From positions 310,001 to 374,000 of the forward strand of contig JAFDWX010000001.1 of NCBI GenBank assembly GCA_018268255.1: DNA of 64,000 bases. The letters are read 5' to 3'. A program made the position numbers and the translations under genes. The stretch is from Armatimonadota bacterium (GTDB lineage Bacteria; Armatimonadota; Fimbriimonadia; Fimbriimonadales; Fimbriimonadaceae). This document shows positions 1-64,000 of the stretch, piece after piece. Numbering within the stretch: the first letter of the stretch is position 1; each line of letters starts with the position of its first letter. Under the pieces are notes generated by a model. That model had not been told where the DNA came from and did not search any database. It saw nothing but the letters and a program-made list of their open reading frames with translations.

Positions 1-941
1 CCGTTGAGGCTGGCTCAAGGAATCCGCTAGGCATCACCTTCGCCGAAAGCGATCGCTACTACGATCTTGTCAGGGGATCGGGGGTTGGGGCAGTTTTGGT
101 GCCGCGTGACGCACCAGAGCTGGATGTTCCTACTCTTAAGGTAGATCACCCCCGGCGCTCATTTGGCTATCTGCTGGCCGAATCTGTACGACCATTGCCG
201 ATTAACGAGGGAATTCACCCCACAGCGGTGGTCGATCCGGAAGCCCACGTGGACCCTTCAGCCAGAATCGGCCCCTACGTGGTGGTTCAAAAAGGAGTCC
301 AAATCGCGGAAGGCGTGACCATTCACCCGTTCAGTTTCATTGGCGAGGGCTCCGTAGTGGGTGCCCATTCTCTGATCTATCCACATGTGGTGCTCGTGCA
401 GGATGTCAGCATCGGGGAGCATTGCACCATTTTTCCGGGAGCAATTCTCGGTGCCGATGGCTTTGGCTACACGTGGGCTGGAACTGGGTTTGCAAAGATC
501 CCGCAAGTCGGCGCAGTGGACTTGGGCGACGGGGTCGATGTTGGGGCGTTGTCCACCATCGACCGAGCCACGTGTGGAGCTACGACGATTGGCACGGGTT
601 CCAAAATCGATAACCTGGTGCAAGTCGCCCATAACGTAACTATCGGTGACCACACCGTCATCGCTGCGCAAGTGGGAATCGCAGGAAGTGCGAAGATCGG
701 CTCGGGCGTGGTGATGGGCGGCCAAGCCTCGGTTCGGGATCATGTGGAGATTGCAGATCGAGTTACGATGGCGGGCCGTACAGGAGCAATGAACGACATC
801 AGCGAGCCCGGAGAGTACTTCGGTCTACCCGCGCTGCCCATTCGAGAGACCATGCGCCACATGGCACTGATCAAACGCCTTCCGGAGATGGCCAACCGCC
901 TCAAGGAACTTGAAAAGCGAATCCAGGAGTTGGAGTCGTGA
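1..941 (+). CDS. lpxD: UDP-3-O-acylglucosamine N-acyltransferase LpxD (5' end missing)
   Basis: Adds the second acyl chain to UDP-3-O-acyl-glucosamine in lipid A synthesis, in the cytoplasm. The frame is open from base 3 with no start codon, so the gene begins left of the window. The first visible residues (NPLGITFAESDRYYDLV) resemble the end of the LpxD N-terminal uridine-binding domain. A long left-handed beta-helix of hexapeptide repeats follows (IHPTAVVDPEAHVDPSARIG and on), including the QVAHN motif that holds the family's catalytic histidine, then a C-terminal helical tail (MANRLKELEKRIQELES). Its TGA stop overlaps the GTG start of lpxC, so the two are probably translationally coupled. 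The internal ATG-like starts near base 96 would remove the N-terminal domain and are not credible starts. Confidence 0.95.
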   Translation, partial: VEAGSRNPLGITFAESDRYYDLVRGSGVGAVLVPRDAPELDVPTLKVDHPRRSFGYLLAESVRPLPINEGIHPTAVVDPEAHVDPSARIGPYVVVQKGVQIAEGVTIHPFSFIGEGSVVGAHSLIYPHVVLVQDVSIGEHCTIFPGAILGADGFGYTWAGTGFAKIPQVGAVDLGDGVDVGALSTIDRATCGATTIGTGSKIDNLVQVAHNVTIGDHTVIAAQVGIAGSAKIGSGVVMGGQASVRDHVEIADRVTMAGRTGAMNDISEPGEYFGLPALPIRETMRHMALIKRLPEMANRLKELEKRIQELES

Positions 942-1750
942 TCGAGTTCGTTCGGCAGACCCTTTCGCAGGATTTGGAGTTTGAGGGTAACGGATTGCAT
1001 TCGGGAGTGCCCGTCAAGGTGTGGGTGCGGCCCGGTGAGGATGGCATTTGGTTTCGTCATGGGCAAGAACGAGTCCAGGCTATTCCAGAAAACGTTTCGG
1101 ACACAACTCGTTGCACGCGTCTCGGATCCATAGCGACCATTGAGCACCTTATGAGTGCATTCGCTGGCGTGGGGATCACGGATGCAGAAATAGAGCTCAG
1201 CGAGCTGGAACTCCCCGCATTGGATGGTGCCTCATGGGTTTTCGCAACCGCTTTGGACGCTGTGCCCAAAGCTGAGCTTGGAACCGTTCAGCTGGAAGGT
1301 CTTTATGCTCGAGTCTACGAAAAGGAAGACTCTCACTCAATCGCAATCGCCCGGGGGGACGGCTGGTGGCGATACGAGTTCTTGACGGGAGACCGGTGGC
1401 CCGGATCTCAAGATTTTGAATTCCGTTGCAGTCCAGAGTCCTACATCGCTCAGATCGCGCCCGCCCGCACGTTCGGGTTCGAAGAAGAGCTACCGCAAAT
1501 AAAAGCAGCGGGACTGGCGAAAGGGCTCGACGAAACCAGTGCGCTTGTGCTGGGTCAGGAGGGGTATCTGAACACTCCGAAATTTGCGGACGAGCCTGTT
1601 CGCCACAAGCTTCTCGACCTCATCGGTGACCTTTACCTGGCTGGGATCCCGCCAACGCTTCTGAGCGTGGTTGCCGATCGAAGTGGCCACACGGCCAATG
1701 TGCGTGCGGCCAAAAAGCTCCGAGCCTCCGTTCGGGCCGTGAATGGCTAG
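938..1750 (+). CDS. lpxC: UDP-3-O-acyl-N-acetylglucosamine deacetylase LpxC
   Basis: Zinc deacetylase that carries out the committed step of lipid A synthesis. The three zinc-ligand and catalytic regions are visible: TIEHLMSAF (Glu-His), RHKLLDLIGDLYL (His and Asp) and RSGHTAN (His). At 270 residues it is somewhat shorter than the usual roughly 300. It starts at GTG 938, overlapping the lpxD stop by four bases (GTGA). Its TAG stop shares the CTAG at 1747-1750 with the convergent YCII-domain gene, so the lipid A operon ends here without fabZ or lpxA. Together with lpxD it shows that the organism makes lipopolysaccharide or a related lipid A outer leaflet. Confidence 0.96.
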   Translation: MIEFVRQTLSQDLEFEGNGLHSGVPVKVWVRPGEDGIWFRHGQERVQAIPENVSDTTRCTRLGSIATIEHLMSAFAGVGITDAEIELSELELPALDGASWVFATALDAVPKAELGTVQLEGLYARVYEKEDSHSIAIARGDGWWRYEFLTGDRWPGSQDFEFRCSPESYIAQIAPARTFGFEEELPQIKAAGLAKGLDETSALVLGQEGYLNTPKFADEPVRHKLLDLIGDLYLAGIPPTLLSVVADRSGHTANVRAAKKLRASVRAVNG

Positions 1751-2088
1751 TGCAACTGTCGAACTTCGACCGGAGTGCGACACGCTAGGACGGCTTTGCG
1801 ACCCCATTCCAAAGCTTCGTCCATATCTTTAGCCTCAAGAATCCAAAAGCCTCCCACATGCTCCTTTGTCTGGAGATATGGCCCGTCGCTCACCGCAACC
1901 GTGCCGTCGGGATTGGCGCGCAGAGACTTTGCTGTTTGGGGCGCGTAGAGTCCGTTTGCGTAGAGTCGAATACCCTTCTCGATCATCTCTTCGTTCAGCG
2001 CATCGATATCGGCATGAGTTTGAGCATCCTCAGAAACGGCGGGATCAAAGTCGTCGGGATGGTGAATGGCAACGAGAAACTGAGGCAT
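1747..2088 (-). CDS. YCII-related (DGPF-type) domain protein
   Basis: A 113-residue protein of the YCII-related ferredoxin-like fold. It begins MPQFLVAIHHPDDFDP and contains the segment VSDGPYLQTKEHVGGFWILEAKDMDEALEW, here cited only for its DGP and GGF(W)I elements, which are typical of the family also called DGPF. Members are often linked to sigma factors or act as small dimeric enzymes, but no specific reaction can be given. I chose ATG 2088 because the homologous part begins there; an upstream extension to 2166 has no family match. It stands alone and converges on lpxC with shared stop bases. No sigma-factor gene is adjacent. Confidence 0.8.
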   Translation of the reverse strand: MPQFLVAIHHPDDFDPAVSEDAQTHADIDALNEEMIEKGIRLYANGLYAPQTAKSLRANPDGTVAVSDGPYLQTKEHVGGFWILEAKDMDEALEWGRKAVLACRTPVEVRQLH

Positions 2089-2188
2089 GGGCCAGTTATG
2101 GCAGGTAGCTTCGAGTGGGTGCAACGCTCTTTGGGGTCTGCCACCGTGAATGACCGGACATTGCACGTAATTCCAGCAATCGAACCGA

Positions 2189-3286
2189 CTAGACTGCTTC
2201 GTAGGTTCGGCCAGAGAGGATTGTCAACAATCGAGGATTGAGGAACATCACGTCTCTCCCCGATTTCACCGCCTCCAAGATTCCAAGTCGAACCAGTTCG
2301 TACAGATACTCGCTCGCAGTCTGGCGCTTGGCGATTCCTGCCAGTTCCAAGTGCCGGATTCTTGTGTAGGGTTGGGTGTAGACAACCTCGATCAACTCAC
2401 GGCTGTATCCCCGGGGCATTTGCTCCCTCGCAAGAGCGACACTGGATTCGAGTGCTTGTGAGATCTGCTCGACCATCCGACGAGCCTGAATCGCGCTTTC
2501 CTCGATCCCCTCTAGGAGGAAGCATATCCAATCCTCCCAGCACTTCTGTTCGGTTACCGCCCGGAGGAGCCGATAGTAGTCCTTTTTGTGCTCGATGATG
2601 TACCCGGAGAGGTAGAGAACAGGAAGTTCCAACAGGCGTTTGTGAATGAGGAAGAGCACGTTGAGAATGCGCCCAGTGCGGCCGTTTCCATCCGGGAAAG
2701 GGTGGATTGCTTCGAACTGATAGTGGAGAACTGCCATCTGCACCAGCGGATCCACCTCGGTTTTGTCGTGGAAGTAGTTCAGGAAGTTCTCCAGCAAATC
2801 GAGGAGCAGCTTCTCACCTTCTGGCGGGGTGTAGACGACCTCACCCGTCCGAGGATTGCCGATTCTTGTGCCCGGTAGACGCCGGACACCGAGATCCCTG
2901 CCGGTAAGGATGCTCGCGAGCCTGATCACCAACGGTGTGCTCACCATCCCACCTTCGGCCAGATGCTCGTACCCTACCCAGAGTGCGTCGCCGTACCGAA
3001 TGACTTCTTTCGTGGCTGGGTCGCTGGATTGCTCTTCGGAAAGGGCTCGGTAAAGCTCATCGTTGGTGGTAACGATGTTCTCCACTTCGCTGCTGAAGCG
3101 AGCTTCTTGCAGCACGATCGACCTGAGAAGTACCGCTTGGTTTGGAATCAGGTTGCCAACCCCTCGTAACTCGGCCAAAGCCGTGTTAGCCGCAATTGCT
3201 CTCTTCAGAGTGCGCTTGGATTCCAGATCTTCTGCGGGAGGCAGCAACGGGAGTTCGTTGAACGGCTTCTTTGGGTCGTTGACCAT
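2189..3286 (-). CDS. Fic family protein (predicted AMP transferase) with C-terminal winged helix
   Basis: 365 residues. The Fic core motif HPFPDGNGRTGR is intact at residues 195-206 with its catalytic histidine, so transfer of AMP or another nucleotide group to a protein hydroxyl is expected from the family. Residues 65-70 (SSEVEN) fit the inhibitory helix consensus (S/T)xxxE(G/N), giving the N-terminal-inhibitor class. The last 80 or so residues (EVVYTQPYTRIRHLELAGIAKRQTASEYL in two pieces around AKRQTASEYL) look like a winged helix-turn-helix, common in stand-alone bacterial Fic proteins. No antitoxin gene accompanies it. Upstream lie two matching inverted repeats at 3292-3361; the nearer one overlaps the likely -10 (TAATAT), so self-repression through the C-terminal domain is a reasonable guess. 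The target protein is unknown. Confidence 0.92.
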   Translation of the reverse strand: MVNDPKKPFNELPLLPPAEDLESKRTLKRAIAANTALAELRGVGNLIPNQAVLLRSIVLQEARFSSEVENIVTTNDELYRALSEEQSSDPATKEVIRYGDALWVGYEHLAEGGMVSTPLVIRLASILTGRDLGVRRLPGTRIGNPRTGEVVYTPPEGEKLLLDLLENFLNYFHDKTEVDPLVQMAVLHYQFEAIHPFPDGNGRTGRILNVLFLIHKRLLELPVLYLSGYIIEHKKDYYRLLRAVTEQKCWEDWICFLLEGIEESAIQARRMVEQISQALESSVALAREQMPRGYSRELIEVVYTQPYTRIRHLELAGIAKRQTASEYLYELVRLGILEAVKSGRDVMFLNPRLLTILSGRTYEAV

Positions 3287-3291
3287 CTCTT

Positions 3292-3361
3292 GTCGACATA
3301 TTAGCCCAGATATGTCGATGATTGCAGGGATTCATCGACATATCGCCAATAATGTGTCGAT
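3292..3361 (-). promoter_or_regulatory. Two tandem 28-bp inverted-repeat operators upstream of the Fic gene
   Basis: Site 1 (3292-3319) is GTCGACATAT-N8-ATATGTCGAT and site 2 (3334-3361) is ATCGACATAT-N8-ATGTGTCGAT. Half-sites and 8-base spacers match, and the two centres are 42 bases apart, close to four helical turns, so bound dimers would sit on the same DNA face. Read on the minus strand, site 1 overlaps TAATAT, 11 bases before the Fic start codon, a likely -10. The geometry suggests cooperative binding of a dimeric repressor; the Fic protein's own winged helix is the nearest candidate. Confidence 0.75.
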
Positions 3362-3364
3362 GGC

Positions 3365-5332
3365 CTACAGCTTCAACTCAAGCGGATACACCGCCTTTAC
3401 GATCAGCCGAGACTCGAAAGAGCGCGAGTTCGGATCGCCGAGGATCACGAAATACTCTGCTCCACGACCGCCCGCACGCTTGTAGCTGAGATACGCGTTC
3501 CAGGCATTGCCGCGCTGGATCGCGCGACCGCTGATGCTTTGCAGAGAGTCGATTTCCCAGTTCACGCTGCTAATGATCTGGCGTTCGTCATCACCGTCTG
3601 ACGAGAGCCACTGAAACCCAATTCCGGTCTGCAGTCGGGGTAACGCTCGGTAGGCAAACGACAAAGAGTGCGACTGGAACGGTCGCTCCATGAATCGCCC
3701 GAAGCTGTAGTCGTATTGCCAACGGCGATAGGGGTCCCGACGTGGCTTTTCGATGCTGAAAAAGATGCTCTGATCGTCAAAAGTCTTAAACCGATTGAGC
3801 GTGCCGCCAAAGTCGAAGTCGATTCCGTTCCGGCTGGTGATGGAGCCGCTAAACGATGTCGAGCGACGGTAAGGAAGGCCGTCGAGGTGCCAGTAGTTCG
3901 CAGCATTGAACTCGAAGGCGGTCTCCATAATCGCTCCTTTTTGGTACGTCTGCAGATACGAAGGACCCGCCGAAATTCCCTTGTAATCCACGTCGGCTTG
4001 GTAACCGATGCGGGGTTCGAAGCGCTTTTCAACCGACTCCCATTCCCAGTAGAACGACAACCCTTTGTTGTTATAGGACTGACCGATGGAGTGCTTTGAG
4101 GCAAAATCCTTGGTGCTATCGAACGTTCCTGCGGCTTGAACCCAACTGAACCAAGCTCCTGATCCAAAGCCGTAATTGGCCCAAAGCGTGTCGTTGGAAT
4201 GCTCCTTATCCCGCAGCCCAGCGTAGGCGAAATTGAGATTCTGGCGTGCACGGGGGATATAGGTTGTGGACGCCACCACCGCCGTGCGCTCCTCTAGGGT
4301 TTGCAGAGCCATGACTCCAAAGTCCAACTTATCGGAGATATTCCCGAAGGCCTTTGCGCCCCAATCGAATGATGGGATTCTTTGCGGCAGGAATACTTTA
4401 GTACCAAAACCTGTGTTGAAAAAATTGCCTCCTTCCTGGAAAAATGGGCGACTTTCTGCGGTAACACGCTCAAAATAGCTCAAATCGAGGGAAAGAACCT
4501 GATTTTCAACATTCCTGAAATCCGGGTTGATGGTCCCCACAGCCTCGATCCTCGGAGCGAGTTGGGTCTTCATATCCAGGCCCGAGTTGAAGATCGGCTT
4601 CTGATTTCCACCACCCAGATAGCCGTAGGGCAACAGCTTCAGAGTCCGGTCCACGGGAGGCACGGGAATCTCGACATCGATCCAATTCCCTGTGTTCTCA
4701 ACCTTTCCCGCCGAGGTATCGCGCCAACTGTAATATCTCTGCGTACGCGGCATGTAACGGCTCACATTCACGCGCACGGTCCGCTTCCCAGCAGCTGGGA
4801 GCCGCATGATTTTCCATGGGATTCGCGCTTCGATCTCGTAGCCAAATTCCGTGAGTCTGCCCTTCGCCTGAATTTCACCGAGCCATTCGGTTTTCGCCGC
4901 CTTTCCTCCAGCGATATAGAGGGTTGTCGCGCCCTTCGGGTTGATCTGAAACGAGTTGAAGGCATCGAGGTTCCCCAGTACATCGATGTTGAAAAGCACG
5001 TGGTCGTCGCCGTTAAGGCTGACGTTCTGACGATATTCCGTCGCGTGGATCGTGGCGGGTTGAGAGTCCTGTGCACGATAGGCGAAATAGACATAGTCGT
5101 GGTCATAGGACAGCCAAAACTGGCCGTTCTCAGGGGAAGAAACTCCCGTTTCTTCGTCGACCAGTCCCTCACCGGTGCTGGCAGCACTCCATTCTTCGGG
5201 GTTGATCGTTCCGTCGATAAGAGGTGGGATTGGCGCGACGATTCCCGCAAGATCGCCGGGGTTCAGGGGTGCAGGATCGGATGATGGCAGAGATACAATG
5301 GCAGCGAGTGGCAAGAACGGCAACAATGGCAC
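3365..5332 (-). CDS. DUF5916-type outer-membrane protein with CBM9-like N-terminal domain
   Basis: 655 residues with an N-terminal signal-like stretch (MPLLPFLPLAAIVSLPSS), a carbohydrate-binding family 9-like domain starting near residue 38 (IDGTINPEEWSAA, then FWLSYDHDYVYFAYRAQDS) and a long C-terminal part rich in alternating aromatic strands, as expected for the DUF5916 beta-barrel. Family knowledge gives only a probable outer-membrane location; the cargo or ligand is not known. GTG 5332 is the only start after an in-frame TAG nine bases upstream, and a GGTAGACC box at 5339-5346 (minus strand) lies six bases before it. Its 5' end overlaps the divergent SGNH gene by seven bases. Confidence 0.8.
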   Translation of the reverse strand: MPLLPFLPLAAIVSLPSSDPAPLNPGDLAGIVAPIPPLIDGTINPEEWSAASTGEGLVDEETGVSSPENGQFWLSYDHDYVYFAYRAQDSQPATIHATEYRQNVSLNGDDHVLFNIDVLGNLDAFNSFQINPKGATTLYIAGGKAAKTEWLGEIQAKGRLTEFGYEIEARIPWKIMRLPAAGKRTVRVNVSRYMPRTQRYYSWRDTSAGKVENTGNWIDVEIPVPPVDRTLKLLPYGYLGGGNQKPIFNSGLDMKTQLAPRIEAVGTINPDFRNVENQVLSLDLSYFERVTAESRPFFQEGGNFFNTGFGTKVFLPQRIPSFDWGAKAFGNISDKLDFGVMALQTLEERTAVVASTTYIPRARQNLNFAYAGLRDKEHSNDTLWANYGFGSGAWFSWVQAAGTFDSTKDFASKHSIGQSYNNKGLSFYWEWESVEKRFEPRIGYQADVDYKGISAGPSYLQTYQKGAIMETAFEFNAANYWHLDGLPYRRSTSFSGSITSRNGIDFDFGGTLNRFKTFDDQSIFFSIEKPRRDPYRRWQYDYSFGRFMERPFQSHSLSFAYRALPRLQTGIGFQWLSSDGDDERQIISSVNWEIDSLQSISGRAIQRGNAWNAYLSYKRAGGRGAEYFVILGDPNSRSFESRLIVKAVYPLELKL

Positions 5333-6063
5333 GATTCTGGTCTACCTTATCTTGGTTCTTAGAGTTCCTTTATATCGGGCTTGGCGTGGGGCTTGCGGTG
5401 TGCATCGCAGGTTGCCAAACGTCAACGCCAGACACCAGGCACATCATGCCCGGAAAGACTCCGCTCCGCGAAGGGCGCAATGAAATCTCTTGGATGGAAG
5501 TTCATGAAGTCATGGTTCGCCGGAGCAATGCCCATCCACCCACGATCCTCCTCATTGGAGACTCGATCCTCGCCGATTGTGGATTTAGTGATCCGACCAT
5601 GTTGAACCTATCCCATCCAGGAGACCGCATCGGAAATGCATGCTGGCGACTCCTCGACAAACGGTTGAACCTGGGCAAGGTGAAGGCGGCATTCGTCCTG
5701 ATTGGCACCAACAACGTGCTGATCAACAACCAAGACCAAATGAGATCCCAGTTTCGGGACTTACTGAGATTGCTCAAAGCTGCAATTGATCCCAATGCAA
5801 GGATTATCGTATCCACGATTCTGCCTCGCGCCGACAAACCGGGCGTCGATCTATCTGTGCTTGTCGGTACGCGCAATCAGGCCGTGCTTGCAGCTTCTCA
5901 AGCTGAAAGAGTGGAATCAACTGACCTCGCTGCGCTGTTTGCGGATTCCTCGGGCGCGCTCAAACTAGACCTTTATCAATCGGACCGTTTGCACCTATCT
6001 CCCGAAGGTCAATATCTACTGCGCGCGAAAGTCACGAACGTCCTTTTGGGCCTGAGACCGTAG
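5326..6063 (+). CDS. SGNH/GDSL-type esterase lipoprotein
   Basis: 245 residues. A hydrophobic N terminus ends in CIAGC at residues 26-30, a likely lipobox, so the protein should be anchored to a membrane. The SGNH hydrolase blocks are present: GDSILADC (nucleophile serine), GTNN (block III asparagine) and DRLHLSPEGQ (Asp-x-x-His). Such enzymes remove acyl or acetyl groups from lipids, sugars or glycans; the substrate cannot be told. I chose ATG 5326 because it sits just before the signal; earlier ATGs near 5281 would add a charged 15-residue extension. It overlaps the divergent DUF5916 gene by seven bases, so one of the two starts may be slightly off. Confidence 0.82.
   Translation: MARFWSTLSWFLEFLYIGLGVGLAVCIAGCQTSTPDTRHIMPGKTPLREGRNEISWMEVHEVMVRRSNAHPPTILLIGDSILADCGFSDPTMLNLSHPGDRIGNACWRLLDKRLNLGKVKAAFVLIGTNNVLINNQDQMRSQFRDLLRLLKAAIDPNARIIVSTILPRADKPGVDLSVLVGTRNQAVLAASQAERVESTDLAALFADSSGALKLDLYQSDRLHLSPEGQYLLRAKVTNVLLGLRP
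5339..5346 (-). promoter_or_regulatory. Candidate -10 box for the DUF5916 gene
   Basis: GGTAGACC read on the minus strand, six bases before GTG 5332. It fits the recurrent box described in the findings and would place the transcript start at or next to the start codon. No clear -35 is seen. Confidence 0.4.
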
Positions 6064-6072
6064 GTTCACCCA

Positions 6073-6080
6073 GGTAGACT
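6073..6080 (+). promoter_or_regulatory. Candidate -10 box for the DegT-family gene
   Basis: GGTAGACT ends seven bases before ATG 6088, and no Shine-Dalgarno sequence lies in between, which suggests a leaderless transcript. Confidence 0.5.
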
Positions 6081-6087
6081 GAATAGT

Positions 6088-7206
6088 ATGAGCGCCACCC
6101 TATCCAAGATCCCCGTCCTCGACCTCAAACCCGAAATTGCGCTAATACGCGATGAGCTGATGGCGGCGATCGAGGGTGTGCTTGACTCGACCCAATTCAT
6201 CATGGGGCCGAACGTCAAGGCGTTTGAGCAAGAAGTGGCCGAGTACATGGGCGTTAAACATGCCGTTGCCCTCAACTCAGGAACCGATGCTCTGATTTTG
6301 GGTTGTTCGGCTCTTGGCCTCAAGCCTGGTGATGAAGTCATTACGACACCGTTTACGTTCTTTGCCACAGGCGAAGCGATTAGCCACTTTCACGCAACAC
6401 CGGTGTTCGTGGACATCGACCCCACTACGTACAACCTGGATCTCAACCAAGTTGAGGCGCGGATAACGGAAAAGACCACGATGATCCTTCCGGTCCACCT
6501 CTACGGCCACGCTGTGGATATGGACCCGCTCTTAGCATTGGCCAAGAAGCATAACCTGAAGGTATTGGAGGACTGCGCTCAGTCGTTCGGGTCAACATAC
6601 AAAGGCAAGAAAACGGGTGCCATCGGAGAAGGTGGCGCGTTTAGCTTCTTCCCAAGCAAAAACCTAGGCGCATTCGGCGACGGCGGAATGTTCACCACGA
6701 ACGACGATTCCTATGCGGACACCGTACGAATGCTGCGGGTCCACGGCGCACGAAAGAAGTACTTCAACGAAACCGTTGGAGTGAATTCTCGACTGGACGA
6801 ACTCCAAGCTGCCATCCTCCGTGTGAAGTTCCGCTACATCGACGAGTGGAACGCGGGCCGCCGCCGAGCCGCAAATTACTACACGGATGCTCTGAACAAA
6901 ATCGATGGCGTGATTCCACCATCGGCTGCGGATTACACCGATCACGTGTATCACCAGTACACAATCCGGATCCTTGGCGGAAAGCGCGATGCCGTTCAGC
7001 AAAAGCTCGCTGAGGAAGGCATTGGAAGTTTTGTCTACTACCCCGTCGCTCTCCACAAGCTGCCTGTGTACGCAGAGAAGCCACATCATCCGCTTCCGGT
7101 GAGCGATCAGCTCAGCACAGAAGTCCTAAGTTTGCCAATTTGGCCGACAATTGAAGAATCTGTCCTTGATCGAGTGACCAAAGTCATCGCCAACGCCGTC
7201 TCTTAA
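6088..7206 (+). CDS. DegT/DnrJ/EryC1 family PLP-dependent aminotransferase
   Basis: 372 residues, the usual length for sugar aminotransferases that convert nucleotide-linked keto-sugars to amino-sugars using glutamate and pyridoxal phosphate. Visible family marks are ALNSGTDALILG (phosphate pocket), EDCAQSFGSTYKGKKTG, the PLP lysine in FFPSKNLGAFGDGGM (Lys191) and the C-terminal VYHQYTIRI. It lies 125 bases before a Wzx-like flippase, so it probably supplies an amino-sugar for a surface polysaccharide or O-antigen. The exact sugar is not readable from sequence. It has its own promoter-like box at 6073-6080. Confidence 0.92.
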   Translation: MSATLSKIPVLDLKPEIALIRDELMAAIEGVLDSTQFIMGPNVKAFEQEVAEYMGVKHAVALNSGTDALILGCSALGLKPGDEVITTPFTFFATGEAISHFHATPVFVDIDPTTYNLDLNQVEARITEKTTMILPVHLYGHAVDMDPLLALAKKHNLKVLEDCAQSFGSTYKGKKTGAIGEGGAFSFFPSKNLGAFGDGGMFTTNDDSYADTVRMLRVHGARKKYFNETVGVNSRLDELQAAILRVKFRYIDEWNAGRRRAANYYTDALNKIDGVIPPSAADYTDHVYHQYTIRILGGKRDAVQQKLAEEGIGSFVYYPVALHKLPVYAEKPHHPLPVSDQLSTEVLSLPIWPTIEESVLDRVTKVIANAVS

Positions 7207-7209
7207 TCT

Positions 7210-7241
7210 CGCAGGGGGTGAACAATGCTGTTTTCCCTGCG
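7210..7241 (+). terminator. Hairpin after the DegT-family gene
   Basis: CGCAGGG (7210-7216) pairs with CCCTGCG (7235-7241). A second small stem, CCGGG/CCCGG at 7248-7267, follows. There is no good T-run, so termination is only possible, not certain; the flippase may still be co-transcribed. Confidence 0.35.
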
Positions 7242-7331
7242 TTATTGCCGGGTGTACGGATTCCCGGTGAGAGATAAGAGAAACCCTTGGCTGTTCAAGA
7301 AAAAATTGCATCTCACAAGGCTACAGTCATC

Positions 7332-8594
7332 ATGCGACTGAAGCCTAAAAGCGACTTCAGCAGACAAGTCCTCACTCTGGCCACAGGCACGGCGATTGCC
7401 CAAGTGCTACCACTTGCGGCACTTCCGATCGTAAGTCGACTTTACACCCAGTCCCAAGTCGGAATTCTCACGCTGTTTTTGTCCATTGCCAGCGTGCTCG
7501 GAATCATCGCGACCGGAAGGTACGAGCTCGCCATCATGCTGCCCGAGGAGGATGAGGATGCTGTTAACCTCCTCGCGATTTCAATTACCTGCAGCGTGGT
7601 GTTTGCCGTTCTCACGCTCCTCATCGCCGTCTTCTTCAACGGCCAGATTTGTTCTTTGTTGGAATCGCGTGAAATCGGGCCGTGGCTTTACTGGATCCCG
7701 GCAACACTGATCGCGAATGCGGCTTACCAGGCTTACAACTACTGGTTCAATCGCAAGGAGATGTATCACCGCCTCGCTGTGAACCGCATCGGCCGTTCAG
7801 CAATCACTGAAGGTAGCAAGATCGGGTTTGGGACGTTGGCCCTCAGCCATATCGGATTAGTAATAGGCACGGTATTAGGCCAGACCGTCACTGCTCTGCG
7901 GTTCTTTTGGCAAGCCCGTCACGAGGATCGTGCGTCCATGAACAAGATCTCATGGGTGGGCATGCGAAAGATGCTCGGCAGATACCGAGATTTTCCGAGA
8001 TACACCGTACCTGCGGAGGTGGTCAACGACCTCAGTAAACGACTTCCGGTCTTTATCTTGGCAGGATTTGGGTCCACCGTCACAGGAAATTTCGGTATGG
8101 CCCAAATGGTAATGGGCGGACCATTGGGAATTCTGGGATCGGCATTCGCGGACGTCTTCAAGCAGCGGGCGTCGCGCGATTTTATCGAGCACGGCGAGTG
8201 CCGGGCTTTGTGGCTCAGGACTTTCAAGAAGCTCATCTTGATTTCCGTGCCGGTGTTCACCCTTGCCTATCTGTTAGCTCCTGTGGCGTTCAAGGTGATC
8301 CTCGGTCCTAAATGGGTTGAAGCAGGTTACTTCGCCCAGGCACTCACGCCGTACTATGCACTGGCCTTTATTGCGTCGCCCCTCTCCCGCACTCTGTACG
8401 TTGCCGAGGACCAGCATCTGGATCTCATCTGGCAATTGGGCCTGGTTGTGGGGGTGTATGCTGCGCTCACGTTCGGAGAGCAAACCGGAAATGTTTTGAC
8501 CACCCTTCGTTGGTTTGCTTGGACCTATACCGCCCTTTACGCGATATACCTGCTCCTCAGCTACCGATCATCTTGTGGCAAAACCCGCTCGTAA
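7332..8594 (+). CDS. Wzx-like polysaccharide flippase (oligosaccharide transporter family)
   Basis: 420 residues with about 11-12 hydrophobic segments from residue 15 (VLTLATGTAIAQVLPLAALP) to the end (TYTALYAIYLLLSY). The opening pattern, in which a short charged tail is followed by a membrane segment with GTAIAQ and then SRLYTQSQVGILTLFLS, is typical of the RfbX/Wzx group of polysaccharide biosynthesis exporters. They flip lipid-linked glycan units across the inner membrane. ATG 7332 was chosen over an earlier TTG because the membrane fold starts right after it. It is next to the DegT aminotransferase, which agrees with a surface-glycan job. No glycosyltransferases are in the window, so the cluster is a fragment or dispersed. 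Confidence 0.85.
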   Translation: MRLKPKSDFSRQVLTLATGTAIAQVLPLAALPIVSRLYTQSQVGILTLFLSIASVLGIIATGRYELAIMLPEEDEDAVNLLAISITCSVVFAVLTLLIAVFFNGQICSLLESREIGPWLYWIPATLIANAAYQAYNYWFNRKEMYHRLAVNRIGRSAITEGSKIGFGTLALSHIGLVIGTVLGQTVTALRFFWQARHEDRASMNKISWVGMRKMLGRYRDFPRYTVPAEVVNDLSKRLPVFILAGFGSTVTGNFGMAQMVMGGPLGILGSAFADVFKQRASRDFIEHGECRALWLRTFKKLILISVPVFTLAYLLAPVAFKVILGPKWVEAGYFAQALTPYYALAFIASPLSRTLYVAEDQHLDLIWQLGLVVGVYAALTFGEQTGNVLTTLRWFAWTYTALYAIYLLLSYRSSCGKTRS

Positions 8595-8652
8595 GAATAC
8601 GGTTTTTGTTCGGAACCTACGGACAAACTGTGAAAAGTTGTCACAAACGATT

Positions 8653-8962
8653 TTGCAAATGGTCCTGGTTGCGCTAAGATATTATCAGTTTGGGTAAGTC
8701 CAAATGGTGGCTCAAAGGCTACTTGAATTGCGCTGAGTACTGAGAGGTTGGACCATCCTTTGGAGAGGTGAGATTGGTGGTGGCTTCACTCCCGTTTTGC
8801 TGCCTTTAATCGTATCCCTATCTCAGAAAACATCGCGATGCCCCGGCATCCCGAGGCTGCCACAAGGTGTGCCTCGGGCTTGCGCCCGGCCTAGATGAGG
8901 CGGAACAGCTTCGGTGGGCATTTTGGGGAAAACTTGCCTCGCTCCCGGTTTCGGGGCGAGGC
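8653..8962 (+). ncRNA. Candidate structured non-coding RNA between the flippase and DUF6614 genes
   Basis: The 376 bases between 8595 and 8970 hold no plausible gene but show transcript-like order. TTGCAA (8653-8658) and AAGATA (8676-8681) are 17 bases apart, as in a promoter. Downstream, GTCCAA (in the segment after 8697) can pair with TTGGAC near 8748, then CCCGAGGC (8850-8857) pairs with GCCTCGGG (8871-8878), and a strong hairpin at 8936-8962 ends in a pyrimidine-rich run. I could not match it to tmRNA, RNase P RNA, SRP RNA or 6S RNA by their conserved words. It may be an unnamed small RNA, or simply a long untranslated stretch. Confidence 0.35.
8936..8962. terminator. Bidirectional terminator hairpin
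   Basis: GCCTCGC (8936-8942) pairs with GCGAGGC (8956-8962), and the inner CCCG/CGGG extends the stem. On the plus strand CTCTTCTCTTATT follows; on the minus strand AAGTTTTCC follows. It could end both the candidate RNA and the DUF6614 gene, whose stop lies eight bases away. Confidence 0.65.
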
Positions 8963-8970
8963 CTCTTCTC

Positions 8971-9303
8971 TTATTGTTCCAACACGTCCGGGTAATCGCG
9001 GTACAACCCCGACTTGTAATTCTGGACCCGGCTATAAACCTGTCTGTGGAGCTCTTCGACCTCGCCCGTCCTAGTCGCGGCGACCTTAAACGCTTCGTCT
9101 AACTGGGCAAGATTGCGTGTTTCAATGGAGATGGAAAATTCTCCCAGATCTGCCGGTCCGAAACCGAACTTCCTGCGCTTGATCCGGAATGTCTCGATAG
9201 TCCCCTTCGCCTGCAGAAAGCCAAGATAGGCGTTGATGGCATCCACAAACTCTGTGTCTTTGGCTCCTGGCGCTAGGTCGACCCAGATCTCGTAACAGTC
9301 CAT
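8971..9303 (-). CDS. DUF6614-like small protein
   Basis: 110 residues starting MDCYEIWVDLAPGAKDTEF. The conserved-looking stretches are the N-terminal MDCYEIWVDL, YLGFLQAKG, RIKRRKFGFGP and GEFSISIETRNLAQLDEAF, a pattern I associate with the DUF6614 family of about 110 residues; the fold looks like a ferredoxin-like alpha/beta protein. No function is known to me. ATG 9303 is chosen because a GGTAGAGT box (9311-9318, minus strand) ends seven bases before it. It is divergent from alaS with only 41 bases between start codons. Confidence 0.65.
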   Translation of the reverse strand: MDCYEIWVDLAPGAKDTEFVDAINAYLGFLQAKGTIETFRIKRRKFGFGPADLGEFSISIETRNLAQLDEAFKVAATRTGEVEELHRQVYSRVQNYKSGLYRDYPDVLEQ

Positions 9304-9310
9304 GCAAGGG

Positions 9311-9334
9311 ACTCTACCCCTTGGCGGGTACCCT
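9311..9334. promoter_or_regulatory. Back-to-back -10 boxes for DUF6614 and alaS
   Basis: GGTAGAGT on the minus strand (9311-9318) ends seven bases before ATG 9303. GGTACCCT on the plus strand (9327-9334) ends ten bases before ATG 9345. Both fit the recurrent box seen elsewhere in the window. The two promoters are packed into 41 bases, leaving almost no room for leaders. Confidence 0.5.
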
Positions 9335-9344
9335 TCTCCCATTC

Positions 9345-12131
9345 ATGAACGCATCGGAACTCCGCCGAAAGTACCTCCGCTTTTTCGAATCAAAGGGACA
9401 CTCCGCGTATCCTTCGGGATCCCTTGTGCCCTATGATGTCACGGGTCGCCTGGATGAATCGCTCCTGTTCAATGGAGCGGGGATGGTTCAATTCAAGCCG
9501 TACTTTCGGGGAGTTGCCAAGCCCGAAAATCCTAGGCTGACAACGGCGCAGAAATGTGTGCGCACCGGAGATATCGATGAAGTAGGTGATCTAAGCCACC
9601 TGACATTTTTTGAAATGTTGGGGAATTTTAGTTTTGGTGACTACTTCAAGGCCGAAGCGATTGATTTTTCGTGGGAATTCTTGACTTCCGATCAATTTCT
9701 GGCTTTGGATCCTAGCAGGCTTTCGTTCACGGTTTTCGAAGAAGACGATGAGGCTTACGAATGCTGGTCCAAGCATCTTCGAAGCGTTGCCATCGCGCCA
9801 GAAACGCGGATTTTCCGTTTGGGCGAAGAAACAAACTACTGGCCCGCTGGAGCGTTTTCAGCTGGACCTCCCGGCCCGTGCGGACCGAACTCCGAGATGT
9901 TCTACTGGTGCAATCCCAGTGTCCCGGTGCCATCTGTCCAGTCTGGATATGGTGTTTCGGACTACCTGCGCGATGATCAAGCGGGAAACTGGCTGGAAAT
10001 TTGGAATGACGTGTTCATCCAGTTCGAGTGGCAAGGGCGACCTGCCGACTCGGAGCGGCCGGGGAGTGGCTATGTCAAAGAGGGGATGCCAGAACTTCCG
10101 TTCAAGTCCATTGACACTGGCATGGGTCTGGAAAGGACGTCCGCTGTGCTTCTCGGAAAACAGAGCGTCTACGACACGGATGTCTTCACACCGATCTTGG
10201 AGCGAATCCAATCGCTTAGCGGTAAGTCCTATGGAAAAGACGACGCAACTGATCGGGCGATGCGGGTGATTGCGGACCACATCCGCACGTCGTGTTTCTG
10301 CATCGCCGACGGCATTTTGCCTAGCAACAACGGCCGAGGCTACGTGCTGCGGCGTCTGATCCGTCGCGCGGTCCTTAAGGGACAAAGAGTTCTGGGATTC
10401 GACAAGCCGTTTTTCCACGGAGTTTTTCCAGCAGTGGTCGAGGCTATGGGGGACCACTATGGAGAGTTGGTCGAGCGAAAGCCTGCGATCGAAGAAACTT
10501 TGCGTAACGAAGAGGACCTCTTTAGGCGCACGCTCCACTCGGGATACGGCAGACTCCAGTCCGAACTTGAGCGCATGAATCCGGGAGATACCTTGCCTGG
10601 CGAGTCAGCCTTTCGTCTCTATGATACGTTCGGCTTTCCGCTGGAAGTCACCAAAGAGCTTTGTGACGAAGCCGACATCCGTCTGGACGAGGTCGGCTAT
10701 GAAACAGCCATGAAGGAGGCGCAGGCACGATCCCACGAAGGGAGCGGGATGGACGCTGTCTATGCCGGTGTTTCATTCACATTCGTTTTTGGGGACGGCG
10801 AACTCGAAGTCACCCCTACCCAGTTTTTGGGCTATGAGCTTGCGTCTGCCCAGGCGATGGTCCGTGGTGCAGTACCAGAAGTGGATGAGGATGGACGGTG
10901 TACCGGCCGTGTGGGCATCGCTCTAGACCAAACGCCATTCTATGCCGAATCGGGCGGACAAATCAGCGACACCGGCCTGATCACGGGGGAATCGTTTGAG
11001 TTCAGAGTCATCGATCTGATCAAACAGGATGGAGTCTATGTTCATTTTTGCGAACCCGTCCGATTCAACCATCCGGAACCTCTGACGGGAATGGCGGCCG
11101 ACCACGCCGCAAAGGTCGTGCACCATCAGCTTTTCGACCATCCCGTGGTAGCTCGAATCGATTTGGAGCGACGACGTTCGATTATGCGTAACCACACGGC
11201 CACCCACTTGCTGCACGCAGCGCTGCGCAGCCGTCTGGGCAAGCACGTGACTCAAGCTGGATCACGAGTGGCTCCGAATGAACTTCGGTTCGATTTCACG
11301 CACGGCAAAGCGATTTCGCACGACGATTTGGCGATGATCGAACGAGACATCAACGAGCAAATCTGGGCAAACACACCGGTCATCACGTACGTGGACTTGC
11401 CAATCGAGGACGCCAAGGCTCGCGGAGCGATGGCGCTCTTCGGTGAGAAATACGGAAATCGCGTGCGCATGGTCGAAATCGGCGAATACAGCCGAGAACT
11501 CTGCGGTGGAACCCACGTAGCCGCGACCGGTGAAATAGGACTCTGCAGGATTGTCAGCGAATCCAGCGCTGCCAGCGGAGTGCGGCGGATTGAAGCAGTC
11601 ACGGGCGAGGGAACCGTCCAGTGGCTCAACGACCAAGTCGAGATTTTGCGGACGGCTTCGGGATTGCTTAAGTCCTCTCCCAAAGACCTCGTTCATTCCA
11701 TCGAGAAGCTCTTGGAGACGGTCAAAGACGAGCGACGCAAGAGAGAGCAACTGGCTTCACAAGGCGCGGGTGCCTCGGCTTCGCAAGTCGATTCGGTCGG
11801 TTCAGTCGAATTGGCAACTCAGAAACTCACCGCTGGGGACCCGAAAGATGCCCAGTTGGTGGCGGATCGGCTGGTTGACGGAAAACCGGCTCGTGTCGCC
11901 CTGGTCGGGTTGGTGGCAGATGGCAAGGTCAGCTTCGTGTGCAAAGTCGGTGCCGAAGCTCTCTCAAAAGGTGCCCACGCGGGCAACCTGCTTCGAGAGG
12001 TCGCGAAGATCGCCGGAGGCGGTGGCGGCGGAAAGCCGGACTTCGCAACCGCTGGCGGCCGAGATGCTGACAAGGTCGACGAGGCTCTCAGCGCTGGGGT
12101 GGCGGTACTGAAAGCGATGGTGGCTGACTAA
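9345..12131 (+). CDS. alaS: Alanine--tRNA ligase
   Basis: 928 residues. Charges tRNA-Ala with alanine and edits mischarged serine or glycine. The class II catalytic part is at the N terminus (LLFNGAGMVQFKPYFRG, then CVRTGDIDEVG, and GMGLERTSAVLLG). The editing domain carries HTATHLLHAALR and CGGTHVAATGEIG, giving the His and Cys zinc ligands. The C-Ala domain ends with a glycine-rich loop and GGKPDFATAGG. Length is slightly above the usual roughly 875. ATG 9345 matches the family start; a promoter-like box lies ten bases before. Its 3' end overlaps the convergent proteasome gene by 44 bases. Confidence 0.98.
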   Translation: MNASELRRKYLRFFESKGHSAYPSGSLVPYDVTGRLDESLLFNGAGMVQFKPYFRGVAKPENPRLTTAQKCVRTGDIDEVGDLSHLTFFEMLGNFSFGDYFKAEAIDFSWEFLTSDQFLALDPSRLSFTVFEEDDEAYECWSKHLRSVAIAPETRIFRLGEETNYWPAGAFSAGPPGPCGPNSEMFYWCNPSVPVPSVQSGYGVSDYLRDDQAGNWLEIWNDVFIQFEWQGRPADSERPGSGYVKEGMPELPFKSIDTGMGLERTSAVLLGKQSVYDTDVFTPILERIQSLSGKSYGKDDATDRAMRVIADHIRTSCFCIADGILPSNNGRGYVLRRLIRRAVLKGQRVLGFDKPFFHGVFPAVVEAMGDHYGELVERKPAIEETLRNEEDLFRRTLHSGYGRLQSELERMNPGDTLPGESAFRLYDTFGFPLEVTKELCDEADIRLDEVGYETAMKEAQARSHEGSGMDAVYAGVSFTFVFGDGELEVTPTQFLGYELASAQAMVRGAVPEVDEDGRCTGRVGIALDQTPFYAESGGQISDTGLITGESFEFRVIDLIKQDGVYVHFCEPVRFNHPEPLTGMAADHAAKVVHHQLFDHPVVARIDLERRRSIMRNHTATHLLHAALRSRLGKHVTQAGSRVAPNELRFDFTHGKAISHDDLAMIERDINEQIWANTPVITYVDLPIEDAKARGAMALFGEKYGNRVRMVEIGEYSRELCGGTHVAATGEIGLCRIVSESSAASGVRRIEAVTGEGTVQWLNDQVEILRTASGLLKSSPKDLVHSIEKLLETVKDERRKREQLASQGAGASASQVDSVGSVELATQKLTAGDPKDAQLVADRLVDGKPARVALVGLVADGKVSFVCKVGAEALSKGAHAGNLLREVAKIAGGGGGGKPDFATAGGRDADKVDEALSAGVAVLKAMVAD

Positions 12132-12855
12132 GGGCCGGCTCACCTTCGATTTGGTCGATCCCTTCCCGTGTTAAGGTCCAGACCACCGGTGGGTTCTTGG
12201 CGATACCACCCGTTGCTGAATCCAGGTCCGCGGCAATTTCCAGCATGGTCTTGCCTTCCTTCAGCACATCCTTGAGTTTGCGTTCATGCCAGGGCTTGCC
12301 TGTCATCGCAACGTAGTCAAAGATCCCCCGAATGCGTTCAGAGCCCGATCCCGCGCATGCGTAGTCTGCGCTGGTGAATCGCGCCCCGGCGGAGTCGAAG
12401 AAATAGACTTGGAACGTATCGGTCTTGGAGTCATAGGCTCCCAGAATCGGGAGAAAAAGACCGATCCCCTGCATGGCCATGGGCAAATTGGCAGCCAGGG
12501 CTTTCGAGATCTCCTGGAGTTTGCCTTCCAGGCTCATCGGAGCCAAATACATTCGGCTGAAGTATTTGAAGCTGTGCTGCAGCATCCTGCAAACCTCGAT
12601 CGAACGGGCGAAGGACCCCGAGATAGCCACCAAGGTCGAATCGTCTAACGGGACGATCTTTTCTGCCTTGTCATACATGATCAGGTTGCCCATCGTGGCG
12701 CGCCTGTCCGCTAGCATCACGATTCCGTCATCGTAGCGCAAGGCCAAAACCGTGGTGCCGTGCGTCTCCAGGCTGGCATCACCTGCAACAAACTCGGGCC
12801 GATTAAACCCGACTAAGTCTTGAAATGACTTTGGAGGTTCGACTTGTATGCTCAC
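12088..12855 (-). CDS. prcB: 20S proteasome beta subunit (PrcB-type)
   Basis: 255 residues. After a 33-residue propeptide comes HG|TTVLALRYDDG: the scissile Gly-Thr makes Thr34 the catalytic Thr1. Counting from it, Asp17 (LADRRAT) and Lys33 (KAEKIV) are in place, so the active site is complete. Further PrcB marks are AGSGSERIRG and LDSATGG. HslV is shorter and lacks the DSATGG-type end, and no hslU is near. It starts at GTG 12855, overlapping the UBact stop by four bases. It should form the proteolytic chamber that destroys UBact-tagged proteins. An alpha subunit and an ATPase ring (Mpa/ARC type) are not in the window. Confidence 0.92.
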   Translation of the reverse strand: MSIQVEPPKSFQDLVGFNRPEFVAGDASLETHGTTVLALRYDDGIVMLADRRATMGNLIMYDKAEKIVPLDDSTLVAISGSFARSIEVCRMLQHSFKYFSRMYLAPMSLEGKLQEISKALAANLPMAMQGIGLFLPILGAYDSKTDTFQVYFFDSAGARFTSADYACAGSGSERIRGIFDYVAMTGKPWHERKLKDVLKEGKTMLEIAADLDSATGGIAKNPPVVWTLTREGIDQIEGEPALSQPPSLSVPPPQR

Positions 12856-13037
12856 TGCCCAGACCTTTGGCGATATTTCTTAGCCTGATCAGGGTCGACC
12901 TTCTTGAGCCGCTTCATCAATTCGTTGGGTCCTCCGGGTTTCTTCAGATCTGGCTTCGTGGGGCCGCCCTCGTCGCCAAGCTTTCGCTCAGGCTCAGGAG
13001 ACATCGGTCGGGTGGTGCGTTCGCCTTGAATGATCAT
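12852..13037 (-). CDS. UBact (Pup-like protein modifier)
   Basis: 61 residues: a small, charged, proline- and lysine-rich and probably disordered protein that ends KKYRQRSGQ. The end R-Q-R-x-G-Q, a DEGGP segment in the middle and the stretch LMKRLKKVDPDQA fit the Pup-like modifier described as UBact in Armatimonadetes, Nitrospirae and related phyla. The C-terminal glutamine would have to be deamidated to glutamate before ligation, as for Gln-ending Pup. ATG 13037 lies 14 bases after the dop stop; a 25-residue upstream extension would run into dop and is rejected. There is no clear Shine-Dalgarno. Its TGA overlaps the GTG of the proteasome gene. Confidence 0.85.
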   Translation of the reverse strand: MIIQGERTTRPMSPEPERKLGDEGGPTKPDLKKPGGPNELMKRLKKVDPDQAKKYRQRSGQ

Positions 13038-13051
13038 GGTGCTATCTAATC

Positions 13052-14518
13052 TTACGACGGAGTTTCGCTTTCGAGCGCGCGTATGAAACTCTCGACGGTG
13101 GAAAGTTGCCATAAGCTCTGGGAATACCGCCGGTTGGGTTCCAAAGTGACCTCGCGAGGCTCCCCATTGACCCGAAAGACGATCGATCGCCAGCAGCAGG
13201 CAAGGATATCATCGGAGAATTTGGATACTGCGATCGCGCGCGGAAGGGCTCTGGAGTCTTGGGTCGGCTCGGTGTCGTTCTGCAAGGGATCGTCCACCAA
13301 TTCTTCTTCCAGAAGGCCCTCAAACAAGCCCGAATCCGGGTCAAGGTCGCAGTAGGCCAGATCGAGGCTCTGGGCCATGGGATCTCGAAAGCTCTGGACC
13401 TCTCCCAGCTCTTCGATGACATACTTTTTGGCTGCCCAGTCAATCAACCGAGTCGGATCCTCGCTTTGAGTCGCGATCGCCTCCATGCGGCGACGACAGA
13501 GTCTTTCAAGCACTAAGAATTCGTCGTCTTCCGGGCAATGGCGCGCGTACGAGGTCAGATAGTCGTCGAGGATGTGGAGCGCGGTTGTATGAGACCCTCG
13601 ATCCAGTTCGATTCGGCCGTTGCCGGACAGATCGCGGCTGACGTTCTGAAACGATCGGACCGGGTCGGAAATGGCCCACGCGGGCGCGACTCCAAGTTCC
13701 GCAAGGGCAACGGCGATCTTTACCAAACCCACTCGGATGTAGGTATTCGACATCATCATATTGGCGTCTCCGCTGATGACGTGAAGGCGGATGAACTCGC
13801 TGATGTTGGCGTGGGGCTCATCACGTGTGTTAAAAATCGGCCGACGATAGAGCGTCTCGGCGTTGGCAGCTTCAGCAAAAAAATCTGCCCGCTGACTCAT
13901 CTGGAAATCGACCCAGGTCTTATTTTCCGCGCCCACTTTTCCGGCACCACTGATGAGCTGTCGCGCGATCAAGATCGGGAGAACTGACGCATAGAGCCGC
14001 TCGAAACCAAGAGACCTTGAGCACAGGTAGCTCTCATGCGTTCCGTAGGCTGCTCCGTGAAAGTCGGTGTTGTTCTTAAAGACCCGGACGTTTCGATCGG
14101 TGTGTTCACGATAGGCAATCGCCGTCTGCCAGACATGGTCTTGGCCGTGGCGATCCCAGTATGCGAGCTCTCTGAGGCCGAAGCACTCGGGGGTCGAATA
14201 CTCCGGGTGGCCGTGGTCGTTATAGAACCTGGCACCGTTCGCCAGAACACGATCAGCCCGAACATTAGCGTCGGTTTGCGCTAACTTCGAGTCAGATTCG
14301 AATTTCCAATCTTCTGGATCGACAGCTAGGTGGTCCAGCTTGAATCCGCGAAGATCTTGCCGAGGAGACTCATATCGGTAATCCCAACCGGCAAAAAAAG
14401 GTCCAGGACTCGACTGGACAAATTCCATCGAATCCTGGACCTGATGCGTCGGATCGCGACCTTCTACCAGCAGCCCGTACTCGGTTTCGGTGCCGGCGAG
14501 AATGTCGCTCAGTTTCAC
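13052..14518 (-). CDS. dop: Dop-like deamidase/depupylase (Dop/PafA family)
   Basis: 488 residues from GTG 14518. Family motifs are GTETEYG (9-15, metal-binding glutamates), GARFYNDHGHPEYSTPEC with Asp101 at the nucleophile position, NNTDFHGAAYGTHESYL, SQRADFF, NTRDEPHA and LHVISGDANMMMSNTY. Between residues 44 and 90 it has the extra loop that marks Dop rather than the ligase PafA; WDYRYESPRQDLRGF closely resembles Dop of Actinobacteria. It should convert the C-terminal Gln of UBact to Glu and remove the modifier from targets. GTG 14518 overlaps the preceding lipoprotein stop as GTGA. A longer reading from 14692 lies inside that gene and is not used. No second, PafA-like copy is in the window. 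Confidence 0.9.
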   Translation of the reverse strand: MKLSDILAGTETEYGLLVEGRDPTHQVQDSMEFVQSSPGPFFAGWDYRYESPRQDLRGFKLDHLAVDPEDWKFESDSKLAQTDANVRADRVLANGARFYNDHGHPEYSTPECFGLRELAYWDRHGQDHVWQTAIAYREHTDRNVRVFKNNTDFHGAAYGTHESYLCSRSLGFERLYASVLPILIARQLISGAGKVGAENKTWVDFQMSQRADFFAEAANAETLYRRPIFNTRDEPHANISEFIRLHVISGDANMMMSNTYIRVGLVKIAVALAELGVAPAWAISDPVRSFQNVSRDLSGNGRIELDRGSHTTALHILDDYLTSYARHCPEDDEFLVLERLCRRRMEAIATQSEDPTRLIDWAAKKYVIEELGEVQSFRDPMAQSLDLAYCDLDPDSGLFEGLLEEELVDDPLQNDTEPTQDSRALPRAIAVSKFSDDILACCWRSIVFRVNGEPREVTLEPNRRYSQSLWQLSTVESFIRALESETPS

Positions 14519-15810
14519 CCGCGGTAGACCGAAAGGCCTCCGCCTGTTGCGAACGGCCAAGTTGCCGTCGAAGAGGTCACGTCCCAATTGGCTTTCATCA
14601 GAGCACCATTTTTCAGTACTGCGCCAGAAATCTTGCCTGAGACCTTTTCGGTGTTGTTCGGCACAGCATCGTCGATGGTATTGACTGGCCACAGGCTGAA
14701 TGTTCCGGTGCTGTCCGAGCCATCGAGCGTCATATCGATGCGGCCCTCCCAGAGAGCGGAGACTCGACCGTCGGAACCGACCGTGTAGACGACCATCTGG
14801 AAGACTGATGTGTCACTTGCGGAAGGCAGAGCGATGGCAACGAGATCGCCGTTGGGCGTTACGACCGATTTGAAATCTTTCCAAACACCCGTAAGGGCTG
14901 CCTGCTGGACATCGCTCGGGTCGCGATCAAAGAGGGTGTAAGTATTGTTCGCCTTGTCACCGCCGATATTTGGTCCAGTTGCGATCACGCCGGACTTGAT
15001 GGCCACAGGGTCCAGCAGTTCGAATGTGCTGTTAGAATCTGAGCCGCGGCTCACGGCAATTGCGTCGCCGCTGAAGTAGACCGTATCAGCCGAAGATCCC
15101 GTGCTCATGTTGGGCCGCTGGGCTCCCGACAAGCCGCTCACATCGAATGCCAAAAAGTCGGAGAAAAATCCTCGCAAGGCATTGACTCGCGGATCGTAAT
15201 TGGCAGCGGTGAACTGGTCTTCGTCAAAGGTGATGCCATCGGCGTCGGAATAGCTCAGCATGTTGTCATTCAGGAGCATCTGAATGGCTGTATATCTGCC
15301 GGGAATCGTGGTGACTTGGACGTCGAACGGAGCTAAAGCTTCTACAGCCGGATCGCTTGCTGCGGGCAGATCGGCCGAGGTCCCATCGCCCAGGATCTCC
15401 TGCAATTTCTTGACTCGGAACGGGTACTCCGTAAACTCTCGAGAGCTGACCGAAACGTTGTCGAATCGGACCGGGATGTACACCGAATAGGCTTTGTACT
15501 CGTCCAATACGACCTTCAACTCGCCGAGCTGTGTGTCGTTCGACTGGGGAATTCGATCATCGGTGCCGTTCTGGAGTTCGATATCATCGAGTACGGCCAC
15601 CTGAGATCCCACGCCTCGGTTGGTGCCCGTTAGGTAGGTCACCTGAACAACTCCGTTGGTGGGCAAGTTGAACGATGGATAGGATCGGCTTACGCCGGTA
15701 TCCCCGCCGTTTCCATTCCCGTTGTCACCTGAACTGAGACCTTCACCGCCACATCCAAACATGAAGACAGCGACTGCTGCGATTAATAGTGATTTTCCGA
15801 TCTTCGACAC
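14515..15810 (-). CDS. Lipoprotein of unknown function, coupled to dop
   Basis: 431 residues. The N terminus VSKIGKSLLIAAVAVFMFGC ends in a plausible lipobox with Cys20, followed by a Gly/Asn-rich linker (GGEGLSSGDNGNGNGG) typical of exported lipoproteins. The rest is beta-rich with repeated Ser/Thr/Asp; I recognise no family. GTG 15810 is preceded by GAGG nine bases upstream (GAGGATTGGCCA), supporting this start. Its TGA stop overlaps the GTG of dop, so an exported lipoprotein is translationally coupled to a cytoplasmic UBact enzyme. Whether this is functional or only compact gene order is unknown. Confidence 0.75.
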   Translation of the reverse strand: MSKIGKSLLIAAVAVFMFGCGGEGLSSGDNGNGNGGDTGVSRSYPSFNLPTNGVVQVTYLTGTNRGVGSQVAVLDDIELQNGTDDRIPQSNDTQLGELKVVLDEYKAYSVYIPVRFDNVSVSSREFTEYPFRVKKLQEILGDGTSADLPAASDPAVEALAPFDVQVTTIPGRYTAIQMLLNDNMLSYSDADGITFDEDQFTAANYDPRVNALRGFFSDFLAFDVSGLSGAQRPNMSTGSSADTVYFSGDAIAVSRGSDSNSTFELLDPVAIKSGVIATGPNIGGDKANNTYTLFDRDPSDVQQAALTGVWKDFKSVVTPNGDLVAIALPSASDTSVFQMVVYTVGSDGRVSALWEGRIDMTLDGSDSTGTFSLWPVNTIDDAVPNNTEKVSGKISGAVLKNGALMKANWDVTSSTATWPFATGGGLSVYRG

Positions 15811-15972
15811 TGGCCAATCCTCGGTTTGATAAACAGATTCGCGCACACAGGATGCGTGCACCTCCGCTCATCAGACGCCTATCTGCTCCCGATAGTTTGC
15901 ACGGTTTTGGCTCAGTGTTGCCAGGGTGCAAGCGCGTGAACTCAAAAAAAGGTGGGTGAACCGGTGGAAGGA

Positions 15973-16839
15973 CTACTTTTTGAAGGTGATTTGGAGGTTT
16001 GCGACCACATCCCCGATCCGAACAAGGAGTTCTTCGAGAGTTTCTGCGGTGAATCCGAGATACTCGTAATCCTTCTCCCGCATCAACGGTGGGATGGTGC
16101 CAAAGCCTCGGTCGTAGCCCAGAGAAAGTGTGAGCCGGTGGCAGAGATCGAAGATTCGGCGCTCTTGCGACTTGATGCGACTGCTATCCAGCAGAAGAAT
16201 CATGTCTTCGGGGAGCGTGTACATCTTGGAAATTTGGTGAAGAACCTCGATGTTGCTGGTTCCGACCACGCTCTGCTCGATGTCCTCCAAGAGGACTGGG
16301 TGGCCGACCAGGTGGGTGAGGCAAGCGGAATATCGGTTTCCGGAGAAGCTGGCCAAAATCGGGATTCCAACCGCTGAGATGACTCCTAAGCCATAACAGG
16401 ATCCAGCCTCCATGCCAAACTTCGGCCCGACAGTCTGCATTACCTCCGCCATGACCATGGAGAACTTGGTCAACTCGTAGCTCATGTAGCCAAAGCCTCC
16501 AAAGACTTCCACGAAAATTTGCTCCAACAGCAGGCTCACAAACGTGTCTTGAACCAATTTTTGATCGTTGACAAACCGGATGGTGTCGGTGATTTGCCTG
16601 CAGCGCAACTTATCGAAGTCGACCAAGAACTCCTTGAGTGCAGAGTTCATGCGGTCTCGGAACTGCTGATCCGAACCGATAAAGCGATCCATAATCGCTT
16701 CGGAAGGCGGGTAATGGCTGACAATGCCTGCCAAGCGGCTCAAGTACTGATCGAGAGTCCATCGACTCTTGACCGCCGTAACCGCCTGATAGGAAATCGA
16801 TTCTGGTCCGTAATCAAGCCAGGATGCAGATGCAGCCAT
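15973..16839 (-). CDS. HDOD-like domain protein
   Basis: 288 residues from ATG 16839. The middle part (SYELTKFSMVMAEVM, then GMEAGSCYGLGVISAVGIPILAS) has the order of an HDOD domain, in which a helix that carries a His-Ser pair is followed by GLLHDIG. Here the His and Asp of that element are replaced (GLGVISAVG), so no phosphohydrolase activity is expected, which is usual for HDOD. HDOD proteins take part in signalling, but the partner is unknown. It lies 163 bases upstream of the lipoprotein-dop set on the same strand and may or may not belong to it. The divergent yceD gene begins 77 bases away. Confidence 0.45.
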   Translation of the reverse strand: MAASASWLDYGPESISYQAVTAVKSRWTLDQYLSRLAGIVSHYPPSEAIMDRFIGSDQQFRDRMNSALKEFLVDFDKLRCRQITDTIRFVNDQKLVQDTFVSLLLEQIFVEVFGGFGYMSYELTKFSMVMAEVMQTVGPKFGMEAGSCYGLGVISAVGIPILASFSGNRYSACLTHLVGHPVLLEDIEQSVVGTSNIEVLHQISKMYTLPEDMILLLDSSRIKSQERRIFDLCHRLTLSLGYDRGFGTIPPLMREKDYEYLGFTAETLEELLVRIGDVVANLQITFKK

Positions 16840-16896
16840 CGCTTTAGATGTTCGGCATCTCAGCGCGAATCCGCATACCGGATTGAACCGACAAAA

Positions 16897-16904
16897 GGTA
16901 GAAT
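16897..16904 (+). promoter_or_regulatory. Candidate -10 box for yceD-plsX-fabH
   Basis: GGTAGAAT ends 11 bases before ATG 16916. It supports the ATG over the TTG at 16883, which would lie upstream of the box. TTGAAC at 16883-16888 is too close to be its -35. Confidence 0.45.
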
Positions 16905-16915
16905 TCACCCCCACG

Positions 16916-17452
16916 ATGAGGCGCAATGATCTCTGGGACCTAAACGAGGCGCTTCAGCATCCCGGCAAGAAGGTAGCGGTCGATATCGTAACCGAACTTG
17001 CCGAAGAAGCCGACATCGATCTCCTGAAACCCATTGAAGGTTATTTGGAGGCGGTGAGCACTGGCAATCTTCTCTTGCTGACGGGCGAATTCAAAACAAA
17101 ATGCGTGGTCGAGTGCGCACGTTGCGGAGGTCCGCTGGAGATTGAGCTTGACTTCAAAATGGAGGAGCAGTTCCCGGTTGAGGGCGTTCCGAGCATCTAT
17201 TCACACGACGATTATGCGCGCGTCGTTGCGGAAGAGGACTACCCACTGTTCGACGATAACAACCTGATCGTCGAAGCGCTGATCCGACAAGGACTTCTCA
17301 CGGAAACTCCACTCCAACCGCTTTGCCAGTTTGGTTGGGATGGCCCATGTCCCGAAGCAGCCAAGCGTTTAGCCGCCAAGGCTCTGAAAGAGCAGTCACA
17401 CCCGCTGGGCAAACTCTCTGAACTCCTTCAGCCCGAGGAGGATGCGGAGTGA
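16916..17452 (+). CDS. yceD: YceD/DUF177 family protein
   Basis: 178 residues. DUF177 proteins are linked to 23S rRNA accumulation and usually precede rpmF. The paired cysteines (CVVECARCGG near residue 55, and PLCQFGWDGPC near 140) match the family. ATG 16916 is preferred because the promoter-like box GGTAGAAT lies just before it. The stop overlaps the GTG start of plsX. The usual intervening rpmF (ribosomal protein L32) is absent here. Confidence 0.85.
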   Translation: MRRNDLWDLNEALQHPGKKVAVDIVTELAEEADIDLLKPIEGYLEAVSTGNLLLLTGEFKTKCVVECARCGGPLEIELDFKMEEQFPVEGVPSIYSHDDYARVVAEEDYPLFDDNNLIVEALIRQGLLTETPLQPLCQFGWDGPCPEAAKRLAAKALKEQSHPLGKLSELLQPEEDAE

Positions 17453-18447
17453 ATCTAGCGCTGGATGCGATGGGCGGAGATCACGCGCCCAATGAGATTG
17501 TTGCTGGTGCGCTACTCGCGGCTCCTCAGATTCAGGGCACGATTACGTTGGTCGGCAACGCGGATTCCATAACTCCGCTTCTTCCCAAACCTACTCCACC
17601 CCAGATCGCGATCGTGCCAGCGAGCCAGGTCATCGAAATGGACGAGTCGCCGGTTGAGGCAATCCGGCGCAAAAGAGACTCTTCCTTGATGGTCGCAGTG
17701 GAACTCGTTAAAGCTGGATCGGCGGACGCCATGATCTCGGCTGGCAACACAGGTGCGGCCACCGCCGCTTCACTCTTGGCCTGGCGAACCATGCCCGGAG
17801 TGCACCGGCCCGCGATTGCGGCACTATTTCCAAATAAGCACCGTGAATTTGTGCTTCTGGATGCTGGCGCTAGCCCAGACGTTGATCCGTCGCACATGGT
17901 GGAATTCGCCCAGATGGGACTGGTGTATGCCAGAACGATGCTGGGGCGAACGGATCCTAAGGTTCACTTGCTCAATATCGGCGAGGAAGATTCCAAGGGC
18001 AACAGCTTTGCGAAGCAAGCTCACAAACTTCTCTCGCACCATGCTTGGTTTGGGGGCAATATCGAGGGTAAGGACATGTTTCGACAGCACGTTGACGTCG
18101 TTGTCTGCGACGCCTTTGTCGGAAACATCGTGCTGAAAACTAGCGAGGGAGTAGCCGAATTCCTGATGAGTTCGATCCGAGATGCGCTTCCGGATAATCC
18201 GATTGCCAAGCTGCCTTATCTTCCGCTTCGCAGTCTGTTCGCTCCCATTCGAAAAAAGGTGGACTACGCGGAGTATGGCGGAATGCCGTTGCTCGGGCTG
18301 AATGGGCTCACCTTCATCTGTCACGGTCGGAGCAGCGCAAAGGCGATCAAGAACGCTCTGCTCTTTGCCCAACGCGCCGTGAAAGGCCAATTATTGGATA
18401 AGATGCGAGAGAGCATGGCCGCTCCTGGCCGAGAGTCTCGCAAGTAA
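17449..18447 (+). CDS. plsX: Phosphate acyltransferase PlsX
   Basis: 332 residues. Makes acyl-phosphate from acyl-ACP for the first step of phospholipid synthesis. The N-terminal NLALDAMGGDHAPNEIV, the GNTGAATAASLL segment and DAFVGNIVLKTSEG are family signatures. It starts at GTG 17449 in a GTGA overlap with yceD and is followed five bases later by fabH, the common yceD-plsX-fabH order. Acts at the cytoplasmic face of the membrane. Confidence 0.97.
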   Translation: MNLALDAMGGDHAPNEIVAGALLAAPQIQGTITLVGNADSITPLLPKPTPPQIAIVPASQVIEMDESPVEAIRRKRDSSLMVAVELVKAGSADAMISAGNTGAATAASLLAWRTMPGVHRPAIAALFPNKHREFVLLDAGASPDVDPSHMVEFAQMGLVYARTMLGRTDPKVHLLNIGEEDSKGNSFAKQAHKLLSHHAWFGGNIEGKDMFRQHVDVVVCDAFVGNIVLKTSEGVAEFLMSSIRDALPDNPIAKLPYLPLRSLFAPIRKKVDYAEYGGMPLLGLNGLTFICHGRSSAKAIKNALLFAQRAVKGQLLDKMRESMAAPGRESRK

Positions 18448-18452
18448 GATTC

Positions 18453-19439
18453 ATGAAAAAACGCGCGGTAATCCAAGCGATCGGGCACTCGGTGCCAGAC
18501 AAGGTTCTGACCAACCACGACCTCGAAAAATTGGTGGACACGTCGGACGAGTGGATCATCCAGCGAACCGGAATATCCGAACGTCGGATGTGCGGACCGG
18601 GCGAAACGACGAGTGTCCTATCCATTCGAGCCGCCAAAGAAGCTCTGGCCCACGCCAAGATGTCTCCGGCGGAACTGGATCTGGTTGTCGTCGGCACCGT
18701 CACGGGCGATATGCTCTTTCCTTCGACCTCTTGTTTGGTTCAAGCAGGAATCGGAGCCGTTAACGCGGGCGCATTTGATGTCGGAGCAGCGTGCGCTGGG
18801 TTTATTTACTCTCTCAGCGTGGCAACAGCGATGATCGAGAATGGCCAAGTCAAGAACGCGCTCGTGGTCGGTGCCGATACGCTCACTCACTTTATTGATT
18901 GGACAGACCGATCCACCTGCATACTCTTTGGAGATGGTGCTGGTGCTGTGGTTCTCTCGGGCGAGGAAGACCAAGGGCGAGGCATCATGCGCACCGTCCT
19001 TCTGGCAGATGGAACCGGCTCGCAATATATCGACCTGGAGATCGGTGGATCACGGTATCCCACCACGAATCCCGAATCGGCAAAGGCCAGAAAGTGCATC
19101 TACATGGCCGGGTCGGAAGTTTATCGATTTGCGGTCAACGCCATGGGTGAAGCCTGTTGCAGAATTCTTGACGAGGCGGGACTTTCTCCCAAGGATGTAG
19201 ACCTATTTGTCCCCCACCAGGCCAATTTGCGGATAATCGACTCCGCTGCCAAACGACTGGGTCTGTCCGAAGAGAAAGTCTTTGTGAATGTCCACAAGTA
19301 TGGAAACACGAGCGGTGGGTCGATCCCGCTGGCTTTGTATGAAGCGGAACACGAAGGTCGGCTTCAGCCGGGAATGCTTGTAATGACCGTTGGCTTCGGT
19401 GCTGGACTCGTCTGGGGCGCCAACCTCATTCGCTGGTAA
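18453..19439 (+). CDS. fabH: Beta-ketoacyl-ACP synthase III FabH
   Basis: 328 residues. Condenses acetyl-CoA (or another primer) with malonyl-ACP to start fatty acid synthesis. The catalytic triad is visible: Cys114 in GAACAGFIYS, the histidine in FVPHQANLRI and the asparagine in KYGNTSGGS. DEWIIQRTGISERR near residue 33 is the standard FabH N-terminal motif. It sits five bases after plsX in one operon and ends before a strong hairpin at 19443-19474. Confidence 0.97.
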   Translation: MKKRAVIQAIGHSVPDKVLTNHDLEKLVDTSDEWIIQRTGISERRMCGPGETTSVLSIRAAKEALAHAKMSPAELDLVVVGTVTGDMLFPSTSCLVQAGIGAVNAGAFDVGAACAGFIYSLSVATAMIENGQVKNALVVGADTLTHFIDWTDRSTCILFGDGAGAVVLSGEEDQGRGIMRTVLLADGTGSQYIDLEIGGSRYPTTNPESAKARKCIYMAGSEVYRFAVNAMGEACCRILDEAGLSPKDVDLFVPHQANLRIIDSAAKRLGLSEEKVFVNVHKYGNTSGGSIPLALYEAEHEGRLQPGMLVMTVGFGAGLVWGANLIRW

Positions 19440-19442
19440 CAG

Positions 19443-19474
19443 AAGATCCCTTGAACCTAAGTCCAAGGGATCTT
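19443..19474. terminator. Hairpin between convergent fabH and beta-barrel gene
   Basis: AAGATCCCTTG (19443-19453) pairs perfectly with CAAGGGATCTT (19464-19474) around a ten-base loop. Neither side has a long T-run. Its place between two convergent stops suggests a shared terminator. Confidence 0.65.
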
Positions 19475-19494
19475 GAGCATAGCTGACACTTACT

Positions 19495-20001
19495 TTAGAA
19501 TCGGTAGCCGAGGTAAACGCCGAAGCTGTTAGCCTTCGCGCCTGCCGCATCGGAGCTGAAAAGCAGCGTGCCCTCCGCAAATAGGTTCTCACCGAAATCG
19601 CGTCCCAATCCAAGCCGGGCACCGTAGGCAATCTTCGACTTGTTGACGTCGATGCTCACGCCGCCAACACCGGCAAAGAAGTAGTTGCGGGTACCGTTCT
19701 CGGGGTTCTTATCCAGGTAGTAGCGCTGGTTGACCATAAATGGGAACATGTTGCCCTTGGCTCCGCTACCGCTCTTGCCCAACCAATCCAGGCTGAGATA
19801 GGTCTGGTTAACTGTCGACAGCACCTTGAGAGGAAACTCGAGTCCGATTCCGATCATATTTCCGGTCACGCGTCGAGTCGGCTGCTCAAACGGATAGACT
19901 CCACCCACTCGGAGTCTCAGTCCACTGGTGTCAATGTCGGCATGAGCTGGAACCACCATCGCCAAGCTCAAAACTGCACATCCAATCGCTGCACGCTTCA
20001 T
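19495..20001 (-). CDS. Small outer-membrane beta-barrel-type protein
   Basis: 168 residues. A clear signal peptide (MKRAAIGCAVLSLAMVVPAHA, cleavage after AHA) is followed by alternating strands, and the protein ends YLGYRF, with the terminal phenylalanine typical of outer-membrane barrels. I recognise no named family. ATG 20001 is preceded by AGGAGG twelve bases upstream; the longer reading from 20109 lacks a signal. A TAAACT element about 70 bases upstream may be its -10. It may be a small porin-like or adhesin-like protein. Confidence 0.75.
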   Translation of the reverse strand: MKRAAIGCAVLSLAMVVPAHADIDTSGLRLRVGGVYPFEQPTRRVTGNMIGIGLEFPLKVLSTVNQTYLSLDWLGKSGSGAKGNMFPFMVNQRYYLDKNPENGTRNYFFAGVGGVSIDVNKSKIAYGARLGLGRDFGENLFAEGTLLFSSDAAGAKANSFGVYLGYRF

Positions 20002-20139
20002 CTTCGTTTCAATCCTCCTAAGACCCTCGACAGCTTCAAGCACGTCGAAAGTTGGCGATAGTTTACATATCTTCAAGCAATTTGCGTATTGCCGTGCGAT
20101 TCTGAGCACTATAACTGGCCCCTCCTCCTGGGTCCTGCC

Positions 20140-20147
20140 GGTAAACT
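20140..20147 (+). promoter_or_regulatory. Candidate -10 box for glyS
   Basis: GGTAAACT ends ten bases before ATG 20158. It lies inside the short palindrome CCGGTA-AAC-TACCGG (20138-20152), so a regulator could compete with the polymerase here. Confidence 0.4.
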
Positions 20148-20157
20148 ACCGGTTCCC

Positions 20158-22212
20158 ATGTCCCATCTTCTGCTTGAACTCGGCTGTGAAGAACTGCCTG
20201 CATCGTTTGTTCGGCGATCCTTCAGACAGCTCCACGACGAAGTCGTAAGTCGTCTTGAGGCAGAGAATCTGGCCTGTGTCAGCTCGGGTTGCATGGGAAC
20301 TCCCAGACGGCTCATCGTTTGGGCCGATGGCATCCCGGCTCGCCAGCCAGATTCCACCAAGACCCAGCGGGGGCCAGGCCTCAAAGCGGCCTATGACGCA
20401 GAGGGTAATCCAACCAAAGCCCTGGAGGGCTTCTGCCGATCTCAAGGTGTGGAGGTTGCTGATCTGACTCAGGAAGGCGACTATGTCTGGGTTAATAAGC
20501 ATGTCCCAGGGCGTCCGGCGCAAGAAGTTCTGGGCGAAATTCTCGAGGCATCCATTCGTGCGCTAACATTTGACAAGTCCATGCGCTGGGGCGAGAGTCG
20601 AATGCGTTTCGCCCGCCCGATTCGCTGGATTCTGGCTGCCTACGATGGCGCGGTTGTCGATTTCTCCGTCGAAACAGTGCAAGCCGGGCTGATGAGTCGT
20701 GGCCACCGATTCTATTCCCCGGGACAATTCGAAGCCACAACCAAAGATTCCCTTATCGACCAGTTGCGGGCGGCAAAAGTCGAGCCCGATCCTGAAGAGC
20801 GCGCAGCGCGCATCGTCGAGGGTGCCCATGGCGTTGCCGACGGCAAGCCGGATATCCAGGACTCACTTCTAGACGAGAACGTCTTTCTTACCGAGTGGCC
20901 TACTGCGATACTGGGCAGTTTCAGCGACCAGTTTATGGATCTGCCGGAGGCCGTCCTGGTGACGGCGATGGCCAAACACGAGAAGTTCTTCCCAGTGCGG
21001 GATGCGTCCGGCAAACTGACCCCGCACTTCGTGTCGATTCGCAACGCTGGTCAAGACGACGACGTTCGAGGCGGCAACGAATGGGTGCTCAACGCTCGAT
21101 TCAACGACGCGAAGTTCTTTTTCGATGAAGATCGCAAGCGCTCGCTCGATGATTTTCTTGCCCAGACCAGCAGGATGACCTTCCAGGAAAAGCTCGGTTC
21201 GGTTCGGAACCGAGCAGACCGAATTGCGAAGCTTGCCGGAGCCCTTTCCGCTTCCATCGAGGGTGTGGATCGAGCCAAAGCCGAGAAGGCAGGTCTCTAT
21301 GCAAAAGCGGATCTCTCAACGGGACTAGTCAATGAACTCCCCGCTCTTCAGGGCAAGGTAGGCGCCGAGTACGCAGCTCGCGAAGGTTTTGATCCATCAA
21401 TCTGCGAGGCCCTCGGCTACCAATATGATCTTGGTTTGTGCGTACCGGCTGATTCCGAAAGCAAACAACTCGGACTTTGCCTTCTATTGGCAGATCAGAT
21501 CGACAAACTCGCAGGATATTTGGGCATTGGACAGATCCCCAGCGGAAGCAGCGACCCATTTGCCCTCCGGCGTGCTGTCACACTTTTGATCGAAAGTAGC
21601 CAGGAGATTGGTCTTGAGACCGGTTTTTGGCCACTCATTGAGAAAGCCCAACAGCTCTATGCCGAGCAGAACGTGAACTTGGATCAAGCACAGATTCGAA
21701 AAGGCCTAGTGGACCTTGCGTCGGGCCGATATCCCGTGCTTTGGAAAAACTACCGTTACGATGTTCTGGAAGCAGCTATGACGACTGATGCGGAGACGAT
21801 GCTCGACCCCCTGGCGATCAAGTTCCGGGTGGAAGCTATGGCCAAGCTCGCCACGGACTCGAACCTTCTCCAAACAATCAGCCGGCCGATTAACATTGTC
21901 AATGCTGCTGTCGGCAAGGGGATCGACGTGGGTGCCGATGACTTTTCTTTAGTCCCAGAGGGATGCCTGGATTCTGCAGAAGGAGCGACTTTGCTCAGGG
22001 AAGCAAGGAAGTTAGGAACGGTGCGATCAGCAGAAGAATGGTTCAACGGCGCTAAAATTCTGGCCGACCCCATTAACAAATTCTTCGATGCGACCATGAT
22101 TATGGTGGAGGACGCTTCCGTCCGAACGGCAAGATTGAGCTTGCTGAACGCGTTGCGAGCGTGGTTCGAAATCGCCGGAAACGTCTCCAAAATCGTTGTT
22201 GAAGGAAGCTGA
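20158..22212 (+). CDS. glyS: Glycine--tRNA ligase beta subunit
   Basis: 684 residues. The beta chain of the bacterial heterotetrameric glycyl-tRNA synthetase; it binds tRNA while the alpha chain holds the active site. The N terminus SHLLLELGCEELPASFV, then GTPRRLIVW, RGPGLKAAYD, MRWGESRMRFARPIRWI and the C-terminal DALR-type anticodon domain (RLSLLNALRAWFEIAG) match GlyS. ATG 20158 fits the family start exactly. glyQ (alpha chain) is not adjacent, unlike in many genomes, and must lie elsewhere. Confidence 0.96.
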   Translation: MSHLLLELGCEELPASFVRRSFRQLHDEVVSRLEAENLACVSSGCMGTPRRLIVWADGIPARQPDSTKTQRGPGLKAAYDAEGNPTKALEGFCRSQGVEVADLTQEGDYVWVNKHVPGRPAQEVLGEILEASIRALTFDKSMRWGESRMRFARPIRWILAAYDGAVVDFSVETVQAGLMSRGHRFYSPGQFEATTKDSLIDQLRAAKVEPDPEERAARIVEGAHGVADGKPDIQDSLLDENVFLTEWPTAILGSFSDQFMDLPEAVLVTAMAKHEKFFPVRDASGKLTPHFVSIRNAGQDDDVRGGNEWVLNARFNDAKFFFDEDRKRSLDDFLAQTSRMTFQEKLGSVRNRADRIAKLAGALSASIEGVDRAKAEKAGLYAKADLSTGLVNELPALQGKVGAEYAAREGFDPSICEALGYQYDLGLCVPADSESKQLGLCLLLADQIDKLAGYLGIGQIPSGSSDPFALRRAVTLLIESSQEIGLETGFWPLIEKAQQLYAEQNVNLDQAQIRKGLVDLASGRYPVLWKNYRYDVLEAAMTTDAETMLDPLAIKFRVEAMAKLATDSNLLQTISRPINIVNAAVGKGIDVGADDFSLVPEGCLDSAEGATLLREARKLGTVRSAEEWFNGAKILADPINKFFDATMIMVEDASVRTARLSLLNALRAWFEIAGNVSKIVVEGS

Positions 22213-22401
22213 TTGGAACGAACTTTCGAAAACTCCGGACCCGTCTCCTGTCTACAATCGCAGATTCGGGCTAAACTACGCGATACTTGTCCGAAAGCAT
22301 GTAACTGGGACTGGATTTTAGGTTAATTGGGCCAATACAACTAAATCACAGCGTTCAAAACGATCATGATGATGTCGATGTCGAGCATGGAGGTCTGCTG
22401 A

Positions 22402-24162
22402 GTGGAAATTCCCGCCTGGCTGCAGGCGCTACTACAGCGAGGCTTGATCACCCAAGAACAGGTGGATCAAGCGATGAGTATCCAAAAACAAACTGGGCAG
22501 AATTTGGAACGGGTGGTCCAAGAGCTCAAATTTGTGGGTGAGCGCGAACTTCTTGCGGCAAAAGCCCAGGAAATGCGAGTCCCCTTTGCGGATTTGGATC
22601 GTGTTCAGATCGAATCGTCTGCGATCAACGTTGTCCCCGACCGAATCGCCAAAAACCACAACGTTATCCCCGTTCGAAAAGATGGTGCGACGCTGTACTT
22701 GGCTATGGCCGATATTAACAATATCGCTGCGGCCGATGACGTCCGCATGATTTCAGGATGCAAAGTCATCCCGGTGATGGCCGTTCCGGGTGCCATCGAA
22801 GATGCCATCCGAAAATACTACGGCGGCGATTCCACGCCAGCACCCGCAGCCGGATCGTCGACTCCTCAGGAAAAGGCAGCACCAGCCGAAACAAGCGCAG
22901 ACCTGCGCCAACTTATCGCCCAGGCAGGCGTCAACCGAGGAAGCGAACTCGAAGAGGACGCGGAAGGCGATGCAGAGAAGATGGCCGAGCAAGCTCCGAT
23001 CATCAAGCTTGCCAACGCCATTATCCAACAGGCGATTTACGACAGAGCCTCCGACATCCATACCGAGCCGCAGCAACGCGGTGTTCGCGTTCGGTACCGC
23101 GTAGACGGTGTTCTCAGCGAAGCGATGACGGTTCCCAAGAACCTGCAGGCTCCGCTCATTTCGCGCTTCAAGATCATGGCCGAAATGAACATCGCCGAGC
23201 GACGCGTTCCCCAAGACGGCCGTATCGAAGTCCGGCACCAGGGCAAGGAATACGACCTTCGCGTCAGTTCGATCCCCACGCCGTTTGGCGAGAAGATCGT
23301 TATGCGTATTCTCGACAAGCAAAGCGTTATGATCGGTTTGAACCGGTTGGGCTTTACGGACGAGAACATGGTCAAGATCGACGAATTGACCGCTCAGCCC
23401 AACGGCCTGTTCCTCTGTACCGGTCCGACGGGTTCTGGCAAAACGACTACCCAATACTCGGTTTTGAACAAGCTCAACCAGGTTGGGGTCAACATCGTAA
23501 CAGTCGAGGATCCGGTCGAGTATCAGATTCCCGGTATCGCTCAAGTCCAAACGAACAAAAAGGCGGGCTTGGTCTTCTCGACCGCTCTCCGCGCATTCCT
23601 TCGACAGGACCCTGACATCATCATGGTCGGTGAGATGCGCGACCTTGAGACCGCCGAAATCGCGATCGAATCCTCCCTCACGGGACACTTGGTCCTTTCG
23701 ACGCTTCACACCAACGACGCACCATCGGCCACCCTTCGTATGGTGGACATGGGTGTTGAGCCATACCTGATCGCAGCAACGCTGATCGGATGTCTCGCGC
23801 AACGTCTGGGACGACGAGTGGACCCTGACAATCGAGAGCCGTACACAGTTAAGGAAATGGACCTCCGCCGATTTGGCTTCCAAGTCCAGAATCCTGACCA
23901 TGAAGTCACCTTGTGGCGCGGCATCCCAGCCGAATCAAATCGAAACACTGGATTCAAGGGCCGTACGGGTTTCCATGAATTGATGGTGATGAACGGTGAA
24001 ATCGCCGAACTCATCGTGCGACGAGCTCCTTTGGCTGATATCAAGGCTGCCGCAAAGGCAAACGGCATGAAAGAACTTCGAGAGGACGGTCTCGGCAAGG
24101 TGCTTGCTGGTGTGACAACTCCCGACGAGGTCATGCGCGTTGTCTTCACCGCGGGTTTCTAG
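22402..24162 (+). CDS. pilB: Type IV pilus assembly ATPase PilB (GspE family)
   Basis: 586 residues. Drives pilus extension from the cytoplasmic face. An N-terminal MshEN domain (WLQALLQRGLITQEQVDQA and on) is followed by the ATPase: Walker A GPTGSGKT (341-348), the Asp-box region and the Walker B-type MVGEMRD, and the His box HLVLSTLHTND. The four-cysteine zinc motif seen in most PilB/GspE proteins is missing: the segment between RLGRRVDPDNREPY and GFKGRTGFHELM has no cysteines. GTG 22402 has GGAGG eight bases upstream. It is not next to pilT-pilC; a dockerin-like gene lies between. Confidence 0.93.
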   Translation: MEIPAWLQALLQRGLITQEQVDQAMSIQKQTGQNLERVVQELKFVGERELLAAKAQEMRVPFADLDRVQIESSAINVVPDRIAKNHNVIPVRKDGATLYLAMADINNIAAADDVRMISGCKVIPVMAVPGAIEDAIRKYYGGDSTPAPAAGSSTPQEKAAPAETSADLRQLIAQAGVNRGSELEEDAEGDAEKMAEQAPIIKLANAIIQQAIYDRASDIHTEPQQRGVRVRYRVDGVLSEAMTVPKNLQAPLISRFKIMAEMNIAERRVPQDGRIEVRHQGKEYDLRVSSIPTPFGEKIVMRILDKQSVMIGLNRLGFTDENMVKIDELTAQPNGLFLCTGPTGSGKTTTQYSVLNKLNQVGVNIVTVEDPVEYQIPGIAQVQTNKKAGLVFSTALRAFLRQDPDIIMVGEMRDLETAEIAIESSLTGHLVLSTLHTNDAPSATLRMVDMGVEPYLIAATLIGCLAQRLGRRVDPDNREPYTVKEMDLRRFGFQVQNPDHEVTLWRGIPAESNRNTGFKGRTGFHELMVMNGEIAELIVRRAPLADIKAAAKANGMKELREDGLGKVLAGVTTPDEVMRVVFTAGF

Positions 24163-24184
24163 TCACCAATAGGTATTTCGTACT

Positions 24185-24227
24185 ATCGGGCAAAATCCTC
24201 AACCTTTTTCAGGGGATTTTGCCCGAT
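24185..24227 (+). terminator. Rho-independent terminator of pilB
   Basis: ATCGGGCAAAATCC (24185-24198) pairs with GGATTTTGCCCGAT (24214-24227), then TTTCTTG. A textbook hairpin. Confidence 0.9.
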
Positions 24228-24270
24228 TTTCTTGTAAACTCCGCCGAATTGGACACAGGAGGAGTTGACC

Positions 24271-25485
24271 ATGTTTTCCCGAAGTATTTTCGTTCTTGGA
24301 GCAACCTTGATCACCGGGGCTGCTTACCCCAGTCTCGTTAATTACGGAATCGCCTTTTACTCTGACAAGACTCAGGTATCGGACTTCAACCCAGCGGACC
24401 CGCCAATCTGCTCCATCTACACAACGGTCTCCTCGGATACCGACAACGAGTTGCTTGGGGGATCGCTGACCTCCACAGCGGCGCATGCGGTGACCTATGT
24501 TGTGGGAGGTCCGAAGCTCGTTCTGGGAGGGCAAGGCGGCTATAACACCATTTCCGCATTGCAGGCGGATTATCCCGCTGGGGCGTTCCTAATGAAACTC
24601 AACACCACGGGCGGCATCATCAGCGATAAGGCGCATGTGCCGACGTTCGATTTTCCAAATCGGGAGCCCTTCTTGAATGCGGGGACGTTTTCCGGGCTCC
24701 AACTTACACCCGCGAACCAGCCCGCAACGGTGACATGGCCTTCATTCACTGGCAATGGCAGCGCATTCGCGTACACGAGCACCCTCCAACAGATCGACAT
24801 CACAACAGGTTTGTACGTCGCCGGATATTCGGGAAATGGGGCGACCTTTACAAGCCAAGTACTCCCGGGATCAACTCTCAAGAGCGGTCATCAATATTTC
24901 TACGAACTTGCCTTCCTGAGCCAATACACAGATCCTTCTCCGGCGTTTGGCACCGATGGCTACATCACATTCATTCGTAGAGCCACGGGGCGATTTAAGG
25001 TCAAAGCACTTCCGGGTACGATTTCAGGCCAAATCAACCTCAAGGACATCGGCTACTATGTAGGCGAGCCTATTGTCGTCGAGGTACTGAATACCAACTC
25101 AAATGTCGTGTATACGACCTCTTTTCCGATCAATTACGAGGGTTGGTATGCCTTCGATGCTCCGTTCTCCAGTGGAACGTATGCGATCCGCTTCAAGGGC
25201 CGACACTGGCTTTCTAACATTAAGAAGAGCGTCAACTTCGGAGTGGGTCAGGATTATCTCAACGTGAGCCTGACAAACGGGGACTTGGATGGAGACAACC
25301 AAGTCACCATCTTCGATTACATCGTCCTGAATGACTACTTCGACAAGTCTTACCTGGACGCCGACTGGAACACTGTTGGACCGAACGGATTCGCACCCAA
25401 GGACGCCGATCTTGACAATGACTACGCAGTGTCGGTGTTCGATTATCTGATTATCAGCAACAACTTCGACGAGGCGGGATTCTAG
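24271..25485 (+). CDS. Secreted protein with C-terminal dockerin-like repeats
   Basis: 404 residues. A signal peptide (MFSRSIFVLGATLITGAA) is followed by about 230 residues of unknown beta-rich sequence, a domain near residues 250-330 (ISGQINLKDIGYYVGEPIVVEV, read in parts, then KGRHWLSNIKKSV) and two EF-hand-like repeats: NGDLDGDNQVTIFDYI and DADLDNDYAVSVFDYLI. The Asp/Asn spacing suggests calcium binding as in type I dockerins. AGGAGG lies eight bases before ATG 24271. The last 150 residues resemble the protein at 53570-54718. No cohesin is visible in the window, so a cellulosome role is not supported. Confidence 0.7.
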   Translation: MFSRSIFVLGATLITGAAYPSLVNYGIAFYSDKTQVSDFNPADPPICSIYTTVSSDTDNELLGGSLTSTAAHAVTYVVGGPKLVLGGQGGYNTISALQADYPAGAFLMKLNTTGGIISDKAHVPTFDFPNREPFLNAGTFSGLQLTPANQPATVTWPSFTGNGSAFAYTSTLQQIDITTGLYVAGYSGNGATFTSQVLPGSTLKSGHQYFYELAFLSQYTDPSPAFGTDGYITFIRRATGRFKVKALPGTISGQINLKDIGYYVGEPIVVEVLNTNSNVVYTTSFPINYEGWYAFDAPFSSGTYAIRFKGRHWLSNIKKSVNFGVGQDYLNVSLTNGDLDGDNQVTIFDYIVLNDYFDKSYLDADWNTVGPNGFAPKDADLDNDYAVSVFDYLIISNNFDEAGF

Positions 25486-25511
25486 AAGTCACCTGGCGGG
25501 GTTTGAGGAAC

Positions 25512-25534
25512 CTGGGCACCCCGAAAGTGCCCAG
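25512..25534 (+). terminator. Terminator after the dockerin-like gene
   Basis: CTGGGCAC (25512-25519) pairs with GTGCCCAG (25527-25534) over a seven-base loop, with a T-run about a dozen bases further on. Confidence 0.6.
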
Positions 25535-25634
25535 ACCTTCGGCACTTTTTGCCAAATGAACGAAAGAAGCGCAGAGTCCGTCCAAAGATTGCTATTATAG
25601 GGAGAACCCATCCCTATGGGTTTGCTTTTGCTCC

Positions 25635-27005
25635 ATGGATAACCAAGACAACAACGGCCAGTCTCTTCCTCCGGCATATGCGCCGCCGGTGCAAGGTGCG
25701 TCTTCCAACCCGCCATCCTACGCACCCCCAGGAGGTGCTCCGCCCGCTTTTGTACCTCCCGGAGCTCCTGGAGAAGCAGGTCAGCCTGCTGCCGCACCGC
25801 CACAACAAGCGGTCCAAGAGGCCGCCTTTTATGAGAAAGTCGGTTCGGGACCTCCAAAGTCTCTCGAGGATCTCCACATCGATGAACTCCTGCACATCGT
25901 TGTCGACAAGAACGCGTCGGACCTCCACATCTGTGCCGCGAGCGAACCGGTTATCCGCGATGACGGTGCTCTGAGACGACTGAACTATGAGAAGTTCACG
26001 CCGCAGATAACCCAGCGCATGCTTTTCGAAATTGTTTCTGACGACAACATTCAGAAATTTGAGTCAAGCCTGGAGTTGGACTTTTCATACACCCTTCCGA
26101 TTCCGATGGATCAGCGTGTTCCGGGTGGTCCGACAGTTCGCGCCCGCTTCCGCGTCAATTTCTATCGAGACCGCGGAGCCGTTGCGGCTGCCTTTCGCTT
26201 GATTTCAAGCAAAATCCCGACGGTGCGCCAGCTGAACCTGCCTCCGATTTTGGAGCAGTTGACCGAGCGCCCGCGAGGTCTTATCCTTGTCACGGGTCCC
26301 ACCGGATCGGGAAAATCGACGTCGCTTGCCGCAATGTTGAACTTCATCAACGAAAACAAAGCGGTCCACATGATCACGATCGAAGACCCGATCGAATATG
26401 TCCACCAACACAAACTTTCGCTCATCAACCAGCGCGAGTTAGGCGCAGACACCCGGTCATTCCACAATGCTCTTCGCGCAAGCCTTCGTGAAGACCCAGA
26501 TGTCTTGCTGGTCGGTGAAATGCGCGACACCGAGACGATCGCTTTGGCCATTACCGCGGCTGAAACCGGTCACTTGGTATTTGCTACTCTGCACACCAAC
26601 ACCGCTGCGGAATCCATCGACCGTATGATCGACGTTTTTCCGCCTGGGCAACAGGAGCAGATTCGAATCCAGCTGGCGAACAACCTAGTCTCGGTTATCT
26701 CCCAACAGCTCTTGCCGCGTGCTGGAGCCCCAGGCCGAATCCCGGCAATCGAAATCATGATTGCGACGCCCGCTATTCGTAACCTGATTCGTGAGAACAA
26801 GACTCACCAAATTCCATCCATGATTCAGACGAGCGGTGCACTCGGGATGATCACCATGGACCAGTGCCTGCGCGACTTGTATCAGCGCGGTATTGTCACC
26901 TTGGAAGAAATCACAACCCGCGCCGTGAACCTAGAAGAATTGAAGAAGATGATCACCACTGGTACTCCTGGTGCACCGGGACCCAATGATCGACCCAGGA
27001 GATAG
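25635..27005 (+). CDS. pilT: Type IV pilus retraction ATPase PilT
   Basis: 456 residues. Powers pilus retraction. A roughly 75-residue Pro/Gly/Ala-rich N-terminal extension, absent from standard PilT (about 350 residues), precedes the PAS-like and ATPase domains. Visible are Walker A GPTGSGKST (221-229), VGEMRDTETI, the His-box region HLVFATLHTNTAAESIDRM and the PilT signature AIRNLIRENKTHQI. A TATTAT element at 25593-25598 may be its -10. pilC follows seven bases after the stop. Confidence 0.95.
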   Translation: MDNQDNNGQSLPPAYAPPVQGASSNPPSYAPPGGAPPAFVPPGAPGEAGQPAAAPPQQAVQEAAFYEKVGSGPPKSLEDLHIDELLHIVVDKNASDLHICAASEPVIRDDGALRRLNYEKFTPQITQRMLFEIVSDDNIQKFESSLELDFSYTLPIPMDQRVPGGPTVRARFRVNFYRDRGAVAAAFRLISSKIPTVRQLNLPPILEQLTERPRGLILVTGPTGSGKSTSLAAMLNFINENKAVHMITIEDPIEYVHQHKLSLINQRELGADTRSFHNALRASLREDPDVLLVGEMRDTETIALAITAAETGHLVFATLHTNTAAESIDRMIDVFPPGQQEQIRIQLANNLVSVISQQLLPRAGAPGRIPAIEIMIATPAIRNLIRENKTHQIPSMIQTSGALGMITMDQCLRDLYQRGIVTLEEITTRAVNLEELKKMITTGTPGAPGPNDRPRR

Positions 27006-27012
27006 AAGATAG

Positions 27013-28242
27013 ATGCCGGTCTATAGCTATACATTTAAGGATGCTCTCGGAGCCCTGCAAAAGGGCACTGCCGAGGCCGAAAGTGAAGAGCTCCTTCGCG
27101 CTCGGTTCCAAGAACAGGGCTTTACGGTCACGGAAGTCACCGTCCTCAAGCAGAAGGTCAAAAAGCAGAAGAGCTACGGCAAAGTCAAACTCGCCAATCT
27201 CGCAGTTTTTTGCCGTCAGTTCTCCACGATGGTCGATGCGGGCGTCTCGCTGGTCCGCTGTCTTGACGTTTTGAGCCGACAGACTCAAGATCCCAAACTC
27301 AAGAAGATGCTCATCGACATTGGAGAGAGGGTGGAGTCAGGCGAATCGCTCAGCCGATCCATGCAGAGGCATCCCCGCACGTTCAACAACCTCTTCATCG
27401 GTTTGATTAAAGCCGGTGAAATCGGTGGTGTCTTGGAGGAATCTCTCCAGCGACTCTCCACCTTTTTGGAAAAGGACGTTGAGCTTCGCCGCAAAGTGAA
27501 GTCGGCTATGACCTATCCGACATTGGTTATGATTGCGGCTCTGGGCATCGTCATCTTCTTGGTTGCGTGGGTCGTTCCTCAGTTTGCCAAACTGTTTGTG
27601 GACATCGGTCTGAAAGAGGACGACTTCCCGGCCATGACCAAGTTCCTCATCGATCTTTCCGCCACGTTTTCCCAGCGCTGGTGGATGTACCTGCTGGGTG
27701 TGATCACCCTCATAGTGGCGTGGAGGTTGTTCAAATCAACGAGGTTTGGCCTTCGTGTTGCTGACCGAATGAAGCTGAAGGTTCCTGTGTTTGGAACGCT
27801 TCATCACAAAGTGTGCATGGCTCGGTTTGCTCGAACGATGGGTACGCTGTTGACGTCGGGCGTCCCCATTCTGCAGGCCATGGAAACGGTCGCAGGTACC
27901 GTCGGCAACTCAGTCATGGCTGATGCCGTCCTTGATGCTCGTGCAAGGATTCGAGAAGGCGACCGAATCGGCGACCCACTCGAGGCCTCGCGACTTTTCC
28001 CCCCAATGGTCGTTCACATGATCGGCGTTGGAGAGGAATCTGGATCCCTGGACTACATGCTTCAAAAGATCGCGGATTTCTATGAAAACGAAGTTGAGGC
28101 GACGCTCGCTTCATTGACCGCTGCCTTGGAGCCAATTCTGATCGTGTTCTTGGGCTTTGTTGTCGGATTCATCGTTATTGCGATGTTCCTGCCCATCATC
28201 AAAGTCATCGAGACTCTGTCAAGCGGCGCAAGCGACCAGTAA
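27013..28242 (+). CDS. pilC: Type IV pilus inner-membrane platform protein PilC
   Basis: 409 residues. The inner-membrane core that links the PilB and PilT motors to the growing pilus. Two GspF domains repeat, each with a cytoplasmic helical part (LAVFCRQFSTMVDAGVSLVR and ARFARTMGTLLTSGVPILQA, the standard GspF start) and the membrane segments ALGIVIFLVAWVVPQF, WWMYLLGVITLIVAW and IVFLGFVVGFIVIAMFLPI. It overlaps no gene but follows pilT by seven bases. No prepilin-peptidase or pilM-N-O-P-Q genes are in the window. Confidence 0.95.
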   Translation: MPVYSYTFKDALGALQKGTAEAESEELLRARFQEQGFTVTEVTVLKQKVKKQKSYGKVKLANLAVFCRQFSTMVDAGVSLVRCLDVLSRQTQDPKLKKMLIDIGERVESGESLSRSMQRHPRTFNNLFIGLIKAGEIGGVLEESLQRLSTFLEKDVELRRKVKSAMTYPTLVMIAALGIVIFLVAWVVPQFAKLFVDIGLKEDDFPAMTKFLIDLSATFSQRWWMYLLGVITLIVAWRLFKSTRFGLRVADRMKLKVPVFGTLHHKVCMARFARTMGTLLTSGVPILQAMETVAGTVGNSVMADAVLDARARIREGDRIGDPLEASRLFPPMVVHMIGVGEESGSLDYMLQKIADFYENEVEATLASLTAALEPILIVFLGFVVGFIVIAMFLPIIKVIETLSSGASDQ

Positions 28243-28250
28243 AATGCTCT

Positions 28251-28280
28251 CCAGCCCGAGGCCGACGTGCCTCGGGCTGG
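28251..28280 (+). terminator. Perfect 12-bp hairpin between pilC and CBS-DUF1385
   Basis: CCAGCCCGAGGC (28251-28262) pairs with GCCTCGGGCTGG (28269-28280) around a six-base loop, with no T-run. It ends eight bases before ATG 28289, so it leaves hardly any room for a free ribosome site; it may end the pil transcript, damp translation, or both. Part of it (GTGCCTCGGGCT) recurs at 8869-8880. Confidence 0.5.
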
Positions 28281-28288
28281 ACCAGAGA

Positions 28289-29422
28289 ATGGACTTTCCT
28301 AAACTCACCCAGCCCGTGGGAGGCTTTTTCCGGCCAGTCGAAACGCTCGATGTGGCCGATTCAGTATTTGTGGCGGCGGGCAAACTGCGAGGCTCCGGGC
28401 TCCCGTTCCTGCCGGTCGCTGGTCCCGAAGGCATCATCGGGATCCTGGATCAGGCGCACCTTTCGCTCGCCCTTGGCAAGGGTTGCGGACCTCTGGATTC
28501 CATCGAATTCATCATCGCACCCGTCGTGCCATCGATCGCTGCCTTCGAACCCGGTGCGAAAGCGCTCAGGCTCATGGAGGATCGGAACGTTCCCGGTGTC
28601 CTTGTCCGGGATACCGAAGATCGGTGCATCGGCATCGTTACTCCTGCCGACCTCATCGCCCAGGACCTTGAAGCTCCCAGCCCGAGAGTCGTTGGTGGGA
28701 TGGCCACTCCGTTTGGCGTCTACCTGACCAACGGGAGTGTGAAGGGAGGTGCGCGTGGATGGGCTTTGGTTGCAACTGGAGCACTCCTGAGTTCTCTTCA
28801 CCTTGGGGCGACCCTTGTGTCTCACTATGCCTACGAAGGCGAGTGGACCAGGCGGGTCGGCCTTGGAGACACGGTTGTCGAAACACTCTTTGGCATTACG
28901 ACCGGCATCCTGTTCCTGGTGGGGTTGCGCTTGCTGCCTCTGGCGGGGATCCATGCGGCGGAACACATGACCGTTCACGCTATCGAACGTGGGGAACCAC
29001 TCGTACCCGAGGTTGTCCAGCGGATGCCGCGCGTCCATCCGAGATGCGGGACCAATTTCGCCGCAGGGTTGATGATCTTTTTGGTCGTGTCCTCAACTCC
29101 TTGGACCGAGGATCGATTCTTTCAGTCCCTAGTGGCTCTTCTTCTCACTTTGGTGTTCTGGCGCAGAGTGGGATCGTTCCTGCAGTTCTGGATCACCACA
29201 AAAAAGCCGAACCGCAGACAGGTTGAACTGGGTATTCAAGCTGGGAGGGAGTTGCTTCAGGAATTCCAAAGCAAACCCAACTTCCATCCGACAGGATTGC
29301 AGCGATTTGTCAACAGCGGCATCCTTCAGGTGATCGGTGGAGCCTTCGCAGTGACGATTTTGCTGGCCCTTTTGGCGCAGATAATTCCGTTTTTGGCCCC
29401 GCTGAAGGTAGACTTCTGGTAA
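28289..29422 (+). CDS. DUF1385 membrane protein with N-terminal CBS-like pair
   Basis: 377 residues. The first 130 look like two CBS motifs (ADSVFVAAGKLRGSGLPFLPV and the stretch ending GVLVRDTEDRCIGIVTPADL), which usually bind adenine nucleotides. The rest is a DUF1385 membrane domain with the conserved GIHAAEHMTVHAIERGEPL and VHPRCGTNFAAG and about five hydrophobic segments. DUF1385 proteins occur widely in bacteria without an agreed function. It starts right after the 28251-28280 hairpin and is followed three bases later by secG. The CBS fusion is unusual for the family as I know it. Confidence 0.8.
   Translation: MDFPKLTQPVGGFFRPVETLDVADSVFVAAGKLRGSGLPFLPVAGPEGIIGILDQAHLSLALGKGCGPLDSIEFIIAPVVPSIAAFEPGAKALRLMEDRNVPGVLVRDTEDRCIGIVTPADLIAQDLEAPSPRVVGGMATPFGVYLTNGSVKGGARGWALVATGALLSSLHLGATLVSHYAYEGEWTRRVGLGDTVVETLFGITTGILFLVGLRLLPLAGIHAAEHMTVHAIERGEPLVPEVVQRMPRVHPRCGTNFAAGLMIFLVVSSTPWTEDRFFQSLVALLLTLVFWRRVGSFLQFWITTKKPNRRQVELGIQAGRELLQEFQSKPNFHPTGLQRFVNSGILQVIGGAFAVTILLALLAQIIPFLAPLKVDFW
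29407..29414 (+). promoter_or_regulatory. Possible -10 box for secG inside the end of the DUF1385 gene
   Basis: GGTAGACT ends 11 bases before GTG 29426 and lies within the last codons of the previous gene. It fits the recurrent box, but chance is possible in coding sequence. Confidence 0.25.
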
Positions 29423-29425
29423 CTC

Positions 29426-29728
29426 GTGGGCGACGGAATTTATAACTTACTCTTGATTGTTGGCGTTATCGTCAGCGCGCTATTCACTTTGCTGATTCTT
29501 GTAACCAGCAAGGGTGATGCCATGTCCGCCGGCGGTTCTGGAATTCGCACGACCTACAAGGGTAAAGCCACGATCGACGACCAGATTGGTCGGGTGACCA
29601 TCGCGATTGCTTGCATCTACGTTTGTCTGATGATCGTGTTGGATATCGCCAACCACCAGCGATCGCGAGGTTCGGGCATCATCGCTCCACCAGTGCAGTC
29701 TCAGCCTGCACCCGCTCCTAAGAAGTAA
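29426..29728 (+). CDS. secG: Preprotein translocase subunit SecG
   Basis: 100 residues. A small part of the SecYEG channel in the inner membrane. It has two hydrophobic segments (LLLIVGVIVSALFTLLILV and ITIACIYVCLMIVLDI-like at residues 57-73) joined by the SecG-type loop VTSKGDAMSAGGSGIRTT. The tail is Pro/Ala/Lys-rich. The start is GTG 29426, three bases after the DUF1385 stop. The loop is less glycine-rich than usual, so the call rests on size, topology and the SKG-x-x-MSAGGSG match. Confidence 0.8.
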   Translation: MGDGIYNLLLIVGVIVSALFTLLILVTSKGDAMSAGGSGIRTTYKGKATIDDQIGRVTIAIACIYVCLMIVLDIANHQRSRGSGIIAPPVQSQPAPAPKK

Positions 29729-29732
29729 ATTC

Positions 29733-30446
29733 TTGTTGCGAATCCTGCACACCAACGACTTCCACGGCAAGTTGACCGAGCCGATGGCAGCATGGATCCG
29801 TGCGCAGAAGACTCCCGATACTCTGTATTTCGATACTGGCGACTGCATCCGCACCGGCAATCTCGGAGTTCCGCTCTCCATCGAACCCGTGTGGGGCCTT
29901 CTCCGGCAGGCTGGGTGTGATGCCAGTACTCTCGGAAACCGCGAGTCGCACCCTCTGGGATTTGCTCAACGCCGCAAGGTAGAAGGCGCCCAACATCCGA
30001 TACTGGTTGCCAACATGGCTGACAAGGCAGGCGAAGCTCTTTTCGAAAGATCCCGGGTCTTCGATGTGGCCGGACTTCGAGTTGGCGTGTTCGGCGTGAT
30101 GGTCCCCATGGTGACTCGGACGATGACAACTGCAGCTGCCAGCGAGTACCTGTGGAGTCAACCCATTCCCACAGCATTGGAAGTCGCTGAGGAGCTTCGT
30201 CCGAAAGTCGATCTCGTTATTGCCCTTACGCACATTGGAATAGCCCAAGATCGCAAACTGGCAGAGGCGGGCGCATCGATCGACATCATCCTTGGCGGGC
30301 ACTCGCATACCGTGCTTGAGCAACCGGAGCGGGTTGGGTCAACTTCGATCTGCCAAGGGGGCTCACACGGCAAGTTCTTGGGTTGCTACACCTGGGATGG
30401 CTCGGCTCTGAGCGGCGGACTCGTCCCCATCGGCGAATTAGAATAA
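29733..30446 (+). CDS. Metallophosphatase of the 5'-nucleotidase (UshA-like) family
   Basis: 237 residues. The binuclear-metal phosphatase motifs appear in order: HTNDFHGKL, FDTGDCIRTG, LGNRESH, ALTHIGIAQD and GGHSHTVLEQ. It has only the N-terminal catalytic domain of UshA and lacks the C-terminal substrate domain, and there is no signal peptide, so it is probably cytoplasmic. The substrate is unknown. The start is TTG 29733 or 29736, a few bases after secG; neither has a good ribosome site. Confidence 0.85.
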   Translation: MLRILHTNDFHGKLTEPMAAWIRAQKTPDTLYFDTGDCIRTGNLGVPLSIEPVWGLLRQAGCDASTLGNRESHPLGFAQRRKVEGAQHPILVANMADKAGEALFERSRVFDVAGLRVGVFGVMVPMVTRTMTTAAASEYLWSQPIPTALEVAEELRPKVDLVIALTHIGIAQDRKLAEAGASIDIILGGHSHTVLEQPERVGSTSICQGGSHGKFLGCYTWDGSALSGGLVPIGELE

Positions 30447-30489
30447 GGACCCAGCCGAATCTCCATTTCCGAAGCCTAAACGCCCCTCT

Positions 30490-30497
30490 GGTATCCT
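30490..30497 (+). promoter_or_regulatory. Candidate -10 box for lipA
   Basis: GGTATCCT ends 18 bases before ATG 30516, the longest spacing among the boxes of this type in the window. Confidence 0.4.
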
Positions 30498-30515
30498 TCG
30501 ACGTAGAACAAGCTG

Positions 30516-31406
30516 ATGACCCAGAAGTTGCCTGAGTGGCTTACGATTCGCCTCCCTCGTCCCGAAGCGATCAAAGAAGTTGAATCGATGATGCGGGGAA
30601 AGAACCTGCACACGGTGTGCGAATCTGCACGATGCCCCAACCTTCCTGAGTGCTGGAGCAAACAGACCGCCACATTCATGATTCTGGGCAACACCTGCAC
30701 GAGAAGTTGCGGATTCTGCGCCATCAACACCGGACGAGGAGAAGAAGTCGATCCGTTCGAACCCATGAACGTGGCCATGACTTCCAAGAAAATGGGCATG
30801 AAGCATGTAGTCGTGACGAGCGTCGCCCGCGATGACCTGAAGGATGAAGGGGCGGGTCAGTTCGCCAGGACGATCGAGCAGCTGCACAAGCACGTTCCTG
30901 AGATCATTGTTGAAGTATTGACTCCCGACTTTAAGGCGAAGCCCGATCTGATGAAGATCGTGTGTGATGCCCATCCCGAGATTTACAACCACAATATCGA
31001 AACGGTGGAAAGGCTCCACACCATCGTTCGGCCGCAGGCCAAATACCAGCGCACGATGAGGGTCCTTGAACAAGTCAAGGAGCTTGACCCAACCATTTAC
31101 ACCAAGTCCGGAATTATGCTGGGGTTGGGTGAAACTCGAGAAGAAGTCGTGCAGGTGATGAAGGACCTGCGCGCAGTGGGATGCGACGCCATGACCATCG
31201 GACAATATTTGCGGCCCACCATGAAGCACCTTCCTGTTGTGAAGTACATCCATCCGACCGAGTTTGAGGAGTACAAGCAGATCGGCGAAGACTTAGGCTT
31301 TACGTTTGTGGCCAGCGGGCCCTTTATCCGAAGTTCGTATAACGCCATCGAATTTAGCAAGAAGGTGATGGCGGAGCGATTGGCGCGAGTCCACGCGATC
31401 GCCTAA
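30516..31406 (+). CDS. lipA: Lipoyl synthase LipA
   Basis: 296 residues. A radical SAM enzyme that inserts two sulfurs into protein-bound octanoyl groups to make lipoyl cofactors. Both iron-sulfur clusters are readable: auxiliary Cys35-x4-Cys40-x5-Cys46 (CESARCPNLPEC) and the SAM cluster Cys61-x3-Cys65-x2-Cys68 (CTRSCGFC). GLGETREEVVQVMKDLR and the C-terminal ASGPFIRSSYNA are further LipA marks. lipB is not adjacent. Confidence 0.97.
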   Translation: MTQKLPEWLTIRLPRPEAIKEVESMMRGKNLHTVCESARCPNLPECWSKQTATFMILGNTCTRSCGFCAINTGRGEEVDPFEPMNVAMTSKKMGMKHVVVTSVARDDLKDEGAGQFARTIEQLHKHVPEIIVEVLTPDFKAKPDLMKIVCDAHPEIYNHNIETVERLHTIVRPQAKYQRTMRVLEQVKELDPTIYTKSGIMLGLGETREEVVQVMKDLRAVGCDAMTIGQYLRPTMKHLPVVKYIHPTEFEEYKQIGEDLGFTFVASGPFIRSSYNAIEFSKKVMAERLARVHAIA

Positions 31407-31452
31407 TCGCGGACATTTGGGCCGCGCCGGAACGTCTAATAGCAAAACAGGG

Positions 31453-34400
31453 ATGGTGCGGAGGCTTCTCGACCGGATTACTTGGCTGGTTGAGCATCTG
31501 AGTGCGGCGGTCGTACTTTGGGTGCCTTCTTTGTTGTTGCTGGCCTTGGGCATTCTTTACCTTGGCCAAGCTGTGGCGTTGCTGCTTGCTCCTGGCGCGC
31601 CGGTCGAGTTTCCATACGACGCCACAGGCGGAAAGTTCGTACTGCGAGCCGAATCCCTCTCCATTGATCCATGGCGATTGCGTGCGGATATCAACGGTAT
31701 TTCTCTCACCAATCCCAAGGGAGTGCGGGAAGCGTGGGTGAAGCATGCGACAGCGTCCTACGACCACGGCGCAGTAAAAACACGTGTTGCCGGCGGATGG
31801 GTGAAAGTCGTCCGGAGTCCTGAAGAAGCCTTTTCGATTCTCCAGGCGCTTCCTCCCCAAGAGGAAGGTGGCCCCAGCACTCCTGTTACGGCTCTGGTGG
31901 AAGACGTAACTGTGGATTACGTCGACATCACCGAGATGCCTCGTATAGCACAGCGCATCATTGTGAAGCGAGTTCAAGTTGATTCGGCAGACGGGTCTGG
32001 GCGTGGATTTGGTACGGCGACAGTCGGCGGGGTCCCGATGCAAATAAGCGGTTTGTGGAAGTCCACCGGCTACTGGCAAGGTCATAGCAAGTTCCCCGAG
32101 GGGCAGTTTGCTTGGGCGCTCCCCCACGTCAGGAGATGGCTCGATCTCGAGTCACGCAAACAGATCGCCGACTTGAAACTGGGCAGTCTCTCAGCCTCAG
32201 GTGAAGCAACGCTCGAAGGGATGCCCGACAAGACGATCCATATTTGGGCGAACGCCGCTTATGAGGCACATGCAGTTCGATTCGAGCCGTGGGTCCAAAA
32301 CGGGTCCACAATCGGTTCCATCGAGCTGGGGGTCAACCAGGCGCGCACCGTCGCAAAGCTCGAAGATGGCGGAAGAAAGGCGTCGTTTGACGGCATCTTG
32401 GATTGGGCTCAAGAGTTCACTTTGTTTGGTCAGGCGACCGCGCAAGTAGCCAACAAAACCGATATCTGGGCACCCGTCGCAAGGCTCATTCCCAAAAACG
32501 TCACAGCTCAGAACACACGATTTGCGGGAACCGTGTTTTGGAATGGCAAAGACTATGACCTGCGCGGAAACGTAAACGCCAATCGAGTTGCCTATGAGGG
32601 ATTTCGCGGTGACTCGATTCAGGCGGTATCGCAGTTCACGTCAAAAGGATTTCGCCTTAAGCAGCTTCGAGGGAAGATCGGCCAGGCGAATGTGAGCGGG
32701 TCGATAGGTCTGGACTATGGTCCGGGCAAGTTGATGGGCTTTGTCCAAACCAATCGAGAGACAGATCTCGCGTGGCTGGCGAAGCAAGCTGGACTCGAGG
32801 GGTTGCGAGGACAGGCAAAGGTCAAGGTGGCTTTGGGTGGCACGGCAAAGAACCCGCAGATGGCGCTTCAAGCCCAGGGGAACGCCGCCTATCGCATTCA
32901 GGACCAAGACGTTCGTCTGGGGCGATTTTCAGTGAGTGCATCGCTTACGGATAATGTGGTTTCCGTCAGCCAGTTTTCGAGTAATGGTCCAGTCGGACGA
33001 TCAGTCGTCCAGGGAACTGCCAATCTCAAGTCCAAAGCGCTCAATTTCGGGGTGCTGGCCAATGCTGAAAGCCTCGGAGAGTTTGTGGATGGGATTGATG
33101 GCAGTGGATCAGTAGCGGGGAAACTCACGGGCACGATCGACAACCCGGCCTTTGCGGGACGCGCCCATGCCACCGGTTTGAAATCGGGAGATACGCTGGT
33201 GGCCGATTCGACTTGGGCCGAAGTTGCCTTCAAGAAGGGCAAACTTGAACTGAACGACATCGTCGTAAATCGGCAGAACGCGCTGGTAAGGGGTTCGGTC
33301 GCGATGGATCTGTCGTCCAAGGCTCTCTCCGGGAAAGTGGATATGGGCCTCGTTGCTCTGCAGGACTTCGTATCTCCGGACGTGGCTTTGGGAAGCTTGA
33401 TGGTCGGCGATGGCCTTATTTCCGGCACCCTCGACCATCCCAAACTAACAGCTCGCGTAGAAAGTCCGATCATTGCTTCGGGAGAGATTCCCATCACGGC
33501 GTTGGCGGGAAAGCTCGAGATCACGAAGGATAAGGCTCGGCTCACCGACGCGACGTTGAGCGCACTCAACGGAACCGTTTCCTTTAGCAGCACAACAGAC
33601 CTAACAGGCGATTTTGATACGGTCTTTTCGGGCACTGCATCCGGAATCAATCTAGCGGCGCTCACCAATCGAACCAGCGATTTGGAGTTGGCGGGATTGA
33701 TCGGAGGGAACTTCTCTGCATCAATCCAGAACGGGCAGCTCCGTTCGGGCAAGTCCAGTTTGGCCATTACTGGTTTGAAGGCTGGTGGTGCGACAATCGG
33801 CTCCGGCGATCTGGGATTTACGGCCGATCCAAACCAATGGCTAGCCACCATCTCGCTCGGAAATGCCAATTCGTTCATCATCAGCGATGGACTCGCATAC
33901 GATCCCAAGACCAAAGCTCTCAAAGGATCCTTGGATGTACTGGACCTGCCGTTGCAGGAGTTCTTCGGTTCGGATCTATTGCTCGGAAACGATCCGAATC
34001 CCGATCTGGCGCTTTCACTTGAGCACTCAAACGGACTCCTGACGGCGGGGATGAAACTGGGCGGGACGTCCGATCAACCGAGCGTCGAAGTTGCCAGCTT
34101 GGGAATTCGAGACATCGTCTTGGATGGACAGCCCTTTGGCGCCCTCAAAGCTACGGGCTCGTACGATGCTGCCGGTTGGGCAGTCAAAGGTCTGGACTGG
34201 CGATTTGGCGAAGGAGCCGTCTTGGCTGACGTCACCGCCGCAAGAGATGGGAAACTCTCTGGAAGCGCACAGATTGAGGACTTCGATTTTTCGATTTTGC
34301 ATGAATTTCGGCCCAATTTTCCTAAGATCGAGGCAAAAGGTGGTGCCCAAATTGAGCTCTCTGGAAATACGAGCGACCCTGTGGTGGAGGCCAGCACAAC

Positions 34401-35973
34401 GCCGATCATATTCGATTTGGGCAGCCATGAGGAATCGGCCGACCTTCTTTTGGACAGCATTCATTACGAAGCTGGCCTTTTGACAGGATCGGGGAAATTC
34501 TCTGTGTACGGCGTAGGGGGCACCATTACCGCGCGAGTCCCGATGGAGGCTCTCGATTCCAACAACCTGAAGGCCGCGCCGTTTGAGGTCGGGCTGAATG
34601 TGGAACGCCAGAAGCTGGTCAGCCTCGCTCGTTTCTTGCCGGAACTGGATCCCAATCGACTCTCGGGTCGGGTTTCGGCTGGCCTTGCTCTTTCCGGAAC
34701 CGCGGCTGGATATCGCCTCGACGGTTCAGCAAACCTTGATGGTGGATTTTTGAGCAGCCGAGATCTTTCCACGGCACTGTCCAACGTCGACGTGCAGGCG
34801 CGATTGAATGGAAACCGTGTTGACCTTACTGCGAGCGGACAAGGCAGTCAGGGCGGATCCATCACGGCAAACGTCCGCGCGGACCTGGCGGACTTCCTCC
34901 GGAGCGATTTCGACTCGAAGAGATTCCTATCCGACAGCGGAATTCGGGGTTCGATCACCGTGGATCAATTCAAGGTCAAGGAGTTTCAGGACCAGCCGGA
35001 CAAAGCTCTGCGTGCGACTGTTTCGACCGGGCAAGGCGGCCTCACCTTTGGTGGATCGCTAGCCTCGCCAGAAATCGCTGGATCTTTGATACTAACCGAT
35101 GTTGACGCTGCTTTAGCGAGTTCGGAGGAAGAGGCTTCTCCGCCGGAATTCGCCTTTAATCCCATTTTCAAGGACGTCGAGATCATTGCCGATCAGCCGG
35201 TTGCGATCAAGACGTCTTCAGTGAATGTGCGGGTGACCGGTACGGGAACAGTGAGTGGGTCGCTCAACCGGCCCGTGGCAACTGCGCCCATGAAGCTGGT
35301 GTCCGGGGTGTTCCGCTTACCCAACGCTAGGGTCACTTTGGAACCCGACGGCCAGATGAATTTCCGATATGACGGGAATCGGCCCATGGAGCAGGCGGCT
35401 CGACTCGACCTCAATCTTGAGGGTCGAACGGCAATCACCGCACTAAAATACGGGACATTCCCAGAGCGCTACGATGTCACCCTGAGCATCACGGGCAACC
35501 TGCTGCAGGATGGAGGGTTGAACCTTTTCGCCCAGTCCCAGCCACCCGAGTTGTCGTCCCAGGAGATTCTCGCACTTTTGGGCCAAAAGGCATTGATCGA
35601 GGATTTGGCGCGAGGACTCAATAAGACGCGGGACCCGTTCCTACGCGACACCGCTCTGACCCTTGCGACGCCATACCTTACGGGCAATATCACGCAGTCC
35701 ATCGCGAACACTTTTAAGATCGACTATCTGGGCATCGATTACAACGCTTTCGAAGGTGCTACGTTCACCGCGAGCGACGCCTTGGGCAAAGGACTTGTTT
35801 TGACATGGCGTCGGCAGCTAGTGGAAAACGCAAATCGCAAAAGGCTTCAAGAAATCCGTTTGACCTGGCGCGTACCCAGCCGCGACCCGTTCCTTTCCAA
35901 ATTGCGGCTTGGCTTTGGGATGGACCAGGATCGGCCCTGGAAGTTCTCGCTGGACTACACGATCCGATTCTAG
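31453..35973 (+). CDS. TamB-like (DUF490) translocation/assembly protein
   Basis: 1506 residues. One N-terminal membrane segment (WVPSLLLLALGILYLGQAV) is followed by more than 1200 residues of repeated beta-strand segments of the AsmA/TamB kind (many GSVAGKLTGTIDNPAFAGRA-like units) and ends with the TamB C-terminal domain: SQEILALLGQ, then LARGLNKTRD, and a final FSLDYTIRF with terminal Phe. Such proteins span the periplasm and help build or supply lipid to the outer membrane. ATG 31453 follows an AGGG and places the membrane segment near the N terminus. No tamA (BamA-like) partner is next to it. Confidence 0.9.
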   Translation: MVRRLLDRITWLVEHLSAAVVLWVPSLLLLALGILYLGQAVALLLAPGAPVEFPYDATGGKFVLRAESLSIDPWRLRADINGISLTNPKGVREAWVKHATASYDHGAVKTRVAGGWVKVVRSPEEAFSILQALPPQEEGGPSTPVTALVEDVTVDYVDITEMPRIAQRIIVKRVQVDSADGSGRGFGTATVGGVPMQISGLWKSTGYWQGHSKFPEGQFAWALPHVRRWLDLESRKQIADLKLGSLSASGEATLEGMPDKTIHIWANAAYEAHAVRFEPWVQNGSTIGSIELGVNQARTVAKLEDGGRKASFDGILDWAQEFTLFGQATAQVANKTDIWAPVARLIPKNVTAQNTRFAGTVFWNGKDYDLRGNVNANRVAYEGFRGDSIQAVSQFTSKGFRLKQLRGKIGQANVSGSIGLDYGPGKLMGFVQTNRETDLAWLAKQAGLEGLRGQAKVKVALGGTAKNPQMALQAQGNAAYRIQDQDVRLGRFSVSASLTDNVVSVSQFSSNGPVGRSVVQGTANLKSKALNFGVLANAESLGEFVDGIDGSGSVAGKLTGTIDNPAFAGRAHATGLKSGDTLVADSTWAEVAFKKGKLELNDIVVNRQNALVRGSVAMDLSSKALSGKVDMGLVALQDFVSPDVALGSLMVGDGLISGTLDHPKLTARVESPIIASGEIPITALAGKLEITKDKARLTDATLSALNGTVSFSSTTDLTGDFDTVFSGTASGINLAALTNRTSDLELAGLIGGNFSASIQNGQLRSGKSSLAITGLKAGGATIGSGDLGFTADPNQWLATISLGNANSFIISDGLAYDPKTKALKGSLDVLDLPLQEFFGSDLLLGNDPNPDLALSLEHSNGLLTAGMKLGGTSDQPSVEVASLGIRDIVLDGQPFGALKATGSYDAAGWAVKGLDWRFGEGAVLADVTAARDGKLSGSAQIEDFDFSILHEFRPNFPKIEAKGGAQIELSGNTSDPVVEASTTPIIFDLGSHEESADLLLDSIHYEAGLLTGSGKFSVYGVGGTITARVPMEALDSNNLKAAPFEVGLNVERQKLVSLARFLPELDPNRLSGRVSAGLALSGTAAGYRLDGSANLDGGFLSSRDLSTALSNVDVQARLNGNRVDLTASGQGSQGGSITANVRADLADFLRSDFDSKRFLSDSGIRGSITVDQFKVKEFQDQPDKALRATVSTGQGGLTFGGSLASPEIAGSLILTDVDAALASSEEEASPPEFAFNPIFKDVEIIADQPVAIKTSSVNVRVTGTGTVSGSLNRPVATAPMKLVSGVFRLPNARVTLEPDGQMNFRYDGNRPMEQAARLDLNLEGRTAITALKYGTFPERYDVTLSITGNLLQDGGLNLFAQSQPPELSSQEILALLGQKALIEDLARGLNKTRDPFLRDTALTLATPYLTGNITQSIANTFKIDYLGIDYNAFEGATFTASDALGKGLVLTWRRQLVENANRKRLQEIRLTWRVPSRDPFLSKLRLGFGMDQDRPWKFSLDYTIRF

Positions 35974-36060
35974 CGACGCGCCAGCCCCGGCCCGGAGGCC
36001 AATCCCCGAGATGGGGCCCCGACGCTGGCGCGTCGCCCATCTCGCCGCCCCCGGGGCTGG
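35973..36060 (+). other. GC-rich structured region after the tamB-like gene
   Basis: The 204 bases between the tamB-like stop and ndk start with overlapping inverted repeats. A: 35973-35985 with 36024-36036 (13 bp perfect, GCGACGCGCCAGC). B: CCAGCCCCGG 35981-35990 with 36051-36060. C: CGAGATGGG 36007-36015 with 36036-36044. C's left arm lies in A's loop and its right arm outside, so A and C could form a pseudoknot; B competes with A. No T-run follows. From 36061 to 36150 I see nothing more. Confidence 0.5.
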
Positions 36061-36154
36061 ACCCTCTTCATTCTGTTGGCCCTGGCGTTCCCGATTGGGG
36101 GCGAGATGCAGGGCGGGGTTCCGGGCCCAAGCGGCGACTCGATTCGCTCCGAAA

Positions 36155-36162
36155 GGTATCCT
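36155..36162 (+). promoter_or_regulatory. Candidate -10 box for ndk
   Basis: GGTATCCT ends 15 bases before ATG 36178. Confidence 0.45.
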
Positions 36163-36177
36163 TTCCCCACGAAACCT

Positions 36178-36594
36178 ATGGAAGAAACGACTCTTGTTTT
36201 GATTAAACCGGGCGGCGTGTCGCGAAATCTGATCGGAGAGATCACTCGACGGATCGAAGCCCGCGGATTAAAGATTTCGGGCCTTAAGCTGATGAATGCT
36301 CCCCGCGCAACGGTGGAAGAGCACTATGCCGAGCACCGCGAGCGACCATTTTTCGGATCCGTGTGCGATTACCTGACCAGTGGTCCGATCGTGGCGATGG
36401 CCGTGTCGGGCACCAACGCGGTGAAGGCGATTCGCACCATGATGGGTGCCACCAATCCTGTGGAAGCGACTCCCGGAACCGTCCGAGGCGACCTCGCGCT
36501 CACCATCGACGATAACCTCACTCACTCCAGCAGCGATCCCGAAGCAGCAGCCCGAGAACTGGGTCTGTGGTTCCCTGAAGGAACGCTCGGCTAG
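36178..36594 (+). CDS. ndk: Nucleoside-diphosphate kinase
   Basis: 138 residues, the usual length. Transfers phosphate between nucleoside di- and triphosphates through a phosphohistidine, here His116 in NLTHSSSDPEAA. LVLIKPGGVSRNLIGEI at the N terminus, ATNPVEATPGTVRGDLA and the C-terminal LWFPEG are family marks. The standard motif reads NxxHGSDS; here HSSSD replaces HGSDS, a mild departure. ATG 36178 fits the family start; an upstream reading from 36076 crosses the promoter-like box. Confidence 0.95.
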   Translation: MEETTLVLIKPGGVSRNLIGEITRRIEARGLKISGLKLMNAPRATVEEHYAEHRERPFFGSVCDYLTSGPIVAMAVSGTNAVKAIRTMMGATNPVEATPGTVRGDLALTIDDNLTHSSSDPEAAARELGLWFPEGTLG

Positions 36595-36627
36595 GTTCAA
36601 TCCACTGACCGCGAAAACTAGGCATTC

Positions 36628-36635
36628 GGTAACCT
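36628..36635 (+). promoter_or_regulatory. Candidate -10 box for the ThuA-like gene
   Basis: GGTAACCT ends six bases before ATG 36642, which would put the transcript start at about the A of ATG (leaderless). Confidence 0.5.
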
Positions 36636-36641
36636 GAAGGT

Positions 36642-37301
36642 ATGCCGAATGCCTTAGTTGTTTGGGGTGGCTGGGACGGCCACGAACCCGACCTTGTTGC
36701 CAACTTATTCCGCGAAATACTGGAAGCCGAAGGCTGGGGAGTCGAAGTCAGCGATTCGCTCGATGCCTTTGCCGATGCCGAAAAGCTCAATAATTTGAAC
36801 CTGATCGTCCCGGTTTGGACGATGGGAAACATCACCCCCGAACAGCGCGATCCGGTGATCGCCGCGGTTCGCGACCATGGAGTGGGAATCGCAGGATGTC
36901 ATGGCGGCATGTGCGATTCTTTCCGCAATGATGCCGATTGGCAGTTTATGACCGGCGGGCAATTTGTGGCCCACCCCGGCAACGACGGAACTCCGTACCG
37001 AGTGAACTTCACCGAGCCGCGCCACGAAATTACCCAAGGCTTGGAAGATTTCGACATGAAGAGCGAGCAGTACTACATGCATGTCGATCCGGGTCTGAAA
37101 GTCCTGGCCACAACCGACTTCCCCAACCCAGCTGTTGATGGACCCCACATCGAGAATTCGTGCAAAATGCCTGTTGTTTGGGTGAAAATGTGGGGCAAAG
37201 GCCGAGTTTTCTACAATTCCTTGGGCCACCACCGCGATACCATTGAAACCGGCACCGCACGTGAACTGATGCGCCGCGGATTCCTTTGGGCGGCAAAATA
37301 G
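36642..37301 (+). CDS. ThuA-like (glutamine amidotransferase-like fold) protein
   Basis: 219 residues. MPNALVVWGGWDGHEPD, NLNLIVPVWTMGNITPEQ, GVGIAGCHGGMCDSFRND and GRVFYNSLGHHRDT are typical of the ThuA family, a class I amidotransferase-like fold tied to trehalose or other sugar use. The AGCHGG and SLGHH elements hold the conserved histidines. No signal peptide is present, so the protein is likely cytoplasmic. It is a single gene convergent with the 2TM-domain gene. Confidence 0.88.
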   Translation: MPNALVVWGGWDGHEPDLVANLFREILEAEGWGVEVSDSLDAFADAEKLNNLNLIVPVWTMGNITPEQRDPVIAAVRDHGVGIAGCHGGMCDSFRNDADWQFMTGGQFVAHPGNDGTPYRVNFTEPRHEITQGLEDFDMKSEQYYMHVDPGLKVLATTDFPNPAVDGPHIENSCKMPVVWVKMWGKGRVFYNSLGHHRDTIETGTARELMRRGFLWAAK

Positions 37302-37316
37302 CCAAATTCTCGCTAA

Positions 37317-37799
37317 CTAACCGCCAAGAGTGGCTTTATTGAGCCGCTTTTGGCGCCTTAGTTTCCATTCTTGGAACTTTGTTTCCGTAGGGACCGCGAA
37401 CATCTTCTCCACCAAGCCAGCCACCGCAATCACGGTCATGATTCCCGCTGGCCATTTGCTCCAGCCGAACATTCCCAGGATGCTCATTCCGGAGGTAACA
37501 AAGTTGATCCCGACGAGCATCACGGCGACGCTGAAGGTGCTTCCGAAGTCCGTCCACATGCGGGCTCTTCGTTCCTGAGCGAACTGGCGCCTCAGATCCT
37601 TTTCTTCCTCGGCGGTCTGGGTGCGCTGAAGGTCCTCTCGATAAGAAGCGATGGCTTGGTCGATGGCTACCTCGTCCATTCCCAGCTCTCTGGCGGTGGC
37701 CACCAACTGGTCGCGGGTCATACTGTCGCTTGGTGCGGTGGACTGCACGGCGCGCCGCAAAATTTCCTCAACTTCCCCTGGCTGAAACTGCTGCGACAT
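37317..37799 (-). CDS. 2TM-domain protein
   Basis: 160 residues. An N-terminal helical part (MSQQFQPGEVEEILRRAVQ to residue 52) resembles short oligomerisation or SHOCT-like helices, then a charged coiled-coil-like stretch (LQRTQTAEEEKDLRRQFAQE), then two membrane segments (FSVAVMLVGINFVTSGMSI and GIMTVIAVAGLVEKMFAV) and a basic tail. The order fits the loosely defined 2TM-domain proteins. Function unknown. It is divergent from the membrane gene at 37959 over 159 bases with no clear promoter box. Confidence 0.65.
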   Translation of the reverse strand: MSQQFQPGEVEEILRRAVQSTAPSDSMTRDQLVATARELGMDEVAIDQAIASYREDLQRTQTAEEEKDLRRQFAQERRARMWTDFGSTFSVAVMLVGINFVTSGMSILGMFGWSKWPAGIMTVIAVAGLVEKMFAVPTETKFQEWKLRRQKRLNKATLGG

Positions 37800-37958
37800 G
37801 ATTTGACTTCATCACATGATACGGGATTTTCGGGCGAGCTTCCTCTTCCATCGGTTGGGCGACGTGCCTCAGGCCAATATCGCGAGAGTGGCGTTCTCTC
37901 AGATTCGGGCCGCCCCAGCTGCCCTAAATGCGATACAGTACAGACGGGGAGACCATCC

Positions 37959-38444
37959 GTGCCATTCGAGCCACTCCAGACCGACGAAAAGTTAGACGCG
38001 CCGATCAAAGCTGAACCCGATTTTGATCAGGTGATGCTGAAGGGGTGCTCTTTTTTTGTTGTGGCCTCGCTAATGAGCTACTTCCTGGCGATCTGGCCCT
38101 GGATCGCGGTGAAGAGCCCGGAAAAGCTAGGTGGCTTCTTTTTGGCGGTAGGGTTGGGATTCGGAACAAGCGGTATTTTTGGAGCTTATTGCGCCCATAA
38201 ATCGGGCCTTCCTGGAGCATCGGGCTATCTGGGCGGAGGGCTGGCTTCAGCCGTTTTTCTCCACCTCAGACTCAAATCACTTGCTCTGGGTTACGATATG
38301 CGCGAGATTCCCAAGCCAGAATTTCCGCTTGACTGGGTGTGGATGGCACCCGTTGTTTGGGTGCTGGCAACATTGCTGGTTGCTGCGGTGTTTCTCCTAA
38401 AATCGCCGGATGGGCCTTCATTTGAACCCGAAAAACGCCAATAA
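37959..38444 (+). CDS. Membrane protein of unknown function
   Basis: 161 residues from GTG 37959. After a charged 25-residue N terminus come four hydrophobic segments (FFVVASLMSYFLAIWPWIAV, GGFFLAVGLGFGTSGIFGAY, GASGYLGGGLASAVFLHL and MAPVVWVLATLLVAAVFLL). The GGGG-A run before the GTG (GGGGAGACCATCC) can serve as ribosome site. The frame is open far upstream, but that part runs against the 2TM gene and has no coding look. No family is recognised. It lies 36 bases before fliS. Confidence 0.6.
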   Translation: MPFEPLQTDEKLDAPIKAEPDFDQVMLKGCSFFVVASLMSYFLAIWPWIAVKSPEKLGGFFLAVGLGFGTSGIFGAYCAHKSGLPGASGYLGGGLASAVFLHLRLKSLALGYDMREIPKPEFPLDWVWMAPVVWVLATLLVAAVFLLKSPDGPSFEPEKRQ

Positions 38445-38480
38445 GGTTTGTGGGGAGTTCTCCGCCTTTGGGGTTTTAGC

Positions 38481-38900
38481 GTGTCTTACAACAAACATCT
38501 GCAGGTCTACCAAAACACGACCGTACAGAGCGCATCGCCGCTCCAGCTCGTGATCATGCTTTACGACGGAGCCGTTCGGTCCATCAAGCAAGGCGAACTG
38601 GCGATGGCCAATGGCGATTTGTATCAACAGAATCACCACCTTACCAAGGCACAAAAGATCGTGGCTGAGCTGATCGCCTGCTTGGATCTGGAAAAAGGCG
38701 GCGAAGTGGCGACTAACCTATTCGCTCTTTACAGCTATATCTACAATGAGCTTGTTCAAGCGAATGTGGAAGATCAAACTGAGCCACTGCAGCGAAGTCT
38801 GCAAGTTCTTGAAGGACTGAGAGCAAGCTGGGTGGAGCTTGAAAAGCAAACCAAGGGATCGCAAGGAGAATCTGACGGAAATGTCCAAAAAGCAGCCTAA
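38481..38900 (+). CDS. fliS: Flagellar export chaperone FliS
   Basis: 139 residues. Binds flagellin in the cytoplasm and keeps it unfolded for export. The N-terminal YNKHLQVYQNTTVQSASPLQL, then LVIMLYDGAVRSIKQGELAM and the four-helix pattern fit FliS well. GTG 38481 is chosen because the homology begins at VSYNK. The fliT-like gene overlaps its 3' end by 20 bases. No flagellin or fliD gene is in the window, yet fliS implies a flagellum. Confidence 0.9.
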   Translation: MSYNKHLQVYQNTTVQSASPLQLVIMLYDGAVRSIKQGELAMANGDLYQQNHHLTKAQKIVAELIACLDLEKGGEVATNLFALYSYIYNELVQANVEDQTEPLQRSLQVLEGLRASWVELEKQTKGSQGESDGNVQKAA

Positions 38901-39213
38901 TCACGACCCCGGAGTCGAACTTATCAAGCGCTACATGCTGCTCACCTTGGCCATGGGAGATGCAGTGAACCAAAGCCGATTTGATGACTTCTCCAGCTTG
39001 CTCAAAGAGCGTGAACTCACCATTTTGGAATTGGAAGGGCTTCCTCAGCTTTCGCAGCAAGCCATCCGTGAATTCAATATCGCCGTGGGATTAGATGACG
39101 ACTTGCAGGCGCAGATGAAGGCGATCCAGTCCGAAAACGTAAAGAATTTGGTCGAGTTTCACCAGGGCAAAGCTGGCAAACAAGCTTACAAAAAGACTCA
39201 AAAGGCCGCCTAG
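38881..39213 (+). CDS. FliT-like flagellar protein
   Basis: 110 residues, mostly helical, from ATG 38881 with AAGGAG twelve bases upstream, inside fliS. Size, helix content, the ELTILELEGL segment and the place right after fliS suggest a FliT-type chaperone or regulator (which binds the cap protein FliD). The sequence match itself is weak, so the name rests mainly on context. Confidence 0.45.
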   Translation: MSKKQPNHDPGVELIKRYMLLTLAMGDAVNQSRFDDFSSLLKERELTILELEGLPQLSQQAIREFNIAVGLDDDLQAQMKAIQSENVKNLVEFHQGKAGKQAYKKTQKAA

Positions 39214-39222
39214 GGCCCTCCG

Positions 39223-39230
39223 GGTATCCT
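39223..39230 (+). promoter_or_regulatory. Candidate -10 box for prfB
   Basis: GGTATCCT ends 13 bases before ATG 39244. Confidence 0.45.
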
Positions 39231-39243
39231 AGTGGGCTGTTAG

Positions 39244-40356
39244 ATGCTCACTTTGGACCAGCAGGAGGCGCTGAAAAACGCGCGTGGCCGACTCCAAGCG
39301 ATCGGCGCCCATCTTGACCGGGACCGGCTGCGAAAAGTCATTACCGAGCTTGAAGCCCAATCGGCAGAGCCGACTTTTTGGGACGATCCGAAAGCGGCCA
39401 ACAAACTGCTCCAACAGCTTTCTCGCCATCGAGACACGCTCCAGCCGTTCGAAGCTCTGGAAAAAACCGAAAAGGACATCCAAGAGCTCTTCGACATGCT
39501 CAAGGACGATCCGAACGAAGACTTCGAAAAGGAAGCGGAGACCATGGCGATTCAGTTCATTAAGGACTTGGACTCCTATGAGCTCCAGACTCTTCTCAAT
39601 GGGGAATACGACGGACGCAACGCGATATTGGAAGTCAACGCGGGTGCCGGTGGGAGCGAGGCCTGCGATTGGGCGTCGATGCTTTATCGCATGTACCTCC
39701 GGTGGGCCGAGACACGAGGATACAAAGCCGAACTCCTGAGTGAAACGCCGGGCGACGTCGTGGGCTACCGCAGCGTTCAAATCCTGGTCTCTGGGAAGAA
39801 CGCCTACGGCTATCTCAAGGCCGAAAATGGAGTCCATCGTCTGGTGAGGATTTCTCCTTTCGACGCGGCAGCGCGCCGACACACCTCGTTCGCAAAAGTG
39901 GAAGTTCTGCCGGAAGTTGACGAAGCCGATGTCAATATCGCCCCAGATGATCTCAAGATTGAGACCCTACGAGCAGGCGGCGCCGGTGGCCAACACGTAA
40001 ATAAAACCGAGTCTGCCGTCCGGATCACCCATATCCCGACGGGGATTGTGGTTCAGTGCCAAAACGAACGGTCCCAACATAAGAATAAAGCCAGCGCTAT
40101 GTCGGTTTTGGCTGCCCGATTGGCTGAAGTTCAACGCGCAGAGAGCGCGGAGAAAATGCGAACGATGATGGTCTCGGGTCCGGCGGAATGGGGTCGTCAA
40201 ATCCGATCCTACGTGATGCAGCCTTATACGATGGTGAAAGACCATCGAACCGGCTTTGAAACGGGCAACGTAACCGGCGTTATGGATGGGGATATCGAGG
40301 GCTTTATCGAGGCTTTTCTGAAAAAGCCACCTTCAGGCGACGAGTTCATCGAGTAG
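39244..40356 (+). CDS. prfB: Peptide chain release factor 2, without programmed frameshift
   Basis: 370 residues. Recognises UGA and UAA and frees the finished peptide. The RF2 tripeptide SPF ([12 protein letters not shown]) and the catalytic GGQ ([20 protein letters not shown]) are present. Most bacteria interrupt this gene near codon 25 with CTT-TGA-C and need a +1 frameshift. Here codons 24-25 read CTT GAC with no stop (39313-39318), so the full protein is made in one frame and the usual autoregulation is absent. Confidence 0.96.
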
Positions 40357-40374
40357 CTGTGTTGGTTGGTTGCG

Positions 40375-40382
40375 GCTAGAAT
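40375..40382 (+). promoter_or_regulatory. Candidate -10 box for the radical SAM gene
   Basis: GCTAGAAT ends five bases before ATG 40388; leaderless or nearly so. Confidence 0.4.
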
Positions 40383-40387
40383 GTGGC

Positions 40388-41713
40388 ATGAGCCGAACCG
40401 CGATCACTTTCCTGGCGATGAGCGGTGTTCGGGTTGTGAATCCCGAGTTGCGTGAGCTGGGTCTCACACTTCCTGGCTTTATCGAACGCGGTAAAGTCAT
40501 CGCGTCGCTGCCTTCCCTTGGACTTTTGACTCTCGCTGGGCTGACTCCCCCTGATTGGGATATCGAGTACGTTGAATATGACGAGACTTCGCCAGAAGTT
40601 GTGGAGCAGATCCTCAACAAAAGCCATGACCTAGTGGCGATTTCGTCGTTGTCCGCAAGGATTGAAGAAGCCTATGCACTTGCAAATCGCCTCCGGCAAC
40701 GTGGCAAGACTGTTATTCTCGGAGGATTGCATACTAGCGTTCTCCCGGATGAAGCCGAAACGCATGTCGACGCCGTGGTAGTTGGGCAGGGTGAGCCCGT
40801 TTGGCAACAAGTGCTTTCTGACTATGTTGCCGGGGATCTTAAGCAGAGGTACGTTGGCATTCGCTCAAATACGTTTGAACCATGGTCAATACCTCGATAC
40901 GACTTGCTAGATACTGGTCGTTACAATCGAATAACCACACAAACGATGCGCGGATGCCCTCACGACTGCGCATTCTGTGGCGCGTCTCGGATGATCAGCG
41001 ATTTCAAACGTAAGAGCCTTGATTATATCAAACAGGAACTCGAAGCGATTACTGCAATCTGGCCGCATCCGTTCATTGAATTGGCAGACGATAACACCTT
41101 TGTTGACCATCAATGGTCTATGGCTCTCGCGCAGCTTCTAACCACGTATCGGCTCAAATGGTTCACCGAAACCGATATCCGAGTTGCGGACCATCCAGAG
41201 CTCTTGGATGCTCTGCGTGAATCCGGTTGCAAGCAGCTTCTCATAGGATTTGAAAGTGTGGATGTAAGTTCTCTTAGCGAAGCCGATTCTCGAGGCTGGA
41301 AGCAAAAGCGCAGAGATCGGTATTTGGAGGCAATTCATGCAATACAGTCGAGAGGCATTACGGTGAACGGTTGCTTCATCATGGGATTTGACCACGACAC
41401 TCCTACCATCTTTGAAGAAACCTCGAAGTTCGTGAAAGAATCGGGCCTTGCCGAAGTTCAAGTGACTATTGCGACGCCGTTTCCGGGCACAGAATTCTAC
41501 CGACGTCTCAAGGGTGAAGGGCGACTTCGGGCGGATCGGTTCTGGGACAAATGCACGTTGTTCGATTTGAATTTTCAACCGAAAAATATGTCGATTACGG
41601 CTTTAGAATCTGGTTTTCGTGATCTTATTCGAGCGATCTACTCCACAGAAGAGACGAATCGGCGTAAATCAATATCTACACAAATCTACAGAAAGTATGG
41701 AAAGGTCTCATGA
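40388..41713 (+). CDS. B12-binding-type radical SAM protein
   Basis: 441 residues. An N-terminal Rossmann-like part of the cobalamin-binding kind (LPSLGLLTLAGLTPPDW, then ILGGLHTSVLPDEAETHVDAVVVGQGE) precedes a radical SAM domain with GCPHDCAFCGA near residue 190. GFESVDVSSLSEADSRGWKQ and MGFDHDTPTIFEET are typical of the SAM/B12 class that includes HpnJ and BchE-like enzymes. The substrate is unknown. Its TGA overlaps the ATG of a multi-pass membrane protein, which hints at a lipid or membrane-bound substrate. AT content is a little higher than in the neighbours. Confidence 0.85.
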   Translation: MSRTAITFLAMSGVRVVNPELRELGLTLPGFIERGKVIASLPSLGLLTLAGLTPPDWDIEYVEYDETSPEVVEQILNKSHDLVAISSLSARIEEAYALANRLRQRGKTVILGGLHTSVLPDEAETHVDAVVVGQGEPVWQQVLSDYVAGDLKQRYVGIRSNTFEPWSIPRYDLLDTGRYNRITTQTMRGCPHDCAFCGASRMISDFKRKSLDYIKQELEAITAIWPHPFIELADDNTFVDHQWSMALAQLLTTYRLKWFTETDIRVADHPELLDALRESGCKQLLIGFESVDVSSLSEADSRGWKQKRRDRYLEAIHAIQSRGITVNGCFIMGFDHDTPTIFEETSKFVKESGLAEVQVTIATPFPGTEFYRRLKGEGRLRADRFWDKCTLFDLNFQPKNMSITALESGFRDLIRAIYSTEETNRRKSISTQIYRKYGKVS

Positions 41714-42381
41714 TTTGGATTGCTAGAGTGTTAACTTTTCGAGCAAGTCAAGACGAGTTGCTTCACCCACCTATTCAGGCGCCCTTGTATGGCATTGCCC
41801 TAACAATGTTTGCAGGAATAGGACGTTGGTGGGATGATCCTCGACCGATTCCTATACCAGTCCGTCTTGGATTAGGTTCGGTCGCATACATTTTTCTTCT
41901 CACGATATTCCTAGCGCTCTTCATCGCGCCGTATATATGGGCCCAATTCAAATTACCTGCGTTCTTAACGTTCATTGCGGCAACGGCACCTCCGGCTATG
42001 GCGTATGCATTGCCTGTTGAGCGATATCTTTCTCCTGCAGATGCAGTTCAATACAATTTCTATGCATTGGTCGTTGTTGCCACCTATCGCGTGTCGCTCT
42101 TGATTTGGTATTTGTTGCGGGCTTATCGATTCCCTTGGTGGCGAACGATCATTGTATTTGTTGTCCCCATCAGTCTTATTCTGTTCGCACTAATGGCAAC
42201 TGGCCAAGGTCGATATGTGCTTGAGATCATGGGAGGTTTTAGAGATAAACTACCCAGGGAGCAGATCGAACAGACCGTCATGGGATTAGGACTCCTTGGC
42301 TTGTTTGTCTCTCCCGTGGTCCTAGTGGCCTATGCAATCGATCTTGTGATCTTCCTGCGAAGAAGACCGAAGATTGGCTAG
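41710..42381 (+). CDS. Multi-pass membrane protein paired with the radical SAM gene
   Basis: 223 residues from ATG 41710 (ATGA overlap). At least five hydrophobic segments, among them AYIFLLTIFLALFIAPYIWA, LPAFLTFIAATAPPAMAYAL, ALVVVATYRVSLLIWYLL, TIIVFVVPISLILFALMA and MGLGLLGLFVSPVVLVAYAI. No catalytic motif or family is recognised. The overlap with the radical SAM gene implies linked function, perhaps holding or handling the same membrane substrate. Confidence 0.65.
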   Translation: MIWIARVLTFRASQDELLHPPIQAPLYGIALTMFAGIGRWWDDPRPIPIPVRLGLGSVAYIFLLTIFLALFIAPYIWAQFKLPAFLTFIAATAPPAMAYALPVERYLSPADAVQYNFYALVVVATYRVSLLIWYLLRAYRFPWWRTIIVFVVPISLILFALMATGQGRYVLEIMGGFRDKLPREQIEQTVMGLGLLGLFVSPVVLVAYAIDLVIFLRRRPKIG

Positions 42382-42437
42382 TTAGCATTCAGCTATTTCG
42401 ATGAACATTCTGAAGCGACAGGTTATGCGTGAACCCA

Positions 42438-43085
42438 TCAATGGCTTGGGGGCAAATCGTTCGTTGCGTCTTCGCTGGCTTTCCTAAACCGATAGTGGAG
42501 GAACTTGGCGATCAAGACCACGAGTGCCAGCAGAACGACGTAATCGACGTACTTCATGTTCTGGTGGACGGTCTCCCAGTGTTGACCGAGCTTAAATCCT
42601 AGCCACGTCCAAAGATAGCTCCACGGCAGGGCTCCGAGAAAGGCGTAGATTAAGAAGACTCCAAAGTTTGCTCGAAAGAAGCCTGCAGGAAGGCTGATGA
42701 ACGTTCTGACGAGCGGGACAAACCGTCCCCACAAAGTCACAATCAGGCCGTACTTCTCGAACCAACTTTCGGCATGCTCGATTTCCTTGGGCCGGAGGAG
42801 CACGTACTTACCGTACTTCAGCAAGAAGGGCTTCCCCAGTTTTGCGCCAATCCAGTAGCTGATTCCTGAGCCGATCGTGCTGCCGATCGTGCCGCTGAGG
42901 GCCACTAGGTGCAAATTCATGGTGCCCTTGGAAGCCAATATTCCGCCGAAGGGCATGATAACCTCGCTGGGGATGGGGATATTCGCCGAATCCAGGCACA
43001 TCAGCAGAGCGATGCCTGGATATCCCATCGCAGAAATGATGCTTTCCGCGATGCCCTTGAGATAAAGAATGATCGGTTCCAGCAT
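42438..43085 (-). CDS. DedA-family membrane protein
   Basis: 215 residues. The DedA/VTT marks are CLDSANIPIPSEVIMPFGG, GSTIGSGISYWIGAKLGKP, EKYGLIVTLWGRFVPLVRTFISLPAG and ALPWSYLWTWLGFKLG. Members help move polyprenyl or phospholipid carriers and keep membrane energetics. A CATAAT box (43094-43099, minus strand) lies eight bases before ATG 43085. It is divergent from the methyltransferase gene with 36 bases between starts. Confidence 0.93.
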   Translation of the reverse strand: MLEPIILYLKGIAESIISAMGYPGIALLMCLDSANIPIPSEVIMPFGGILASKGTMNLHLVALSGTIGSTIGSGISYWIGAKLGKPFLLKYGKYVLLRPKEIEHAESWFEKYGLIVTLWGRFVPLVRTFISLPAGFFRANFGVFLIYAFLGALPWSYLWTWLGFKLGQHWETVHQNMKYVDYVVLLALVVLIAKFLHYRFRKASEDATNDLPPSH

Positions 43086-43093
43086 GCGCCCGG

Positions 43094-43115
43094 ATTATGA
43101 CAGCCTGGGTACCTT
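43094..43115. promoter_or_regulatory. Back-to-back -10 boxes for dedA and the methyltransferase
   Basis: CATAAT on the minus strand (43094-43099) ends eight bases before ATG 43085. GGTACCTT on the plus strand (43108-43115) ends six bases before ATG 43122. The two promoters share 36 bases, so at least the plus transcript should be leaderless. Confidence 0.5.
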
Positions 43116-43121
43116 GAAGAC

Positions 43122-43877
43122 ATGAGCGACTTGCCAACCCAGACTTGGCGCGACTTCTTTGACCTCCAGGCCCCCACCTATCTGGAAAACGAATTCACCA
43201 AGAACACCTTGGTGGAAGTCCAGTTCCTGGAACAGGTCATGGGTTTGCAGCCGGGGTGCAAGGTTCTGGACATGGGATGCGGCGTGGGTAGGCATTCGAT
43301 CGAGTTGGCCCGACGAGGGTACGAGGTAACCGGCGTGGACTTTTCGACGGGAATGTTGAATGAAGCTCGCTCCAACGCTGCAAAGGCAGGTGTGGGGGTG
43401 GAGTGGGTCGAGAGAGATGCCACTCAGTTCCAATCGGAAGCCGAATATGACGCTGCCATATGCCTTTGCGAAGGGGCTATCGGGCTGATCGGCCACGATG
43501 AAGACCCCATGCAACACGATCTTTCTATCTTGCGGAATATCGCCCGTGCTCTCAAACCGGGCTCGCCGTTCGTTCTAACGGCTCTCAACGGGTATGCACC
43601 CATTCGACGCATGACGGACGAGAATGTGGCAGCAGGAGCGTTTGATCCGGCGACCATGCTTTCGCACTACGCCGACGACATCAAGACTCCCACCGGAAAC
43701 GTCACCCTGTACATCAAGGAGAGGCTGTTCATTCCGCCGGAGATGATGGCCCTGCTGCACCATGCAGGCTTCGCAACACTGCACATCTGGGGAGGCACGG
43801 CTGGCGAATGGGGCCAGCGGCCTCTCAAGCTCGATGAAATCGAGGCGATGTATGTCTGCCGAAAATTCAATGCTTAG
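43122..43877 (+). CDS. Class I SAM-dependent methyltransferase
   Basis: 251 residues. Motif I KVLDMGCGVGRHSIELARRG, then VTGVDFSTGMLNEA and the DAAICLCEGAIGLIG strand belong to the class I Rossmann methyltransferases. The substrate cannot be named. It is divergent from dedA and convergent with the RNase E/G gene; its TAG stop shares bases with that gene's TAA at 43874-43877. Confidence 0.88.
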   Translation: MSDLPTQTWRDFFDLQAPTYLENEFTKNTLVEVQFLEQVMGLQPGCKVLDMGCGVGRHSIELARRGYEVTGVDFSTGMLNEARSNAAKAGVGVEWVERDATQFQSEAEYDAAICLCEGAIGLIGHDEDPMQHDLSILRNIARALKPGSPFVLTALNGYAPIRRMTDENVAAGAFDPATMLSHYADDIKTPTGNVTLYIKERLFIPPEMMALLHHAGFATLHIWGGTAGEWGQRPLKLDEIEAMYVCRKFNA

Positions 43878-45667
43878 GCGTAGGGTCTCGGCGAGCTGGA
43901 ACCCGTCAAGATAACGTCCGCAACGGCGTAGGACCGGCGGATATCTTGCAGGCAAACCTTTACGCGGTTACCCAGATAGGGCGCACCGTCCAAAAGCTCG
44001 ATGTAATAGCCGTGGTCCGTCCATCCGACAACCTTTGAGGTGGCATCGAGGTTTGAACTTCGCACGTTACACTCCAGGACTTGGGCCCGGCGATAAGGCA
44101 CGTATGTTTTGTCGAACTCCTCAATCGTTCCGCTGGTGATTTCGTACTCGTCGAACTGGAAATCGAAATTGGCTCGAACGTACAGCGCTCGGTTGAGATC
44201 GTGTTCCAGATCCTCGACGCTTTCGCCATCCGCACCGATCAGGGTTTCCACGACTGCCGGATGGCACTCGATGAAGTAGGCGTTGCCCGGTTCGTGGAGT
44301 CGACGGCGGATATCGCGCTCAATCCACAGGGAAACGGTTTCCTGCGACGGAATTCGCCCCCGGCCCTCGCAGGTCGGACAGAGGTCCGTAATGGCCTCCG
44401 TAACCGATTCGCCGGTACGTTTGCGGGTGATTTCGATGAGACCCAAAGAAGAAATCTTGCCGACGCGAGTTCGCGCACGGTCCCGCTCCAGACGCTTTGC
44501 AAAATGGTCCATAACCTTTTTGCGATCTTCGCTGGATTCCATATCGATAAAGTCGATAACGATAATGCCGCCCATGTCGCGTAGGCGGAGTTGTCGGCAA
44601 ACTTCATCGGCCGCTTCCAGATTCGCTTTGAGGATGGTGTCATTCAGCGAGGTCGAGCCGACCATTTTTCCGGTGTTGATGTCGACGGCAGTCAGAGCTT
44701 CTGTCTCATCCACGACCAAGTAGGCTCCGGACTTAAGCCAGACCTTATGCTGCAAAAGCCGATCGATGTCCTTTTCGATGTTGTATTCATCAAAAAGCGG
44801 ATTTTCTCGATCGTAAAGTTCGATTTTCTCCAAAAGTTGGGGGCTGACAACTTTGGCCACCAGAGCAACCTTTTCGTACTCATCTGGATCGTCGATGACC
44901 AGGCGGTCGATCTCGTCGCCAAATACGTCTCGAATGGTTCTATAGAGAAGCGTCTGGTCGCGGTGAACGCATGCGGGAGCTTTGAGTCGCTTGGCTGCCA
45001 GCAAAACCTGCGCCCACAACTGCTGCAGAAACACGACGTCGGCATGCAGTTCCTGAGCGGTTCGGCCTTCACACTCTGTTCTTAGGATCAATCCGAACCC
45101 GCCGGGGAGAATGCCATCGCCGATCTTGCGCAGCCTTTCCCGTTCGGATCGGTCCTCGATCTTTCGGCTGATACCTAGGTGATTGCCTTCCGGCATCATC
45201 ACAACGTAGCGGCCCGGCAACGCGATTCTGGTCGTGACGCGGGCACCCTTTGTGCCACGAGGTCCCTTGGTCACCTGAACCATGATTTCTTGGCCGGGTT
45301 TCAGCAAGTCTTTAATCTTGCGCCGTCGAAGCTCGCTGCGTTTGATGCTTGCGGGGCTGTTATCATGGCCGCCTTCTTCGGGCAAGATATCTGCAACGTA
45401 CAAAAAGGCGTTGCGCTCTAAACCAATGTCGACAAAGGCCGCATCCATTCCGGGCAACACGTTTTGAACGATGCCCTTAAAAATGCTTCCGACGACGCGC
45501 TCTTCACGCTCGACACGGTATTCCTGAAGCTGGCCATCTTCCAGCGTTGCAATGCGCGTCTCGCGAGGACTGCAGTTAACAACGATTTCAGTTTTGGGCC
45601 TTGCAGATGGTGATGATGAAGTTGTGGATTTTGATCTTGGTCGATTTGAAACTGTTCTTTTTCTCAA
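43874..45667 (-). CDS. rng: Ribonuclease E/G family endoribonuclease
   Basis: 597 residues. Cuts single-stranded RNA in rRNA maturation or mRNA decay. An S1 domain is near residues 45-125 (EERVVGSIFKGIVQNVLPGM). The RNase E/G catalytic aspartates lie in LTAVDINTGK and IIVIDFIDME, and the zinc link is CPTCEGRGRI. No long C-terminal scaffold exists, so it is closer to RNase G in length (about 490) with an extended, basic Ser/Thr-rich N terminus. The start is probably TTG 45667, with GAGAGG seven bases upstream. Bases 45668-45816 upstream hold no gene or clear motif. Confidence 0.92.
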   Translation of the reverse strand: MRKRTVSNRPRSKSTTSSSPSARPKTEIVVNCSPRETRIATLEDGQLQEYRVEREERVVGSIFKGIVQNVLPGMDAAFVDIGLERNAFLYVADILPEEGGHDNSPASIKRSELRRRKIKDLLKPGQEIMVQVTKGPRGTKGARVTTRIALPGRYVVMMPEGNHLGISRKIEDRSERERLRKIGDGILPGGFGLILRTECEGRTAQELHADVVFLQQLWAQVLLAAKRLKAPACVHRDQTLLYRTIRDVFGDEIDRLVIDDPDEYEKVALVAKVVSPQLLEKIELYDRENPLFDEYNIEKDIDRLLQHKVWLKSGAYLVVDETEALTAVDINTGKMVGSTSLNDTILKANLEAADEVCRQLRLRDMGGIIVIDFIDMESSEDRKKVMDHFAKRLERDRARTRVGKISSLGLIEITRKRTGESVTEAITDLCPTCEGRGRIPSQETVSLWIERDIRRRLHEPGNAYFIECHPAVVETLIGADGESVEDLEHDLNRALYVRANFDFQFDEYEITSGTIEEFDKTYVPYRRAQVLECNVRSSNLDATSKVVGWTDHGYYIELLDGAPYLGNRVKVCLQDIRRSYAVADVILTGSSSPRPYA

Positions 45668-45816
45668 CGCGCGCCTCTCGGGTATTTGCTTCGGCCGGCG
45701 CGCTCACTCTGATTCATGGCTTCACTGCTGCTCAGGTGAATCTAAGTGGATCCGGCTTTGCCCGGCAGTGTACCGCGCTTGTTGGTCACGCCCACAACTT
45801 TTTGAAAATGTGAATG

Positions 45817-46188
45817 TTAGGAGTTGGGCGGAGGCGTAGGAAGTTTGCACTCGCGGGTTCCAAACCACTTATATCGATACTTCGCCACAACGCCATATCC
45901 CCAGGTGAGCAATGACCTTACGCTAGGAATGTGCCCAAGCCAGCCAACCCACCGCAGATACCAAGGTGCGATATCCATGAGCTTGAGCCACGCATCGGCC
46001 GCCTTATAAGTCTTGTCTGCCTCAAGCACCATAGCCTCAAAGCCATAGCCTCGATCGACTCCTTCATCACTTTGTAAGGGTGTTGCACGGAAGGGTTGCC
46101 CTGCTTTTTCTGCCCAAGATTCCACTCGAAGCTTGGATACATGGCAGAGATTGCATCCGCCATCGTAAAAGAGCACCCATTCTTTCAT
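45817..46188 (-). CDS. DCC-family thiol-disulfide oxidoreductase-like protein (DUF393)
   Basis: 123 residues. The N-terminal KEWVLFYDGGCNLCHVS carries the DxxCxxC motif of the DCC/DUF393 family, predicted to be thiol-disulfide proteins; ATPLQSDEG and the tail VRSLLTWGYGVVAKYRYKWFG also fit. ATG 46188 is chosen because the motif begins nine residues later; a TACAAT box (46198-46203, minus strand) ends nine bases before it. The longer reading from 46263 overlaps the beta-helix gene. Confidence 0.87.
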   Translation of the reverse strand: MKEWVLFYDGGCNLCHVSKLRVESWAEKAGQPFRATPLQSDEGVDRGYGFEAMVLEADKTYKAADAWLKLMDIAPWYLRWVGWLGHIPSVRSLLTWGYGVVAKYRYKWFGTRECKLPTPPPNS

Positions 46189-46197
46189 CGACAATTT

Positions 46198-46203
46198 ATT
46201 GTA
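46198..46203 (-). promoter_or_regulatory. Candidate -10 box for the DCC-family gene
   Basis: TACAAT on the minus strand ends nine bases before ATG 46188; identical to the -10 of the tRNA-Asn promoter. It lies between this gene and the end of the beta-helix gene. Confidence 0.4.
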
Positions 46204-46225
46204 CGTTTGAACTGGGCCAATCCTC

Positions 46226-48136
46226 CTATCTGTTCTTGCGGTAGCCGATGCTCCCCAAGTCAATTCTCGGATTCCCTCTGGGAAGTCTCTTGATTGCGTC
46301 AGTTAAGCTGGTTCCAGCCGGGAGCTTGACTGTGTTTGCTTCCTTGAGTGCTCCATCGGGGAGTTTGTCGACGAATGAGATGAGGTTTCCGCCCACCAGC
46401 ACGTTGCCATCGAGTACATTTCGATCTGGCCAGGAAGTATCCACATTGGATTTCACGTCCTGATACAGCTCTGGATACCGCCGTCTCCAAACCTCGCTCG
46501 TTACCGGGACCTCTTGTACAAGCTTGAGAAGACCCCATTCGCCTGCGACCATGTCCTTGGCCCAGTTCCTGCCGCGAGCGTCGATAGAGACTCCCGGATT
46601 CGAACCCATCATCACATTGCCCTTGACCAGAATATCTCGGCCACCACCGATCAGAACTGCCATCCCGCGCGAGTCGAACACATTGCTCAGAACTTGGGCC
46701 CCTGCCTGCAGATCGTCGAGATACACCGACATCACCTGGGAGACGTTCCCCGGCGTCGCTGTGCGGGCCGTGACGGATTGAAACCAGTTGTTGCGGACGA
46801 TGGTGCCGCGTGCGGTTGGATTTCTCCCTTGGTACACCGCTCCGGCGTCCCCAGTTTCGGTGCACACGTTGCGAATGATATTGGACTCAATCATATGGTC
46901 ATTACCGTGAATGATCACCGCGCTGTGGGGCATGTTTTCCAACGTGCAATGGCTGATCGTGTTGCCGACGCCTGAGATGTCTACGGCAGGCGTGTACGTC
47001 CGATTCCAGCGGCTGTTACCCTGGATCCAGCAATTTTCGACTCGATTTTTGGCAGCCGTCAGCGTTTTTCTGTCTCCACCGGCGAGAATGATTCCGCCCT
47101 CGCCAGAATTCTGGATTTCGCAGTCTCTGATCGTGACGCCGGTGGAGTAGTCCACCCAGATACCGGTATCGCCCACCTGCCCGATTTGGCAATTCACCAT
47201 TGAAACATCTCGGGAACTTCGGACCACCACGCCAGAGGCTCGGCTCCCCTCAATCCGAAGATCCTTAAGTCCGATGTTGTGGGACTTTTCGACTGAGATG
47301 ATCGGCTCGCCCAGCATGCTGAGCCACGATTCCTTGGCACCCCTTGGCAAGATGGCCACCACCGTTCGCGACTGAGGATCCAGCCAATACTCTCCAAGTT
47401 GATCCAGTTCCTCCAGCACGTTCAAAAAGTAAAACCGGCGCCCAGCTCCCACACCATAGGACCTGATTGCAGATTCAGGAGCCTTGCCAGAAGGATTGAA
47501 GCTGATGCGCTTATCTCGGCGGTCAAAAGACGCGAGGGGAACGGTGGTGTCTGCCCAATCAAATTTCCAATAGCCCGACATCCATACGTTCTCCGTCGAA
47601 TTCCACTGCCCGATTCGAGGTTCATCGATGCTGAAACCATTCGCATCGGCCTTGTCTCCGGTCAAAAGCCAACCTCCATTCCGAGAACCTGGATTTGGAT
47701 ATCGCGCTGGCCAGAGGGGACCTTGGTCCGTGTAGAGTTCGGCATGGCTAGGAATGTTATTGCGCCCGAACCCGCGTACCTGGAAGAAGGGCAGAGGACC
47801 ATCACCTGGGATGGTTGCCATCACAGCCTTGTCCTTGCTGAACCCCGGAAGTCGATCCCTGATGGCTCCGGCTGGTACTGGCTGCCAACGAACAGCAACA
47901 GCGCCGGTGAGTCGAGATCCACGCTCGCCTTCGATCGTTACATTCCCTGAGGTAACTCGGAGCGGGACCTGGAACAAGTGGTCGCCCCTCATGAATTTGA
48001 TCGTGATCGGCATTCCTTCTCTCATTCGGGAGAGGGCAGCATCGACCATCTGCTGGTGCTGGGCTGTAAACGGTCCAGCCGAGATCTGCACAGTGTTGGA
48101 ATCCAAATGCGCGAGAGCAACCGTGGTGAAAATCAT
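46226..48136 (-). CDS. Secreted right-handed parallel beta-helix protein
   Basis: 636 residues. Repeated short strands of the pectate-lyase/polysaccharidase kind run from about residue 270 on (IGLKDLRIEGSRASGVVVRS, VTIRDCEIQNSGEGGIILAG, and ARGTIVRNNWFQ). The fold is common in glycan-degrading enzymes and in surface proteins. The N terminus (MIFTTVALAHLDS) is only weakly signal-like, so export is uncertain. No catalytic residues can be fixed by eye. It lies on the same strand as, and 38 bases upstream of, the DCC-family gene. Confidence 0.75.
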   Translation of the reverse strand: MIFTTVALAHLDSNTVQISAGPFTAQHQQMVDAALSRMREGMPITIKFMRGDHLFQVPLRVTSGNVTIEGERGSRLTGAVAVRWQPVPAGAIRDRLPGFSKDKAVMATIPGDGPLPFFQVRGFGRNNIPSHAELYTDQGPLWPARYPNPGSRNGGWLLTGDKADANGFSIDEPRIGQWNSTENVWMSGYWKFDWADTTVPLASFDRRDKRISFNPSGKAPESAIRSYGVGAGRRFYFLNVLEELDQLGEYWLDPQSRTVVAILPRGAKESWLSMLGEPIISVEKSHNIGLKDLRIEGSRASGVVVRSSRDVSMVNCQIGQVGDTGIWVDYSTGVTIRDCEIQNSGEGGIILAGGDRKTLTAAKNRVENCWIQGNSRWNRTYTPAVDISGVGNTISHCTLENMPHSAVIIHGNDHMIESNIIRNVCTETGDAGAVYQGRNPTARGTIVRNNWFQSVTARTATPGNVSQVMSVYLDDLQAGAQVLSNVFDSRGMAVLIGGGRDILVKGNVMMGSNPGVSIDARGRNWAKDMVAGEWGLLKLVQEVPVTSEVWRRRYPELYQDVKSNVDTSWPDRNVLDGNVLVGGNLISFVDKLPDGALKEANTVKLPAGTSLTDAIKRLPRGNPRIDLGSIGYRKNR

Positions 48137-48221
48137 GCGTATCTATGATCTTAACGGATAAAGGGCCGGACCTTGTTATTGTTGGGTCCTAGATCGTAGT
48201 GCCCAAAGGATGAGTGGGACC

Positions 48222-48313
48222 TTGGCAAGGAGTATTACTGGGCGATACAGTGATAGTTGTCAAGCGCCCTGGAGCCAAGTCCCCCCAAATATCGCATCTG
48301 GCTCCGGGCGCTT
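48222..48313 (+). promoter_or_regulatory. Promoter-like pair and strong leader hairpin upstream of hemW
   Basis: The 298 bases between the beta-helix gene and hemW hold no gene. TTGGCA (48222-48227) and TACAGT (48246-48251) are 18 bases apart. About ten bases on, AAGCGCCC-T-GGAGCCA (48262-48277) pairs with TGGCTCC-GGGCGCTT (48299-48313), followed by CTCTCTTTTCTCTC. It could be a small RNA with terminator or an attenuator-type leader for hemW. From 48330 to 48434 I see only a GGAGGAGGAG purine run. Confidence 0.4.
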
Positions 48314-48434
48314 CTCTCTTTTCTCTCGATGGTTCTGGATTAATTGGGGGGTAGCTGCTTGGAGGAGGAGTTACCGAAGCATGTGACCCTGCGGTGCTGG
48401 CAAATGTTCCCAGGCCGAGTAATCTGAGGTTGGC

Positions 48435-49664
48435 TTGAACCAAACTCCCACCGCCGTCTATATCCACACGCCGTTTTGCCCGAGCAAATGCGGTTATTGC
48501 GATTTCAACAGCTTCGCTATGGAAGGCGAGATCATTGACGCCACGGTGGCGGCAATGCGCACGGAGATTCTTTCGAGCAGATGGAGAGGACGTCCGGCCA
48601 AAGCGATCTTTTTCGGTGGTGGGACCCCTACCTTCCTGTCATCCGCCCAGTTGTGTGGACTCCTGGAGTGCGTGATGGAAGTTCACCCACCCATCCCGGG
48701 TGCCGAAATCACGAGCGAAGCCAACCCAGGAACGGTGGACTGGCCGAAATTCCGCGATATGAAAGCAGCGGGATTCAACCGGCTGAGCTTGGGTGCGCAG
48801 AGTTTCCTTCCCGAAGACCTGGTGAGGTTGGGCCGAGTTCACGGACCCAGCGAGATCGGTCGAGCTGTGGGCGAAGCGCGTAAGGCTGGATTCGACAATT
48901 TGAATCTGGACTTGATGTTCGCTCTTCCAGGCCAATCCGAGATCGCGTGGAGAAAAAACCTTCGATTGGCACTTGAGCTTAACCCGGAGCACTTGAGCCT
49001 CTACTGCCTGACCATCGAGCCCAATACGCGTTACTATCGCCTCAACCTTCGAGGCATGCTCGATCTGCCTGATGACGAGGTTCAGGTGGCGATGTACGAT
49101 GACGCAGTGGCTGCTATGACGGTTGCCGGATTCGAGCAGTACGAGATTTCCAATTTCGCCCGACCTCATAAGGAGTGCCAGCATAACCTCTGCTATTGGC
49201 GCGCGGAGGAGTACTTGGCCTATGGACCGGGCGCAGTGGGTTGCGTCGAAATCGAACCGGGACGTCGATTGCGATATACGAACATGAAGCATCCGCGAGG
49301 CTACTGCGAAGCGATCGCCGCTTCTCCCACTCCGGTGCTTCTTCAGAAGGAGGTCATTGGGCGAACGACGGAGGGAATTTTCGACGCCAGGGGGCGGAGT
49401 CCCGACTTTGGTCGGGACGAGGGAGTGGCCTCGGGCCCGGCGCCGCTCCATTGCGAAACCGAGTGGGTGGATTCGGTCACTTTGCGAACAGAGACGATCA
49501 TGCTCGGGCTGCGAACCAAAGAGGGAGTGGCGGCCTCAATCCTGCCCGAAATTGCAATCTCGCAACTTGTGGCAAAGGGTTGGTTGGAGCTTCACGGCGA
49601 AAGAGCAATTCTCACGCCTCGAGGCTTCCACTTCCACAATGAAGTTTGCGCGGAACTGATCTAG
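48435..49664 (+). CDS. hemW: HemW-like radical SAM protein (coproporphyrinogen oxidase-related)
   Basis: 409 residues. The cluster motif is Cys15-x3-Cys19-x2-Cys22 followed by D-F (CPSKCGYCDF), which marks HemW rather than HemN. FFGGGTPTFLS, EITSEANPGTVD, RLSLGAQSF and NLDLMFALPGQ are further matches. HemW is regarded as a heme chaperone. The start is TTG 48435 by homology. A 20-base palindrome at 49399-49418 lies in frame inside the gene and lengthens the protein between GRTTEGIF and ETEWVDSVTLRTE. The stop shares CTAG with the convergent cupin gene. Confidence 0.92.
   Translation: MNQTPTAVYIHTPFCPSKCGYCDFNSFAMEGEIIDATVAAMRTEILSSRWRGRPAKAIFFGGGTPTFLSSAQLCGLLECVMEVHPPIPGAEITSEANPGTVDWPKFRDMKAAGFNRLSLGAQSFLPEDLVRLGRVHGPSEIGRAVGEARKAGFDNLNLDLMFALPGQSEIAWRKNLRLALELNPEHLSLYCLTIEPNTRYYRLNLRGMLDLPDDEVQVAMYDDAVAAMTVAGFEQYEISNFARPHKECQHNLCYWRAEEYLAYGPGAVGCVEIEPGRRLRYTNMKHPRGYCEAIAASPTPVLLQKEVIGRTTEGIFDARGRSPDFGRDEGVASGPAPLHCETEWVDSVTLRTETIMLGLRTKEGVAASILPEIAISQLVAKGWLELHGERAILTPRGFHFHNEVCAELI
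49399..49418. repeat. Palindromic insert inside hemW
   Basis: GTCCCGAC-TTTG-GTCGGGAC, a perfect 8-bp stem, flanked by GGGGCGGA and GAGGGAG. It is translated in frame as RSPDFGRDEG in a region where HemW proteins usually have little sequence. No second copy was seen in this window. On the other strand it reads VPTKVGT, a peptide often met in spurious ORFs of dispersed palindromes. Confidence 0.5.
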
Positions 49665-50098
49665 ACACGGATGAACTCCGAAACGGCGGGATCCGAACGA
49701 AGTATCTCAAGATCGGCATCCGCTGGAAGCTGAGGACGGTCTCGATCATTGCATACCAGACATAGGAAGCCAAGTGGCTCTCCTTGATCCGCCCTAAATT
49801 GGTGCCACGTCAGAGGTTCGATATGTACCAAGTCTCGCTCGGAGATCTCCGATACCTGGTCGCCGATGAGCACACGACCTCTGCCCCGCAAAATCATAAC
49901 AAGGTGCTGATGCTGGTGCCGTTCAAGAGTGGAGTGGCCGCCCGCTTCCACCTCGAAATACCGCACCTCCACGTTCAGATCACCTGGAGCTCGGGTTAGG
50001 GTCTGTCGGGAGATCGACTTGAAATGAGTTCCCGTTTCCTTGTAAGGAAGCTTTTCAATGCCCTGCCAGCCAAAGGAATCCGCGGCTCGAATGATCAT
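49661..50098 (-). CDS. Cupin-domain protein
   Basis: 145 residues. The cupin metal motifs are GGHSTLERHQHQHLVMILRG (the HxH histidines) and PLTWHQFRAD (second histidine). Small single-domain cupins may be metal-dependent enzymes or sugar sensors; no substrate can be read. ATG 50098 is supported by a GGTATACT box (50110-50117, minus strand) 11 bases upstream, with TTGCCA 16 bases before TATACT. Its TAG overlaps the hemW stop (CTAG 49661-49664). Confidence 0.85.
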   Translation of the reverse strand: MIIRAADSFGWQGIEKLPYKETGTHFKSISRQTLTRAPGDLNVEVRYFEVEAGGHSTLERHQHQHLVMILRGRGRVLIGDQVSEISERDLVHIEPLTWHQFRADQGEPLGFLCLVCNDRDRPQLPADADLEILRSDPAVSEFIRV

Positions 50099-50109
50099 GG
50101 GTTCAGTTG

Positions 50110-50139
50110 AGTATACCGACGGGATAGCGGCTGGCAACC
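50110..50139 (-). promoter_or_regulatory. Promoter of the cupin gene
   Basis: On the minus strand TTGCCA, a 16-base spacer and TATACT (within GGTATACT, 50110-50117) form one of the best -35/-10 pairs in the window. The start codon is 11 bases after the box. Confidence 0.55.
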
Positions 50140-50210
50140 CAATACAGTCGGCGGCGGAGTGGAGCCCTCCGCAACCCAAATCATCCTCATCAGTCAAGTA
50201 AGGATTCCGG

Positions 50211-50239
50211 TTGCACCAGCCGACTATGAGTGGTACAAT
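50211..50239 (+). promoter_or_regulatory. Promoter of tRNA-Asn
   Basis: TTGCAC (50211-50216), a 17-base spacer and TACAAT (50234-50239, within GGTACAAT). The tRNA begins 12 bases later. A near-consensus housekeeping promoter. Confidence 0.8.
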
Positions 50240-50251
50240 TCCGGAGCACGC

Positions 50252-50327
50252 TGCCCCTTAGCTCAGTCGGTAGAGCAGCTGACTGTTAATCAGCGGGTCG
50301 TTGGTTCGAGTCCAACAGGGGCAGCCA
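50252..50327 (+). tRNA. tRNA-Asn (anticodon GTT)
   Basis: 76 bases. The acceptor stem TGCCCCT (50252-50258) pairs with AGGGGCA (50317-50323), then the discriminator G and an encoded CCA (50325-50327). The anticodon stem GCTGA/TCAGC encloses CTGTTAA with GTT at 50285-50287. The D arm (GCTCAGTCGGTAGAGC) and T arm (TTGGTTCGAGTCCAA) are normal. Confidence 0.97.
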
Positions 50328-50338
50328 TAGTTTGAACT

Positions 50339-50375
50339 CAAAGCCTTTCGGTTTCCGAAGGGCTTTGTTGTTTTT
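50339..50375 (+). terminator. Rho-independent terminator of tRNA-Asn
   Basis: A 13-bp stem (50339-50351 with 50355-50367, one G-U pair) with a TTT loop is followed by TTGTTTTT. A second inverted repeat, CGGCACGG/CCGTGCCG, at 50378-50405 comes right after it and has no clear role. Confidence 0.92.
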
Positions 50376-50489
50376 GACGGCACGGCTATCGAAAGCACCG
50401 TGCCGCCATCGTTGGACAAATATCGGTTGTCGACGAGATCGGGATATAACCGAGGACAAGAATAGGCAATTCAAGTCACATTCTAAGTC

Positions 50490-53342
50490 ATGGACCCTCA
50501 ATTTCAGCTAGATATCGATCCCCGATTTAAGCCTGTTCCGTTGTGGGCATGGAATGGGGACATGACGGAAGCCAGGATTAGGGAAACGCTGGCGGATTTT
50601 GCTCGGCTGGGATTTGGAGGTGGGTTCATCCACCCGCGCCCCGGACTCGTCACAGAATATCTCAGTGACCGATGGTTCGATCTTTGCCGATGCGCGCAGA
50701 GCACCGCTCGCGAGCTTGGAATGGAGATCCATATCTACGACGAGAATTCCTACCCCAGCGGGTTCGCTGGAGGGCACGTTCTGAATTGCCATTCCCACCT
50801 AAGGCTCCAGAAGCTTGTGTGCACATCGAGCTTGGAGCCACCGAAAGGTGAACGTATCCGTTCATTCCACTTTGGAGCCACGCAACTCGCCATAGAGATC
50901 CAGGAAACAGATTCAAGTGGCTGGTATGCCGGGAAGACCTACGTCGACATCCTTAACCCAGAAACTGGGATGCGCTTTTTTGAGTTGACCCACCAACGAT
51001 ACTGCCGGGAACTTGATTGCGAGGGCCTCATGGTGTTCACTGACGAGCCTTCGGTGATGGACTATTCACGTGGAGCTTTGCCCTGGTCGCAAGCACTGGA
51101 GGCTGCATTTTTGGTCGACCACGGCTACAACCTTGCTCGCAATCTCGAGCACCTCTTTGTGGATTTCGATTCGGACAGTCGGGCGGTTCGTTACGATTTT
51201 CAATCCACGTTGATGTCGCTTTTCTCAAGGAGCTTTACCGCTCCACTAGCCGAACGGTGCGGAGCAGAAGGACTTCGATTGACAGGCCATCTCCACGAGC
51301 ACGAGTGGCCGTGTCCCCGCTACCACGCCAACACGATGTTTGCTCTGGCCGAATTTGAGATCCCGGGCATCGATCTCCTGGGTTTCCAGTTTGACCCTGG
51401 CGATCGTACATCCAGCGGCCGGTGGCTCCTGACGGTGCTGGAAGCGGCAAGTGTTGCAGCGCAATTGGGTAAGGACCTAGTTGCCTGCGAGGCCTACGGC
51501 GGTGGTGGATATCAAGCTGGACTCCAGGATTTCAAGAAGCTTGGGGATTTCGTCCTTGCGGGCGGAATCAACGTCATCGTGCCGCATATGAGTTACGAAA
51601 CGATGGTCGGCGCGCGAAAATATGATTGGCCTCAGACCCTGAGCGACCATGCGCCGTTTTGGGAAGATTGCGAGCCGCTCCAGCTTCATCAAGCTCGCGT
51701 CGCCACCTTTCTCTCCGAGGGCGTTTCGATGGCACGCACGCTTGTTTTGCACCCAACGGCCACGGGTTGGTTGGATTGGACGCCAGATAGCGAAATCTGC
51801 GGAAGGAACACGGAGATTCCTGTTCCCACGGAGAAACTCAGAACCGAACACTCCGCCTTCCTGCTAAGTTTGGCTGACACGTACTTGGACTTCCATCTGG
51901 GGGATGAGTGGATACTTGCTCGATGGGCGAGGGTTGAGGGCGGCGAAATCCTTGTGGGGTCGCAGCGCTACGACCAGGTGATTGTTCCTCCCATGATGGA
52001 GACCATCCGCAGTGATACTCTCAACCTCCTAGGGGAATTTGCCGCGGCAGGTGGAGCTGTTGTCCTGGCCGGGGCTCCTCCAACGCGTATGGATGGTCGC
52101 GAATCCACAGCGCCGAAAGAAGCTTTTGATTCCATGGCATTGTCGAGTTCCATCTCGTACTCTGACCTGATGCTTGTGGGAGCGAATCGAGACGGGAGTG
52201 TTCCAACTGGCCTCTGCTGCGCACGTCGCCAGACCTCAGAAGGCATTCGGTGGTTTGTTGCCAATCCGTGGGACCAAGAGGTTGAGGTATCGCTCGATTT
52301 CGGCTGTCCGTCGCTGATAGAAGTTGATTCCTTAACTGGAGGTGGAAAGCTTGTGGACCCTCGCCAGCACATCGTGTTTGCACCTGGACACCATAGGCTC
52401 TTCCAGGAGCATCGGACGCCAGTTCCGGTACGAGAACCGTCGTCGGAATTGAAAATCCCAATCATCATTTCGCACGTTGAGCGCCTCCATCCAAACGTGT
52501 TGCCCGTGGACTGCTGTTCTCTATCCGTAGGCGGGGAGTCATGGGAGAGCGATGGTACGATTGTCCAGAACCAAAGGCTCTGGAAGTCTGCAGGGGAAAC
52601 CGGAGATCCTTGGGAATGGGGAGTTCAGTTCAAATCCGAGATCGTCGACCGTTTGTATTCTGCGGAAATCCAATTCGGAACGTCCTACACTTTCTCATCG
52701 AAAGCCAACTATTCGGTTAAGATTGCTGCCGAAAGGCCCCATCTCTATGAAGCGTTTTTCAATGGACAACCGATGAACTTTGAAGGAGCGCCGTTCTTTG
52801 ACGAAGAGATGCGTCGTTCCGAACCCGTCGAAACCAGACTGGGGCTCAATGAAGTGCGATTTGTATGCCACCAATTTGGGCATTCCTGTGAAATTGCACC
52901 TATCTGGGTGCTTGGGGATTTCGCAATTCGAAACGGCTTTCTCGAGCCATCTTGTCGCCTTGGGCTTGGACCTTGGGGTGACCAAGGTCTGGAAAACTAT
53001 CCGTGGACCCTACAATATCGGGGCAGTTTCCGCCAGCCCAGGGATGGTGACCTTTTCCTACAGGTGGACGGGACTGGAATATCGTCTGGCGAGGTCCGAA
53101 TCGACGGACAGGTTGTGTCAAAGATCTGGCAGTCTCTGGAGATGATCGACCTTGGCCCGAGTCTCTGCGGGGCACATGAAATCGAGATCCACCTTCGAGG
53201 TTCGCTTCGAAATCTATTTGGTCCGTTTGGCGTTTTTGGTCTCCCTGGTCCCTGGAGTTGGTATGAAGCCGCATCGCGCAAAGAGCGATCACAAACCATG
53301 GTGCACACCAGAGTTAGTGGCTTTTATATAGTCTTGAAATAG
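50490..53342 (+). CDS. GH106-like glycoside hydrolase (alpha-L-rhamnosidase-related)
   Basis: 950 residues. The N-terminal half shows the GH106-type pattern: PLWAWNGDMTEARIRETLADF, GFGGGFIHPRPGLVTEYLSD, MEIHIYDENSYPSGFAGG and, near residue 280, LTGHLHEHEWPCP; the C-terminal half is made of beta-sandwich parts. GH106 enzymes release alpha-L-rhamnose, and many related bacterial proteins are annotated only as glycosyl hydrolase. There is no signal peptide, so the substrate is probably taken up as oligosaccharide. A TATAAC element near 50445 may be the -10; no Shine-Dalgarno precedes ATG 50490. It is the first gene of the sugar-use region. Confidence 0.75.
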   Translation: MDPQFQLDIDPRFKPVPLWAWNGDMTEARIRETLADFARLGFGGGFIHPRPGLVTEYLSDRWFDLCRCAQSTARELGMEIHIYDENSYPSGFAGGHVLNCHSHLRLQKLVCTSSLEPPKGERIRSFHFGATQLAIEIQETDSSGWYAGKTYVDILNPETGMRFFELTHQRYCRELDCEGLMVFTDEPSVMDYSRGALPWSQALEAAFLVDHGYNLARNLEHLFVDFDSDSRAVRYDFQSTLMSLFSRSFTAPLAERCGAEGLRLTGHLHEHEWPCPRYHANTMFALAEFEIPGIDLLGFQFDPGDRTSSGRWLLTVLEAASVAAQLGKDLVACEAYGGGGYQAGLQDFKKLGDFVLAGGINVIVPHMSYETMVGARKYDWPQTLSDHAPFWEDCEPLQLHQARVATFLSEGVSMARTLVLHPTATGWLDWTPDSEICGRNTEIPVPTEKLRTEHSAFLLSLADTYLDFHLGDEWILARWARVEGGEILVGSQRYDQVIVPPMMETIRSDTLNLLGEFAAAGGAVVLAGAPPTRMDGRESTAPKEAFDSMALSSSISYSDLMLVGANRDGSVPTGLCCARRQTSEGIRWFVANPWDQEVEVSLDFGCPSLIEVDSLTGGGKLVDPRQHIVFAPGHHRLFQEHRTPVPVREPSSELKIPIIISHVERLHPNVLPVDCCSLSVGGESWESDGTIVQNQRLWKSAGETGDPWEWGVQFKSEIVDRLYSAEIQFGTSYTFSSKANYSVKIAAERPHLYEAFFNGQPMNFEGAPFFDEEMRRSEPVETRLGLNEVRFVCHQFGHSCEIAPIWVLGDFAIRNGFLEPSCRLGLGPWGDQGLENYPWTLQYRGSFRQPRDGDLFLQVDGTGISSGEVRIDGQVVSKIWQSLEMIDLGPSLCGAHEIEIHLRGSLRNLFGPFGVFGLPGPWSWYEAASRKERSQTMVHTRVSGFYIVLK

Positions 53343-53569
53343 TCCATTGCGGGCTTAATGATCCCTTTGCACCAAACTTAGCGAAAGCTTCAGGAATTTC
53401 CACGTTTTATGCAGAAATGTCTTGTGTTGATTACTAGTATTAATACTTGATTTTGCGGTACATCACTGCGTAATCAGATTTGTGCGTATAGACTGAATTT
53501 GGTGGTTCTTTGCAGGCTTCAGAGCGGAAAGACAGCGGTAACCGAACCACATAAACTGAGGAGTGAAAA
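53343..53569 (+). promoter_or_regulatory. Leader region of the second dockerin-like gene
   Basis: 227 bases, AT-rich, with no gene. It contains the perfect 12-bp palindrome AGTATTAATACT (53436-53447), a possible regulator site or -10 region (TATTAAT). GAGGAG sits seven bases before ATG 53570. Nothing else is recognised. Confidence 0.35.
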
Positions 53570-54718
53570 ATGAAGGCGCTAATTTTTGTCTCAATGTTGA
53601 GCATTTTTTCAGGAGCAGTATCTTGGGCGGGTTCCGCGGCTGATAACGCGGGAAATTCCGCATATGACGGTGGTTGGTTGGATGGAACCAATGGAGGCTC
53701 TGGCTTTGGCCCATGGACGTTGAGTCCATACACTTTTGGGTCAGAGATTGCTCGGAACTATTTGGCGACCAATTCGTATGTCGATATCAAAACCAATGGC
53801 AGAGCATGGGGAATAGCAGGAACCCAAGATGTTTTTTCCTATGCGGGAGTCGAGAATAAGAGAGCATTCTCCGCACCGTTACAGGCGGGCGAGACATTCA
53901 GCTTTGACCTAGACAACGGCTTGGTGGAGGCGGAACCTGGTTCATTCGTCGACGGAGGCTTTGGGATTGTCTTGCAGAACGCATCCGGCCAAGAGATGAC
54001 TGGTCTTATGGCGTGGACAGGAAATATCCCATCGGGCGATTATTACGCCATTGGCCAGTCCGCGAACTTTGACCTACTTCCCTTTGTGACGTCAGGCGCA
54101 CACGTTAGCATCGAAGTTCTAACGGCAACAACTTTCAAATTTACAATCACCCCGATTGGTGGGAGCCCGGTGACTGTGACGGATTCGTTTAAGAATGCTG
54201 GGCCAGCTACCCAGATTCGAGTCTGGATGTACAACCTGGTCACGGGAGACGACCACGATGTTTATCTCAATAACTTCGCCGTGACGTCTCCGGGAACAGC
54301 CTACTCGGGCCGTGTGGAACTTGGAGATTATCTCGGAACCACCGAGGGTAAATCCGTCCTATTCTCGCTTCTGGATAGCGGTGGCGTGGTCCTCGATACG
54401 AAGACTGCCACCTTGGATGCAACCGGTCACTACTCATACACTTCGAGTGCTTCCGGCGTCGCCTTTGTTCGAGCAAAAGCATCACATTGGATCTCTCAAA
54501 AGAAGGCAGTTGGCTCTTCGGATTTCAGTCTTACCAATGGTGACTGCGACAATGACGACTCTGTGACCATCTTTGATTACCTCCAGCTTTCAACCGCGTT
54601 CGACAAAAACGTCGGCGATGCTGGATATGACGCAGAGGCTGATTTGGACGGAGACGAGTCGGTAACCGTCTTTGATTACCTTATCCTCAGCACCAACTTT
54701 GACCTGACTGGAGAGTGA
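53570..54718 (+). CDS. Secreted protein with C-terminal dockerin-like repeats (second copy)
   Basis: 382 residues. The signal peptide is MKALIFVSMLSIFSGAVSWA. The body is a beta-rich domain of unknown type with concanavalin-like spacing (FGPWTLSPYTFGSE, SFDLDNGLVE, DHDVYLNNFAV). A domain near residues 245-320 (YSGRVELGDYLGTTEGKSV, then VRAKASHWISQKKAV) and two EF-hand-like repeats, CDNDDSVTIFDYLQL and ADLDGDESVTVFDYLIL, repeat the layout of the protein at 24271-25485. A clear ribosome site (GAGGAG) precedes the start. Its place inside the sugar-use region suggests glycan binding, which is inference. Confidence 0.7.
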   Translation: MKALIFVSMLSIFSGAVSWAGSAADNAGNSAYDGGWLDGTNGGSGFGPWTLSPYTFGSEIARNYLATNSYVDIKTNGRAWGIAGTQDVFSYAGVENKRAFSAPLQAGETFSFDLDNGLVEAEPGSFVDGGFGIVLQNASGQEMTGLMAWTGNIPSGDYYAIGQSANFDLLPFVTSGAHVSIEVLTATTFKFTITPIGGSPVTVTDSFKNAGPATQIRVWMYNLVTGDDHDVYLNNFAVTSPGTAYSGRVELGDYLGTTEGKSVLFSLLDSGGVVLDTKTATLDATGHYSYTSSASGVAFVRAKASHWISQKKAVGSSDFSLTNGDCDNDDSVTIFDYLQLSTAFDKNVGDAGYDAEADLDGDESVTVFDYLILSTNFDLTGE

Positions 54719-54723
54719 GGTAT

Positions 54724-54761
54724 CTGGGTCGGCAAAGGGCAGGTTGCCGACCTCAGATTTT
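54724..54761 (+). terminator. Terminator after the second dockerin-like gene
   Basis: GGTCGGCAA (54727-54735) pairs with TTGCCGACC (54744-54752), extended by CTG/CAG with one bulge, and ATTTTCC follows. Confidence 0.7.
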
Positions 54762-54814
54762 CCAAATTCTTCCAGTCGTCTACGTTTGGCGAGAATCTGA
54801 TCAGCGAACTCCAA

Positions 54815-54822
54815 GCTAACCT
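54815..54822 (+). promoter_or_regulatory. Candidate -10 box for the LacI gene
   Basis: GCTAACCT ends six bases before ATG 54829 and no Shine-Dalgarno is present: a likely leaderless transcript. Confidence 0.45.
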
Positions 54823-54828
54823 AAATCG

Positions 54829-55932
54829 ATGGCTGTAACCGCAAAAGACGTTGCATTATTGGCAGGAACTTCAAAGTCCGCCGTTTCCGCTGCAATTAGT
54901 GGGAAGTCTGGTGGGACTGTGAGGATGAGCCATGCGACGCGGCGAAGGATTATCGAGGCCGCTCGCCAACTCGGGTACGCGCCCAATCCGCTGGCCCAGA
55001 GTTTGTCCACCGGAAGAACCGGCGTGCTTGGCTTAGTTCTCCCTTACGCAGACGCCTTTGTAGATCGTAATCCGTTCTGCTCCAGAATCATGAACGGCGT
55101 TTTGGATGAGGCAATACGCCAACGCTTCAACATGATGCTCTTCACCGGTGATGGAGCCGGCGCATGTGGCGCGGAAACTCTGGACCCTCGCGTAGACGGA
55201 CTCATTGTGGTCGTGCCATCGGTGGACAACCCTTTGGTTCGGATGAGTTCGGAGCGATTTTCGCCCTGTGTGGTTGTGGCTGGTTGGCCGGAGCTTCCAA
55301 ATATTCCTACCATCAATGCGGATGATTTTCACGGCGGCTGGCTCGCCACAGAACATCTCATCAAACTGGGCCACCGCAAAATCGCGATGTTCTACAACCA
55401 AGGTGAGCCGGAAGGTTTTGGACCTAGGGCTGAGGGTTACAAAAGTTGCCTGCTAGAGCATGGGATTTGCTGCGACAAGGACCTTTTGATCGGAGCTGGG
55501 TGTGATTGGCGTCCGGGATTCGAACGAATGAACGAGATCCTGGATAGGCCCCGCAGGCAGCTGCCGACAGCGGTGTTCTGCGTGAACGACCTTTGTGCTG
55601 AAGGTGCCATGAGAGCGATCCGAACTCGAGGATTGAAGGTCCCGGATGATATCGCGATCGTGGGATTTGACGACACATGGTTTGCCCAAGTAACCCGCCC
55701 AGCCCTAACAAGCGTAAGGATGCCCATACATCAGATGGGCCTTCTCGCGGTGGATCTGCTCAAAAAGCTTATTGCGGGCGAATCAGTTGAAAACTTGAAT
55801 ACTCTGCTACCTGTTTCTCTCACTATTCGACAGTCTTGCGGAGCTCCACCGGAAATGCAAACTGCTGAAGATATCGAGTTTCTTCCCTTTGATCACACAT
55901 ACGAGGAAATCATTAATGAATCGCAGAAATAA
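54829..55932 (+). CDS. LacI-family transcriptional regulator
   Basis: 367 residues. The N-terminal helix-turn-helix and hinge (VTAKDVALLAGTSKSAVSAA, then RRIIEAARQLGYAPNPLAQSL) are followed by a periplasmic-binding-protein-like sensor domain (TGVLGLVLPYADAF, AIVGFDDTWFAQVTRPALTSV and the PIHQMG segment). It probably senses a sugar and controls the following genes and perhaps the convergent ABC transporter. The pseudopilin gene overlaps its 3' end by 17 bases, placing both in one operon. I could not identify its operator. Confidence 0.95.
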   Translation: MAVTAKDVALLAGTSKSAVSAAISGKSGGTVRMSHATRRRIIEAARQLGYAPNPLAQSLSTGRTGVLGLVLPYADAFVDRNPFCSRIMNGVLDEAIRQRFNMMLFTGDGAGACGAETLDPRVDGLIVVVPSVDNPLVRMSSERFSPCVVVAGWPELPNIPTINADDFHGGWLATEHLIKLGHRKIAMFYNQGEPEGFGPRAEGYKSCLLEHGICCDKDLLIGAGCDWRPGFERMNEILDRPRRQLPTAVFCVNDLCAEGAMRAIRTRGLKVPDDIAIVGFDDTWFAQVTRPALTSVRMPIHQMGLLAVDLLKKLIAGESVENLNTLLPVSLTIRQSCGAPPEMQTAEDIEFLPFDHTYEEIINESQK

Positions 55933-56791
55933 CGCGTTCACACTTATTGAATTGCTGGTCGTTATCGCAATTATCGCGATCCTGGCCGCAATTCTCTTTC
56001 CAGTTTTTGCTCAAGCAAAGTTAGCGGCTAAGAAGACTGCTGATCTGAGCAATATGAAGCAGATCGGAACTGCAGTTCAGCTATACCTGGTGGACTCAGA
56101 GGATGTTTTTCCCCTCCACAGCTTTGGAAGCCAACAGACTCCGGTGCAATACGTGAATAGTTACACTTGGAGTTCGCAGCAGTGTATTGGGCAATATACC
56201 AAGAATACAGAGTTGCTGCGTTCACCAATCGATTCCTTCTCAGCGATGGGAAAATTCAACAACTTGCCAACCGACCGTCCTCCAAAAATGGGAAAACTGA
56301 GTTATATGCCGAACACTGTAACTCCTGATTGGTCGAAAGGATCCCTATTTCCTGGGCAGGACGCGCCGCGGGGGATTTTTGTCGCCGGATCATTTTGGTG
56401 GAACACGCAATCGCCAACCAACCAAAGTATGGTCCAGGCTCCCTCCGATGTTATTATGTTGGCAAACGGCTATAAGGAATACTACATTTGGTTCACTGGC
56501 AATTCTGAAGCCGCAAGTTGTGACAGCTGGAACAACACTGAACTTGACTGGTGCCCAAGTAGCTACGCCATTGGAATCGGCTGTTTCCCAGAAGACATCT
56601 ACAATATGTCTCAACCGATCACAGCGGCAACGAGTGCACGTGACAAGGTGTTGCGAAAAGCTTGGCGGAAGTTTAACGATGGCAATAACTTTGTAATGTC
56701 TGATACGAGTGCAAAGTATCTTCAGCCCAGCAAACTGATGACAGCGGACAACAAACCGGAACCCAAGCGCTGGCTGGTGAATCCTCAATGA
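55916..56791 (+). CDS. Pseudopilin with prepilin-type N terminus (DUF1559-like)
   Basis: 291 residues. The N terminus MNRRNNAFTLIELLVVIAII is a class III (type IV pilin) signal: cleavage before Phe, then a hydrophobic helix. The rest matches the DUF1559-type pseudopilins seen in large numbers in Armatimonadota and Planctomycetes (SNMKQIGTAVQLYLVDSEDVFP). ATG 55916 has GAGGAAATCATTA before it and overlaps the LacI gene by 17 bases. Its stop overlaps the lipoprotein start (ATGA). Its role is unknown; it may be part of a secretion-like apparatus. Confidence 0.88.
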   Translation: MNRRNNAFTLIELLVVIAIIAILAAILFPVFAQAKLAAKKTADLSNMKQIGTAVQLYLVDSEDVFPLHSFGSQQTPVQYVNSYTWSSQQCIGQYTKNTELLRSPIDSFSAMGKFNNLPTDRPPKMGKLSYMPNTVTPDWSKGSLFPGQDAPRGIFVAGSFWWNTQSPTNQSMVQAPSDVIMLANGYKEYYIWFTGNSEAASCDSWNNTELDWCPSSYAIGIGCFPEDIYNMSQPITAATSARDKVLRKAWRKFNDGNNFVMSDTSAKYLQPSKLMTADNKPEPKRWLVNPQ

Positions 56792-57090
56792 AAGTGCAGT
56801 GTTTCGTCCCGGTCCTATTATGTTTGTTTGTGACCGGTTGCAAAGATGACAATTCTGCCCAAGGATATACCGCTAGTCAAGTTTCGCAAGCTGAGGCTTA
56901 CGATAAGGTAATGGCAAAACCTGTCAAATCATGGGATGAACTCTCCGCCGAAGACAAAGAAGTACTCAAGAAGCAATTTGGATCGACATCCGACGAGGAA
57001 GCCAAGAAGTATTTCCAGAGGCTGAAATCTAACTCTGTACCAAGTGCTAAACCGGGTCAGCCTGGTGGCATGGCTACTAGCGAAAGGTGA
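56788..57090 (+). CDS. Small lipoprotein
   Basis: 100 residues. The signal MKVQCFVPVLLCLFVTGC ends in lipobox VTGC with Cys18. The mature part is charged and helical (SQAEAYDKVMAKPVKSWDEL, and EVLKKQFGSTSDEEAKKYF). No family is recognised. It lies in the LacI-pseudopilin operon with four-base overlaps at both ends, which suggests it works with the pseudopilin or the following hydrolase. Confidence 0.75.
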   Translation: MKVQCFVPVLLCLFVTGCKDDNSAQGYTASQVSQAEAYDKVMAKPVKSWDELSAEDKEVLKKQFGSTSDEEAKKYFQRLKSNSVPSAKPGQPGGMATSER

Positions 57091-58862
57091 TGCTGGCTCA
57101 ACTGGTCGCCGTTGCTACACTGAGCGGGCTGACGGGAGGCGGCTTCTCCATTGTATGGAATCATGGAGTGGCTGCCTACCGTGGGATGGATGGCGAAAGT
57201 GTATGGTCGTTCGGCCTCGACTGTGTGAACATTGGTAAAGAAGGGCAGCAAGATCCCCAAAATCCGGCTTATCGGGCTTTGGACCACTTTTCCACTAAAG
57301 AAGGGTGGGCGAAAGCGACCCATAACCAACTGAAACTGTGGGGCTTCAACACGCTGGGTGGCTGGTCAGACGACGCTGTTTGGAGCCAGTATCAAAAGGA
57401 GAACCCCATGTATTTTACTCCGGTGCTTCACTTGGGCAGCTACAACAAAGCACCATGGCACGATTTATGGGGTGAAGAAACAAGAAAGGCAGTTGACGAT
57501 GCCGCCAAGGAACTTATTCCAAAGTACCGTAACATTCCTGGCTTGTTGGGCTACTTTTCCGATAACGAACTAGGATGGTGGACTGACACGCTGTTTCTCC
57601 ACTACCTGAACAATCTCGATCCGAAGGAAATCGGACACGTTGCTCAACTGGATCTCGTTCAAAAGCACTACAACGAAGATTTTGTTGCTTTCAAGAAAGA
57701 TTGGATCAGTTCAGCGACATCGTGGGTCGAGTGGCGTAAGAAGCCGACGATGTTCCTGCGACCAGGTGGGAAGGGTATTGCGGTGGTCAACAAATGGGTT
57801 TACTCAGCTGGCCGACAGTACTACTCACTTATGAAGGAAGCAATTAGACGCTATGATACGGCGCATCTGATTCTTGGAGATCGATATGCGCAGTTCTATG
57901 ATCGCGAAATTGCCGCAAGCTCGAAGGACTACCTCGATGTAGCCAGCACCAACATGGGCTGCAACTGGGTGGACGGCAGTCTCAACCATCATTTTTTGGA
58001 GACTTTGTATGAGCTCACAGAGAAACCAATTCAAATTACTGAATTCTACATGTGCGCCCGTGAAAACCGAAGCGGCAACAAGAATTCTTCGCCAGCGTTT
58101 CCGCTTGTCGACACCCAGAAGCAGCGTGCCGAAGCATTTTTCACGAATGTAGTCGAACTTGCTTCAAAGCCATATGTGATTGGTGCTCACTGGTTCCAAT
58201 ACTACGACGAGCCTATGCGAGGACGCGGAGATGGCGAAGATCACAATATGGGGTTCGTTGACATCTATGGTAAGCCTTATGCTGAAATGGTCGCAGCAAG
58301 TCGGCGTTTAAAGATTCAAACGTTGCGTGCTACACCAGCAAGACTTGAGGGCAAAAGCGTTGCGTCTTATCTTGTCCATGATCCGATGGGGCAAGCAAAC
58401 AAGAGAGAGCCAACGCCAACACTGCTAGAATGGCCCCGCACCGAGTGTTGCATTCCATCGAAGTCGAACACACCGTTCGCCGATCTTTACGCGTGCTACG
58501 ACAATGAGAGCCTCTACTTCGCGTTGAGTGCGATGAATTACATGGACGAAGGTCTCTACGAGGGAGGGGTGATCCCCGAAGGCGAGCGGTGCAAATGGGA
58601 ATTTTCAATAAACGACGCAAAACCAGTTGTCATACTTTGGGGCGGAAAAAACCGGCCACCGAGCGTGAATGATCGCGCAACCCACGTCGTTCAGCGGGCC
58701 GGACTTGAGACATTGCTCATTGCTAAAATCCCTCTTCCAAAGGGAGCGATTCGATCCAAGGGCGAATTCAGGTTGAAATCCAGCGCGACAACCCATTCGG
58801 GTGGTGAATCGATGAACTGGAACTCTGTCGTAAAGCTTGCGCGGCTTAAAACTCCTCGTTGA
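57090..58862 (+). CDS. Clan-A-like glycoside hydrolase (agarase/galactosidase-related)
   Basis: 590 residues. A short signal-like N terminus (MLAQLVAVATLSGLTGG) precedes a TIM barrel with GFNTLGGWSDDAVW, FSDNELGWW (Glu160, likely acid/base) and IQITEFYMCARENRSG (Glu318, likely nucleophile), the spacing expected in clan GH-A and close to GH50/GH42-type agarases and galactosidases. A C-terminal part from about residue 430 (YACYDNESLYFALSA) resembles a CBM9-like beta-sandwich. The substrate is not certain. The start is ATG 57090 (TGATG with the previous stop) or GTG 57087. It is the main degradative gene of the operon. Confidence 0.75.
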   Translation: MLAQLVAVATLSGLTGGGFSIVWNHGVAAYRGMDGESVWSFGLDCVNIGKEGQQDPQNPAYRALDHFSTKEGWAKATHNQLKLWGFNTLGGWSDDAVWSQYQKENPMYFTPVLHLGSYNKAPWHDLWGEETRKAVDDAAKELIPKYRNIPGLLGYFSDNELGWWTDTLFLHYLNNLDPKEIGHVAQLDLVQKHYNEDFVAFKKDWISSATSWVEWRKKPTMFLRPGGKGIAVVNKWVYSAGRQYYSLMKEAIRRYDTAHLILGDRYAQFYDREIAASSKDYLDVASTNMGCNWVDGSLNHHFLETLYELTEKPIQITEFYMCARENRSGNKNSSPAFPLVDTQKQRAEAFFTNVVELASKPYVIGAHWFQYYDEPMRGRGDGEDHNMGFVDIYGKPYAEMVAASRRLKIQTLRATPARLEGKSVASYLVHDPMGQANKREPTPTLLEWPRTECCIPSKSNTPFADLYACYDNESLYFALSAMNYMDEGLYEGGVIPEGERCKWEFSINDAKPVVILWGGKNRPPSVNDRATHVVQRAGLETLLIAKIPLPKGAIRSKGEFRLKSSATTHSGGESMNWNSVVKLARLKTPR

Positions 58863-58875
58863 TTTGGTGTGTCCT

Positions 58876-60069
58876 ATGCTACTGAGTATTGTCCTCGCCG
58901 CTTCCTTGGCGCAATTGAGACTGGCCGATGGAGATCGAGTGGTTTTCTATGGTGACTCGATAACGGAACAACTCCTCTACACAACCTATGTTGAGACTCT
59001 TGTAACCACTAGATATCCCAAGTTGAATATTCAATGGACGGCTTGTGGAGTAGGCGGTGACTGCACCTGGGGAGGCTGGATGGGTGACCCGGAGACTCGA
59101 ATGAAACGGGATGTGGCTCCCCAAAGACCAACACATATCACAGTCATGCTAGGAATGAATGACGGCGGGTATGTAGCTTTCGATCCTAAGATCTTCGCTA
59201 CTTATCAAGAGTGGTATGGCAAGTTGGTGGATCGAATGCTTCTGCTCCCCACAAAACCGAAGCTGTATCTCATTAAAGAAACTCCGTTTGACGAAGAGAA
59301 TCATCCTGAAACAGCATTCAAAGGATACTCAGGAACGGTTGATCGATTTGGGAACTACGCGCTTGAATTGGCTCGCAAGCGGAGCCTCGAGGGAATCGAT
59401 GGTGCTAATCCGATCAGGGAGTTTCTCAAAATTGTGAGAAAGATGAAACCCGAGAAGGCTTCGCAGATAATTCCCGATGCAATTCATCCGAGTCCAGCTG
59501 CGCACTTGATACTGGCTCGTGCCATTGCTGAATCTTGGAGTGTGACGCCTCTCGTAAGTAGGACGGTGCTTGATGCTGCAAGCCTTTCAGTGATCTCACA
59601 TGAACGATCGTCCATTGAAGGTTGGAATGGCATGGAATGGAATCAGTTGGATGATGCACTGCCATTTCCCATAGTTTCCGAATGTGAACTTGCGCATTCG
59701 CTGGGCCAGTTCGCGGAGTTTAATCAGCAGATTCTAGCTATTAAGAATCTGCAACCTGGGATCTATGAGCTTCACATTGATGGAAAAGCGGTTGACAAGG
59801 GTACTGAATCCGAGTGGTCACTTGGGAAAAACCTTTCCAACTTGGAAACTCCGATGCATCAGCAAAGTAGAGAAGTGTTTAAGCTCATTGCGGAGAAGGC
59901 AAAAGCATTTCACACTCGGCAATACGACATTTTGTATAATTTTGATAAGTATCCGGCGGCAAAGCCTGTTATCGCAGAGATGGACCGGCTTATTGACGAC
60001 ATAGTGAAACGAATCCGCGTTCAGGTCAGGGCGGTCGAACACCACTTCAAACTTGCAAAAGTTCAGTAG
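58876..60069 (+). CDS. SGNH/GDSL-family hydrolase
   Basis: 397 residues. A signal-like start (MLLSIVLAASLAQL) precedes VVFYGDSITEQ (block I), VMLGMNDGG (block III) and IPDAIHPSPAAH (block V, Asp-x-x-His-Pro). Such enzymes often remove acetyl groups from plant or microbial polysaccharides. The last third has no clear family and ends with a helix (AEMDRLIDDIVKRIRVQVRA). It lies 13 bases after the glycoside hydrolase and 12 before the beta-helix gene, so co-expression is likely. GTG 58867 is another possible start. Confidence 0.85.
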   Translation: MLLSIVLAASLAQLRLADGDRVVFYGDSITEQLLYTTYVETLVTTRYPKLNIQWTACGVGGDCTWGGWMGDPETRMKRDVAPQRPTHITVMLGMNDGGYVAFDPKIFATYQEWYGKLVDRMLLLPTKPKLYLIKETPFDEENHPETAFKGYSGTVDRFGNYALELARKRSLEGIDGANPIREFLKIVRKMKPEKASQIIPDAIHPSPAAHLILARAIAESWSVTPLVSRTVLDAASLSVISHERSSIEGWNGMEWNQLDDALPFPIVSECELAHSLGQFAEFNQQILAIKNLQPGIYELHIDGKAVDKGTESEWSLGKNLSNLETPMHQQSREVFKLIAEKAKAFHTRQYDILYNFDKYPAAKPVIAEMDRLIDDIVKRIRVQVRAVEHHFKLAKVQ

Positions 60070-60081
60070 TCTGGGGCTCCT

Positions 60082-61593
60082 ATGGATTTCTATATTAGTT
60101 CATGCGGTGATGACGTGTTTTCCGGAACAACGCTTGAGTTAGCGTGGCAAAGCCTGGATAGGGCAAGTGATCATCGATTTCAACCTGGAGATCGCCTCCT
60201 TCTGGAAGGTGGGGTTACCCATCATGGAACGCTCAGGGTTAATGGACCTGGCGTCCAAATCAGTAGCTTCGGTTCTGGCGCTGCATTAGTGTCAGCTGGT
60301 GAATTTGATGGCATCGTTATCGAGAACGGAAGCAATTGTGTGATCAGCAATATTAAAATTACTGGCGCGTGGAACACCTATTTGCAGAGCGGCAGTATCG
60401 GCACCGGACTGTTGGTTAGACAAATTGCGAACTCTGGGCACACTGAGGGGCCAAGAATCGAGGCCGTCTCTTCCTCCGGCTTTCGCAACGGCGGAATATG
60501 CGTAGCTGGTAGTGAGAGCAAATCTGGTTTTGACTCAATAGTAATTGAGAACTGTATTGCTAATGAAAACGGATCCGTTGGTATTGTCGTGTCTGGGACC
60601 ATGGACCCAAATTCCGAGGAGTACTCTCATAGAGGGGTAACGATCCGAGGATGCCAAGCGCACAGAAATCGGGGAATTAGTAACATCGGATGCCATTCCG
60701 GCTCTGGGATAGTCGTTTCCGACTGTATGAATGTCGTGATTGAGAACTGTTTAGCCTCGGAGAATGGCGAGAACTCAAATGACCTCAAGGGTGGACCTGT
60801 TGGAATATGGGCTTGGGATTGCGATCACGTCGTCATCCAACACTGTGAATCGCACCACAATCGTTCCATGACAGGCGATGGAGGAGGGTTCGATTTGGAC
60901 GGGGGATGCACGAACAGCGTCATGCAATACAACTACTCCCACGACAACGCGGGTCCTGGTTTTCTTATCGCCCAATTTCCCGATGCACGTCCGCTTAGGG
61001 GTTGCGTTGTACGATTTAACCTCAGCATCAACGATGGTCGGAATGGCGATGCCAGTGGAATCTTTGTCTGGGACGGCAACGGCAAGCTCGATCACTGTGA
61101 CTGCCACAACAATACAATCATTTTGAATGGAGTGGTTGGAAAGGCCGCGAGCTGCTATTGCTCCATTTCTCCAACTAAGAATATCCGTTTGCTCAATAAC
61201 CTATTTATAGCGGGTGCTGGTGTTCGGTATCTTGTACTTCCGGAAAAGCAGGAGCAGATGTACGTTAACCACAACCTGTACATCGGGTCCAACTCATTTT
61301 CGGCGCTTCACTGTAACCAGGAGTGGGATGATTTTGGCCTGTGGCAGGATGAGATCGGATATGACTCGCACTCGATGTATTTAGACCTAGATATACCCGA
61401 GCGGATATTTTTGGCCCCCGAATGCAGTGGCAAGCAGTTAATTAAGTGGATAAAGGAATTCACAACTTGGCTCGGTATCATGCCAAGTTTAGAAGGTTTC
61501 CAGGGGATAGCAACAAAGAACTTGGGAGAGCGGGATTTCATCGGTAATCCGATCAATGTCGCTCTAGTCCGTCCGGGCGCTGTTGAGTGGTAG
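60082..61593 (+). CDS. Right-handed parallel beta-helix protein
   Basis: 503 residues. Beta-helix coils run from about residue 50 to 380 (GIVIENGSNCVISNIKITG, GVTIRGCQAHRNRGISNIG, CVVRFNLSINDGR, NNTIILNGVVGK), the layout of polysaccharide lyases, epimerases and related enzymes. The first residues (MDFYISSCGDDVFSGTTLELAW) form the usual N-terminal cap of this group; no signal peptide is seen. It ends the LacI-pseudopilin-hydrolase run and faces the ABC transporter genes. No catalytic site can be named by eye. Confidence 0.78.
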   Translation: MDFYISSCGDDVFSGTTLELAWQSLDRASDHRFQPGDRLLLEGGVTHHGTLRVNGPGVQISSFGSGAALVSAGEFDGIVIENGSNCVISNIKITGAWNTYLQSGSIGTGLLVRQIANSGHTEGPRIEAVSSSGFRNGGICVAGSESKSGFDSIVIENCIANENGSVGIVVSGTMDPNSEEYSHRGVTIRGCQAHRNRGISNIGCHSGSGIVVSDCMNVVIENCLASENGENSNDLKGGPVGIWAWDCDHVVIQHCESHHNRSMTGDGGGFDLDGGCTNSVMQYNYSHDNAGPGFLIAQFPDARPLRGCVVRFNLSINDGRNGDASGIFVWDGNGKLDHCDCHNNTIILNGVVGKAASCYCSISPTKNIRLLNNLFIAGAGVRYLVLPEKQEQMYVNHNLYIGSNSFSALHCNQEWDDFGLWQDEIGYDSHSMYLDLDIPERIFLAPECSGKQLIKWIKEFTTWLGIMPSLEGFQGIATKNLGERDFIGNPINVALVRPGAVEW

Positions 61594-61862
61594 TCCCACA
61601 CCCCCAGTCCATATATGAAGATAAGTTATGCAAGAGCAGGACTGTAACACAACCGTGTCTATTGAGGCGCCTGCCCAAGCGTCCTTGTTAGGGAAATGAC
61701 CAGGTTGTCATCGATGAATCGCTTCTCGATGTCCGCGGAGAACGGTGCTAGATTTGGGCATTGAATTCGCAGAGGCTCACAAGGAACAAGTCATAATTGA
61801 ATTGCTTTATCGGGCAATGTTTCTCCCTTCTGCCCAAGGTGCCCTCCAACGAACCTGCGAAC
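61594..61862. other. Intergenic stretch between convergent sugar-use operons
   Basis: 269 bases with no plausible gene. Only a short inverted repeat, GGGCA/TGCCC near 61817-61840, is visible, without a T-run. No terminator or known RNA is recognised. Confidence 0.5.
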
Positions 61863-62681
61863 CTATCCCTTAACAGCACCAAGCTGAATGCCTTTTACTA
61901 AGTGCTTCTGGAGAAGGATAAACAGAAGTGCGGGTGGCACGATGCTCATCACGCTAGCGGCCATGAGCAAGTTCGTCGTGCGGCCATACATCGAATCAAA
62001 ATACATTAATCCGATCGGCAATGTGCGGAGTTGGTCGCTCTTGACGATAACCAATGGCCAGAAGAATGAACCATAGTTTCCCATAAATGTGAATACAGCG
62101 AGAGTAATCAATCCAGGGCGCGACAATGGCAATGCTACTTCAGCAAAAATCTGCCAGGGTGTTGCTCCATCAATATATGCGGCTTCATCCAACGCTGGCG
62201 GAATCGTCAGCATGAACTGTCGAAGTAGGAATGTTCCAAATGCGCTGAACGATGCCGGAACGATAAGGCCGGTAAAGGAATCCAGAAGGTGCAGCTTCAC
62301 CATAATTGTGTAGTTCGGAATCATGGTCACCACTCCCGGAATCATCATCGTGGCAAGATAGAGCTTAAATAGCGAATCTCGACCACTCCATTTCAGGCGT
62401 GCGAAGGAAAACGCAGCGAGTGAAGATGTAAGTAAAGTGAGAAGTGTTACCCACGCAGCAATAAACACGCTATTCGCATAGTAGCGGGAGAAATTCACTT
62501 GCTGAAAAACTTCTGAATAATTGCCCGGGTTGGCAGCAGACGGAAGAATCGAGGATTGTTCGACTTCCTGGAGTGGCTTCAAACTGGTCAAGATCATCCA
62601 GAGAAATGGAGCCAAGGTCGTAATGGATAGAACGACAAGGCACGCAATAACCAGCACGGACATCCACTTAGATTGCTTCAT
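61863..62681 (-). CDS. Carbohydrate ABC transporter permease (MalG/UgpE type)
   Basis: 272 residues with six hydrophobic segments. The EAA loop reads DEAAYIDGATPWQIFAEVAL and is followed by PLSRPG, the contact site for the ATPase. ATG 62681 overlaps the preceding permease stop (ATGA). With its partner and the binding protein it imports a mono- or oligosaccharide; the ATPase gene (MsmK/UgpC type) is not in the window and may be shared. Confidence 0.93.
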   Translation of the reverse strand: MKQSKWMSVLVIACLVVLSITTLAPFLWMILTSLKPLQEVEQSSILPSAANPGNYSEVFQQVNFSRYYANSVFIAAWVTLLTLLTSSLAAFSFARLKWSGRDSLFKLYLATMMIPGVVTMIPNYTIMVKLHLLDSFTGLIVPASFSAFGTFLLRQFMLTIPPALDEAAYIDGATPWQIFAEVALPLSRPGLITLAVFTFMGNYGSFFWPLVIVKSDQLRTLPIGLMYFDSMYGRTTNLLMAASVMSIVPPALLFILLQKHLVKGIQLGAVKG

Positions 62682-63628
62682 AGGTCGGTTGCCTCGCGAC
62701 TGCCGAACTTCCAATGAGCTAGTGTGACGGCAAAAACTATAGCGAACAGTATCCATGCGACTGCGGATGCGTAGCCGATTCTGAATTCCTCGAAAGCTTT
62801 TGAGTAAATGTGGTAAGCAAGCGTAGTGGTCGAACCTGCAGGGCCGCCTCCAGTCATGACTCGCGCCTGCTCAAAGCCACCCTGAAGCCCGCCGATGAGG
62901 CCCATCGTAATAATGAAGAAGGTTGTCGGAGCCAAAGATGGCCAAGTCACTGCCCTAAAGCACTGCCAACGGCTTGCACCATCCAGTTGAGCGGCTTCCG
63001 TAAGATCCTCAGGAACATTAGTGAGGGCAGCGAGGTAAAGCAGCATATTGCTGCCTCCGATCGACATCCAAATACCCATGAGTATCAGAGCGTCGCGTGC
63101 ACCGATGCCGAATTGGGTTCCTGTCATCCCGAGCTTTTCAGGTTCCAGTCCCAGTATGTTCTTTGTGGAAAGCAGCCACTGGGGCACATCCATGGGTAAA
63201 TGCAACACACGGGAAGTTGCGAGTAGAAACTGGTTGATGGGGCCAAAAGTTGGGTTGTACAGTGCTTTCCATAAGATCATGAGCGCAACGCCGCTTGTGA
63301 AACTTGGGAGGTACAGCAACGTCCGATAAGCAACCATCCCCTTGATCTTTTGGTTAAGAAGTACCGCGAGAAAAAGTGATCCCGCTATCGCAAAAGGCAT
63401 GCCGAGCAAGAAATAAACTGTGTTTACAAAGTAGAGCCAGAACTTCTTATCCAGAAGCAATTCTGCAAAATTTGCGAGGCCCACGAAACTGGTTTGCCCC
63501 GGTTCCTGTAGGTTCCAATCCGTCAGGCTTGCTCCTAGTGAAAAGAATACCGGTCCGAAGGTGAAAACCAGGAAGCCTAGAAGGTTTGGTAAGAGGAACA
63601 AGATCGCAGTCTTTCGTGATACCTTCAA
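62678..63628 (-). CDS. Carbohydrate ABC transporter permease (MalF/UgpA type)
   Basis: 316 residues with six hydrophobic segments starting at ILFLLPNLLGFLVFTFGPVF. The EAA loop is DLTEAAQLDGASRWQCF, then TWPSLAP. The start is TTG 63628, in a TTGA overlap with the binding-protein stop and preceded by GAGAGGCAGG. It forms the membrane pair with the following permease. Confidence 0.93.
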   Translation of the reverse strand: MKVSRKTAILFLLPNLLGFLVFTFGPVFFSLGASLTDWNLQEPGQTSFVGLANFAELLLDKKFWLYFVNTVYFLLGMPFAIAGSLFLAVLLNQKIKGMVAYRTLLYLPSFTSGVALMILWKALYNPTFGPINQFLLATSRVLHLPMDVPQWLLSTKNILGLEPEKLGMTGTQFGIGARDALILMGIWMSIGGSNMLLYLAALTNVPEDLTEAAQLDGASRWQCFRAVTWPSLAPTTFFIITMGLIGGLQGGFEQARVMTGGGPAGSTTTLAYHIYSKAFEEFRIGYASAVAWILFAIVFAVTLAHWKFGSREATDL

Positions 63629-64000
63629 CGACCTGCCTCTCGAATTCGACGATCATACTCCTCTCTCAGCTTTGGCTTCTTCCGGATGGATTGTTTGATT
63701 TCGAAGTTGATTTCTGTTGCCGCATCATGCAGTGCAGCTTGAGCACTCTTGGCATCGATCCGTACTAAATCCAGTTGCGTCGATAAGATTTGGTTGGCTA
63801 ATCCACCGTTGATAAAGGGACTGGTCCGTTGATAAGAAGAGCGATCGGCAGCATCTTTCCAAACATCATTATCGAGTTCGTCTGGATGTTTCGGATCAAA
63901 TTGGAAGTCTGCTCCAACGCAGTACTCTTTGAAAGCTGCAATTCCGTCAGCCTGGCTGTTAATAAGAGTGTTATACGGTTTGGAAGCCAGAAATGCCAGA
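63625..64000 (-). CDS. Sugar ABC transporter substrate-binding protein (C-terminal part)
   Basis: About 125 residues are visible; the frame is open to the right edge, so the start is outside. The visible part (YNTLINSQADGIAAFKEYC, then KDAADRSSYQRTSPFINGG and AALHDAATEINFEIKQSI) looks like the C-terminal lobe and tail of a family 1 solute-binding protein, and the gene order (binding protein, MalF-type, MalG-type) supports it. The tail ends in a basic stretch (RKKPKLREEYDRRIREAGR), somewhat longer than usual. Its TGA overlaps the TTG of the permease. Confidence 0.75.
   Translation of the reverse strand, partial: LAFLASKPYNTLINSQADGIAAFKEYCVGADFQFDPKHPDELDNDVWKDAADRSSYQRTSPFINGGLANQILSTQLDLVRIDAKSAQAALHDAATEINFEIKQSIRKKPKLREEYDRRIREAGR

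Follow-up and report, generated by a model that had tools for sequence, protein, structure and literature searches.

A genuine stand-alone gene is very probably present in the 64,000 nt stretch analysed here (the window). It would encode a structured non-coding RNA of about 285 nt and has a predicted sigma-70-type promoter and intrinsic terminator of its own. The initial annotation had proposed a possible new small RNA behind a flippase gene, and this proposal was supported: the RNA was recognised in all three searchable genomes of the genus, namely the window's own genome (G000) and two relatives (G001 and G002), and had no match in Rfam 15. The explanation preferred here rests on three sequences from these three genomes. 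A literature search at the level of listings indicated that little seems to have been published on regulatory RNAs of Armatimonadota; a survey of acidophiles mentions 6S RNA once. The gene described below is a defined candidate from this phylum that combines a predicted promoter and a terminator with a fold supported in part.

Position, promoter and terminator of the predicted RNA gene

The flippase gene (PF13440) lies directly upstream of the RNA region, and the DUF6614 gene (PF20319) occupies positions 8971–9342 on the opposite strand, back to back (divergent) with alaS. No gene was found between the flippase stop at 8594 and the end of the DUF6614 gene at 8971, in agreement with the approximately 275 bases without a gene that had been described initially. 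The RNA sequence had a single match in its own genome, and its features are listed in Table 1. A relative of the DUF6614 gene was present in 13 of the 37 genomes searched, its own included.

Table 1. Coordinates of the predicted RNA gene and its elements (window positions)
Feature	Position	Strand	Remarks
Whole unit (box to tail)	8639–8975	+	
Upstream box and promoter	8639–8680	+	Revised limits
TGTCACA box	8639–8645	+	Invariant in three-genome alignment A5
Promoter TTGCAA-16-TAAGAT	8653–8680	+	-35 at 8653–8658, -10 at 8675–8680
Predicted non-coding RNA, ~285 nt	8687–8972 (both approximate)	+	Start from -10, end from terminator
5' hairpin P2 (GGUGGCU/GGCUACU)	8706–8723	+	Pairing probability 0.94
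Central domain, closed by P3 (AUUGCG/CGCGAU)	8727–8839	+	Pairing 0.96
Conserved word GGTTGGACCATCCTTTGGAGAGGTG, within central domain	8746–8770	+	
3' domain: closing helix P4 (CCCC/GGGG) around hairpins P5 and P6	8841–8928	+	Alignment A4, pair counts
Word TTTTGGGGAAAA	8921–8932	+	Same in G001; TTTTGGGGTGAA in G002
Terminator hairpin and pyrimidine tail	8936–8975	+	10-pair stem

The promoter had initially been read as TTGCAA with AAGATA 17 bases on. The first element was retained, and the second was shifted to the register that fits the relatives, TTGCAA-16-TAAGAT. The corresponding promoters were TTGGAG-17-TACACT in G001 and TTGTCA-18-TAAGAT in G002, both with matching distances to the box (by hand), such that a TTG is found 16–18 nt before the -10 element in each of the three copies. 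The distance from TGTCACA to the -10 element, also counted by hand, was 36, 38 and 37 nt in G000, G001 and G002 respectively. The -10 hexamers of G000 and G001 align with each other; the placement in G002 rests on spacing, because MAFFT put a gap in this sequence opposite the -10 hexamer of the other two copies. A consensus promoter scan returned 0 sites at threshold against a shuffle mean of 1.5, and the promoter alone was thus not significant; the combined pattern of box and promoter occurred once in the window. The recurrence of TGTCACA just upstream of the -35 element in three genomes points to a possible activator site.

The predicted RNA ends in a hairpin at 8936–8962 with 10 pairs, 8 of them G-C, and the tail CTCTTCTCTT. 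This hairpin ranked first among 13 terminator-like sites in 3 kb (3.8 in shuffles), consistent with the final strong hairpin and pyrimidine run noted at the outset, and it may serve as terminator for the opposite-strand DUF6614 gene as well, which stops at 8971. In several terminators of the window's family (L118–L120 and L161–L163), the G+C hairpin leads into a run of mixed C/T in place of a pure T run. A further short element, TAAGAATACGGTTTTT (8592–8607), overlaps the flippase stop in G000 and is found in identical form shortly behind the flippase stop in G001 (L032), despite a flippase protein identity of 55 % between the two genomes. It is perhaps a short terminator or some other signal.

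Copies in the genus and support for the fold

A plain DNA search of 61 genomes returned, besides the window's own copy, short weak matches only. The lead to a relative came from two of these in G001 (Chthonomonas sp. UBA2391, Armatimonadota, contig DDSL01000134.1), whose order and spacing were as in G000. A covariance model of the G000 and G001 copies (R1) was searched against 85 family genomes and found the copy in G002, which had not been used to build it, with E 8.2e-6 and 24.9 bits. In G000 the RNA stands between the flippase gene and the opposite-strand DUF6614 gene. G001 has the same aminotransferase–flippase pair as G000, followed by the RNA and a same-strand YkuD gene; the true start of this gene is probably further down, because the longest frame for it starts within the terminator. 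In G002 the RNA lies between an MFS transporter gene and a same-strand purA. The genus copies, of which a single one was recognised in each genome, therefore occupy two unrelated kinds of place.

The span from predicted start to terminator tail was 289 nt in G000, 291 nt in G001 and 285 nt in G002. Shared by the three copies were the TGTCACA box, the matching promoter spacing, the words CCGAG and TTTTGGGG of the 3' domain, and the terminator. Local alignment scores for the three pairs of copies were 48.5, 37.0 and 37.5, compared with dinucleotide-shuffle means of 16.9, 18.0 and 16.7, and for each pair none of 300 shuffles reached the observed score. The central pattern TTGGACCANNNNTTGGAGAGGTG was present with all 19 specified bases in both G000 and G001, and no match with up to three mismatches was found in G002. 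Allowing the same number of mismatches, the search for this pattern gave 69 matches in total against approximately 97 for the reversed control, so the matches beyond G000 and G001 are not above chance. A scan of genome contigs with the pattern, from which the window's genome was possibly left out, returned one record, the G001 contig.

Neighbouring genes were also used as anchors. The flippase had a match in 20 of the 85 genomes, and no counterpart of the RNA was seen by eye behind the flippase of G002 and five others; the loci beyond these were covered by motif scan only. The DUF6614 protein served as a second anchor for relatives.

The region of the window's copy had a folding energy of -116.6 kcal/mol, compared with -103.9 kcal/mol for shuffles (z -2.6; 2 of 200 shuffles equally good), which is consistent with the several pairing segments described in the initial annotation. 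G002 has a hairpin near the position of P2 with a pairing probability of 0.93. P3 was found in G001 as UUGCGC/GCGCAG (pairing 0.89), and no counterpart was identified in G002. In the 3' domain the pairing probabilities in G000 were 0.71 for P4, 1.00 for P5 and 0.64 for P6; single-sequence folding of G002 prefers other pairings, with P4 at 0.00 and P6 weak at 0.26. A further hairpin, P5b (GGGC/GCCC), was discarded at a pairing of 0.00 in both G000 and G001. Because two-sequence RNAalifold on the alignment of G000 and G001 (A2) gave a poor consensus, single folds were used to draw up by hand the structures of R1 and of the 3' domain model described below (R2).

To count conserved pairs, the 35 pairs of the 3' domain and terminator were scored in three sequences, giving 105 cells. 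The structure counted was chosen on these same three sequences, which favours it; with this bias, 91.4 % of the cells pair, against 82.2 % in shuffles (0 of 500 as high) and 30–51 % in slid controls, leaving approximately 9 % unpaired. Changes on both sides of a pair were seen in 9 of the 35 pairs, compared with 3.0 in shuffles (0 of 500). By helix, these were 3 in P5, 2 in P6, 4 in the terminator and 0 in P4. The count of further pair types was matched by 6 of 500 shuffles. The terminator helix was 96.7 % paired across the three sequences. Conserved pairing in relatives, whose absence had been named beforehand as grounds for rejecting the RNA, is thus present, in the form of both-side changes in the 3' domain and terminator.

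Searches beyond the genus and against known RNA families

Outside the genus, no full relative could be convincingly identified, either with R1 on the 85 family genomes or with R2 on 40 relatives and 113 order genomes. Filtering was stricter in the family-wide scans, and distant relatives could be missed in this way. All nine matches of R1 in other genera (E 0.012–4.9) lay inside open frames of at least 150 aa, with no TGTCACA within 330 nt upstream and no TTTTGGGG within 150 nt, and they were rejected. R2, comprising the 3' domain and terminator, was run on the 40 relatives and then, with stricter filters, on the 113 order genomes. It scored the three copies, which are its own training set, at 122–127 bits, and all others at 30.2 bits or less. 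Of the 46 non-copy matches listed for the 40 relatives, 15 were inspected; these resemble gene-end terminators, coding sequence or both, as do the five of the 113-genome scan, all of which were inspected. Two matches, L159 (G071, 30.2 bits) and L118 (G004, 28.7 bits), showed a partial P5/P6 alignment at a gene end and were judged to be chance.

Within the genus, a segment of G002 (L144, 1527–1561 of G002:C6, + strand) repeats 29 of the 35 bases of the P6–TTTTGGGG segment, with a blastn E of 2e-5 within a 3 kb locus that had itself been chosen by R2. It adjoins a hairpin behind a gene and has neither the TGTCACA box nor the remaining RNA. It may be a fragment, a paralogue or chance.

At gathering scores, Rfam 15 gave no match in the region and only one tRNA over the whole window; at E of 10 or less, 441 bases gave five matches, all at chance level. 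RNase P RNA (RF00010) and SRP RNA (RF00169) did not match the candidate and were found elsewhere in all three genus genomes, at 242–257 and 46–56 bits respectively. No tmRNA, with its tRNA-like part and tag frame, was found in the region by ARAGORN or Rfam. Together with a tuned 6S model, these searches agree with the initial statement that the region matches none of tmRNA, RNase P, SRP or 6S RNA. No convincingly conserved frame for a small protein was found, the best cross-match having E 0.013 (antisense) and the best in sense E 0.07. The RNA is new relative to Rfam 15 and to the literature at listing level.

The distribution of 6S RNA was determined with two models. Of 14 control genomes, the Rfam model (RF00013) detected 6S in only 6. 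When 21 relatives were searched with it at E of 1 or less, other families had hits in 3 of 8 genomes, two of them over the cut-off, and the window's family had one in 1 of 13 (G008, E 0.55, 17.3 bits, below the cut-off). An order-tuned model, R3, was built from the three other-family hits, two from the sister family f2 and one from f3. R3 found 6S in 7/7 genomes of f2, 1/1 of f3, 1/6 of f5 and 0/1 of f4; when the three training genomes were left out, the counts were 5/5 for f2 and 1/6 for f5. In the window's family (f1), it found 6S in none of 25 genomes, G000 included, at E below 1, and two f1 genomes had weak matches at E 1.3–3.2. The family has therefore either lost 6S or has one that is unrecognisable.

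The candidate itself did not match the Rfam 6S model at E of 10 or less, and R3 with default filters found nothing. With filters off, the three copies scored 7.1, 2.5 and 4.6 bits with R3, matching in fragments of the outer stem only; the 7.1-bit match had E 0.022 for 401 bases. The form of 6S, a rod of approximately 180 nt whose ends pair and which has a bubble at its centre, was not seen: the folds of G000 and G001 consist of separate domains without a closing stem, and the minimum-energy fold of G002 has an end contact of 4 pairs only.

Interpretation and comparison with known RNAs

The RNA would be transcribed from its own sigma-70-type promoter, with the TGTCACA box just upstream, and would end at its own intrinsic terminator. 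By kind it would be a trans-acting small RNA gene, having a predicted promoter of its own, an intrinsic terminator, no convincingly conserved frame and conservation apart from its neighbours. We infer, less firmly than the RNA gene itself, that the transcript acts in trans, probably through the folded 3' domain. This domain (P4–P5–P6 with UUUUGGGG) would be the working part, because it is kept in all three genomes, and a protein would most likely bind it. The word with GGAGAGGUG in the central domain, present in two genomes only, may make another contact that changes faster, possibly to messenger RNAs.

Several other readings of the region were considered. The RNA could derive from the upstream transporter-type gene, as a regulated 3' UTR or a processed 3'-end RNA made without a promoter of its own. 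This would fit the finding that each genome has a same-strand membrane-protein gene ending 91–95 nt ahead of the predicted start (92 nt in G000, by hand; 95 nt in G001; 91 nt in G002). Such an origin is nonetheless unlikely: the upstream gene of G002 encodes an MFS transporter and not a flippase, yet the TGTCACA box and promoter spacing are kept, and in G000 a hairpin of 4 pairs followed by TTTTT overlaps the flippase stop, as judged by eye. The same-strand genes that follow in G001 (YkuD) and G002 (purA) would suit a cis-acting leader, either a riboswitch or an attenuator, ending in the terminator. However, the RNA cannot be a leader in G000, because the next gene there is on the other strand, and the downstream genes are mutually unrelated; we consider a leader very improbable. 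It is just as hard to credit that the terminator alone is real, serving the DUF6614 gene from the other side, the remainder being unconstrained spacer. No single element is stronger than the terminator, which contributes 4 of the 9 both-side changes, and the R2 matches inspected outside the genus were mostly terminators. However, the box, the central word (G000 and G001) and P5/P6 are conserved too, and 5 of the pairs changed on both sides lie outside the terminator.

The candidate could also be the strongly diverged 6S of this lineage, binding RNA polymerase in place of the ordinary 6S. In favour of this are the detection of ordinary 6S in f2, f3 and one genome of f5 but in none of the 25 genomes of f1, and the single-copy, free-standing and structured nature of the candidate. 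Against it are the R3 results, with nothing at default filters and at most 7.1 bits with filters off, the length of ~285 nt in several domains instead of a ~180 nt rod, the ends that form no closing stem, and the recognition of the RNA in one genus only when 6S is undetected across the whole family. We therefore regard a diverged 6S as quite unlikely. Slightly bolder, and decidedly doubtful, is the idea that a structured RNA of a new class succeeded 6S as global regulator of the polymerase, in a family where no ordinary 6S is detectable. With 6S absent or disguised in this family, the candidate offers a concrete way to ask whether a global RNA regulator is replaceable in bacteria.

A stand-alone structured RNA gene remains the preferred reading, and it can be compared with three known systems. 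The best sub-threshold Rfam match was the Pxr sRNA (RF01812), in which the terminator-type 3' hairpin aligns; the candidate's score of 20 bits lies below the gathering score of 80 and, with E 0.28, is at chance level. With 6S/SsrS RNA (RF00013), which binds RNA polymerase and serves as template for short product RNAs, it has in common that it is a free-standing, single-copy, structured RNA gene of the housekeeping type, but the candidate is longer, has several domains, lacks a closing stem and receives no meaningful model score. The orphan structured RNAs of the raiA-motif and ModT type differ from the candidate, which is without an Rfam match and recognised in one genus only; like them, it is a structured non-coding RNA with gene neighbours that do not make its role evident.

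Follow-up and report, generated by a model that had tools for sequence, protein, structure and literature searches.

Three adjacent genes in an armatimonadotal genome raise the question of whether a complete tag-and-degrade system related to the Pup-proteasome system, which is best studied in mycobacteria, is encoded there. All three are on the minus strand, at positions 12088-14518 of the window (the whole 64,000-nucleotide stretch of DNA that was analyzed). A sequence-only reading of the window had described them as a Dop-type enzyme, a Pup/UBact-type modifier, and a 20S proteasome beta subunit, and their positions and motifs were seen again in the sequence as it had given them:

12088..12855, minus strand: 20S proteasome beta subunit PrcB, 255 aa, with a 33-residue leader followed by Thr1 (PF00227, 7.6e−26)
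12852..12855, minus strand: 4-nt overlap, GTGA, between the stop codon of UBact and the start codon of PrcB (sequence)
12852..13037, minus strand: UBact modifier, 61 aa, C-terminal RQRSGQ (PF20513 and NF033388, both above cut-off)
13038..13051, minus strand: gap from the Dop stop to the UBact start, 14 nt (sequence)
13052..14518, minus strand: predicted Dop-type deamidase/deconjugase, 488 aa, GTG start (PF03136, 2.4e−112)

The description of the three as an overlapping gene set holds for UBact and PrcB, whose start codon is GTG, but not for Dop and UBact, which are separated by the gap. On the 5′ side, a gene for a predicted lipoprotein (15861-14515) overlaps the start of dop by 4 nt; it has no family match and is unrelated to the system. 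On the other side, prcB and the convergent alaS gene (9321-12131) overlap by 44 nt at their 3′ ends. Of the two lpx genes that the same reading had attributed to the organism, lpxC was found (PF03331, 6e−61), and the match seen for LpxD lies just below the Pfam cut-off (29.6 versus 30.8 bits).

The modifier belongs to the UBact family

The 61-residue product scores far above the cut-offs of both UBact models, Pfam PF20513 (1.9e−20, 72.8 bits versus a cut-off of 27.8) and NCBIfam NF033388 (ubiq_like_UBact; 9.7e−22, 77 bits versus 35), in agreement with its initial identification as a Pup/UBact-type modifier. Actinobacterial Pup was ruled out as its identity: the product has no match to PF05639 in a protein scan up to an E-value of 1, and a PF05639 search across the whole genome returned no match while matching a Corynebacterium control. 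These profile matches confirm the product as a member of the UBact family and not an actinobacterial Pup. A chance open reading frame is excluded by the profile E-values, which range from 1e−20 to 1e−112 for the three products of the window, and by the tail, which is invariant among 106 distinct UBact relatives (63 end in RQRSGQ, 43 in RQRSGE, and none otherwise). The RQRSGQ ending of the window's UBact is a Gly-Gln/Glu C terminus of the kind suited to deamidation or conjugation.

An AF2 model of UBact alone shows a mostly unstructured chain with tentative C-terminal helices at residues 39-45 and 49-59; its low confidence (mean pLDDT, 64.7) is no surprise in a tag that is largely disordered. 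A phmmer search of UBact against solved structures gave no meaningful match. The Gly-Glu remnant on lysine that the sequence-only reading had named as a proteomic signature needs correction, since by arithmetic from ...QR|SGE the tryptic remnant would be Ser-Gly-Glu (+273.10 Da).

Two PF03136 enzymes with distinct predicted roles

There are exactly two PF03136 genes in the genome, dop in the window and one on contig 4. The window gene is a complete Dop-like gene, as had been proposed: it encodes GTETEYG, and Asp101 in its YNDHGHPEY motif aligns with the catalytic Asp94 of the solved Acidothermus Dop. The protein scores higher with the Dop model (TIGR03688, 320 bits) than with the PafA model (TIGR03686, 233 bits), both under cut-off, and its best solved matches are Dop (4b0r/5lrt, 246 bits, versus 153 bits for PafA). 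Residues neighboring the catalytic Asp mark the two enzymes (Table 1 of PMC7947786), those of PafA being Val-Gly-Ser after this Asp and Ala-Thr after EY. In the window enzyme, the residue after Asp101 is the His typical of Dop, with Ser-Thr-Pro farther along the chain, and the interval between ETE[FY]G and the catalytic Asp holds an insertion of ~28 residues, the Dop-loop, relative to the contig-4 enzyme.

The contig-4 enzyme, in contrast, has ~28 fewer residues in that interval, and thus no Dop-loop, and carries Asp75-Ala-Val-Gly-Ser-His and EYAT; across 15 ligase-type sequences, the only variation in either motif is a single Ala/Glu difference after the Asp. Its model scores are nearly equal (TIGR03686, 305 bits; TIGR03688, 299 bits), reach neither equivalog cut-off, and are accompanied by a best solved match that is Dop. 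Because the PafA and Dop scores are so close, its predicted role as the ligase rests on the diagnostic features and on elimination. The near equality of these scores would also fit an arrangement in which the roles are reversed or shared and the enzyme beside UBact is the ligase, as would the alpha-loop of the window Dop (FFAEAANAETLYRR), which keeps few of the Dop-specific residues listed in Table 1 of PMC7947786. We consider such an arrangement very unlikely, given the Dop-type Asp-His, Ser, and Pro around the catalytic Asp and the ~28-residue insertion on one side, and the PafA-type Val-Gly-Ser insert, the Ala-Thr after EY, and the missing Dop-loop on the other.

In all 15 PafA-type ligases, NPK occupies the position at which solved PafA and Dop have NTRDE, and W comes next in 14 of them. 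The NTRDE segment is common to Dop and actinobacterial PafA. Conservation of the NPK(W) segment suggests that it is not a product of decay, and NPKW in place of NTRDE may be a less well known detail of the ligase.

The 20S proteasome and the ARC ATPase

Thr1, Asp17, and Lys33 (numbered from TTVLAL), which the beta subunit had been said to retain, are indeed intact, and the three residues are kept in 100 of 103 distinct PrcB relatives. Its TIGR03690 match (1.3e−35) is below cut-off, and its closest solved relatives are the PrcB proteins of Mycobacterium and Rhodococcus. HslV was ruled out as its identity, the HslV matches being 2e−6 and 2e−5 versus 1.3e−35 for TIGR03690.

The alpha subunit, PrcA (226 aa), is encoded on contig 8. 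Its Pfam score is weak (24.5 bits), but its TIGR03691 match is clear (1.5e−21), though under the equivalog cut-off, and phmmer matches it to Rhodococcus and Mycobacterium PrcA at 1e−11 to 1e−10. The AF2 model of PrcA (pLDDT, 85) has Mycobacterium/Rhodococcus 20S chains as its best matches (E-value of ~1e−14; TM of ~0.8). Also on contig 8, apart from prcA, is the gene for a 563-aa ARC/Mpa ATPase, which scores 349 bits against solved Mpa and 449 bits with TIGR03689 (cut-off, 505). Dop, PafA, PrcA, PrcB, and ARC are thus all under the NCBIfam equivalog cut-offs, as would be expected if these models were built on actinobacterial proteins, which they appear to be.

The components occur together or are missing together in Armatimonadota

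UBact is present in more than half of the Armatimonadota genomes searched (167 of 291), representing 88 of 156 genera. When named genome contigs were scanned with the UBact alignment, 301 places encoding relatives were found, 80 of which were retained for analysis; a scan with the Dop sequence alone gave no match. Apart from a few labeled only "bacterium" and one labeled Methanoregulaceae, which looks like a mislabeled assembly, the 80 retained loci belong to Armatimonadota assemblies (Fimbriimonas, Chthonomonas, Fimbriimonadaceae, and similar).

We examined the co-occurrence of the components in 70 genomes, picked mainly for assembly quality and mostly for having UBact, with three UBact-negative genomes added. 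All 67 genomes with UBact have at least two PF03136 matches, at least one 20S-type match, and an ARC match (20S was counted as any subunit, because PF00227 at the threshold used misses divergent alpha subunits in at least four genomes). The three genomes without UBact (G133, G134, and G177), which represent two independent absences rather than three because G133 and G134 are of one genus, have no PF03136 and no ARC match; PF00227 has no match in G133 and G134, and its one match in G177 is HslV-sized. In Armatimonadota, the system is retained or lost as a whole.

Linkage of the modifier to dop and prcB, which the earlier reading had led us to expect in relatives, is widespread. Of the 69 named loci with enough flanking sequence, 64 have dop no more than 2.6 kb upstream of UBact and, downstream of it, a prcB on the same strand; in 62, dop is the direct neighbor of UBact. 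Relatives from deeper lineages have the six genes in a single cluster, ordered ARC-dop-UBact-prcB-prcA-pafA (ten loci, some of which may be one genome counted twice: G045, G046, G059, L156, L163, L166, L170, L171, L174, and L175). In the family of the window, only dop, UBact, and prcB remain together, with prcA, pafA, and ARC at separate places, and the six genes of the window genome are split over four places. The three-gene core is itself partly broken in family f2, where UBact has no prcB beside it in G066 and neither of its two usual neighbors, dop and prcB, in G072.

Loss of prcA, pafA, and ARC from the cluster, with just dop-UBact-prcB still together, could be the mark of a decayed remnant in which the pathway is broken. 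We find this exceedingly improbable, because the genome carries intact copies of prcA, pafA, and ARC at other places and because the dispersed layout occurs with open frames in most of the family. A remnant with missing parts was ruled out, all parts having been located on other contigs.

A complete UBact-proteasome system and its predicted working

Having documented six genes, their family membership, the catalytic residues named above, the modifier tail, the dop-UBact-prcB linkage, and the joint presence and absence of the components, we conclude that a complete Pup-proteasome system of the UBact type is very probably encoded by the window and other contigs of this Armatimonadota genome (of the same family as the Fimbriimonadaceae assemblies). 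A working tag-and-degrade system, as the sequence-only reading had proposed, is supported by the UBact profile match and the linkage to dop and prcB, the two points on which that reading could have been refuted, and also by the remaining machinery in the genome and its joint absence where UBact is absent.

By analogy with the actinobacterial system, UBact would be made with a C-terminal Gln, which Dop would deamidate to Glu, and the PafA-type ligase would then use ATP to couple this Glu to lysines on target proteins. A ring of the ARC/Mpa ATPase would bind the tag via the ARC coiled coil and feed the tagged protein into the barrel formed by the 20S alpha and beta subunits, where it would be degraded. 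Dop may also take UBact off targets.

The contact between ARC and the 20S particle may differ from its mycobacterial counterpart. The C-terminal motif of the actinobacterial proteasomal ATPase is GxYx, which docks Mpa on the proteasome (PMC6466877), and the mycobacterial 20S is opened by the C-terminal GQYL tail of Mpa (PMC9599533). In the alpha subunit of Mycobacterium tuberculosis, Arg26 contacts the Tyr of this tail (PMC9599533), and Lys52 can bind its carboxylate. The penultimate Tyr of GxYx is absent from all 33 distinct ARCs of Armatimonadota; their tails are mostly [RK]x[VI][VIL], that of the window genome being NRHDVV. Among 14 alpha sequences, the Lys52 equivalent (Lys48) is invariant, and the position matching Arg26 is Arg in none, although in five deeper sequences the residue before it is Arg, so that the alignment of these may be off by one residue.

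The missing Tyr in all 33 ARCs and the missing Arg in all 14 alpha subunits are what one would expect if tagging were mostly a signal, uncoupled from proteasomal degradation, with tagging and UBact recycling taking place and ARC lacking the Mpa docking tail. However, the ARC tail, a short hydrophobic C terminus, shows conservation of its own, Lys48 is invariant in 14 of 14 alpha sequences, and no 20S was detected in genomes without UBact; we therefore judge a signal-only role improbable. Returning to the reading in which tagged proteins are degraded, the conserved Tyr-free tail does not look like decay, and an ARC without GxYx may be another less well known detail. We tentatively conjecture, as a possibility that we do not favor strongly, that ARC in the UBact branch docks on the 20S via a conserved hydrophobic C terminus free of Tyr ([RK]x[VI][VIL]-COOH), that the pocket receiving it retains the carboxylate-binding Lys and not the Tyr-contacting Arg, that gate opening is consequently unlike that by Mpa/HbYX ATPases, and that the NTRDE of the ligase has been replaced by an invariant NPK(W).

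Comparison with known systems

The novelty implied by the sequence-only reading does not hold, because UBact in Gram-negative bacteria has already been named and curated and is common in Armatimonadota. It was described by Lehmann et al. (2017, BBRC 483:946, doi 10.1016/j.bbrc.2017.01.037; cited in PMC12751074). The modifier found here belongs to that family, well above the curated cut-offs, has the same G[QE] ending, and shows no difference from it; to judge from the title of that paper, the partners (conjugation-system homologues and the proteasome) are also the same. What differs here is the gene layout, with the cluster divided among four places. The system is an already cataloged bacterial counterpart of ubiquitin tagging and is ordinary for its phylum.

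Pup-like genes outside Actinobacteria were noted in 2008 (PMC2588565). Like UBact here, they encode products of 50-90 residues with the G[EQ] C-terminal signature and adjoin a gene for a PafA/Dop homologue; for most lineages, genes of the proteasome are neighbors as well. In that description, both PafA homologues neighbor Pup in all lineages, whereas here only Dop does and the ligase is on another contig; the dispersed layout is thus an exception to it, though an unsurprising one.

No new principle follows, a complete UBact-proteasome system being expected in Armatimonadota. The value lies in a clean map of a system that is common in the phylum and kept or lost as a set, and whose cluster has broken up in one family with UBact staying between dop and prcB. 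The actinobacterial Pup-proteasome system of Mycobacterium, Rhodococcus, and Corynebacterium has the same enzyme families and, by analogy, would share the order of steps, and the window-genome proteins find their closest solved relatives in its Dop, PafA, PrcA, PrcB, and Mpa. It differs in its modifier, since the one found here has no PF05639 match and ends in SGQ, as well as in the GxYx tail that ARC lacks here and in the ligase segment, where NPKW replaces NTRDE. The Tyr-free ARC tail and the altered ligase segment offer concrete points of comparison with mycobacteria.

Genes flanking the UBact cluster

In the window, one further gene lies directly upstream of dop:

14515-15861, minus strand, predicted lipoprotein of 448 amino acids

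This gene may be co-transcribed with dop, UBact and prcB, because its stop codon and the beginning of dop share 4 nt. Its product matches no family in Pfam or NCBIfam. At the opposite end of the cluster, the convergent prcB and alaS genes overlap at their 3′ ends by 44 nt (window positions 12088-12131).

Genomes that lack the system and a contig that carries UBact, prcB and dop under an archaeal label

Family searches of two small genomes from the window's family, G133 and G134 (1.5 Mb, 97% complete), detected neither UBact nor the Pup-ligase family, PF00227 or ARC. Given that PF00227 has no match, HslV is missing along with the 20S proteasome. We suggest that genome reduction possibly accounts for these absences. 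One contig labelled as archaeal carries UBact and prcB as a set of the Fimbriimonadales type, and dop lies some 2 kb upstream of them; this assembly is probably mislabelled:

JADZEW010000030.1 (locus L129), labelled "Methanoregulaceae archaeon"

Additional PF03136 genes and a second, divergent cluster

Two Armatimonadota genomes, G055 and G046, combine a normal UBact cluster with additional PF03136-family genes:

G055:C14:4000-20000, positions 5452-10124, three tandem PF03136-family genes (L097)
G046:C18:1-9500, positions 850-9204, second, very divergent cluster (L096)

Extra copies resembling those of the tandem are also present in G003:C34 (L099) and G008:C2. The divergent cluster encodes two PF03136 proteins, one with TPR-like repeats at its C-terminal end, an ARC-like AAA ATPase bearing proteasomal OB domains, and a protein with a weak match to the JAB domain. 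Its remaining product is small, matches no Pfam family and appears E2-like by eye. We propose that this cluster may be a separate conjugation system, in which Pup-ligase and ubiquitin-type parts are mixed.
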